Origin: Candidatus Woesearchaeota archaeon
Lineage (GTDB): Archaea > Nanobdellota > Nanobdellia > Woesearchaeales > GW2011-AR15
Direction: 5' to 3'
DNA length: 33,710 nucleotides
NCBI GenBank assembly: GCA_016928835.1
Contig: JAFGJW010000002.1
Span: 1 to 33,710, forward strand
Shown: positions 1-33,710 of the stretch, piece by piece
Layout: each line of letters begins with the position of its first letter
How positions within the stretch are numbered: position 1 is the first letter of the stretch
Notes under the pieces: generated by a model
Told to the model about the DNA's origin: nothing
What the model saw: the letters and a program-made list of their open reading frames with translations, nothing else
The model's database searches: none
Program-made: the position numbers and the translations under genes

Positions 1-990
1 CTGACATTGCTACTGGGATTTGTTCATCTTTTTGATGTCATCACTCTAGCCCTGTGCTTTGGATTTTATATGCTATGGAGATTTTTTACAAAGAGAGATA
101 CACTGACAGATATCCTTAAATACAACATTTTCTATGCCCTAGTTTCTCTGCCTGCTTTCATATACACCTTTTACCTCTATGGCATGAACCCATATTTCCA
201 GGCATGGAATGCACAAAATATCTTGGATGCACCAAAATTGCATCATCTGTTGTTTGGATACTTCTTCCCTCTCATTTTTGCATTGGTCTACTCTGTTAAC
301 AGGATTAAAGCCAAGAAAGCCAATGATATTGAAGTAATCCTTTTCTCCTGGATGTTTTCAGGACTCATCTTATTGTATTCTCCTCTGAATATTCAAAGGA
401 GATTCCTTGAAGGACTAAATATCCCTATAATGCTCCTGGGCTCTCTGGGTTTTATGAGAGTAGTGCTGCCGTTCTTTCAAAAGGAAATCCACAAGTTGAC
501 TAATCTTAATAAGAAAACCCTAAGCCTAGTATTAATCATATTGACTTTGATATTGATAAGCCCAACCTCTTTTTACTGGCTCTACAAGGTGAGCACAAGT
601 GTCAGGCAGGATGTTCCTGTGTCAGACTACAGCGTCCCCTATTATTTGGAAAAAGAGGAAGTGGAAGCACTGAACTGGCTTAAATCTAATACAGACAAAG
701 AGGCTGTTGTTATTTCAGGATATGGCATAGGAAATTATGTCCCAAGGATTTCCGGCAACCGCGTCTTTTTGGGGCACTGGGCGCAGACTATTGATTATGA
801 AGAAAAGAAGACGCAGGTTAATATGTTTTACAGCACAAGCGATGATAATTACAGGAGAGTGCTTTTAGAGCAGTATAATATCAAATATGTATATTATGGT
901 ATTGAAGAGCAGAAACTAGGCACTTTAAATTCTCATTATTTAGAGAAGGTGTTTGAGAACAGTAAAATCAATATATACGCGTTAATATAG
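1..990 (+). CDS. GT-C-like integral membrane protein, 3' part only
   Basis: The reading frame is open from the first base, so the gene begins left of the window; the TTG at 7 is unlikely to be its start. About 329 residues are visible. Several hydrophobic segments occupy the first ~190 residues, and one more (around LSLVLIILTLILI) is followed by a soluble tail of ~140 residues containing a VSDYSVPYYLEKEEVEALNWL stretch. The layout, the phrase NIQRRFLEGLNIP, and the tail element GNRVFLGHWAQT resemble the C-terminal half of large GT-C/PMT-like membrane glycosyltransferases that use polyprenyl-phosphate sugars. The catalytic first loop would lie outside the window, so activity cannot be judged. 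Its position beside a flippase and a glycan cluster supports a role in surface glycan assembly. The family call is by resemblance only. Confidence 0.6.
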   Translation: MTLLLGFVHLFDVITLALCFGFYMLWRFFTKRDTLTDILKYNIFYALVSLPAFIYTFYLYGMNPYFQAWNAQNILDAPKLHHLLFGYFFPLIFALVYSVNRIKAKKANDIEVILFSWMFSGLILLYSPLNIQRRFLEGLNIPIMLLGSLGFMRVVLPFFQKEIHKLTNLNKKTLSLVLIILTLILISPTSFYWLYKVSTSVRQDVPVSDYSVPYYLEKEEVEALNWLKSNTDKEAVVISGYGIGNYVPRISGNRVFLGHWAQTIDYEEKKTQVNMFYSTSDDNYRRVLLEQYNIKYVYYGIEEQKLGTLNSHYLEKVFENSKINIYALI

Positions 991-1030
991 TATATTATTA
1001 TTAACAATCTGTTAATAACTATTAACAATT

Positions 1031-1046
1031 TATCGAATCATCGATA
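1031..1046. terminator. Small hairpin between convergent genes
   Basis: TATCGA, a 4-nt loop ATCA, and TCGATA form a perfect 6-bp stem. It lies between the end of the membrane protein and the end of relE, which converge here. It is AT-rich and lacks a clear T-run, so a terminator role is only a suggestion. TATTAACAAT is also present twice just upstream (about 1000 and 1019). Confidence 0.3.
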
Positions 1047-1070
1047 TTTAATACCTAAACACTTAGTAGT

Positions 1071-1340
1071 CTATCTTTTATACGCATCATCATGATGTGA
1101 GAATGCAAGGAATATTACTGTTTTATTTAATTCATCAATTTCAAATCTCAGAACATAACTTTTCATAATATGAACTCTTCTTTCTCCAGCTAAATCATAT
1201 CTTAAGGGTTTATAATGCTGTGGGTTTTGAATAATTTCACTAATTTTATTTTCAATTGCCTTTTTTAAAACTGGGTTTTTGCTACAAGCCTTGCTGATTT
1301 CGTCCTGGCATTTAGGATGAATCATAACTTCATAGCTCAT
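1071..1340 (-). CDS. relE: RelE/ParE-superfamily toxin
   Basis: This 89-aa basic protein fits the RelE family, which cleaves mRNA in the ribosomal A site. The fold pattern is visible: an N-terminal strand YEVMIHP, a helical hairpin (residues ~10-40), the LRYDLAGERRVHI strand with R54/R55, the YVLRFEID strand with R65, and a C-terminal FSHHDDAYKR that places Y87 where RelE-type enzymes carry a terminal catalytic Tyr. The length is typical. A GAGG Shine-Dalgarno precedes the ATG. It is the last gene of a three-gene minus-strand cassette, 30 nt after the RHH antitoxin. Whether it still cleaves mRNA cannot be told. Confidence 0.85.
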   Translation of the reverse strand: MSYEVMIHPKCQDEISKACSKNPVLKKAIENKISEIIQNPQHYKPLRYDLAGERRVHIMKSYVLRFEIDELNKTVIFLAFSHHDDAYKR

Positions 1341-1370
1341 TTTTTCCTCTTTTTAAGAAGTTAATTGCCA

Positions 1371-1661
1371 CTAATCTTTAAATATTCCTGACAGTGAATT
1401 TAATTTAACAAAAGGACCTTTTCTTCTACGATTAATCTCTTTAATATGTTCTTCTTTCAAAGGCAATTCATCAACAGGATGCCAATCAATTTTCTCGCAA
1501 AATTCCCAATCTACATCTGATATCTCTCTTGTTTTAATATATCTCTCAAAAATTATCTTTTTCAATGTTTCTTCTCTTGCAATCTCACTCCAATTTATCC
1601 ATGAAAGCCTCTTTAATTCATTTTTAAGTTCATCCGACACCGCTAAAGTTATGGATGCCAT
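1371..1661 (-). CDS. Ribbon-helix-helix antitoxin paired with RelE
   Basis: 96 aa. Residues ~3-45 (ITLAVSDELKNEL then INWSEIAREE) match the ribbon-helix-helix DNA-binding fold of archaeal RelB/VapB antitoxins: a beta strand, then two helices with the typical NWSEIAR turn. Residues ~50-96 are polar and acidic then basic (DWEFCEKIDWHP, ELPLKEEH), the expected flexible toxin-binding part. Its start follows the stop of the upstream 51-aa gene by 1 nt (TAA-A-ATG), so translation is coupled. It probably neutralises the downstream RelE and represses its own promoter. The role is inferred from family and order. Confidence 0.8.
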   Translation of the reverse strand: MASITLAVSDELKNELKRLSWINWSEIAREETLKKIIFERYIKTREISDVDWEFCEKIDWHPVDELPLKEEHIKEINRRRKGPFVKLNSLSGIFKD

Positions 1662-1662
1662 T

Positions 1663-1818
1663 TTATATCTTCCCCAAGTTTCTTAGTTCTTCAAATTTTT
1701 TTAACTCTTTAATTCGAATTTCAAATCTTTTTTTTAAATATTCCGCCCAGTTTATTTCTGGATATTCTTCTGTCTTTTTCTTCAATTCATTGGATATGGA
1801 AACAGTAAAAGTTGCCAT
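1663..1818 (-). CDS. Short RHH protein heading the toxin-antitoxin cassette
   Basis: A 51-aa gene read directly from the minus strand: it begins MATFTVSISNELKKK, continues EINWAEYLKKRFEIRIKEL, and ends ELRNLGKI-stop. It has the same strand-helix-helix pattern as the next gene (MASITLAVSDELKNEL, INWSEIAR) but lacks a long toxin-binding tail. The ATG at 1818 follows a GGTG Shine-Dalgarno-like sequence and a TATA box about 50 nt upstream. It is the first gene of the cassette and is coupled to the antitoxin by a 1-nt gap. It may be a dedicated operator-binding repressor, a duplicated antitoxin, or an antitoxin that has lost its own toxin. Confidence 0.75.
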   Translation of the reverse strand: MATFTVSISNELKKKTEEYPEINWAEYLKKRFEIRIKELKKFEELRNLGKI

Positions 1819-1842
1819 TTTGTTCACCAACTATTTTTTGTG

Positions 1843-1864
1843 TATAAACAATAATTTGTTTATA
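1843..1864. promoter_or_regulatory. Inverted repeat at the toxin-antitoxin promoter (candidate operator)
   Basis: TATAAACAA, a 4-nt spacer TAAT, and TTGTTTATA form a perfect 9-bp inverted repeat. It lies just downstream of a minus-strand TATA-like box (TTTAAATATA, about 1863-1872) and upstream of the first ATG at 1818. RHH antitoxins usually bind such symmetric sites to repress their own operon, so this is a good candidate autoregulatory operator. Confidence 0.6.
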
Positions 1865-1885
1865 TATTTAAATGTTTTTATTTTT

Positions 1886-1946
1886 GGTAGATAATTTTAG
1901 ACAGATAATGCCCAAATAAGGCATTATCTCACGAAAAATATCTACC
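1886..1946. repeat. Nested 61-bp imperfect palindrome between divergent promoters
   Basis: Outer arms GGTAGATA (1886-1893) and TATCTACC (1939-1946) are perfect 8-bp complements. Inner arms AGATAATGCC (1903-1912) and GGCATTATCT (1920-1929) are perfect 10-bp complements around a 7-nt loop. The element sits between the toxin-antitoxin promoter on minus and the flippase TATA box on plus. It could be a regulatory site, a barrier between two transcription units, or a small mobile-element relic. Confidence 0.6.
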
Positions 1947-1947
1947 T

Positions 1948-1964
1948 AAATATTTATATAATAA
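1948..1964 (+). promoter_or_regulatory. TATA box of the flippase gene
   Basis: AAATATTTATATAATAA is centred about 28-30 nt before the ATG at 1987, the usual distance from an archaeal TATA box to the transcription start. The flippase mRNA is therefore probably leaderless or nearly so. Confidence 0.5.
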
Positions 1965-1986
1965 CCCCAATTTAAAGATTATTAAG

Positions 1987-3459
1987 ATGAGCACGCTGAA
2001 GAGAATTGTAAAGAATGCCGGTGTTACTTTCTTTGGCAATAATCTGCTTAAAGTCCTGAGCATGGTTCTCATTATCTTAATTGCGCGCTATCTTGGTGAT
2101 GTTGAATACGGCAAGTTCACCTTTGCAATCTCTTTTACCGGGTTATTCTTCATCCTGATGGATATGGGCACAAGGATATTGATTGTGAGAGATATTGCAA
2201 AGCAGAAAGATAAGGCCCCTAAGATTGTGGCTAATGTGCTGATGTTCAAGCTTATCACTTCTGTCATTGTATATGGTGTAATTATTGCTGTCGCATATAT
2301 GCTGCAATACAATAAAGAGACAATCATGGCAGTTGCTATCGCTGCCCTGGGCTTAGTGTTTGACAGTTTCTCAACAACAATTGGCTCTATCTACCAGGCA
2401 TATGAAAGGTTAGAGTTTCCTGTGGTCACAAAGACAATACGCATATTAATAAGGTTGGCAATAACCATACCCATTTTATTGGCGGGAATGGGCTTTTTTC
2501 CTGTATTGATTATTTACACTGGCGTACAGCTATTGAACCTGATGGTGAATCTTGTTATCTGCTATACCAAGTTTGTCAGCCTCAATTTTGATTTTGACAA
2601 GGAGATGATAATATCCATATTAAGGAGGGCTTTCCCGTTTTTCTTGTCTGGGATATTTGTCACGGTGTATTTCAGGATTGACATCACCTTAATGTCAAAG
2701 CTTGCTCCTCTTGCATTAAAAGGCGTTTATGAAAATGTTTCAAGAGATGCTGTGATAGGCTGGTACAGCTCAGCCTATAATTTGCTGGATGCTGCGACAT
2801 CCCTGCCTGTTGCGGTTTCGGCTGCCATACTTCCAGTAGCCATTACTTTTTACAGGGATTCAAAAGATAAGCTGAAAGAGCTCTATCATCTTTCAATAAA
2901 ATATCTCACTTATTTATCTGTGCCTATGGCTTTTGGAATTACTCTCCTTGCTGATAAGATTATTATTCTTCTATATAAGCAGGATTACAGCAATGCAACT
3001 CTCTCATTGCAGATATTAATATGGACAATGATTCCTTTATGCATCAATTATATGATGGGCGCTTTTTTAATTGCAGTTCACCAGGAAAAAAAAGGAGTCA
3101 TTGTTTTGTTCTTAAACGCTGTAGTTAATTTTGTTTTAAATCTGTTCTTAATACCAAAATACAGCTTATATGGAGCAGCAGCTGCTACAGTTTTAACTGA
3201 ATTATTTTATTTCGGCGGCTATTACTACATAATGTCAAAGCATCTGGCGCCAATTGATTTCCCGGATATATTTTTAAGGCCAATGCTGGCTTCTGCTTTG
3301 ATGGCAGCAGTCATACTGCTGTTGATTCAATTCAATCTTTTCATTCTTGCCGGGATAGGCATAGTTACATACGGACTTACATTATTGCTGCTTGGGGCCT
3401 TTGATTACAAAGACTTCAAATTCATAGAAAGAGTAATTGATATTATAAAGAGGAGATAG
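1987..3459 (+). CDS. Polysaccharide/oligosaccharide flippase (MVF/Wzx type)
   Basis: 490 aa with roughly 12-14 hydrophobic segments spread over the whole length. The start KRIVKNAGVTFFGNNLLKVL and the helix-1/2 region ARYLGDVEYGKFTFAISF are hallmarks of the polysaccharide biosynthesis transport family (Wzx, archaeal AglR-like). Later segments such as LNAVVNFVLNLFLIPKYSLY fit the same family. It probably flips a lipid-linked oligosaccharide across the cell membrane. The last 17 nt overlap the end of the convergent GT4 gene. It is the only flippase seen here and is the natural exporter for products of the neighbouring glycosyltransferases. The substrate is unknown. Confidence 0.88.
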   Translation: MSTLKRIVKNAGVTFFGNNLLKVLSMVLIILIARYLGDVEYGKFTFAISFTGLFFILMDMGTRILIVRDIAKQKDKAPKIVANVLMFKLITSVIVYGVIIAVAYMLQYNKETIMAVAIAALGLVFDSFSTTIGSIYQAYERLEFPVVTKTIRILIRLAITIPILLAGMGFFPVLIIYTGVQLLNLMVNLVICYTKFVSLNFDFDKEMIISILRRAFPFFLSGIFVTVYFRIDITLMSKLAPLALKGVYENVSRDAVIGWYSSAYNLLDAATSLPVAVSAAILPVAITFYRDSKDKLKELYHLSIKYLTYLSVPMAFGITLLADKIIILLYKQDYSNATLSLQILIWTMIPLCINYMMGAFLIAVHQEKKGVIVLFLNAVVNFVLNLFLIPKYSLYGAAAATVLTELFYFGGYYYIMSKHLAPIDFPDIFLRPMLASALMAAVILLLIQFNLFILAGIGIVTYGLTLLLLGAFDYKDFKFIERVIDIIKRR

Positions 3460-4561
3460 CCTTATCAATCTCAGCGCAGAATTTTTGCAGTGAATATTTC
3501 CTTGATTTTGCGATTGCCTTTTGACTTAGATTTCTCATCAAAACAGGATCATTGATTATCTTTTTTGTGTAAATTATTAGCTCTTCTGGAGTGTCCCAGC
3601 AAAAGCCATCAACTTTATGCTCAACAATCTCCGGCTGAGCACCGAGATTTATTACAATAGGCACGCACCCTCCTGCCATGGCCTCCACTGTGCACATGCC
3701 AAAGTTTTCCATCTCTTCAGGGTCTGTTTCTCCATATCCTCTAGCATGCCAGTATATCCTGCATTCAGGCGTAAATTTTAGAAGCTTTTCATGGGGCATA
3801 TTCTTATGAAAAACAACTTGGCAACCTTTTGCTTTCTGCTCAAGCATTTTTATGTAATCCTCATTATAACCCGGCTGGAACTGCCCTACCAAGTGCAATT
3901 CCCATCCCTTAACATCCCTTGAGAACTCTTTGAAAGCGTCTATCATTACTTCATGCTTTTTTTCTGGAGAAAATCTTCCAATTGAGAGGATATAATTTTT
4001 TTTCTTTTTTTTTGGATTTATTTTGTCTATCTTAACAGGAGGATTGATGATTATGGATTCTTTGCCATGAGAGTAATCCCTTACTGCCTTCTGTGTAAAT
4101 TTGCTGTTTGATATAATTAAATCATATTTATATGCCTCTTTCGGGTCTATTAGTAAAAAATTAAGAATACTTTTCCACCCTTTCTTTAAAGCTGTAAATT
4201 TTGTGAAATTGATGTAGCAGGCAGTTTTGCACTTCAGTTTTTTAAAAAATTGGCCATTTGTACCAGTATCAAAAATCAAGTCAGAGCCTTTGATACTCAT
4301 CATATCCCTTACATAAAAAGAAGTTTTTAAAGTTTTTATAAAAGGAATTCTTGAGACCAGTGAAGACAGAAAACCTAACTGCCGTATCTCTACTCTGCTC
4401 AAATTCACATCAAAGAATTTCTCAAGCTCTTTTTTATCAGCATTAAAAGGGCTATATATCGTCACTTCATGTTTCCTGGAGAGAGAATCAGCAATAATTA
4501 AACTAATAAGCTCGCCGCCGCCAAATGTCCTGAGCTGCGGATGGAATATGGCTATTTTCAT
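3443..4561 (-). CDS. GT4-family glycosyltransferase, ALG11/ALG2-like
   Basis: 372 aa with a GT-B fold. The N-terminal donor/acceptor domain starts KIAIFHPQLRTFGGGELI, the Gly-rich loop of family 4 enzymes. The C-terminal nucleotide-sugar domain carries ILSIGRFSPEKKHEVMIDAF and the E(x7)E region ENFGMCTVEAMAGG. The ARGYGETDPEEMENFG segment is like eukaryotic ALG11 and archaeal relatives that extend lipid-linked glycans. No membrane helix is evident, so it likely acts at the inner face of the membrane. Its ATG overlaps the stop of the ATP-grasp gene by 4 nt (ATGA). Sugar and linkage cannot be told. Confidence 0.85.
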   Translation of the reverse strand: MKIAIFHPQLRTFGGGELISLIIADSLSRKHEVTIYSPFNADKKELEKFFDVNLSRVEIRQLGFLSSLVSRIPFIKTLKTSFYVRDMMSIKGSDLIFDTGTNGQFFKKLKCKTACYINFTKFTALKKGWKSILNFLLIDPKEAYKYDLIISNSKFTQKAVRDYSHGKESIIINPPVKIDKINPKKKKKNYILSIGRFSPEKKHEVMIDAFKEFSRDVKGWELHLVGQFQPGYNEDYIKMLEQKAKGCQVVFHKNMPHEKLLKFTPECRIYWHARGYGETDPEEMENFGMCTVEAMAGGCVPIVINLGAQPEIVEHKVDGFCWDTPEELIIYTKKIINDPVLMRNLSQKAIAKSRKYSLQKFCAEIDKAISSL

Positions 4562-5745
4562 TTTTTTCTGAACAACTTCTTATTGACCCAATTGAAAAAG
4601 TCATTGGCATTTGACCGCCAATGGATTATCATCGGCATCGGATCTTTTATGCTTTCTATGGCCAAGACTTTTCTATGCAGGTAAGGGGAAATGAATTTTC
4701 CAAAGGTTAGATTATCCAGTTTCCTCTTTTTTGACATGAAGTAAAGCACGTCATTATATAAATGCATCCAATAGATATTATCTTTGTAATCCTTTATTTT
4801 TATTTGTTTTGAATTGATCCAGTCCTCATACATAAGATATGGATAGTTTATACCAAGTTTGGCCATGAAATGGACCCACAATATGATTCTTGCGTTCATC
4901 TCAATTAACTTGTATTTGCCATCTCTCGCATCATACTTAAACTCGATTTTCCCAGGGCCTGTGTATTTAGGACTTTGCTTGAGGAATTTTTTTGCCAAGG
5001 CAGCTATCTCATCATTATGCAGCGTCCTTATGACTCTCCCCACGCCAAATTTTGGAGGGGCCTGCCTAAGCTTCTGGTCCAGCATTCCGCCCCTAAATTT
5101 GTAGTTTTTATCTATATAAAATGAATAGCCATAGAGATTGGTGTCTTCTCCTGGGATAAGCTCAGAAATCATAACATCAACTTTATGCTTAATGCAGAGC
5201 ATAAATTTCTTTTTCAGCTCCTGAAAATTGTTAATATAGAACAGCTTGGTCTTAAAAATTTTATAAAAATTATGTCTAAGATGGGGCTTCAGAATGCAGG
5301 GAAATATAATCTCTCTTTTTAGGTTATGAATTTCTTTCAATGTCTTAGGACACCATGTTTTTGGTCTTGGAACACCTGCTTTGTCCGCAAGCTTGTATGT
5401 TTCTTTTTTGTCAACAACTTTGCTTAGTGTATTATAACCAGAGACAGGAAGCACATAGTGTTTTGACAACTGCTTTCTGTAGTATGCAAGGGCAAGAGCT
5501 GACTCATCACTTCCCGGGATTACCAATAAGCCCTTCCATTTTTTTTTGTTTTTAATTAATAGGTCATATAGTTCTTTTCTGTCAAGATAATTTTTTATTT
5601 TTACCTTGTGAAAAACATATTTTGAATGAACAGCCACCTCTTCGTCATCCTCATGGATCACTATGGATTTTATACCTTTTTCCCCAAGTGACCTTACAAT
5701 GCCTAAGCCCAGAGGGCCGCCGTAGATTATTATTGCTTTCCTCAT
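4558..5745 (-). CDS. ATP-grasp ligase of a glycan cluster
   Basis: 395 aa. An N-terminal Rossmann-like part (KAIIIYGGPLGLGIVRSLGE) precedes an ATP-grasp fold: the lysine-bearing strand FPCILKPH, the second nucleotide strand VDVMISELIPGEDTNLYGY, and the Mg-binding strand KYKLIEMNARI with the Glu and Asn expected there. Such carboxylate-amine/thiol ligases often occur in polysaccharide clusters, where they may attach an amino acid or other amine to a carboxylated sugar. It lies between two glycosyltransferase genes with 4-nt overlaps on both sides, which implies co-expression. The substrate is not predictable. Confidence 0.78.
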   Translation of the reverse strand: MRKAIIIYGGPLGLGIVRSLGEKGIKSIVIHEDDEEVAVHSKYVFHKVKIKNYLDRKELYDLLIKNKKKWKGLLVIPGSDESALALAYYRKQLSKHYVLPVSGYNTLSKVVDKKETYKLADKAGVPRPKTWCPKTLKEIHNLKREIIFPCILKPHLRHNFYKIFKTKLFYINNFQELKKKFMLCIKHKVDVMISELIPGEDTNLYGYSFYIDKNYKFRGGMLDQKLRQAPPKFGVGRVIRTLHNDEIAALAKKFLKQSPKYTGPGKIEFKYDARDGKYKLIEMNARIILWVHFMAKLGINYPYLMYEDWINSKQIKIKDYKDNIYWMHLYNDVLYFMSKKRKLDNLTFGKFISPYLHRKVLAIESIKDPMPMIIHWRSNANDFFNWVNKKLFRKK

Positions 5746-6539
5746 TTTCTTTTTCTGACTTTTTTCTTAGTAAGCAATGAATTATATTTGTTGAAAAATA
5801 CCAGATTCACAACCAAATGCAGAAATAAGACAGGTGCTGAAACTACAACTGCTAGATATGCGCGGAGAGTATTGAATGAAAGAAGCTTCCTAATAAAAGT
5901 CATCCTCAAAGCAATTAATCCGTCAATTGGAAAAGGCCTCATTTTTTCCTCAGGATACAAAGTGCCGCCCTTAATTGTATATATTGACAATCCCTCCCTT
6001 ATGACATCAATTAAGAAGAGACTTGATGAGTAATTGTTTTGATTTTTGAATTCTCTGATATAGAGCTTCATTGATTTCTTATTATATATTCTGAACTCAG
6101 ACAAAAAATCAAAGTAGTAGACACCTGAAGCAAGATACAATAAGCTTGAATATACAAAAAAATCCTTTTTTATGGAGAAGACTGTTTGCTCCTTGTCATA
6201 AGATAGATTAATTAGATCATATCTTCCCAGTTGTTCAAAGGCTTCGTTTAATTTATTAATGTTATTCTGATCATCACCATCCAGCTTAATTACATGACTA
6301 TAGCCTTTTGACAGACAATACCTGAACCCTTTTTTTATTGCATATATAAGCCCCCTGTTCTTTCTATTTCTAAGTATAATTACATCACTTTTAAAATCCT
6401 CTCTAGAAATTGGAACCTTGCTGCCATCATCAATAATAATTATTTTAACATTGAATCTGCTTAATTGCTTCAAAATCTTGTTCAGGGTAGAGATCTTTTC
6501 ATTATACACAGGAAGTATGAAAGCCACTTTTTGTTTCAT
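5742..6539 (-). CDS. GT2-family glycosyltransferase with C-terminal membrane segment
   Basis: I start this gene at the ATG at 6539 (265 aa): the motif-bearing N-terminus MKQKVAFILPVYNE begins there, and a strong TATA box (TTTATATATA, 6561-6570) sits ~26 nt upstream, so an upstream ATG at 6620 would lie before the promoter. The GT-A fold is shown by FILPVYNE, IIIIDDGS, the RNRGLIYAIKKGF region and a metal-binding DGDD (in KLDGDDQNN). A hydrophobic segment near the C-terminus (YLAVVVSAPVLFLHLVVNLV) likely anchors it. It resembles dolichyl-phosphate mannose synthase-type and other GT2 enzymes. It heads the three-gene minus operon. Confidence 0.8.
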   Translation of the reverse strand: MKQKVAFILPVYNEKISTLNKILKQLSRFNVKIIIIDDGSKVPISREDFKSDVIILRNRKNRGLIYAIKKGFRYCLSKGYSHVIKLDGDDQNNINKLNEAFEQLGRYDLINLSYDKEQTVFSIKKDFFVYSSLLYLASGVYYFDFLSEFRIYNKKSMKLYIREFKNQNNYSSSLFLIDVIREGLSIYTIKGGTLYPEEKMRPFPIDGLIALRMTFIRKLLSFNTLRAYLAVVVSAPVLFLHLVVNLVFFNKYNSLLTKKKVRKRK

Positions 6540-6560
6540 GATTTTGCTCTGAAATCTTCT

Positions 6561-6610
6561 TATATATAAATCTTTATTTTTTATCATCGTACAATGACAA
6601 AATTTATATA
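6561..6610. promoter_or_regulatory. Divergent promoter pair (GT2 operon / methyltransferase)
   Basis: TTTATATATA on minus (6561-6570) lies ~26 nt before the GT2 ATG at 6539. AATTTATATA on plus (6601-6610) lies ~28 nt before the methyltransferase ATG at 6635. Both spacings predict leaderless transcripts starting at or next to the ATG. Confidence 0.65.
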
Positions 6611-6634
6611 CTAGTAACAACTCTTCCAGAGAAA

Positions 6635-7435
6635 ATGGAACAAAACAATAAGTCTGATAACTTTGCCGAACTATTCATAAAAAGATGGAAACAAGTCAAA
6701 CCGCCGCAGCGGCCCTCAAGAGAAGAGTTGAATTTTATGAATTGTTATATAGAAAAGGTTAAATCAAGAAAGAAACCAAAAGTTCTTGTTCTCGGCTCAA
6801 CTCCTGAGCTAAGAGACCTTGCTCTAAAAAACAATGCTGATTTAATCTCATGTGATTTAAACAAAGAGATTTGGATAGCAATGAAGGGATTGATGAAAGA
6901 GTCAGGAGAGGAGGCATTTCTGCATACTAATTGGCTTGAGATTCCAGAGGACACTAAATTTGACTTAATTTTAGGTGATGGTCCAATTAATATGCTATCA
7001 GCTGAACTTGTCAACCCCTTTTTTAAAAAAGTTGCCAGTCTTTTGGTTGATAATGGGCTAAGTATACAGAGAGTTGCAGTCCAAAATAAAAAATTAGATC
7101 TATCTAAATTTCAGAAAGCGATGGAAGATTATCGAAAGAATAGGTACGATATGTCGGTTTATTTATATACCCTTCCGATTAGTGGCAGTATTAGGCAAAA
7201 ATGCTACCCAGAGCTGACACGCAAGGAGCTCTTTGAAAAAGTACTCTTCAAATATATGACAGGAGACGAGATAAGAGAGATTACACCTTTTTTATCAGAT
7301 GTTAAACCATACTACCCCACAAAAGAAGAATTAGGCATAGCGCTGTCAAAATATTTCAATGTTAGCAAAACTAGAGAAAGTGTTGGGTTAGGGTACTGGG
7401 GTGTTGCATTTGTATATGTTCTGCAGAAAGCATAA
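6635..7435 (+). CDS. Class I SAM-dependent methyltransferase
   Basis: 266 aa. A Rossmann-fold core is visible: the motif I strand KVLVLGSTPELRDLAL, the acidic end of strand 2 (DLISCDLNKEI), and the motif IV strand FDLILGDGPINML. These match small-molecule type class I methyltransferases. The protein looks cytosolic and its substrate is unknown. It sits alone on the plus strand inside the minus-strand glycan cluster and ends 2 nt before the convergent CapK-like gene stops, so it may methylate a glycan precursor, or may simply be inserted here. Confidence 0.72.
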   Translation: MEQNNKSDNFAELFIKRWKQVKPPQRPSREELNFMNCYIEKVKSRKKPKVLVLGSTPELRDLALKNNADLISCDLNKEIWIAMKGLMKESGEEAFLHTNWLEIPEDTKFDLILGDGPINMLSAELVNPFFKKVASLLVDNGLSIQRVAVQNKKLDLSKFQKAMEDYRKNRYDMSVYLYTLPISGSIRQKCYPELTRKELFEKVLFKYMTGDEIREITPFLSDVKPYYPTKEELGIALSKYFNVSKTRESVGLGYWGVAFVYVLQKA

Positions 7436-7437
7436 GT

Positions 7438-8793
7438 CTAATCAAACCCACCAAGATTATATGTGCTTTTATTTTTTATCAAAATAGCTTTGCCTGACTG
7501 CGCCAGGGGAATTTTTTTAGCTAATTTTACCTTTACTTCAAGCTCGTCTCCAAACTTTTCCTTAATTCTATTCTTAATCTCCTGCAATTTTTTCCTTGTC
7601 ATCCTGCGTGTAGGTTGGATTTTTACCAAGACTTGGGTTTGATTTTCCTTAATCACTTGGAATTTGTCAACGTACTCATGCTCATCTGAAAATACAGCCA
7701 TGAATAAGCCTATCCGAATTATTTTTCCTGAAGGTGTGACAAGATTATCAACTAATCTGCCCTTAATGTCTTTGAGCAGGGGGAATGATCTCCCGCACTT
7801 GCATTTTTTACTGGTAAATACAGCAGAGTCCTTAATCCTGTATCTGATGAAGGGCATTGCATAATTTTCAAGGTTTGTAACCACCATTTCTCCTTCTTGT
7901 CCTTGTTCTGCTGGTTTCCCATTTCTCACTAATTCGATAACAAATCTGGTTGTATCAATATGATATCCCTGCTCAAGTTCACATTGGTAAGCTACCCTCA
8001 TTATCTCAGCAGCACCGTAATCAAGGCAGATTCTTGCATTGCAGAATGCTTTCCTCATAATTGACTTCTGCTCCTCACTTAGATGCGTTCCAATTATCTG
8101 GATGCCTTTGATTTTTATTGAATCATTACTCTGTACGAGATATTTTGCAATATGGAATGCAGTTGAGCAATATGTTTCAATAATATCTGGTCTGAATTTT
8201 TTCAAAACCTCAATATGCTTTTCTGTCTCCTGCTCCATGTCAATACATTTAACAAAAAGGTTCCTATTGACTAACCTAGAGAATTTTCCCTCCTTAATTA
8301 CTTCGTGCGCCCTTATTTTAGCAATCCTGTCTCCGATTTTATAACCCATTACACTTAATTCCCGCAGCCAAGCAGCATGTTCAACAGGCAAAGTGTCTCT
8401 GTCAGAAATAACCATAAATGGTTCGCCTGTCGAGCCTGATGTAGTACATCTGAACCATCTATCTTTAGAGATATTTTTTGCAATAATATCTTCAAGTTTT
8501 ACTTTTTTCAAATCAGCTTTGGTAATAACAGGAAGCTTATTTATATCTGTAAGAGACCTAATCTCCCCTGGCTTAATGCCTGCTTTGTCATAAAGCCTTT
8601 TATAGAAAGGAACATAGTCATAAGCGTGCTTAACTATCTTTTTTAGGTTCTCTAACTGTATCTTTTCAAGCTCGTCTATTGGCTTGTATTGATTACCTAA
8701 TTGCTCATGATACAATCTCCAGTTTTTTCCTTTGTTTTTTAATAAATAATTAAGTCTAAAAATTCTTTTTTGCAAAGAATTGATTATAGTCAT
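7438..8793 (-). CDS. CapK/PaaK-like adenylate-forming enzyme, copy 1
   Basis: 451 aa, phenylacetate-CoA ligase family (ANL superfamily), the type called CapK in capsule clusters. Visible motifs: the phosphate-binding TTSGSTGEPF (~117-126), YGAAE (~259-263) near the adenylate site, NYAMPFIRYRIKDSA, and a Cys-rich CKCGR probably holding zinc together with the earlier YQCELEQGYH. The C-terminal mobile domain ends with a QSGK-type lysine region. Related enzymes activate a carboxylate as an acyl-adenylate, so this one may activate an acyl or amino-acid group for sugar modification. It is the last gene of the nine-gene minus operon and overlaps copy 2 by 4 nt, with which it shares long near-identical stretches. 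Confidence 0.8.
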   Translation of the reverse strand: MTIINSLQKRIFRLNYLLKNKGKNWRLYHEQLGNQYKPIDELEKIQLENLKKIVKHAYDYVPFYKRLYDKAGIKPGEIRSLTDINKLPVITKADLKKVKLEDIIAKNISKDRWFRCTTSGSTGEPFMVISDRDTLPVEHAAWLRELSVMGYKIGDRIAKIRAHEVIKEGKFSRLVNRNLFVKCIDMEQETEKHIEVLKKFRPDIIETYCSTAFHIAKYLVQSNDSIKIKGIQIIGTHLSEEQKSIMRKAFCNARICLDYGAAEIMRVAYQCELEQGYHIDTTRFVIELVRNGKPAEQGQEGEMVVTNLENYAMPFIRYRIKDSAVFTSKKCKCGRSFPLLKDIKGRLVDNLVTPSGKIIRIGLFMAVFSDEHEYVDKFQVIKENQTQVLVKIQPTRRMTRKKLQEIKNRIKEKFGDELEVKVKLAKKIPLAQSGKAILIKNKSTYNLGGFD

Positions 8794-10148
8794 TTTATAT
8801 TGTAGTCAAAGCCTCCAAGATTATATATACTTTCGTTCTTGTACAGAATATTTTTTCCAGAAGATGCCGGCTTAATATCTTCTACTAATCTAATTTTATA
8901 CACTAATTGCTTTTTAAAGGCTTTGTCTATTTTATTTTTTATTTCCCTAAGTTTATCCTCGGTCATCTTCTCGGTCGGTTGAATTTTTACTATTACTTTG
9001 GCTCCTGTCCCCTTTACTATTTGAAATCTGTATATACTTTCAACCTCAGGACTAAGGATGGCATTGAACAGCCCAAGCCAAATTCTTTTACCGCTTGAAG
9101 TGGTAGTATGTTCTATTAGTCTCCCACGGATCTCTTGAATAAGTGGGAAAGTTCTTTTACATTTGCATTTCTTATTTGTAAATACAGCAGAGTCCTTAAT
9201 TCTGTATCTTATGAAAGGCATCACATAGTTCTCTAGATTTGTTATCACGATTTCTCCCTCTTGACCTTCCTTTGCTGGCTTTCTCTTTCTGATAATCTCC
9301 ACAACAAACCTTGTGATATCCACGTGGTATCCTTGCTCCATGTCACACTGATATGCAACTCTCATAACCTCAGACGCCCCGTATGTCTTCAGTACTCTTG
9401 GTGTAATCGTATCTCTAATTATCAACTTATCTTCTTCACACAATGGAGAGCCGATCACTAGCATGCCTTTGATTTGCAATTTTTTATCATGGTGTATTAG
9501 ATATCGCGCCATATCCAATGCAGTATTTGAAAAAGTCTCGATTATATCTGGTTTTAAGTCAATAATTTTTTTCATGGCATTTCGTGTGTCTGTTTCCAAT
9601 TCTGAGCAGGGGATAAATGTCTCTCTACCAAATATCCTTGACATTACCTTTTGCCGCCTTCCATATTGGTTTCTTATTTTTAATATTTTATCTCCAAGTC
9701 TGTAACCTATTATATCTAATTCTCTTAGCCAGGCTGCATGCTCAGTACTATCACTTTCCTTATCACTTATCACAAGGAAGGGCATATTTGTAGAACCTGA
9801 GGTATGATGCTCAATCCATCTATTTTTTGAAATATTTTCAGCAGTAACATTTTCGAGTGGCCTTTTTCTTATATCTTCCTTAGTTATTACCGGAAGTTTT
9901 TGTATATCTGATAGAGCCTTTATATCCTCAGGTTTAACATCGTGATTATCATACAATCTTTTGTAGAAAGGAACATGGTCATAAGCGTGTTTAACTATTT
10001 TTTTTAGGTTCTCTAATTGAATTTTTTCAAGCTGTTCTATTGGTTTGTACTGATTTTCTAGCTGCTGCTTGTAAAGCCGGTAATTATTGCCTCTATTCTT
10101 ATATTGATAATTAATCCGAAAAATTGCTTTTTTAAAGTTTTCAATCAT
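8790..10148 (-). CDS. CapK/PaaK-like adenylate-forming enzyme, copy 2
   Basis: 452 aa, a close tandem paralog of the downstream copy: both carry EKIQLENLKKIVKHAYD, YRIKDSAVFT and a C-terminal YNLGGFD. The adenylate motif YGASE is present. The phosphate loop reads TSGSTNMPF where family members normally have SGSTG or SGTTG, so the last Gly is Asn. The Cys motif is CKCKR instead of CKCGR. These changes may shift substrate or weaken activity. The gene overlaps both neighbours by 4 nt. The function is probably carboxylate activation for glycan modification; the substrate is unknown. Confidence 0.78.
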   Translation of the reverse strand: MIENFKKAIFRINYQYKNRGNNYRLYKQQLENQYKPIEQLEKIQLENLKKIVKHAYDHVPFYKRLYDNHDVKPEDIKALSDIQKLPVITKEDIRKRPLENVTAENISKNRWIEHHTSGSTNMPFLVISDKESDSTEHAAWLRELDIIGYRLGDKILKIRNQYGRRQKVMSRIFGRETFIPCSELETDTRNAMKKIIDLKPDIIETFSNTALDMARYLIHHDKKLQIKGMLVIGSPLCEEDKLIIRDTITPRVLKTYGASEVMRVAYQCDMEQGYHVDITRFVVEIIRKRKPAKEGQEGEIVITNLENYVMPFIRYRIKDSAVFTNKKCKCKRTFPLIQEIRGRLIEHTTTSSGKRIWLGLFNAILSPEVESIYRFQIVKGTGAKVIVKIQPTEKMTEDKLREIKNKIDKAFKKQLVYKIRLVEDIKPASSGKNILYKNESIYNLGGFDYNIK

Positions 10149-11290
10149 TTTTTCTTCCTAAGGTTGCTAATCAGTATCTTCTCTATTTTCTCCGCTGATT
10201 TTTTCCAGCTGAAACCTTTTTCTATATATTCCCTGCCGTCTTTTCCGCGTTTGTTTCTGTATCCTGGATTCTTAATTAGATATTCAATTTTCTTTCTAAG
10301 ATCTTCAGCATCATTCTCTTTGAAATATTCAACCTTATCTTCATAGACTTCCCTGAATATTGGCTTTTCAGAGCAGAGGCAGGGAATTTCACACGCCAAA
10401 GCTTCCATGGGAGGCATGCCAAAGCCTTCATGGGATGAGGGAAATACCATGAACATTGACTCTCTTATCAGCTTCCATTTTTCTGCATCATTAATAACAC
10501 CGGTAAATCCGCACTTGACACCAAGATCTATTGACATCTTGCGTAATTTTCTCTCTTCCTTACCTCCTCCGGCTATGACAAAAATTGGTGCATTGTTAAT
10601 AGCGGATAAAGCTTTAATTACAATGTCTATGTTTTTATATGGGTCCAATCTGCCTATGTATATGACCTGTTTTTTCTTTTTTACGTGGATAGGTTCTAAC
10701 TCGCTTAATGTAATTCCAGGATAAACAAAATCAGCTACTTTCTTATCTCCAAGCCATTTTTCACACCATTTTTTAGACAAAGCTGAGTTTGATATCAAGA
10801 TATCAGTTGCAAGATAAGCCTTTTTTGTTCTTTCCCAGCTTTTCTTAAAGCTGCCTTTGTACTCTTTGAACCATCTCTCTTTGAGGTCATGCTCCATCCA
10901 TGGAGGGGTTTCAAAAACAAAATTTACACTAGGTATATTGTATTTTTTTCCGAGCAGAGAGACTGCAATCGCAGAAGTCCTCAATGAGCCACATATGAAA
11001 TCAGCTCTGTTTTTCCTTAAATAAGGTTCTATCGTGAATCTTGAAAATAGGTATCCTACTATTTTATCAAGTCTAGCTGCTCCTTTAAACTTCCTTGGTA
11101 CATAGAACCTGTCAAATAGCTGCAGGTTTTTCGGAATGCTAGTTCCCTCAAGATACTTGTTATCTTTGCTTAGCCCAAAGATAATTACTTCATGGCCCCT
11201 CAGTGCAAGCCCCTCTGCAAATTTGAATAGGGAATAACCTCCTCCGCCCAGTCCTTTTCCAAAAGGGTTTATGAAGATTATTTTCATCAT
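10145..11290 (-). CDS. GT4-family glycosyltransferase
   Basis: 381 aa, GT-B fold. The N-terminus MMKIIFINPFGKGLGGGGYS carries the family's Gly-rich loop. The C-terminal domain has VIYIGRLDPYKNIDIVIKAL, then the donor-binding EGFGMPPMEALACEIP with the E(x7)E signature. The product is a hexosyl-type transfer from a nucleotide sugar to a lipid-linked or soluble acceptor; identity unknown. The stop of the upstream CapK-like gene overlaps the start in TAATGATG, so either of two adjacent ATGs (11290 or 11287) can serve. It lies between CapK-like genes in the nine-gene operon. Confidence 0.85.
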   Translation of the reverse strand: MMKIIFINPFGKGLGGGGYSLFKFAEGLALRGHEVIIFGLSKDNKYLEGTSIPKNLQLFDRFYVPRKFKGAARLDKIVGYLFSRFTIEPYLRKNRADFICGSLRTSAIAVSLLGKKYNIPSVNFVFETPPWMEHDLKERWFKEYKGSFKKSWERTKKAYLATDILISNSALSKKWCEKWLGDKKVADFVYPGITLSELEPIHVKKKKQVIYIGRLDPYKNIDIVIKALSAINNAPIFVIAGGGKEERKLRKMSIDLGVKCGFTGVINDAEKWKLIRESMFMVFPSSHEGFGMPPMEALACEIPCLCSEKPIFREVYEDKVEYFKENDAEDLRKKIEYLIKNPGYRNKRGKDGREYIEKGFSWKKSAEKIEKILISNLRKKK

Positions 11291-12636
11291 TAAAACTCCA
11301 ATGGCACTTTTGAGATAAAGTACCTCCGTTTGCCTTGTGATGTTAATGGGATATCTTCAACAAATTCAATCTTTATTCTGATGGCATCTCCAAGCCATTT
11401 TCTCATTGTTTTTTCAATCTCATCTAAGTTTGATTTTTTGAAATGCCTCCCTTTAACAATCTTAATAACTATCTCATTCTTCTTTTCCTGTATAACTTGG
11501 TAATATTTTCCTGTGAATTCGAGAAATGCAACCATGAAGTATTCTGCAGGAATATACTTGCCATCGGCTGTGACAAAGATATCTGAGACACGGCCCTGGA
11601 CATTCTTAAGCATTGGAAGTGCTCTTCCGCATTTGCATTGCTTATCAGTTAAAGTAACAACATCAGTATTTTCATACCTAATAAGAGGCATTGCATAATT
11701 ATGGAACTCAGTCAGCAATACCTTTCCTGGCACCCCAATTACATTCTTACCATTCCTTATTGTTTCCAGGACACCGTTTTCAACTGAGATATGATAACCC
11801 CCACATTGTTCGCACTGGGTAGATCTTATACTGCTCTCCCTGCCTCCGTAATCATCATATACCCTGCAGCTAAAGAAATCCTCAAACAATTTTCTCTGCC
11901 AGGGAAATAGTTTCTCTGCGCTCGTAATCACTCCTTTTACTTTTATTATAATCCCCTTACTCTTCATATATTTCACAATTACAACCAGCGAGGAGGGATA
12001 TGTGATTATATAATCCGGATTAAATTTGAATAATCTCTCACAATCATATTTAAGGGATTCATCTGTAAACATAAGCGCCTGGATAAGCAGCCTGTTCTCA
12101 GTGAAAAAGGTCTTAATCTTTTTCTTTATTGTAGACTCATTTTTAAGATCCATAGAGGCACCCCAGACATAGGCATACTTCTCCCCGAAGTCCCAGCCGC
12201 TCCATCTCCACCCTCGGTATGCTGCTGCCATATGGGCATCAAAGGTTGCCTGTGAATTATAGAAATGCAGGTGTCTTCCTGATGTCCCTCCTGTGCTGTA
12301 ATACTTGGGCTGATATTTCTGAATGTTCTTAGCCTTAAGCTTGTCAAAGTTATCAGCTATAATATCTTTTGTCAGAATCGGAATCTTATATAAATCTGCC
12401 ACTGTCCTAATATCAGAAGGTTTCAGCTTTTTTTTCTTAAACAATTCATGGTAATAAGGAACATTATTATATGCATGCCCTATTAAAGCTTTTAATCTAT
12501 TGTTCTGCAATTCAACTAGCTTTTCTTTCGGCCAGTGCTGGCTTTTCTCAAGTTCTTTGAGAACCTGAAGCCTTTTTCTTCCTGCACCAAATTCCCATAA
12601 TGGGAAAGTGATATGCTTTATTATGAATTTGTTCAT
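11290..12636 (-). CDS. CapK/PaaK-like adenylate-forming enzyme, copy 3 (divergent)
   Basis: 448 aa, same family as the two genes further downstream but clearly older in divergence. The phosphate loop is STGGTSGRHL, the adenylate region is YDDYGGRESS, and the zinc-type cysteines are more complete: CEQCGGYH plus CKCGR. NYAMPLIRYENTDVV matches the conserved core. The C-terminal domain ends SQGKRRYFISK, with the lysine typical of adenylation half-reactions. It follows the GT-C gene by 2 nt. Like its paralogs it probably activates a carboxylic acid for attachment to sugars; substrate unknown. Confidence 0.8.
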   Translation of the reverse strand: MNKFIIKHITFPLWEFGAGRKRLQVLKELEKSQHWPKEKLVELQNNRLKALIGHAYNNVPYYHELFKKKKLKPSDIRTVADLYKIPILTKDIIADNFDKLKAKNIQKYQPKYYSTGGTSGRHLHFYNSQATFDAHMAAAYRGWRWSGWDFGEKYAYVWGASMDLKNESTIKKKIKTFFTENRLLIQALMFTDESLKYDCERLFKFNPDYIITYPSSLVVIVKYMKSKGIIIKVKGVITSAEKLFPWQRKLFEDFFSCRVYDDYGGRESSIRSTQCEQCGGYHISVENGVLETIRNGKNVIGVPGKVLLTEFHNYAMPLIRYENTDVVTLTDKQCKCGRALPMLKNVQGRVSDIFVTADGKYIPAEYFMVAFLEFTGKYYQVIQEKKNEIVIKIVKGRHFKKSNLDEIEKTMRKWLGDAIRIKIEFVEDIPLTSQGKRRYFISKVPLEF

Positions 12637-12638
12637 TT

Positions 12639-14762
12639 TTACGCCTGTCCTTTTTCAATATCAAAAATAGCGATTTCATCAGAAGTATACACCTTATTTT
12701 TTGAGTCCTGAACATAAAAGAAGAAAATATCTTTGTCTTCTGCTCTTTTATTGTCTATAATATACTTAATCTTATAGGAATCTAAAACTTTCTTGTAGAT
12801 GTTTGAATCAGGACTGCTGCCTAAAAAGAATCTTATATGTCTTCCATGGTAATAAAAACCAGGAAGGATCCAGTCATGCAACTGGTAGAATTCCCTTATC
12901 TTCTCTCCTCTCCGGAATGACTCCCAGAGCCTCTCAGCAGAGAGAGCAGTAATATTATATTTGTTTGGGTAAAGAAAAATACTTTGGGCACCTACTGCAT
13001 CAGGCTTTCCAGCATAATATGCAACCAATGGTGTTCTGAATCTGTCAGCTGAGCTAAGCAAAGAGAAATCACCATCTACCTGCCTAATGTATTCTCCAGC
13101 TGCAATAATCTGCTCATTAGAAAATTCAGGCATCTGTGACTCAATCCCGATTTTTGGAAGGAACAAATCACGGTGCATAAATATTCCGCTGAATGCAAGA
13201 TGCAGACATAATAAGGCAACAAGTGCCGGCAATAAGAGTTTTGCAAGCCTTTTCATCTCGAGTATTTTCTTGATGAAGAAGACAAGGCCAATGGCAATGA
13301 AAACAGCATATAACGGATTCATGTAGAGCCTAATATATTCCCAGTCAAAAATAAATTGGCAGAAACCAAACGCAACAAAAATGAAAAAGTAATCGTAGAA
13401 GTCTTTGTATTTTTTCAGGAAAAGATAGCCAATTCCAAGAAATGAGAACCAGATGAGTATAGTCAGATTATTATTAATGTTCATCAGCCAGTTAACCAAG
13501 ACAACAATGCTAGATGTTCCTTTCAATATAAAGCTTGAATAATATGGGGAGGGGTCTATGTGAAAAAAGGCCCTTCCTGTAAAAGTGGCAAAGACAAGCA
13601 TTCCAAAGGCTGCAAAAAGCATGAATGAAAGCGCTCTTTCGGGATTCTTTTCTGAATATGAATATGCCTTCTCAATAGAAGTATCTGCAATCTCGGCCAG
13701 CTTCCTAATCAGGCTGTGGAAATAAAAATGATAGGCAAAGTAGAATACTGCCCCTAGAAATAATACAAGCACAATAAGTCCAGATAGTTTAAAATAATCT
13801 GCTTCTGGCAGAAATTTTGACACATGGACAAGCAGCCTGCTTCTTACTGCCAAGTCAGCAGCTTTGGCGAATACCAATAAAGCAATATAGATAATAATAT
13901 CGAGCAGTATCTCTTCCCTTTTCTTAAATTTCGCAAAGCTCATGAAGAAATAATAGGATAATGTAAAAATGGCAAATACAACAAATGAAATTCTTGATTT
14001 AAAAAATAGGAATCCGATATACAATGAAAAAATCACAAGGATATCCACTAATATATAGAGCTTTGAGTGCAGATAATGTTTCTCCCGTTTCTTGAAGAAG
14101 ATGCTTTTAGTGTACAGATTAAGTAATTTTTTCCAATTCTGTATAGCTATCCCGCAAAAAAAGGCAAGAACAAAGATTATCAAAAGTTGGGAAAGCCTAT
14201 GGATAAGAGCCATAAACAGAAACAGTATAATCTCAAGCACAATATACTTGATCTTAACCTTTTTCTTGTGAACCCAATGCTCATGTATCTTAAAAAGGAT
14301 TAAAATAAAGAGCGGGTAGAAAATTAGATTTGTGATCCTGGTTGAGGCAGTATTTGAAGTGTCCTTCATAAAAAAGGCCATGGTTAGCAGAACCGCAGAG
14401 CTCAAGAAGCTTACTTCCCATGTATTCCAATGCCTCATCATCACAAATACTGCAAGGCCTGCATATAAGCCGCAGAAGATAGAGAAATAAAAATAAACCA
14501 TTGGGAGATCAACATCAACCATAGCAGAGAGATATGCTGAAAGGTATTCAAAACCAGATGGCACAGACAGGGGATAATATCCAAAAAGAGACATAGGGTG
14601 AAGCACCCAGGGAGCATACCCTTTCTCAATTATTGCATTTGCATGCACTCCCCAGATATAATGGTCCGGGTGATAGGGATACCTGTATGTAAACCTGAAT
14701 ATGACAGCCACTGCTATTAACAGCAGTACCAAAAGTGTCTTTTTTACCTTGCTACTAACCAT
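12639..14762 (-). CDS. GT-C-type membrane glycosyltransferase
   Basis: 707 aa with about 12 or more membrane helices, then a soluble C-terminal domain of ~160 residues. After helix 1 there is an outside loop RYPYHPDHYIWGVHANAIIE with His and Asp, where GT-C enzymes place their catalytic acidic residue. The C-terminal part (AYYAGKPDAVGAQSIFLYP, SYKIKYIIDNKRAEDKD) resembles the tail of archaeal and bacterial GT-C proteins of unknown specificity. It would use a polyprenyl-phosphate sugar on the outer face of the membrane. Its start overlaps the upstream fused transferase by 8 nt. Specific function is not predictable. Confidence 0.7.
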   Translation of the reverse strand: MVSSKVKKTLLVLLLIAVAVIFRFTYRYPYHPDHYIWGVHANAIIEKGYAPWVLHPMSLFGYYPLSVPSGFEYLSAYLSAMVDVDLPMVYFYFSIFCGLYAGLAVFVMMRHWNTWEVSFLSSAVLLTMAFFMKDTSNTASTRITNLIFYPLFILILFKIHEHWVHKKKVKIKYIVLEIILFLFMALIHRLSQLLIIFVLAFFCGIAIQNWKKLLNLYTKSIFFKKREKHYLHSKLYILVDILVIFSLYIGFLFFKSRISFVVFAIFTLSYYFFMSFAKFKKREEILLDIIIYIALLVFAKAADLAVRSRLLVHVSKFLPEADYFKLSGLIVLVLFLGAVFYFAYHFYFHSLIRKLAEIADTSIEKAYSYSEKNPERALSFMLFAAFGMLVFATFTGRAFFHIDPSPYYSSFILKGTSSIVVLVNWLMNINNNLTILIWFSFLGIGYLFLKKYKDFYDYFFIFVAFGFCQFIFDWEYIRLYMNPLYAVFIAIGLVFFIKKILEMKRLAKLLLPALVALLCLHLAFSGIFMHRDLFLPKIGIESQMPEFSNEQIIAAGEYIRQVDGDFSLLSSADRFRTPLVAYYAGKPDAVGAQSIFLYPNKYNITALSAERLWESFRRGEKIREFYQLHDWILPGFYYHGRHIRFFLGSSPDSNIYKKVLDSYKIKYIIDNKRAEDKDIFFFYVQDSKNKVYTSDEIAIFDIEKGQA

Positions 14763-16884
14763 TTTTGATTATTTCAATTTTTGGTCTATACCTACTTGGC
14801 TCTTTCTGAGGCAGGAAAAAACCAATCATCATTCCAATAGCCTGGGAGCTCCAGCTGATAATACTAAAAAAGAGTCTGTATAAATTTCTTTTTCTTAATA
14901 ATAATACTATTATAAATAACAATGATATGTTAAGATAGATCCTAAAGTATTGTGAAGTAAGTGGCAAGGTAACAAAACTAAGTATTCCGAGGGAAGCCCA
15001 TAAGAGAGTAAAGATATAAATCCTCAGTTCCCAAATTGTCTTCAGGAAATGTCCTCTTATTAAAGATCTTCTCAGATATTGTCCTGATCCAAATAGATAC
15101 CTGCTCTTCATCCGATTGTAGATTGTGATATACGCGGGCGTTTCATCCCCAAAATGCTCAATCATCTCTTCTGGAATTCTCAGCAATTTATAGCCTAGTT
15201 TTTGTATTTCAGCCCCCAGATCATACTCTTCGTAAGCGTAAAAATAAGGGTTTGAGAAATACCCTACCCTCTCAAGAACCTCTCTCCTGTACAGCCCGCC
15301 CATACCAAGCTGGTCCACTTCTGTCACTGCATCGACAATATGGCTCTTTGTCCTAACCTGGAATGCGAGATTATCTGCAGATTTTTCTAAGATATTGCCA
15401 CCGACACCTGCCACAGTTTTATCATTGAAGTAGGGCAATGCTTTTTTTATAAAATTTTTGTCTAATACCATGTCTCCATCAAGAATATAGATATAATCGC
15501 CTTTGCTGAGCATATAGCCTGTCTGGGGCCCTATGCCGCAGCACCTCTGTTTTTTGTTTTTTATCTGGACAATTTTTACTGGATATTTTTTTGCAATCTT
15601 AACAGTATTATCATCTGACAGGGAATCAACCAGGATAATCTCCTTGTCCATGCCCTCAAGGGCGCTGATTGCTGATTGGACCGAGTCGGCAATGTGCTGT
15701 TCCTCATTTAATGCCTTGATTACTATGGTAATCTTTTCCTGAGGCAGTTTAATCTTTTTGTAATAATCATAAGTCCTAAGCAGTCTAAGTATATTTGAAC
15801 CTATTATCTGTTTTTCCCATGTAAAATTCTGAGCAAGTTTTAAGTTGTTTTTTGCCAGACTATTCATAAGAGATTTGTTGGTAAGCAGAGATTTTACTTT
15901 TTTATCAAGGTCAACAGGGTTCCCTGGTTCATAAAGCACTACATTCTTATTCTCAGTAAGGAACTTCTTTTCTCCGATATCAGAATCACTCATGATTATG
16001 GGCTTGCCAGCAGCCAGGTATTCAAGTGTTTTTCTTATTGAAAGATGCTTAATTACCTCTTCCTTTTTATAAGGAAGTACACATACATCCATGATTTGAA
16101 GAAGCTGAAGGACTTCCTCATGAGGGATTCTGCCTGTGAATACGGCATTGGGATATTGTTTACTTAATTTTTTCAGATTAATCGGCTCATATCCTCTGCC
16201 CAGAACCAAGAGTATCGTATCTTTGTCAAAATAATTTGAACTCTCCAGCAGAGTTGGAATATCTACCCAGGCCATCCAATTGCCAACAAACCCGACGATC
16301 TTCTTATTGCCGGGGATTTCATACTTCCTTATCAAGGATTTAGTAATTTCCTGCCCCTTAAATTCATTTAAATTTACTCCATTGGATAAGATATATGCCT
16401 TCTGCCTTAGTTTGGGCGAGAGGTCATCATATATGCCTTTGCTCACTGTGATTATACTGTCTGCAAGCCTGTGACAAAGCAATTCAAATGGCTTGATAAT
16501 AAATGCTTTTAAGCTCCTGCCCTCTACACTGAGTTCTTTGTATCTAAAGCAGTGCATATCATAGATAAGTCTTGCCTTAGAAAATCTTGTAAAAGGATAA
16601 AGGGCGATAATATAAAAATATTCTCTCGTAACAAAAAAATCAATCTTCTTTTTCAATAATAAATAAAGAGAGAAAAGAACCACAATTAACTTATATATCT
16701 GATTAATGAAGAAATTTGTTGACGGCAGATTTATTGTATAAATATTCTTATCCCTTATTTCTGATTTCCTGCTTATAATATAGACCTTGTGGTACTTTTC
16801 AAGAATCTTTTTTAGGTTAAGCATTCGTGAAGGCGGAGCTTCATCATAATTGATCTCTTCTTTTGTCAGAAAGCAGATGTTCAT
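14755..16884 (-). CDS. Two-domain fused glycosyltransferase (GT4 + GT2)
   Basis: The frame is open up to 17019, but I start at the ATG at 16884: it begins MNICFLTKEEINYDEAPPSR, a normal GT4 opening, and follows the upstream deacetylase stop by 1 nt, whereas the longer version would overlap that gene by 134 nt. This gives 709 aa. Residues 1-~375 are a GT4 domain (KIVGFVGNWMAWVDIPTLLE, KTLEYLAAGKPIIMSDSD). Residues ~383-600 are a GT2 domain (ITIVIKALNEEQHIADSV, metal-binding DGD at ~469-471, acceptor-side FYAYEEYDLGAEI). About two C-terminal helices (~620-690) anchor it. One chain may add two successive sugars. Confidence 0.85.
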   Translation of the reverse strand: MNICFLTKEEINYDEAPPSRMLNLKKILEKYHKVYIISRKSEIRDKNIYTINLPSTNFFINQIYKLIVVLFSLYLLLKKKIDFFVTREYFYIIALYPFTRFSKARLIYDMHCFRYKELSVEGRSLKAFIIKPFELLCHRLADSIITVSKGIYDDLSPKLRQKAYILSNGVNLNEFKGQEITKSLIRKYEIPGNKKIVGFVGNWMAWVDIPTLLESSNYFDKDTILLVLGRGYEPINLKKLSKQYPNAVFTGRIPHEEVLQLLQIMDVCVLPYKKEEVIKHLSIRKTLEYLAAGKPIIMSDSDIGEKKFLTENKNVVLYEPGNPVDLDKKVKSLLTNKSLMNSLAKNNLKLAQNFTWEKQIIGSNILRLLRTYDYYKKIKLPQEKITIVIKALNEEQHIADSVQSAISALEGMDKEIILVDSLSDDNTVKIAKKYPVKIVQIKNKKQRCCGIGPQTGYMLSKGDYIYILDGDMVLDKNFIKKALPYFNDKTVAGVGGNILEKSADNLAFQVRTKSHIVDAVTEVDQLGMGGLYRREVLERVGYFSNPYFYAYEEYDLGAEIQKLGYKLLRIPEEMIEHFGDETPAYITIYNRMKSRYLFGSGQYLRRSLIRGHFLKTIWELRIYIFTLLWASLGILSFVTLPLTSQYFRIYLNISLLFIIVLLLRKRNLYRLFFSIISWSSQAIGMMIGFFLPQKEPSRYRPKIEIIKNG

Positions 16885-16885
16885 C

Positions 16886-17713
16886 TCATAACACTCCGGC
16901 AACCTTGCATGCAAATGCTGCCAAGTTGTCCTCAACATTAATGCCTCTCCTGTGCAGTTTGAAAGGATTGGTAGTGCTGTTATTTGTTTTTCTTTTCCTG
17001 TAATCATAGAGAACTGCACAGCTGTACCCAGCTTTTTCTACTAATCTAATTATTTCATCACTGCAATTACCATTTGGGTAGGCAAATGCTCTAATTTTTC
17101 TTCCTATCTTTTTTTCAATTTTTTTCTTTGAGTCCATAATCTCTTCCTCTGCCTCTTTGTGCGAGATATTTGTTAGGATGGTGTGCGTCAGAGTATGGGA
17201 GCCTATTTCAAAAACATCCGTGCTTTGGTTAATTTCTCTCCAACTCATAAAATCATATTCTTCTGGCTTGTTGTCAGTACTTTTTAGTCCTGTTATTTGA
17301 AAAACCTTATTTTCAAGTTTAGCATATGAAGTACTTTTCAATCCTCTAAGACTATGACCCTTTTTGGAATATTCTACTCGGTCCCACCAGGCAAATAGAT
17401 TTTTATCAGCGAATTCATATGTAATATACATTGTTGCCTTTAATCCTAATTTTTTTAATATTGGATATGCTTGAAGATAATTATTTTTGTAGCCGTCGTC
17501 AAAGGTAATTACAGCTTGCATTCTATCTAAATTTTTTAAGGCATCCTGCAAGGAAACAACTTCGTAATTTTTTTTTAGATAGAGCATCTGTTTCTCAAAA
17601 TATTTTGGATTAACTGTGTGATAAGCGAGAATTCTGGTATTAAATTTCAAGAGCTGCAAAATGCCGGCCTCAAATAAAACCGAGCACCCGATATCTTTTA
17701 ACATTTTCTTCAT
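16886..17713 (-). CDS. NodB-type polysaccharide deacetylase
   Basis: 275 aa. The NodB fold is shown by the metal/catalytic motif TFDDGY (70-75), the zinc-binding SHTLTH (172-177), and FAYPNG (third motif). The beginning RILAYHTVNPKYFEKQMLYL is the usual entry to this family. It removes N-acetyl (or O-acetyl) groups from a sugar. No signal peptide is apparent, so it probably acts on a lipid-linked or nucleotide-linked precursor in the cytoplasm. It overlaps its upstream neighbour by 4 nt and is followed at once by the fused transferase. A free amine made here could be the acceptor for an acyl group activated by a CapK-like enzyme (inference). Confidence 0.87.
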   Translation of the reverse strand: MKKMLKDIGCSVLFEAGILQLLKFNTRILAYHTVNPKYFEKQMLYLKKNYEVVSLQDALKNLDRMQAVITFDDGYKNNYLQAYPILKKLGLKATMYITYEFADKNLFAWWDRVEYSKKGHSLRGLKSTSYAKLENKVFQITGLKSTDNKPEEYDFMSWREINQSTDVFEIGSHTLTHTILTNISHKEAEEEIMDSKKKIEKKIGRKIRAFAYPNGNCSDEIIRLVEKAGYSCAVLYDYRKRKTNNSTTNPFKLHRRGINVEDNLAAFACKVAGVL

Positions 17714-18786
17714 TTTTCCAGCTCTTGATAAAGAGCAACAATTTCATTTCCTATATTGTTCCAGGAATATTTCTCCGCGATTTTAAGACAATTCTTTTTT
17801 AGATTTCTGGAGTTAATCAATTTTTCAGTTTTCTGTAATAGATTATCTGGGGTAACTATAAAGCCAGTTTTCCCATCAATAACCACCTTCCTTACATCTC
17901 CTGTGTCAGTGGATAAAACTGGGATGCCGCATGCAAGGCTCTCAAGGACAACCGTGGGCATGCCCTCGTGTTTGGATAACAATACAAGCGCGTCTGCACA
18001 ATTGATTAGTTTAGGCACTGACTCCCCATATACCTCACCAATAAAGGCAATATTCTTGCTTCCCTGTGCCTGTTCTTTAAGTCTTTGCTCTTCTCTTCCG
18101 GCACCTGCAATAATAACCTTATACTTTGTATTACTTATTAATTTGATTAAAATATCTACTTGTTTCTCTTTTTCAAGCCTTCCCAAGTAGAGCAGTATCT
18201 TTTCACCATTTCTCAGACCAAATCCTTTGCGGCATTTTTTCCTATCCAAGGGTTTGAACATTAGGCCCACTGCTGGAGGTATTACTGTTATCTTATTTTT
18301 AACAAAAGGGTATTTAGTAACAAAGTAATTTTTGGTCTCATCTGATACTGCCATTATTTTGTCTGCCCTGCGAAGAGCAATTTTCTGCAGCACATTGTAT
18401 AACATATAGGTCACAAATCCCTTTTTCAGCCGGATATTTTCAACATGTGCACCATGGAGTGTGCAGATAATCTTATTTTTTCTCAGCATAAAAGGCAGAA
18501 TATGATCAGGTCTGTGCACATGAATAACAGCATTCTTCGGTATTTTTATGAAAGGTGCCTTCACAAGCAAGTTCATTGAAAAAACAGCGCCTCTGATCTT
18601 ATTTGATTTGATAATAGAAGTAAAGTTTTTAATGTTCTCATTATGCTTACCCCAGCCCACGATATATGTCTCGAGCTTTTTCTTTATGAGGTATTGGTGA
18701 AGAGATTTAATATAATTTTCAATGCCCCCCAGTTCCTCATGGGAGGGATTATATTGTCCGACTAAGACAACTTTTGGATTTTTCAT
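17710..18786 (-). CDS. GT4-family glycosyltransferase
   Basis: 358 aa, GT-B fold. Opening: VVLVGQYNPSHEELGGIENY, with the family's GGxE loop. Acceptor-side elements include VIHVHRPDHILPF and ICTLHGAHVENIRL. The donor domain has KILLYLGRLEKEKQVDILI, and HEGMPTVVLESLACGIPVLS carries E(x7)E. It is probably a cytosolic or membrane-peripheral enzyme that extends a lipid-linked glycan. Both ends overlap neighbours by 4 nt. The sugar is unknown. Confidence 0.87.
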   Translation of the reverse strand: MKNPKVVLVGQYNPSHEELGGIENYIKSLHQYLIKKKLETYIVGWGKHNENIKNFTSIIKSNKIRGAVFSMNLLVKAPFIKIPKNAVIHVHRPDHILPFMLRKNKIICTLHGAHVENIRLKKGFVTYMLYNVLQKIALRRADKIMAVSDETKNYFVTKYPFVKNKITVIPPAVGLMFKPLDRKKCRKGFGLRNGEKILLYLGRLEKEKQVDILIKLISNTKYKVIIAGAGREEQRLKEQAQGSKNIAFIGEVYGESVPKLINCADALVLLSKHEGMPTVVLESLACGIPVLSTDTGDVRKVVIDGKTGFIVTPDNLLQKTEKLINSRNLKKNCLKIAEKYSWNNIGNEIVALYQELEK

Positions 18787-19808
18787 TTTGCATCAAATGA
18801 TTCAATATATTGGACCATCCATTTTGTGACATCAATTTTGTCTTTTAACAACTTTTTTCTTTTTTCTTGGTATCCTTTCCTGGAGTTCTTTTTCTTTATA
18901 ATTTCACATGCTTTATGCAGTGCTTGATTAGTATTTTTACTACCATATCTGTAAACCAATCCATACTTAATTAAATCTTCTATATAGCCACGCGTTGTGT
19001 CTGAGATAAAGATTGCAGGAGTTCCAAGAACTGCGCTTTCAGAAGCCATTGTAGAGCTTTCCCCAATAAAGAGGTCTGCATAAGAGAGAGCAGAATGCAC
19101 TTTCTCTGGCGGCAAAGTCAATTGATATTTTTTCAGGTCACTATGCAATTCTCTCTCAGAAGAGATAAAAACCCTGCAATATTTTTCCAGTTTGACTATG
19201 TGCTCCTTAATATTTTTTATGCCTGAATAGCCTATGTCGTGGGATGCCTGGAATGCAACCAGCCTGATAAGGACATACTTTTCTCCTTTTTTAACTCCAA
19301 TTTGTCTTGGCACTTTTGGATCTGGTGTAAAGTAGTCAGGGTGAAGATATGCAATCTCCTTATAACCATCATACCTAACCTGTTTACTGCCAAGATCAAG
19401 GTAGAAACAGGAGGGAGTACATATTTTGTCAGAAAAAGGAAAGATGAGCCAGTTTTGGATTGTGGCAAATTCAGTATCAGTAAATACTACTGATGGCTTA
19501 CCAAGTAATTTGGAAACCTGCGCTATATAACAGTTACCAGAACTGCCAATCATTAAATCTGGTTTGAATTTTTTAGCTGTTTTATATAGGAAATGATTAA
19601 TTCTGATTAGGCCTATTGCTTTCCCCAGTACTCCTTTATAGCCTTTTCTTCGTATGTAAGGAATTTTATAGGCTTCTAGCAATTCGTATGTGACATCTTT
19701 GTCTCTGGCAGTTACCAGTATTTTATGGCCTTTTTGTTGCAGAACCTTGATGGTATTTCTAAACTGGTGTACATCTGCAGGGTGGTTTATGTCAAAAATT
19801 ATTCTCAT
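18783..19808 (-). CDS. DUF354 family GT-B-like protein
   Basis: 341 aa. The N-terminus MRIIFDINHPADVHQFRNTI is the signature of DUF354, an archaeal and bacterial family with a GT-B fold related to UDP-GlcNAc 2-epimerases and glycosyltransferases. The second half shows FIGESSTMASESAVLGTPAI, the nucleotide-sugar binding turn. No catalytic role has been established as far as I know; a sugar epimerase or glycosyltransferase role is inferred from fold and context. It is the first gene of the nine-gene operon. Confidence 0.82.
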   Translation of the reverse strand: MRIIFDINHPADVHQFRNTIKVLQQKGHKILVTARDKDVTYELLEAYKIPYIRRKGYKGVLGKAIGLIRINHFLYKTAKKFKPDLMIGSSGNCYIAQVSKLLGKPSVVFTDTEFATIQNWLIFPFSDKICTPSCFYLDLGSKQVRYDGYKEIAYLHPDYFTPDPKVPRQIGVKKGEKYVLIRLVAFQASHDIGYSGIKNIKEHIVKLEKYCRVFISSERELHSDLKKYQLTLPPEKVHSALSYADLFIGESSTMASESAVLGTPAIFISDTTRGYIEDLIKYGLVYRYGSKNTNQALHKACEIIKKKNSRKGYQEKRKKLLKDKIDVTKWMVQYIESFDAK

Positions 19809-19856
19809 TTTATTATGTAATTCTATCTGACTTATAATTATTTATTTACAACCAAG

Positions 19857-19874
19857 AGATAGTTAAAACTATCT
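19857..19874. promoter_or_regulatory. 18-bp near-perfect palindrome at the head of the glycan operon
   Basis: AGATAGTT, spacer AA, AACTATCT: 8-bp perfect arms. On minus it directly follows a TATA-like AATATATTTAAATAG (about 19872-19886) and precedes the DUF354 ATG at 19808. A second TATA-like TAATTATAA lies nearer the ATG (about 19827-19836), so the exact start is uncertain. The position suits a repressor operator for the whole operon. Confidence 0.5.
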
Positions 19875-19907
19875 ATTTAAATATATTCTCATTTGTCAAG
19901 AATTATT

Positions 19908-21074
19908 TCACTTACTAATATTGACAAATCTAGAAAGCCTGTTGAACCTTGACAATTTGGTCCTATTAGAGTTCTTATTCTTCATTTTTGAAGCTTCAGT
20001 ATGCGGTCTGTCTTGGTATTCATACACATACACATCTGCAAAATCTATTTCTCTCAGTATCTTTTTAGATTCATTAAAATCCTTTTCTTTCTCTCCTGGA
20101 AAACCAACCAATATATGTGTTTGCAGCTCTAAATCTGGAATCTTTCTTTTCAAATCCTTCAAACAGGCTCTTACCTCCTCAATACTATAGGGCCTCCTCA
20201 TTAACTTAAGTACACTATTGCTGCCTGATTGAATTGGCACCATAATATATTTTATTCGCTCTTTATTTCTTAAAAATAATGGCAGCAGATCAGCATAGAA
20301 TTTTATTAGCCACTGCGGATTGAAATTTTCAAGAACTAATTTATAGGTTCCTTTGTGTGCAAAAATCTTTTTTAATAATTCAACAATATTTGTGCCAATA
20401 TCAAATCCATAACAACCAATATCCTCTCCCTGCAGCTCAAAGAGTTTGTAGCCCTGCCTTAAACCAGACTTGAACTCTGAAATTACTTTGTTCAAAGGTT
20501 TGCTTTTTAGTCTGCCATGCGCGAACCTAATTACACAATAGGTGCATACACCTAAACACCCTCTTGAGATTAGGATTCTATAACTAGTCGAAGATTTATG
20601 GTTTATCTTTAAGACCTTTTTGCTAATATTTTTTAAATATTTTTTCAAAGCATTTATTGATAAAATATCCTTAGATTTACCAAGGAGATCAGGTACTGCT
20701 GAAGGCACATTCACATCAGCTACAGAACTGAATTTGGCTTTCGCGTCAATAATCTTATCTAATCTGCTTAGTTTTTCATGGGGAATAACAATGATATCTT
20801 CTTTTTTGACAATTTTTTGAGGATTTATTTTAACTAAACAGCCAGTGACAATAACCTTGGTTTTAAGCGATTTTTTCTTCAGCATTTCTGCTACAGTCAA
20901 TAGAGACCTTTCCTCAGTTCTGTCAAAAGAACCGCAGGTATAGATAATAATTATATTAGCAGAAGACAAGTTTTTTGTGAACTTCCATCCATTTTTAACA
21001 AAATAATTATAGATTCTTTGCGCATCCAGTTTTCTCCTCGGACACCATCCTCCACAAATATAAAACTTTTTCAT
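19908..21074 (-). CDS. Radical SAM methylthiotransferase-like protein lacking TRAM domain
   Basis: 388 aa. The N-terminal UPF0004-like domain has three cysteines at C11 (GGWCPRR), C47 (IIYTCGS) and C79 (VTGCLVK), as in MiaB/RimO/MtaB enzymes that hold an auxiliary Fe-S cluster. The radical SAM CxxxCxxC is RGCLGVCTYC (C173, C177, C180). A later block LELQTHILVGFPGEKEKDF is typical of the family. The C-terminal TRAM domain expected after ~residue 370 is missing; the protein stops after SRFVNISK. The archaeal homolog modifies t6A37 of tRNA to ms2t6A. This short form may use another substrate or an RNA-binding partner. GGGAT before the ATG may act as ribosome site. Confidence 0.83.
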   Translation of the reverse strand: MKKFYICGGWCPRRKLDAQRIYNYFVKNGWKFTKNLSSANIIIIYTCGSFDRTEERSLLTVAEMLKKKSLKTKVIVTGCLVKINPQKIVKKEDIIVIPHEKLSRLDKIIDAKAKFSSVADVNVPSAVPDLLGKSKDILSINALKKYLKNISKKVLKINHKSSTSYRILISRGCLGVCTYCVIRFAHGRLKSKPLNKVISEFKSGLRQGYKLFELQGEDIGCYGFDIGTNIVELLKKIFAHKGTYKLVLENFNPQWLIKFYADLLPLFLRNKERIKYIMVPIQSGSNSVLKLMRRPYSIEEVRACLKDLKRKIPDLELQTHILVGFPGEKEKDFNESKKILREIDFADVYVYEYQDRPHTEASKMKNKNSNRTKLSRFNRLSRFVNISK

Positions 21075-21118
21075 TAATATCCCTGTTTATTTTTTTAGTT
21101 TAGCCACGGTAGAAATTG

Positions 21119-21162
21119 ACTATTTAAAAAATTTTTTATCAGACAAGGAAAAATATAAAAAC
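21119..21162. promoter_or_regulatory. Divergent promoters (radical SAM gene / first PEF-CTERM gene)
   Basis: On minus, TTTTTTAAATAG (~21121-21132) serves the radical SAM gene with a leader of ~25 nt. On plus, AAATATAAAAAC (21151-21162) lies ~48 nt before the ATG at 21204, leaving a ~20-nt leader that holds the AGGGGGTGTTAA box. Confidence 0.5.
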
Positions 21163-21190
21163 AAGGGAGTTATCCTTTTTGTTAACGTAG

Positions 21191-21202
21191 AGGGGGTGTT
21201 AA
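21191..21202 (+). promoter_or_regulatory. Leader box AGGGGGTGTTAA before PEF-CTERM gene A
   Basis: AGGGGGTGTTAA ends 1 nt before the ATG at 21204, so it can act as Shine-Dalgarno. An 11/12 match occurs before gene B (23127-23138) and a close match before gene C (25338-25349, minus). Confidence 0.6.
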
Positions 21203-21203
21203 G

Positions 21204-21686
21204 ATGAAAAAGATTGTTTTGTTAGCATTGTTTCTGTTATCAGTAGTTTTTGTTGCTGCAATCCCACAAGTCGGGGATACTGGAACAGACACAACATATG
21301 GTTCTTATAATTGGAAAGTATGCAGGGCAGATGAAGATAGTGCCTGGGTTTCTGCAGATAGCAGCGGTACATTTAGCCCAATCAATGTATGCAATGGATT
21401 AGGGTATTCAGATGTTGACGCATGGGGAGGGACCTGCGGAGATGTCTGCGGTTACTGTTATGGAGATTCATACTACAACCCGAGCAATATTCCTAACTGG
21501 GAGCATTATGATTTTGCCGGAGGCGACAAAACTTATTTGGCTTATACTGTTCATTGGAGATGCGTGGATTATGCTGGCGGCCAAGAACCAGGAGATGAAC
21601 CAATCCCAGAGTTCACAGTAATCGGCGCAGGAATAACTTTGCTGAGTGCTGGGATATATGCTCTGCTTAAGAGAAAGAAAAAGTAA
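21204..21686 (+). CDS. Secreted PEF-CTERM protein A
   Basis: 160 aa. A signal peptide covers ~residues 1-19 (MKKIVLLALFLLSVVFVAA). The exported part carries six cysteines, four of them in or near TCGDVCGYCYG, and many Asp and Gly. An acidic linker (GGQEPGDEPI) leads to a PEF-CTERM tail at 135-160: PEFT, about 18 hydrophobic residues, then KRKKK. Such tails are recognised by archaeosortases, which remove the helix and attach the protein to a membrane lipid-type anchor. The Cys-rich core matches no family I recognise. A T-run (TTTTTTCTTATTTTTC) right after the stop probably ends the transcript. Confidence 0.8.
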   Translation: MKKIVLLALFLLSVVFVAAIPQVGDTGTDTTYGSYNWKVCRADEDSAWVSADSSGTFSPINVCNGLGYSDVDAWGGTCGDVCGYCYGDSYYNPSNIPNWEHYDFAGGDKTYLAYTVHWRCVDYAGGQEPGDEPIPEFTVIGAGITLLSAGIYALLKRKKK

Positions 21687-21775
21687 TTTTTTCTTATTTT
21701 TCTTTAATTGATTTTATCCTCTCAATCTATCTGTACCTTCTGTTTCAGTATTATGCAAGAGAGCATATCCCAGCA
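21647..21775. repeat. Imperfect inverted repeat spanning the 3' end of PEF gene A
   Basis: TGCTGGGATATATGCTCT (21647-21664, in the C-terminal helix codons) is matched in reverse complement by AGAGCATATCCCAGCA (21760-21775) downstream, with a 2-nt bulge. It may be a chance match, a 3' RNA structure, or a decayed inverted copy of a gene tail. Confidence 0.4.
21687..21704 (+). terminator. Oligo-T terminator after PEF gene A
   Basis: TTTTTTCTTATTTTTCTT begins within 1-2 nt of the stop codon. Archaeal RNA polymerase terminates at such T-rich tracts without a hairpin. Confidence 0.45.
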
Positions 21776-21825
21776 ATAATACTTGCTTCAAGTTCTGAAT
21801 AACAAGTAAATTTTTTAAGAAAAAA

Positions 21826-22233
21826 TCAGGTGAGACTTGTCATTACAATCTTCCCATATTTTACCCCTTTGGCAGCAATGATCTCATCAGCTAATTTTTG
21901 AATATTCTTTACCATTCCTTCAAGAACAATTACTTCAAGGCAATTATCAGGGTTTATATGTATATGAAGAGAACTTCTTATCAAATCTGGATGATGGTGC
22001 TGGATATGTGTTAGCTCATCCTGCACATGATGCCTGTGATGCTCATAAACAATTGTCAGTGTACCCATCATCTGGGCTTCTGGATTCTGCATTTCCTGTT
22101 CAACCAACTCCATTCTAACAAGATCTCTTATTGCTTCTGATCTGTTCTTGTATCCCTTTTCTCTTATCAAGTCATCAAATTGCCTCAGCACTTTAGCATC
22201 AAATGCTATTCCTTTTCTTATTATTTTGTCCAT
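21826..22233 (-). CDS. nikR: Nickel-responsive regulator NikR
   Basis: 135 aa from the ATG at 22233. The frame is open upstream to 22293, but that would run over the operator and the TATA box, so the shorter start is chosen; it gives the usual NikR length. An N-terminal RHH domain (KGIAFDAKVLRQFDDLIREK, NRSEAIRDLVR) is followed by the ACT-like metal domain. The four nickel ligands are in place: H79, H90, H92 and C98, with the same 11-2-6 spacing as E. coli H76, H87, H89, C95. It binds DNA when nickel-loaded. The GTAACAC repeat between it and the divergent membrane genes is its likely operator. Confidence 0.93.
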   Translation of the reverse strand: MDKIIRKGIAFDAKVLRQFDDLIREKGYKNRSEAIRDLVRMELVEQEMQNPEAQMMGTLTIVYEHHRHHVQDELTHIQHHHPDLIRSSLHIHINPDNCLEVIVLEGMVKNIQKLADEIIAAKGVKYGKIVMTSLT

Positions 22234-22242
22234 ATTTAACTG

Positions 22243-22271
22243 GTAACACAATACTAGTATAAAAGTGTTAC
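22243..22271. promoter_or_regulatory. Candidate NikR operator overlapping the nikR promoter
   Basis: GTAACAC, 15 nt, then GTGTTAC: perfect 7-bp arms with a layout like the E. coli NikR site (GTATGA-N16-TCATAC). The spacer holds the palindrome ATACTAGTAT, and on minus TTTTATACT acts as a TATA box ~27 nt before the nikR ATG. The plus-strand TATA of the divergent genes (TTTATATAG, ~22296-22304) lies just beyond, so NikR bound here could control both directions. Confidence 0.7.
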
Positions 22272-22336
22272 GTTTTTCAAAAAAGTAGCACAAAGTTTAT
22301 ATAGTGGCTAGCTCATCTATAAAATGAGGTGAGAAA

Positions 22337-22681
22337 ATGGCATGTTTCATTGCACCAACGTCTGTTGCGATAATAACAACAGCCTTAAGGAAAAAATTCC
22401 CTAAAAATTGGCATATCAATTGGTTAAATACCATGATTTGGGGTGGAGCAGTAGGATTGGCAATTGAACATATAGCGCACCAAGAGATTGTCCCCTGGCC
22501 TCCATTTTTAACAGCTATGGGCAATCCTGCTGATACAGTAGTGATGCTAAAGGAGATGGCAAGTGTAGGAGTTCCAATGACCTTTGCTTTGGTTTTCGCA
22601 TGGGCTGTTATAGTAAATGTCTATGAAAATTTCATAGTAACAAATAGGTCATCTATCTCAGCACGCACGACATCAAAATAA
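22337..22681 (+). CDS. Small membrane protein linked to NikR (first of pair)
   Basis: 114 aa, function not recognised. Two or three hydrophobic segments: FIAPTSVAIITTAL near the start, NTMIWGGAVGLAIEHIA (~31-47), and VGVPMTFALVFAWAVIVNVY (~77-96). A striking EHIAHQE sits at the edge of the second segment, followed by VPWPPFL: closely spaced His and Glu that could bind a metal within or near the membrane. A perfect Shine-Dalgarno GAGGTGA lies 4 nt before the ATG. It is divergent from nikR across its likely operator and is followed after 12 nt by a second small membrane gene. A role in nickel or other metal transport or sensing is inferred from context only. Confidence 0.7.
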   Translation: MACFIAPTSVAIITTALRKKFPKNWHINWLNTMIWGGAVGLAIEHIAHQEIVPWPPFLTAMGNPADTVVMLKEMASVGVPMTFALVFAWAVIVNVYENFIVTNRSSISARTTSK

Positions 22682-22693
22682 GGAGTGATCAAG

Positions 22694-22990
22694 ATGTGGC
22701 TCATAATAATACTAATAGCAACAATCCTTGCTTCAGCACTTTTTCTCTTGCTGAAAGGCTATAGAAAGAAATTAAAACTTGGATTTTTGACCCTCATGTT
22801 ATTTGGAACATTCTTAATGGTACTAGTAGATCATGCAATAGCTTTTATCAATGGTGAACCATTCATAGAGATCACAACAGATGGCCTTATTAGGAGTGCC
22901 ACATTGCTGGGGTTTGTGATGGTAATCCCAATTCTTGTGATTTGGATACTTGCGGTTTTAATATCATTTAAACCTAAACACACATCTTGA
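22694..22990 (+). CDS. Small membrane protein linked to NikR (second of pair)
   Basis: 98 aa from the ATG at 22694. A GTG at 22685 is in frame but lies inside the Shine-Dalgarno AGGAGTGAT, so the ATG is preferred. Three hydrophobic segments (~2-20, 30-48, 66-92). The second ends in LVDHAIAFINGEPF, which echoes the EHIAHQE of the previous gene: an acidic residue next to His at a helix end. I do not recognise the family. It is co-transcribed with the previous gene and probably forms a complex with it. T-rich sequence follows the stop (TTTTTTTCTTTCTTTT). Confidence 0.68.
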   Translation: MWLIIILIATILASALFLLLKGYRKKLKLGFLTLMLFGTFLMVLVDHAIAFINGEPFIEITTDGLIRSATLLGFVMVIPILVIWILAVLISFKPKHTS

Positions 22991-23091
22991 TTTTTTTCTT
23001 TCTTTTATCTAGTAAAAGTGACCTATTTATACATGCCCGTGTCTTCACACAAAGGATTTATTACTATTATCAAATGACAATAAAGCGAAAG

Positions 23092-23103
23092 ATTTATATA
23101 TAA
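23092..23103 (+). promoter_or_regulatory. TATA box of PEF-CTERM gene B
   Basis: TTTATATATAAG lies ~64 nt before the ATG at 23161. The predicted start of transcription is ~23123, leaving a leader of nearly 40 nt, longer than for most genes here, which contains the AGGGGGTATTAA box. Confidence 0.55.
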
Positions 23104-23126
23104 GAAGAGAATAGGTTGTGTTAAAA

Positions 23127-23138
23127 AGGGGGTATTAA
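23127..23138 (+). promoter_or_regulatory. Leader box AGGGGGTATTAA before PEF-CTERM gene B
   Basis: One base differs from the box of gene A. Here it lies 22 nt before the ATG, and a separate Shine-Dalgarno (AGAGGAAAT) follows it, so it is not needed as the ribosome site and may have another role. Confidence 0.55.
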
Positions 23139-23160
23139 ATTAAGATAAAGAGGAAATAAA

Positions 23161-23721
23161 ATGAAAAAAATATTGCTGTTTATAATAATAAGTGTGTTTG
23201 CAGTGAGTTCTGTTATGGCAACCGCACCAACATGCGAGAGTTATGGTTATGACCGTACAAAAGAAGGAGCTGTGGGCTCGCCAGATGAAGAATGCCAGGA
23301 AGCAGGATTTGATTTCGGCATAGTAAAGTGGGAATGTGATGGTGGAACATATAGCATGTCTGAAGAAGGAGTTAGGTCTGGTTATAGTGTGTCTATTTCA
23401 GGAGATTGCTCTTCAGCAACCTGGACATCTACTCCAGGAGCAGATGGTGTCTTGAGTAAAGAAGGCAACTGCTATCAAGATCTGGCTGGCGGCACAAGTG
23501 GCACTGTTACAAAACTTCATTATGATATTAGTCATATTACACTTTGCGGTAATGAACCTCAGTGCACAACAACGACCACATCAACAACAACCACATATCC
23601 AAGTACAACTACAACAAGCACAACTACAACAACTGAGGCAATACCTGAATTCACAGCAATAACAGCTGGTTTTACAGCACTAGGCTTTGTTGCCTATAGT
23701 CTATTTAAAAGAAAGAAGTAA
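23161..23721 (+). CDS. Secreted PEF-CTERM protein B with Thr-rich linker
   Basis: 186 aa. The signal peptide is ~1-20 (ILLFIIISVFAVSSVMA). The exported core (~21-135) has seven cysteines and no family I recognise. It is followed by a Thr/Ser-rich linker (~137-158), typical of O-glycosylated stalks, and a PEF-CTERM tail at 162-186: PEFT, hydrophobic helix, KRKK. Expected to be exported, cut and anchored by the archaeosortase at 28099. Oligo-T follows the stop. Confidence 0.8.
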   Translation: MKKILLFIIISVFAVSSVMATAPTCESYGYDRTKEGAVGSPDEECQEAGFDFGIVKWECDGGTYSMSEEGVRSGYSVSISGDCSSATWTSTPGADGVLSKEGNCYQDLAGGTSGTVTKLHYDISHITLCGNEPQCTTTTTSTTTTYPSTTTTSTTTTTEAIPEFTAITAGFTALGFVAYSLFKRKK

Positions 23722-23740
23722 ACTTTTCTTTTTCTCTTTT

Positions 23741-24745
23741 TTATAATACAAATAAGCCTATTACGCAGAATAGAAAAGTAATTCCATAGAGAATCAATGT
23801 TGCCTGTCTTTCTGTAAGCCTAAACCAACTAACCAATAAGAATTTTAATGATTTGTACTTCATTGTTTGTGGCGGCTCTATTGTATTATCTTTTCTCAAA
23901 ATGCCAAATTTAATATCCTTCTGTTTTTTAACAACAATGGTCCAGGTATCCATTAAAAAATTTATTATATGCGGTATTAGGATAAAAACACCGAACCATT
24001 CCATGTTCGATGCTAAGAGAAATGCCCCGATTGCTCCCCCAACTAGAAAAGAGCCAATATTTCCCTCAACAACCTTTGCTGGGTACAGGTTTGAAGGCAA
24101 AAATCCCGTTAATGCTCCAAAAACAGGGAGCAGAAATATCAGATTTGCCAGCCCGTCCTGGATAAAAGATTTTATTCCTATGAATAATAGCAAAATCCAA
24201 GAAGTGCCCATAGCCAAACCATTATATCCTGAGTGAAGATTGGTTAAGTTTGCCACTACCATAATATATATCGGTGCAATCAGCAAAGAGTAAATCGGCC
24301 CGAGCTCAACATTAAAAAATATTAGATTAAGCTGTGTATCTGTAATTAGCGAAGCAATAGGAAAGCTTAAACCTAATATCACTAGAATCTTATCATATCT
24401 CTTCTTTGGCTTGAAGAGATCATCAATGACTCCATAGAGAGCATATATAATTACAATAAAATAGAATATGAACATCTTGCCAAGGAGGGATGATTCAATA
24501 AATGTGTCTCCTGGACTTAGAGTCTCAAAGATTTGAGAGAGGCTCAGTGAAACAAGGACTCCGCCGAGTATGGCGATCCCTCCCATCGTGGCTATCTTTT
24601 TCTTATCTCTCTTATACTTATCCTGTACAGTATAGCCGTATTTCGCTAGTCTATTGATTATGTATGGAAGTATCCAGATAGTGCTGAAGAGACCATAAAG
24701 GAAAATCAATATTAGCTTGTATAACAATTGGATATTTTCCATCAT
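23741..24745 (-). CDS. WecA/MraY-family sugar-1-phosphate transferase (AglH-like)
   Basis: 334 aa with about ten membrane helices. Family motifs: KKIATMGGIAIL (~49-60), the Mg-binding DD at 108-109 in YGVIDDLFKPKKR, NLTNLHSGYNGLA (166-178), and PAKVVEGNIGSFLVGG in the nucleotide-binding loop region. It transfers HexNAc-1-phosphate (or similar) from a UDP-sugar to dolichyl or polyprenyl phosphate, the first step of lipid-linked oligosaccharide synthesis. The archaeal HexNAc-P transferase AglH is the closest known role. It sits between PEF-CTERM genes and away from the main transferase operon, but likely starts the same glycan. Confidence 0.88.
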   Translation of the reverse strand: MMENIQLLYKLILIFLYGLFSTIWILPYIINRLAKYGYTVQDKYKRDKKKIATMGGIAILGGVLVSLSLSQIFETLSPGDTFIESSLLGKMFIFYFIVIIYALYGVIDDLFKPKKRYDKILVILGLSFPIASLITDTQLNLIFFNVELGPIYSLLIAPIYIMVVANLTNLHSGYNGLAMGTSWILLLFIGIKSFIQDGLANLIFLLPVFGALTGFLPSNLYPAKVVEGNIGSFLVGGAIGAFLLASNMEWFGVFILIPHIINFLMDTWTIVVKKQKDIKFGILRKDNTIEPPQTMKYKSLKFLLVSWFRLTERQATLILYGITFLFCVIGLFVL

Positions 24746-24774
24746 ATAAATCTAAAGAGAACAAGTTGCTTTAT

Positions 24775-24813
24775 ATTTTTTTCTTTTAAAAAATAAAAAA
24801 AGAAAAAGAAGAT
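24775..24813 (-). terminator. T-rich terminator after PEF-CTERM gene C
   Basis: On minus, the sequence after the stop is very T-rich (CTTTTTCTTTTTTTATTTTT), as expected for archaeal termination. Confidence 0.45.
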
Positions 24814-25314
24814 CTATTCTTTTTTTCTCTTCTTTGCAATGAAAAGACCTGCACCCACTAATGCAAGAGCTGCACTGATCGTGGTGAATTCTGGAATTTC
24901 TTCAGGTACAACACATTCAATGTCAATTGTTGTATGCAACTGTCCATCTGTATATGCATGTGCAAATGTGCTATCCCATACTGGCGGCTGCCAATCTGGA
25001 ACATATCCTGAGCATGTCCATCCATCTGGAGCATCAGTTACCTTTGCTCTATACCAAGTACTCCATTGGGCTGTCCAAGTTGGAGTGAATCCTGCAACAT
25101 TTGTAACACCTGTTCTCCAGTTTGGTGTCCATCTATACCCAAACCATCCATCCTGGTCTACTCTAACAGTTAAGTCATTTAGTGGATTTCCATCTTGATC
25201 ATGGACAAATACATTTATGTCTGGATTTGGACATCCTATGCCGCAATCAAAAGCAAATACACTTGTTGTCATCAATGCTATTACTGCCAGCAAAATTGTT
25301 ATTACTTTTTTCAT
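24814..25314 (-). CDS. Secreted PEF-CTERM protein C
   Basis: 166 aa. The signal peptide is ~1-21 (TILLAVIALMTTSVFAF). The start of the mature part, DCGIGCPNPDINVFVHDQDG, then GNPLNDLTVRVDQDG, suggests a small beta-sandwich like those of CNA-B/carboxypeptidase-regulatory type. It is unusually rich in Trp and has four cysteines. The PEF-CTERM tail is at 141-166 (PEFT, helix, KKRKKE). GGAGGT is 7 nt before the ATG. It is divergent from the archaeosortase operon, starting ~155 nt from it. Confidence 0.8.
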   Translation of the reverse strand: MKKVITILLAVIALMTTSVFAFDCGIGCPNPDINVFVHDQDGNPLNDLTVRVDQDGWFGYRWTPNWRTGVTNVAGFTPTWTAQWSTWYRAKVTDAPDGWTCSGYVPDWQPPVWDSTFAHAYTDGQLHTTIDIECVVPEEIPEFTTISAALALVGAGLFIAKKRKKE

Positions 25315-25337
25315 TCTTTAACCTCCTTAGTTTATTG

Positions 25338-25349
25338 TTTTACACCCCT
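25338..25349 (-). promoter_or_regulatory. Leader box AGGGGTGTAAAA before PEF-CTERM gene C
   Basis: Minus-strand AGGGGTGTAAAA resembles the boxes of genes A and B. It lies between the TATA box (TTTAAATATAAC, ~25382-25393) and a separate Shine-Dalgarno GGAGGT (25321-25326), so it is inside the 5' leader but is not the ribosome site. Confidence 0.5.
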
Positions 25350-25436
25350 TTTAGAAAAATTGCATAAGAAAATAGAGTAGTTATATTTAAATGTTTCTTT
25401 TTGTCGCCACTCCAGAATAGATAGTACTTATAACAA

Positions 25437-25449
25437 ATTATTTAAATTT
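25437..25449 (+). promoter_or_regulatory. TATA box of the archaeosortase operon
   Basis: AATTATTTAAATT is centred ~26 nt before the ATG at 25470, predicting a leaderless transcript. Confidence 0.5.
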
Positions 25450-25469
25450 CCAAAAAACCTTTATTAGTA

Positions 25470-27806
25470 ATGGATGATTTTCAGAATGTATTTTACAAAG
25501 CACTAATAATAAGTCTAGTCCTGGGGGTTTTTATTTCAATTGGGTTCTTATACTTAACAAAACCAGAAGCAAGCTATTTTTCTGAGCTCTATTATCTTGA
25601 TCAGGAAAACCTCCCAAACCAGATAGAGCTTGACAGAAACTACAATTTCGCCTATGAGATTAATAGCAGGGAAAATAAAACAGAGACCTATGAATATGAA
25701 ACAGTGGTTGAGTTATTTAGGATTTATGACATATCTGAAGGGAATTATGACTGTTTCAGCGAGTTTCGTGAAAAGCTATATTATCAATGGCTGCCAGCTA
25801 ATGAGAGCAATTATTCAATAATTGGAGTGATGCAAAAAGACGACCTTTACAACGATTTCTATACAGTCCAGGACACAGATTATAACAATAGAGAGATAAA
25901 AGAAGAGGAGTATTCTTTGTACCTTGAATATGAATCTGGCTACGGCATGGGCCAGTTTAATATTGTGTTTGGGAATGGAACCAGCAGAAAATTTGCACTC
26001 ATACTTTCTGAATCTGATAACACCACATATTTTATATTTTGGAACAGCACGATTAATACCACTGTTACGAAAGTAGTTAATCTTACTGGTGATGATAAGC
26101 ATATTGTTGAGATTAGGATTAATCAGGGAAGATTTTCTGTGTTTGTTGACTCTAATCTTGTATTAAGCCAGGATTCACTGTATTTTTCTGACAGAATCCC
26201 GGATTATACTGGCGGAAGATTTACGCTTGAGTCCAGAAACTCATATTATTCCATAAGACGGATGCAGCTGTATCCTGGAGGCAAAGCTATAGATGTTTTA
26301 CTTCAGGGCAACAAGCTTTTGGATTACCAAAGGAAGATCAGCGAGATGAGATCTGACTATATTGATATAGTAAGCAAAGGAATCTCTGAAAAACATGGAT
26401 ACAATACATCTCTTAAATACTTCCTCAATATCAGCAGTCCTTCTGAAATATCTGTCACAGGCCACGAATTCGGTGAGCTTAATATTACTTCTCAAGTATC
26501 TGAACATGATGAGGGAGTATATCCGCTAATATACCAATGGGCTGATATTGAATACGAGCTTTCTTCTTACCCAACAAATGTTTTTGAAACTACTGAAAAC
26601 AGTCCAATCAATTTTACTAATTTCACTTTAAGCTTTGATTTCCAAACAAGCTATGGAGAGCAGCAGCTCATGCTATATTTTTATGACCAGGATAATAATA
26701 CAAAATACAGTTTCTTAGTAAATCAGCAAAAGCATGCCCTTTTCTTCCTTGAATATACACCAGATGCAATAAAAGTTACATATAAGAAGCATCAGCTCAA
26801 TACTTTGCCGCATACTGTCCTGATGAATTTTACTGAGTCAAACCTTGATATAATCATAGATAAAAAACCTGTTCTTCACCTTGATAATATTACTAGCATA
26901 TTTTCAGATATCTCCTTTGAAGCAAAAAATACCTATATTTACATTGATGATATTAGGATAGTAAACAGAGACCCCAATTGTGACAGCAAGACTTTTCTAG
27001 GAAAGTGCCTGAAATCTTATAGAACAGATACCAGAAGAGGAGTCAGTGTATATCAAGAAGTGGATGTAGGCTTTAAGGAGACCTTGATAAGAAATATCTC
27101 AGCAGATGAGCAATTAGTTTTAGATTTGCCCCTCCCACCGCTGGCAAAAACAGATGAGAGTGTCATGCAGGAATATAATCCATATATCAAGGATACAAGT
27201 TTCATGTTCAATGGACCTTCAGCAAGACTCCAGGCAATGAGTAATTACACATTTAGCATGAATTATTTGACTCTTGAAGGATTAGGGGTAGTAAGTGTTG
27301 GATTTAAAGATATAAATGATTCTGATGCTTTTAAGCTGGTTTTATCAGATAAAACAGATGAGGCATTATTGATTACAAAAACAGTTAATCGCACAATACA
27401 AAGTAATCTGACGGAAGGCGAATGGAATATTATACAAATCAATTATAATAATGGAATAACAAAATTAATTCAAGACTACAATACAGAGCTATTTGTAACC
27501 AATAAACTCAACCTATCCAATGGATATTTTTTTATTACTACTCAGAACACCTATGCAAACTTCAGAGGAGTCCAGCTTAGGGACAATTCATTGAATCTAA
27601 TCAGGAGATACAATCTGGAGGAGAATCCATGCGAGATGCGTCTCATTTTCGAGAAGATTCTAGACAAGAGAGAGATAGTTCTCTATCCTAATGAAAAATA
27701 CACTGCACACAATAATTTTACTATAAATACAAGTTTTGATTTTGGGAAGATAACCACAAACTTATTAAATAAGAACCAATCCATCCATTTTTGGCTAAAG
27801 AGATAG
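25470..27806 (+). CDS. Large sequon-rich exported protein of the archaeosortase operon
   Basis: 778 aa. One membrane helix near the N-terminus (~12-29, LIISLVLGVFISIGFLYL) and then an extracellular part. Residues ~33-80 (SELYYLDQENLPNQIELDRN, EINSRENKTETYEYETVVE) resemble the soluble segment of DUF1616 proteins that accompany archaeosortases. Three jelly-roll/concanavalin-like stretches follow (~150-270, ~385-505, ~585-705), each ending in a phrase like TLESRNSYYSIRRMQLYP, FEAKNTYIYIDDIRIV or ITTQNTYANFRGVQL. There are roughly two dozen N-x-S/T sequons, so heavy N-glycosylation is likely. No PEF tail. Perhaps an anchored glycan- or substrate-binding partner of the archaeosortase. The homology claims are by eye. 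Confidence 0.65.
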   Translation: MDDFQNVFYKALIISLVLGVFISIGFLYLTKPEASYFSELYYLDQENLPNQIELDRNYNFAYEINSRENKTETYEYETVVELFRIYDISEGNYDCFSEFREKLYYQWLPANESNYSIIGVMQKDDLYNDFYTVQDTDYNNREIKEEEYSLYLEYESGYGMGQFNIVFGNGTSRKFALILSESDNTTYFIFWNSTINTTVTKVVNLTGDDKHIVEIRINQGRFSVFVDSNLVLSQDSLYFSDRIPDYTGGRFTLESRNSYYSIRRMQLYPGGKAIDVLLQGNKLLDYQRKISEMRSDYIDIVSKGISEKHGYNTSLKYFLNISSPSEISVTGHEFGELNITSQVSEHDEGVYPLIYQWADIEYELSSYPTNVFETTENSPINFTNFTLSFDFQTSYGEQQLMLYFYDQDNNTKYSFLVNQQKHALFFLEYTPDAIKVTYKKHQLNTLPHTVLMNFTESNLDIIIDKKPVLHLDNITSIFSDISFEAKNTYIYIDDIRIVNRDPNCDSKTFLGKCLKSYRTDTRRGVSVYQEVDVGFKETLIRNISADEQLVLDLPLPPLAKTDESVMQEYNPYIKDTSFMFNGPSARLQAMSNYTFSMNYLTLEGLGVVSVGFKDINDSDAFKLVLSDKTDEALLITKTVNRTIQSNLTEGEWNIIQINYNNGITKLIQDYNTELFVTNKLNLSNGYFFITTQNTYANFRGVQLRDNSLNLIRRYNLEENPCEMRLIFEKILDKREIVLYPNEKYTAHNNFTINTSFDFGKITTNLLNKNQSIHFWLKR

Positions 27807-27808
27807 GA

Positions 27809-28141
27809 ATGATGAATATATCAGGCTTGTTGCAGATTGTCCTTGGAATTGTTTTTTCTTTATTCCTGCCAGGATTTATCCTGACATTAATATTTTTCAA
27901 GGAGCTTAAGTTTATTGAGAAAGCTGTCCTTGGAGTTGCATTGAGCCTTGCACTAGATATTGCGACAGCAATATTTCTCGGCTATAATGAGTACATGAAG
28001 AATCTTACAGGAGGGATTACAGCCAATAACGTATGGACGTATTCCCTTACTATAAGTGGTTTCTTAATAATTGTATATGTTGTCAAGAGTGAGATTGAAT
28101 GGCTAAAGAAAAGGAAAAAAAGAAGAAGCCCTTCCTCGTAG
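27809..28141 (+). CDS. Short DUF1616-like membrane protein
   Basis: 110 aa from the ATG at 27809 (an in-frame TTG at 27791 is less likely). GLLQIVLGIVFSLFLPGFIL then FIEKAVLGVALSLALDIATA matches the membrane part of archaeal DUF1616 proteins, where LPG and a KIERIAL-like helix are typical. Three hydrophobic segments, then a basic tail. The soluble domain usually following in DUF1616 is missing and may be supplied by the preceding 778-aa protein. The start lies 2 nt after that gene's stop, and the end overlaps the archaeosortase gene by 43 nt, so the three are translated together. Confidence 0.68.
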   Translation: MMNISGLLQIVLGIVFSLFLPGFILTLIFFKELKFIEKAVLGVALSLALDIATAIFLGYNEYMKNLTGGITANNVWTYSLTISGFLIIVYVVKSEIEWLKKRKKRRSPSS

Positions 28142-29121
28142 AATATTATGAGAGCAAATTCATACGGGGGTTTGTGCTAAAGTCCGCTATCTTCCTTGGA
28201 ATACTATTTGCTGTTAATCTATTCATAATGCTTTATTTCAGGCATACTGCTTTTTTTCTGCAATATCTGAAAATACCTGAGCTTTTCTATATCCCTTTCC
28301 TTACTGGCCTGTCAAAAGGCAAGCTGCTCAACGCTTTCATCTTTATATCAGTTATCTTTATTGTCTATATAAGAAAGAAGATACCCAAACTTAAAGGATT
28401 TGACGTGAAGATGAAACAGAGCTTTACCTTTATTTTCATTGCTTTTATAATGCTTGCATTGCAGTATCTGCTCAAGTTCTGGATCAAACAAAACCTTGAT
28501 TATGCTATCTCAATTTCATATGTTGTAACACTGCTAAAGTATGTGTTGAATATCTTATTTGTAGTTCTGCTTGCTGTAGGCATATACAGCTGGGACTTCA
28601 TTAAATATTTTGTTAGGACATTTTATAAGGAGATTTCCATTTTTTCAATTGTATTTTTTGCATACTGGTCGCTGCTTGAATTATTCCAGAAAACATGGCT
28701 TATCCTAAGTACAATTGTTGCCAAGTGCGTGGGCTTTCTTCTTGGCCTCAGCTTCAATAATGTTGTGGTTAACTATGCAACTCCTCAGGGCCCACAGATA
28801 GGTGTACAAGGCTTCTCGCCATATGTAAGCGCAGAATGCTCAGGAATTGACTCACTGCAGCTGTATATCTCGCTTTTTGTGTTTCTACTTGCACTGGACT
28901 GGAAGTCAATAAATAAAAAGAAGATGCTCAGCATATTCCTGCCAGGGCTTTTTCTAACCTTTCTTTATAATATTTTAAGAGTCTATTTGATCATATTAGT
29001 AGGAGTATTTATCTCCCCTACATTCGCCATAGATACTTTTCATACAAACATAGGGTGGATTTTATTCTTAGCAGTATTCTTTGTTTTTTGGCACTTCGGC
29101 AGCAAATATGTATATGATTAA
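28099..29121 (+). CDS. Archaeosortase/exosortase family transpeptidase
   Basis: 340 aa with about eight membrane helices after a very basic N-terminus (AKEKEKKKKP). The catalytic triad of the family is plain: C247 in SAECSGIDSL, R294 in LYNILRVYL, and H315 in DTFHTNIGW. It should cut the PEF-CTERM tails of exported proteins and join the new C-terminus to a membrane anchor. From memory, PEF-CTERM proteins pair with the ArtC type, but subfamily assignment needs a model search, so no symbol is given. The start overlaps the DUF1616-like gene by 43 nt. Three candidate substrates lie within 7 kb. Confidence 0.9.
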   Translation: MAKEKEKKKKPFLVEYYESKFIRGFVLKSAIFLGILFAVNLFIMLYFRHTAFFLQYLKIPELFYIPFLTGLSKGKLLNAFIFISVIFIVYIRKKIPKLKGFDVKMKQSFTFIFIAFIMLALQYLLKFWIKQNLDYAISISYVVTLLKYVLNILFVVLLAVGIYSWDFIKYFVRTFYKEISIFSIVFFAYWSLLELFQKTWLILSTIVAKCVGFLLGLSFNNVVVNYATPQGPQIGVQGFSPYVSAECSGIDSLQLYISLFVFLLALDWKSINKKKMLSIFLPGLFLTFLYNILRVYLIILVGVFISPTFAIDTFHTNIGWILFLAVFFVFWHFGSKYVYD

Positions 29122-29498
29122 TATCCTAGTTTATCCACAACCAGGTGCAGACAAGCAGACAAAAATGAGACTAAAGCTACAATAATAAACCACTGGGCTG
29201 GCAGTTCTTTTTTCAATAATTTATTAGTCATGAAAACTGCAACCTGTGCAAAGGGTATTACAATAATAAGATAGGAGACTGAGTGAGATAATTTATAAAG
29301 ATGAGAGCCAAATATGAAAGACAAAATAACATAGCTAGCATCTGGAAAAAATGAACCAATAAATGCAGGAACTACAATCAGTAAAGAAAAGGTTTTATTT
29401 AATTTTTTCCTAAGAAAAGGATATAATATCAATACAATAATTAATGTTACAATCTGGTTAGGCAGGTCCTGGGAAAGAGCGTATTCTAGATAGGACAT
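29118..29498 (-). CDS. YdjM/DUF457-like membrane protein, putative metal-dependent hydrolase
   Basis: 126 aa with four hydrophobic segments. Polar residues at helix ends fit the YdjM/YbcI membrane-bound hydrolase family: D53 in FFPDASYV, H66 and H72 in SHLYKLSHS, H118 and D122 in LHLVVD. Relatives have a phospholipase-C-like histidine/aspartate layout, though enzymatic activity is poorly established. A TATA-like TTTTTTATACTA (~29518-29529) lies ~25 nt before the ATG, implying a leaderless mRNA. It converges on the archaeosortase gene with a 4-nt overlap. Confidence 0.6.
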   Translation of the reverse strand: MSYLEYALSQDLPNQIVTLIIVLILYPFLRKKLNKTFSLLIVVPAFIGSFFPDASYVILSFIFGSHLYKLSHSVSYLIIVIPFAQVAVFMTNKLLKKELPAQWFIIVALVSFLSACLHLVVDKLGY

Positions 29499-29510
29499 TT
29501 GATTGGTAAA

Positions 29511-29536
29511 ACAATAATAGTATAAAAAATTATTGT
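29511..29536. promoter_or_regulatory. Inverted repeat upstream of the YdjM-like gene
   Basis: ACAATAAT, 10 nt (AGTATAAAAA), ATTATTGT: perfect 8-bp arms. It encloses the TATA-like box of the YdjM-like gene and also lies 13 nt after the stop of the CPBP gene, followed on minus by TTTT. It could be an operator or a terminator hairpin. Confidence 0.45.
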
Positions 29537-29549
29537 CGGATATTAATTA

Positions 29550-30140
29550 TTACCAGAACCACCATGATTGGGTAATGATTACATAAATACCAAGGAAAAG
29601 GTTTGTTGTTGCATGTGCAAAAACACATTCTGAGATATCTTTTGTTTTGTAATAAACAAGATTATAAATTATGCCTGCTATCAAGCCTGCCAGCCATCTG
29701 CTGTGGGAAAACCCAAAAAATAGTACAGTTATGGCAAAGGAAAGCCATGTGAACCTAGGTTTTGTCTTTTTCCAGTTGTCGCTGTCAATTAAGTATCTCA
29801 GCAGAAATGATCTAACAAATAATTCCTCAACCAAAGGTGCAACGAGGATACTGCCCGCATATTTAATGAGAATTGCCAAAGCAGATAAAGGGATAAATGA
29901 AGGTTCTGCCAATCTAGGATAGAGGTCATCGAGCGAAACCCAAAAGATAAAAACAACTACTCCTGCAAAAAAAGAATAATTGCTAATCTTAAATTTCAAT
30001 TTGTAGTTTTTCCAAAAATAGAGTATTACCACTAAAGTCAACAAATATCTTAGACTAAAGGCTATAGTGTCCCTAAAGAAATAGGAAAAAAGGAAGGTTG
30101 ATATAATATAGGTAAAGAAAGGGATAACGTAAGCTCTCAT
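29550..30140 (-). CDS. CPBP (CAAX/Abi) intramembrane protease, exosortase-associated type
   Basis: 196 aa with about six membrane helices. Catalytic residues of the CPBP family are present: E105, E106 and R110 (APLVEELFVR), H146 (FGFSHSRWL) and H176/N180 (FAHATTNLFLG). The stretch from VEELFVRSFLLRYLI through RFTWLSF, RWLAGLIAGIIYN to the Trp-rich C-terminus QSWWFW closely recalls the CAAX-protease-related proteins that travel with bacterial PEP-CTERM/exosortase systems. It lies next to the archaeosortase operon and may process sorted proteins or the sorting machinery. A TATA box (TTTAAATATAAA, ~30157-30168) predicts a leaderless mRNA. Confidence 0.85.
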   Translation of the reverse strand: MRAYVIPFFTYIISTFLFSYFFRDTIAFSLRYLLTLVVILYFWKNYKLKFKISNYSFFAGVVVFIFWVSLDDLYPRLAEPSFIPLSALAILIKYAGSILVAPLVEELFVRSFLLRYLIDSDNWKKTKPRFTWLSFAITVLFFGFSHSRWLAGLIAGIIYNLVYYKTKDISECVFAHATTNLFLGIYVIITQSWWFW

Positions 30141-30194
30141 GCAAAATAATATTGGTAATTTATATTTAAATTTTTGTTAATTTCTGCTGCTTAA

Positions 30195-32618
30195 CTATTT
30201 TTTCTTTGAAAATAGGCCAATGAACCAATCAACTATCTTTTTCAACAGACTTTTCTCATATATATTGACAATCTCCTCATCTGTTGTAGTCGTTGTTGTG
30301 CCTGTTCCGGGTAATGAAGAATCTCCCTGAGATCCGCTTGAACCAGCTGATGTGCTCACTGCGCTGATTGAGAGAGGGTCTGATACAGCACGGTAGGTAC
30401 TGTCCTTGTAAGAGTAATATGCAACTGCTTTATCTGTAAATATATTATCTTTTGTTAAATTATAGGTTATGTTCTGCTCAGTCTCAGGCCCTATTGTAAG
30501 GTTCCATTCCTGAATATCATATAATTGTATTATGGCCTCAGTGTCTCCGATATTCCTAATAGTCAATGTTACATTTGCCACATCTTCCTCACCCAATGTA
30601 TTTTTATCCACTAGCTTGGTTAGCAGAACAACTGGGCCTTCAAGCACAACTTGTGTTACACTGATAGAAATTGCAGCTGCTGTTGAATTCAGCTCCCTTC
30701 CAAGATAGTTAGCATATCTGAATATGGAGCTATCCAATCCAATTGTGCCATACGTTTTAGGTCTCACCTTTTCTGTGACCCTTAATGACTCTCCAGGGTC
30801 CATCTTATCAATAGATGTACTAAAAGAGTCCACAGTATCAAACTCCTGATCTTCAGTAAAAAATAATACAATGTCATACACCGGCTCTGTGTCTCTGTTC
30901 TCAATCACATAATTTACTTCTGATGTCTTTCCGAGATGCATTGAGCCTGCTGATTTTGTTACACTAACATCGCTGCTTCTGGGAGTTACTGTCAGTGTTT
31001 TTATTGTATAGGGGTTGTATTCCCCCTCAAGGTCCTTATAGTATACATCAGTGCGTAGCTCATATGCTGTCTCAGCAATGATTCTGGGAGCAGTTATCTG
31101 ATAGGAATATGCTTCCAATGATTGGCCGGGCGCAAGGGAGAGTGTGTTTGAGGTCACACCTTCGATCTTAAAATTTGGGATATCTTCTGACACTTTAATA
31201 TTGTATATGGTATCCTCTACTCTGTCGTTTGTTAACTGGACAGTCACTGTTACTATGCCTTCTTCTTCTATTGAATCAGCAGAAAGTGTTTTTGTTATTG
31301 ATATGCCCCTTATTGGCACAATTGTTATTTTTTTTGTTGTTTTTTGACTAAATTCTTCACCATGCTGGGATTCATAGGTAATGTTGAGGTCTATATCATG
31401 AGTAGTTGAGGAAGTTACATCAGGGAGAGCAAACATCATATCCACTAATCTATCGCTTTGATTGACAGCAAGTCTTGGATATGAAAGACCTGTTATATTT
31501 AGTAGGGTGCTTGAGAAGTGCGGCTTGACATTTTTAATATCAATAAAAGAATTGAGGTTCTTAACACCAAAAGTAATGCGAATGCTCTTTCCTTCTTCAA
31601 AAGACTGTTCATTCTCTAAGGAAGAAGTGATTTCTATCCCCTTATTTACTACATTAATCTCCTTCGTTATTGTCTTTGTCAGTGACATAGTGTCATAATC
31701 ATAGTCAACTGTCATAATCAATAGAGAGGTCCCTGATAGTTTCCCAGAAACATCAATATAGAATTTTTTTGTTCCGTTTGTCAATGACCCGTCCCATACA
31801 TATAGGCCCTCCTCTTCTTCAAGATTATGATTCTCAACAACCAGGCTTTTCGGAACTGTGATTTCAAGCCTCTTTATGTCAATATCGTCTTCGATTAGAT
31901 TTGTAATAGAGAAATTTACTCTAGTCTCTTCCATCATTTCAATCTCACTCTTATCTGCAAGTATGCTACTCTCAAGAAGCGGCTCAACTGTGAATGAAAC
32001 ACTGGACGAATAATACTTCGAACCCAGGTACTCGACATAAGCGCGGAGGGTTGTATCCACTTTTTCTGTACAATAAACCTCATAGCTAAATGATACACTA
32101 TCCTGGCTTTCTATATCTCCTTCCCATAGGACTTGGTTATCAGCAATATCGCAGGATGAACATTTTTCAATTGCAAAGGAAGAAGGAAAATCCTCAATAT
32201 ATTTAACTTCTGTTGCTTCTGTATCACCTGTATTAGTAATCTCAACACTAAAGGTTGCCTTATCACCAACACTTAGTGTTGTGGCTGATATTGCTCTCTG
32301 TATTGAGAATTTTGGTTTTATAGTGTATATCTTAACATAGACTTTGTAATCCGCAATATCCAGATCATAAACAGAAGAATTAAAATATATCTCATTCAAC
32401 GGAAAAAGCCCCGACTCGCGCTTGCCGATAACAATTGTATTTGCACCTGATGTCACTAGGATTGTACTGCCGCCCGTTGCCACATCAATTTTATAGTTCT
32501 CACCACCTATTGTCACAGAGTTATGGTTAACGACCCAGTTGTTGTACACTAGGTCTCCTGCTGCTGCAAATGATGCTACTAGTATAAACATAATAATTGG
32601 AAGTGAAACTTTTTTCAT
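30195..32618 (-). CDS. S-layer-like repeat protein (COG1361/CARDB type)
   Basis: 807 aa. The signal peptide is ~1-21 (LPIIMFILVASFAAAGD). A distinct ~90-residue N-terminal domain precedes about five or six Ig-like repeats of ~100 residues, recognisable by phrases such as VEITNTGDTEATEVKYIEDF, VTVQLTNDRVEDTIYNIKVS and LTIRNIGDTEAIIQLYDI: the COG1361/CARDB/DUF11 pattern of archaeal surface proteins. Several N-x-S/T sequons. A Ser/Gly- then Thr-rich linker (GSSGSQGDSS, TTTTTT) leads to a C-terminal amphipathic tail SLLKKIVDWFIGLFSKKK. It has no PEF motif, so it is not an obvious archaeosortase substrate. Translated with the upstream gene (4-nt overlap). Confidence 0.8.
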   Translation of the reverse strand: MKKVSLPIIMFILVASFAAAGDLVYNNWVVNHNSVTIGGENYKIDVATGGSTILVTSGANTIVIGKRESGLFPLNEIYFNSSVYDLDIADYKVYVKIYTIKPKFSIQRAISATTLSVGDKATFSVEITNTGDTEATEVKYIEDFPSSFAIEKCSSCDIADNQVLWEGDIESQDSVSFSYEVYCTEKVDTTLRAYVEYLGSKYYSSSVSFTVEPLLESSILADKSEIEMMEETRVNFSITNLIEDDIDIKRLEITVPKSLVVENHNLEEEEGLYVWDGSLTNGTKKFYIDVSGKLSGTSLLIMTVDYDYDTMSLTKTITKEINVVNKGIEITSSLENEQSFEEGKSIRITFGVKNLNSFIDIKNVKPHFSSTLLNITGLSYPRLAVNQSDRLVDMMFALPDVTSSTTHDIDLNITYESQHGEEFSQKTTKKITIVPIRGISITKTLSADSIEEEGIVTVTVQLTNDRVEDTIYNIKVSEDIPNFKIEGVTSNTLSLAPGQSLEAYSYQITAPRIIAETAYELRTDVYYKDLEGEYNPYTIKTLTVTPRSSDVSVTKSAGSMHLGKTSEVNYVIENRDTEPVYDIVLFFTEDQEFDTVDSFSTSIDKMDPGESLRVTEKVRPKTYGTIGLDSSIFRYANYLGRELNSTAAAISISVTQVVLEGPVVLLTKLVDKNTLGEEDVANVTLTIRNIGDTEAIIQLYDIQEWNLTIGPETEQNITYNLTKDNIFTDKAVAYYSYKDSTYRAVSDPLSISAVSTSAGSSGSQGDSSLPGTGTTTTTTDEEIVNIYEKSLLKKIVDWFIGLFSKKK

Positions 32619-33163
32619 TTTTCAATTAATCTTTTTGCTCTCTGCGCAGAGATATAAAATATTTTTATTAGTCTGAAAAAGGCGGTTTCCGGAAATACCT
32701 TGAGATTATCATTTTTGTACTCTTTTAATACAAGTAAGAGTCCACCTTCTGTCACTAAAGTACTAAATTCCTCTGGAATACTTTCGTTAAAGCTGAAGTC
32801 TTGCTGTTTAAAGATAAATAACTTATACCTAGTGCCAAGTATTTCATTAAGGTCATTCTCATCATAAAGCTGCTGTATGTCACTAATGCTCTCCTCTGAT
32901 AATATGGCAGCTGGTTCAAAATCTTGTGCTTCAAAGCCAGTAATAATTGTATTATCGTCTAATAAGAGAAAAAGACTTTGTTGTGAGTATAGGTTTTTTC
33001 GTAAGTCATTAACATCTTTGGCAACAAAATAGCCACATACAAGGGCTATTATTGTTATAATCACAGCAAAAAATATCAGGGTTTTCAAGAGCTGCCTGAC
33101 AATCTTGAAGATTACTATGAAAATGACTACTAGCACCACCAGATATAATAACAATTTTATCAT
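32615..33163 (-). CDS. Membrane-anchored protein of unknown function
   Basis: 182 aa, no family recognised. Two hydrophobic segments at the N-terminus (~2-20 and ~27-48) are followed by a soluble domain of ~130 residues. That domain has an alternating pattern (SLFLLLDDNTIITGFEAQDF, YKLFIFKQQDF, LLLVLKEYK) suggesting an alpha/beta fold. A TATA-like ATATTTAAAAAC (~33185-33196) lies ~28 nt before the ATG. It overlaps the S-layer-like gene by 4 nt, so the two are co-expressed; it may assist secretion or assembly of that protein. Confidence 0.6.
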   Translation of the reverse strand: MIKLLLYLVVLVVIFIVIFKIVRQLLKTLIFFAVIITIIALVCGYFVAKDVNDLRKNLYSQQSLFLLLDDNTIITGFEAQDFEPAAILSEESISDIQQLYDENDLNEILGTRYKLFIFKQQDFSFNESIPEEFSTLVTEGGLLLVLKEYKNDNLKVFPETAFFRLIKIFYISAQRAKRLIEK

Positions 33164-33189
33164 ACAAGAATTATAGATATGCCCTGTTT

Positions 33190-33399
33190 TTAAATATTGT
33201 GTTTGTAGTTTAAGATATGAAACAGAGATTTAAGGATAGCAAAGATTGAGACAATAATCAAGACAGTATCAATAATAACTGAGGGAACACCTATTCTAAA
33301 AAAAGCGATTCCCAATTTCATGTCAACATATCCAACAACAAATACTAAGAAAAAGACTACTAAGAAACTCATTAAAAAGAGCAATTCCTTTTTTTCCAT
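33190..33399 (-). CDS. Small membrane protein of unknown function
   Basis: 69 aa with two long hydrophobic segments (LLFLMSFLVVFFLVFVVGYV and VPSVIIDTVLIIVSIFAILK). No family recognised. Its ATG follows the stop of the upstream 40-aa gene by 1 nt (TAA-A-ATG), so the two are coupled. It lies 26 nt before the next minus-strand gene. Confidence 0.6.
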   Translation of the reverse strand: MEKKELLFLMSFLVVFFLVFVVGYVDMKLGIAFFRIGVPSVIIDTVLIIVSIFAILKSLFHILNYKHNI

Positions 33400-33400
33400 T

Positions 33401-33523
33401 TTACCAGATTGCTACACCCACTACAATTAGGATTAATCCAAGAATAATTAATGAATAAGCAACTAATTGGTCCTTGGTAAGAGTATTTTTTCCCCCAGGT
33501 GATTTAAAAAGGCTGAGCTTCAT
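33401..33523 (-). CDS. Tiny single-span membrane protein (40 aa)
   Basis: A 40-aa frame on the minus strand: MKLSLFKSPGGKNTLTKDQL, then a hydrophobic helix YSLIILGLILIVVGVAIW and stop. A GGAATG-like sequence precedes the ATG and a TATA box TATAAAAATATT (~33545-33556) is ~28 nt upstream, giving a nearly leaderless mRNA. It is coupled to the following 69-aa membrane gene by a 1-nt gap. Family unknown. The coding call rests on promoter, coupling and a clean transmembrane pattern. Confidence 0.6.
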   Translation of the reverse strand: MKLSLFKSPGGKNTLTKDQLVAYSLIILGLILIVVGVAIW

Positions 33524-33589
33524 TCCAGATAATAATAATGCAATAATATTTTTATAGTTATTGTTTTAGAGAAAAGTTATTTTCTAAGA

Positions 33590-33710
33590 AAAATTTAAAA
33601 GCAAAACTTATTTCCTAGAGAATATCCTTACTTAGCTCATCTGATAACACGCAATCCTTATCAGCATTGATGGGGATAGTGCGACATGCGCTCACTTTGT
33701 GAGCTTAGTC
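33590..33710 (+). other. Hairpin-rich sequence at the right edge, possible start of a structured RNA
   Basis: A TATA-like AAATTTAAAAGC (~33590-33601) is followed by two hairpins: CTGATAA/TTATCAG around a 10-nt loop (33641-33664) and GCTCAC/GTGAGC around TTT (33690-33704). AGCTCA at 33634 could also pair with TGAGCT near 33700. No protein gene of convincing length covers it. It may be the 5' part of a non-coding RNA cut by the window edge; class unknown. Confidence 0.3.

What the first reader, a model, noticed from the sequence alone, without database searches (positions are those of the whole stretch)
21204..30140. Compact archaeosortase / PEF-CTERM surface-anchoring locus with three substrates
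An archaeosortase with intact Cys-Arg-His residues (C247, R294, H315), three small Cys-containing secreted proteins with PEFT-helix-KRKK tails, a split DUF1616-like pair, an exosortase-type CPBP protease and a lipid-linked glycan initiator all lie within 9 kb. Archaeosortase genes are often far from their substrates. The close packing suggests a dedicated pathway that anchors a few cysteine-bearing surface proteins, perhaps glycosylated. The substrates match no family I recognise.
Basis: partly seen in the sequence, partly recalled or inferred. Interest (0 to 1): 0.8.

Follow-up and report, generated by a model that had tools for sequence, protein, structure and literature searches.

The report
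Archaeosortase locus anchoring PEF-tailed surface proteins
A Woesearchaeota genome carries, in one 9-kb stretch, an enzyme pair and helper genes that very probably cut the tails off small exported proteins and fix them to the cell surface; the kind of system is known, but this partner set in archaea appears undescribed.

Summary
The window is part of a Woesearchaeales (DPANN) assembly. It encodes one archaeosortase/exosortase-family protein (C247, R294 and H315 invariant in 38 homologues), three exported proteins with [VI]PEF[TSG]-helix-basic tails, an exosortase-associated glutamic intramembrane protease (TIGR03008), a DUF1616-like pair and a GPT-type glycan initiator. The tails are not random: six in the genome (three here, three on other contigs). 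Across 149 near-complete genomes of the order, tails occur in 20 of 38 with the enzyme and 1 of 111 without (p about 2e-13). The protease occurs only in enzyme-bearing near-complete genomes. The parts reassort into different adjacent pairs from genome to genome. In bacterial exosortase E the archaeosortase and protease domains are one polypeptide.

Substrate glycosylation is not supported (no N-sequons; the GPT is the genome's only one). The tails fail the curated PEF-CTERM model, and the enzyme does not match ArtC, the published PEF-CTERM partner. The 778-aa partner is a membrane-tethered tandem laminin-G/CBM66-like protein.

Best reading: a new variant of the archaeosortase/exosortase kind. 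Cleavage site, anchor and protease role are inferred.

The parts
21204..21686 (+). Substrate 1: 160-aa exported protein, 6 Cys, tail IPEFTVIGAGITLLSAGIYALLKRKKK (tail about 21600-21686)
   Evidence: tail E=2.2e-12; body related only to a tailed protein in G045
23161..23721 (+). Substrate 2: 186-aa exported protein, beta-rich body ending DISHITLCG, Thr-rich linker, tail IPEFTAITAGFTALGFVAYSLFKRKK (about 23635-23721)
   Evidence: 8.8e-10; body cluster with nine other tailed proteins, the largest; modelled body, no PDB match
23741..24745 (-). GPT/WecA/MraY-family polyprenyl-phosphate sugar-phosphate transferase; the only one in the assembly; adjacent and divergent to the big gene in seven other genomes
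   Evidence: (PF00953 78.6 bits)
24814..25314 (-). Substrate 3: 166-aa exported protein, 4 Cys, tail IPEFTTISAALALVGAGLFIAKKRKKE (about 24814-24903)
   Evidence: (2.7e-14)
25470..27806 (+). 778-aa single-pass membrane protein; N-terminal part resembles the DUF1616 C-terminal half, followed by tandem laminin-G/ConA/CBM66-like beta-sandwich domains; 25 N-sequons
27809..28141 (+). Small membrane protein resembling the N-terminal half of DUF1616 (an earlier TTG at 27791 is in frame); two strong TM segments by hydropathy
   Evidence: (23.1 bits, cut-off 31.6)
28099..29121 (+). Archaeosortase/exosortase-family cysteine transpeptidase-like protein, C247 / R294 / H315
29550..30140 (-). CPBP (Rce1-like) glutamic intramembrane protease, TIGR03008 family; matches the C-terminal half of exosortase E
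29118..29498 (-). Small hydrophobic protein between the enzyme and the protease (four hydrophobic segments); homologue found only near the archaeosortase of G151; membership uncertain

Best explanation
This is a C-terminal protein-sorting system of the archaeosortase/exosortase kind, in a Woesearchaeales lineage form. Substrates are exported by Sec and held by the C-terminal helix with its basic end inside. The archaeosortase (C247-R294-H315) cuts at or near the [VI]PEF[TSG] motif on the outer face through a thioester. It passes the protein to a membrane acceptor, most simply an amino-archaeal lipid such as archaetidylethanolamine, so the protein becomes surface-anchored. The TIGR03008 glutamic intramembrane protease acts in the same pathway, probably in the membrane on the tail: either trimming it, or disposing of the cut hydrophobic tail peptide. 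The 778-aa lectin-like protein and the small DUF1616-like protein probably form an ectodomain complex with the enzyme that engages the glycan coat or the substrates. Shown: enzyme family and intact residues, the tails, and co-occurrence and gene linkage of all parts. Inferred from known families: cleavage, thioester, anchoring. Speculative: the acceptor, the protease step and the role of the DUF1616-like pair.
For: Family placement and invariant C, R, H. Tails present in 20 of 38 enzyme-positive and 1 of 111 enzyme-negative near-complete genomes, p=1.9e-13; still 1.2e-8 after removing the genomes that supplied profile rows. Motif highly constrained in 84 tailed proteins: V or I before PEF in 80, S, G or T after it in 82. 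TIGR03008 in 13 of 38 versus 0 of 111, p=3e-9. All ten genomes with a long match to the 778-aa protein and a detected enzyme also have tails and the protease. Linkage: big-DUF1616-enzyme in nine other genomes, with divergent GPT in seven; protease within 7 kb of tails in six other genomes, 0.75 expected, p=3e-5; protease-big-DUF1616-GPT cluster in G042 (L177); enzyme next to tails in about ten loci. Bacterial exosortase E proteins align to the window's enzyme in their N-half and to its protease in their C-half. A PS-decarboxylase-family gene that could supply the amino-lipid donor is in the genome; H. volcanii ArtA-dependent processing needs PssA and PssD homologues (PMC7157517).
Against: No biochemical evidence. 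Eighteen of 38 enzyme-positive near-complete genomes have no tail that this profile detects, so other tails or other functions exist. The tail profile was partly built from tails found next to the enzyme. CPBP proteases are functionally diverse, and no direct tie to tail cleavage is shown. The lipid acceptor is an analogy from H. volcanii. PS decarboxylase is common in archaea.
Confidence: 0.82

Rival explanations
1. The tails are ordinary C-terminal membrane anchors of surface proteins and the archaeosortase acts on something else.
For: Any surface protein may carry a C-terminal helix with a basic end; NCBI's generic LPXTG_anchor model matches the tails on helix and charge alone.
Against: Fixed [VI]PEF[TSG] motif in nearly all of 84; clean score gap in the genome; co-occurrence with the enzyme at p about 2e-13; repeated adjacency to enzyme or protease.
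Confidence: 0.07
2. The CPBP protease, not the archaeosortase, is the sorting enzyme that cuts the tails (myxosortase-like), and the archaeosortase does a different step.
For: CPBP family MrtX cuts MYXO-CTERM tails (PMC11980579); the window's protease sits beside PEF substrates in six other genomes where the archaeosortase is elsewhere.
Against: PEF tails lack the invariant Cys that myxosortase substrates need. Many tailed genomes with an archaeosortase have no TIGR03008 protease (8 of 20 near-complete ones), while only G154 (87% complete, 240 contigs) has protease and tails without a detected archaeosortase. Mrt_core scores 22 bits against a cut-off of 100.
Confidence: 0.1
3. The system belongs to Gram-positive-type sortase anchoring (LPXTG-like), as automated annotation would say.
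For: TIGR01167 LPXTG_anchor passes its cut-off for several of the tails.
Against: No LPXTG motif; the match covers only helix and charge; the co-occurring enzyme is an exosortase-family protein. A sortase search of the whole genome was not run.
Confidence: 0.02

Closest known systems
PEF-CTERM / archaeosortase C (TIGR03024 / TIGR03762) of methanogens and ANME
   Same: Pro-Glu-Phe motif, hydrophobic helix, basic end; archaeal exosortase-family enzyme.
   Different: Window tails do not reach TIGR03024 and the enzyme has no match to TIGR03762 at E<=1; a TIGR03008 protease partner is present here and was not found in the control M. acetivorans, H. volcanii and M. jannaschii genomes.
Exosortase E/protease, VPEID-CTERM system (TIGR04162), bacteria
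   Same: Exosortase domain plus CPBP protease domain; the window's two proteins align to its two halves.
   Different: Separate, convergent genes here; different tail motif (PEF rather than PEID); archaeal host with a DUF1616-like pair; scores of 50 and 84 bits against a 150-bit cut-off.
PEP-CTERM/EpsH exosortase systems with CAAX-protease-related proteins (TIGR03008; PMC1569441)
   Same: Same protease family and same enzyme superfamily; exosortase-CAAX fusions were already noted in 2006; link to polysaccharide genes.
   Different: Archaeal, PEF motif, lectin-like ectodomain partner.
ArtA / PGF-CTERM of Haloferax (PMC7157517)
   Same: Archaeal C-terminal processing with Cys-Arg-His enzyme and probable lipid attachment.
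   Different: Different motif and enzyme subfamily; no artA-pssA-pssD linkage in the window.

Membership tests
Exosortase/archaeosortase superfamily (TIGR04178, PF09721) | Score above curated cut-off | tested here: met
   45.5 > 23 and 45.6 > 25.7 bits
Exosortase/archaeosortase superfamily (TIGR04178, PF09721) | Invariant Cys, Arg, His | tested here: met
   C247, R294, H315 in 38 of 38
Exosortase/archaeosortase superfamily (TIGR04178, PF09721) | Transpeptidase or cleavage activity | not testable with these tools
   needs biochemistry
Archaeosortase C / PEF-CTERM (TIGR03762, TIGR03024) | Enzyme matches TIGR03762 | tested here: not met
   no match at E<=1; some distant relatives match weakly at 37-46 bits, cut-off 100
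Archaeosortase C / PEF-CTERM (TIGR03762, TIGR03024) | Tails pass TIGR03024 | tested here: not met
   window tails: no hit at E<=0.1; best related tail seen with its cut-off scored 16.8 bits against 23; 11 of 23 profile rows match at E<=1, best 8e-6
Archaeosortase C / PEF-CTERM (TIGR03762, TIGR03024) | Pro-Glu-Phe, helix, basic tail architecture | tested here: met
Exosortase E/VPEID (TIGR04162) | Single fused exosortase-protease polypeptide above cut-off | tested here: not met
   two genes; 50.5 and 84 bits against 150
TIGR03008 exosortase-associated CAAX-protease-related protein | Score above cut-off | tested here: met
   139.4 > 81 bits
TIGR03008 exosortase-associated CAAX-protease-related protein | CPBP motifs EExxxR, FxxxH, HxxxN | tested here: met
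   positions 105, 142, 176; conserved in 19 of 19
Myxosortase (Mrt) | Substrate tail with invariant Cys; Mrt_core match | tested here: not met
   no invariant Cys in tails; 22 bits against 100
DUF1616 (PF07760) | Score above gathering cut-off | tested here: not met
   23.1 and 12.5 bits against 31.6; homologues up to 29.5

The most novel reading that the evidence does not exclude
A three-part surface-sorting machine specific to Woesearchaeales: an archaeosortase and a separate glutamic intramembrane protease work in sequence on the same tail, and a DUF1616-like membrane subunit with a tandem lectin-like ectodomain delivers the cut proteins to, or links them with, a surface glycan rather than a plain lipid.
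Probability: 0.22. Interest if true: 0.72.

Novelty: new variant of a known kind. Interest (0 to 1): 0.5.

Why it matters
C-terminal sorting is little described in DPANN archaea: the held library has four papers naming both archaeosortase and DPANN, each with a single mention of archaeosortase. How DPANN cells build the surface that contacts a host is an open question. The motif and enzyme pair give a rule that finds 84 candidate surface proteins, mostly unassigned. The archaeal separation of parts that are fused in bacterial exosortase E makes the long-unexplained role of the CAAX-type partner testable.

Tried and rejected
(1) I first read the roughly 480-aa archaeosortases of five relatives as archaeosortase-CPBP fusions. 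Domain scans showed the exosortase domain at the C-terminus, and the extra part is N-terminal, so this was dropped. (2) Glycosylation of substrates: no sequon enrichment, and the GPT is the genome's only one, so the GPT cannot be dedicated; the single STT3 lies on another contig. (3) Fold of the substrate 2 body: modelled with moderate confidence, no PDB match. (4) No relative in viral contigs; no RNA family or tRNA in the window. (5) Sigma-70 promoter scan: at chance level and not suited to archaea. (6) The tree of enzymes places the window copy in a supported clade of 12 whose sampled members mostly carry the DUF1616-like pair; deep branches are unresolved, so bacterial or archaeal origin stays open. 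(7) The founding archaeosortase paper (J Bacteriol 2012) is not held and could not be read.
Full report
WHAT IS THERE. The window is a whole stretch of contig G000:C14 in a 1.53-Mb, 95% complete assembly. All near relatives of its archaeosortase with named records are Woesearchaeota or Nanoarchaeota assemblies, so this is a Woesearchaeales genome. The finding's genes are all present. The archaeosortase passes TIGR04178 and PF09721, is the only one detected in the genome, and keeps C247, R294 and H315, which are identical in 38 of 38 homologues. The protease passes TIGR03008 and keeps all three CPBP motifs.

THE TAILS ARE REAL AND THERE ARE SIX. A 28-position profile of the tails finds exactly six in the genome at E <= 1.4e-7 and then nothing until E = 7.7. 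Three are in the window and three are on contigs C2, C8 and C16. Across relatives 84 distinct tailed proteins were collected, mostly small (often 130-220 aa). The motif is [VI]PEF[TSG] in nearly all of them. Their bodies fall into several families plus many singletons; one family reads as a carboxypeptidase-regulatory-like beta domain (judged by eye), and substrate 2 belongs to the largest, ten-member cluster. Cysteine numbers in the bodies are mostly even (60 even, 18 odd, p=1e-6 if independent), which fits disulfides rather than catalytic or lipidated cysteines. Homologues share parity, so the p-value is optimistic.

THE PARTS BELONG TOGETHER. Order-wide searches used the same 242 genomes. 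Among 149 near-complete ones, tails occur in 20 of 38 with an exosortase-family gene and in 1 of 111 without. Removing the genomes that contributed rows to the profile leaves p=1.2e-8. The TIGR03008 protease occurs in 13 of 38 versus 0 of 111. A search of 371 genomes of the phylum found it above cut-off only within the window's order. Every genome with a long match to the 778-aa protein and a detected enzyme also has tails and the protease; the exception, G223, is a fragmented genome with tails but neither enzyme nor protease found.

THE PARTS REASSORT. The block big gene - DUF1616-like - archaeosortase recurs in nine other genomes, in seven with a divergent GPT. In six other genomes the protease sits within 7 kb of tailed substrates, away from the archaeosortase (0.75 expected, p=3e-5). 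In G042 the protease joins the big gene, the DUF1616-like gene and the GPT (L177), while the archaeosortase sits among substrates (L061). In G040 the protease is about 1.5 kb from the archaeosortase (L068). The window is the one locus seen where all of them lie together. In bacterial exosortase E the two enzymes are one chain: proteins in L151, L153, L155, L156 and L157 align to the window archaeosortase in their N-terminal half and to the window protease in their C-terminal half (from about residue 335 on). Exosortase-CAAX fusions were reported in 2006 as a Rosetta-stone hint (PMC1569441).

THE DUF1616-LIKE PAIR. Both matches are below Pfam's cut-off, but the small protein matches the N-terminal part of PF07760 and the large one the C-terminal part in more than one genome. 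The large protein is more than a DUF1616 half. Its model (mean pLDDT 73) has one N-terminal helix and tandem beta-sandwiches that resemble laminin-G/neurexin, galectin and CBM66 domains, and a profile search independently touches CBM66 levanase weakly (E=0.013). It carries 25 N-glycosylation sequons against about 10 expected. A role as a glycan- or substrate-binding ectodomain is inference.

HOW IT PROBABLY WORKS. Sec export and membrane arrest at the tail; cleavage at or near PEF by the Cys enzyme; transfer to a membrane acceptor. In Haloferax, ArtA-dependent processing needs homologues of archaetidylserine synthase and decarboxylase (PMC7157517); this genome has a PS-decarboxylase-family gene, so the same donor is possible. 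The protease step is unknown. Myxosortase shows that a CPBP protease can cut sorting tails (PMC11980579), but its substrates need an invariant Cys that PEF tails lack.

The system is not dedicated to three proteins. N-glycosylation of substrates is not supported. The GPT is the genome's only PF00953 gene and the single STT3 is elsewhere, so the GPT is a general gene that repeatedly neighbours this system. Strict membership in PEF-CTERM/ArtC fails. Automated annotation would call some of these tails LPXTG anchors, which is misleading.

STANDING. A new variant of a known kind: familiar enzyme superfamily and tail logic, with a partner set that I did not find described in archaea. The literature check was limited to open-licence papers; the founding 2012 paper could not be read.

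Noticed in passing
L078:10342-11784 (+) and L082:6333-7775 (+): Exosortase-family paralogues that have lost the Cys, Arg and His, a few kb from an intact copy, with a PEF-tailed 113-aa protein nearby; possible pseudo-enzyme partners.
   Followed up: partly
L147:8234-10783: A contig filed as a WWE3 (Patescibacteria) bacterium carries an archaeosortase relative next to two PEF-tailed proteins: transfer between ultra-small archaea and bacteria, or misbinning.
   Followed up: partly
L131:9306-9902: Partial duplicate of the archaeosortase N-terminal region inserted between the DUF1616-like gene and the full enzyme in G151.
   Followed up: no
window 7438-12636: Three PaaK/CapK-like adenylate-forming enzymes interleaved with a glycosyltransferase in a polysaccharide cluster.
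   Followed up: no
window 21826-22990: NikR-type regulator divergent from two small unassigned membrane proteins (114 and 101 aa); possibly a nickel transporter, sitting between two PEF substrates.
   Followed up: no
window 23161-23721: Substrate 2 family ('DISHITLCG' beta body) gives a moderately confident model with no PDB fold match.
   Followed up: partly
window 30195-33163: 807-aa exported DUF11-repeat protein and an overlapping 182-aa protein downstream of the protease on the same strand; surface proteins without PEF tails.
   Followed up: no
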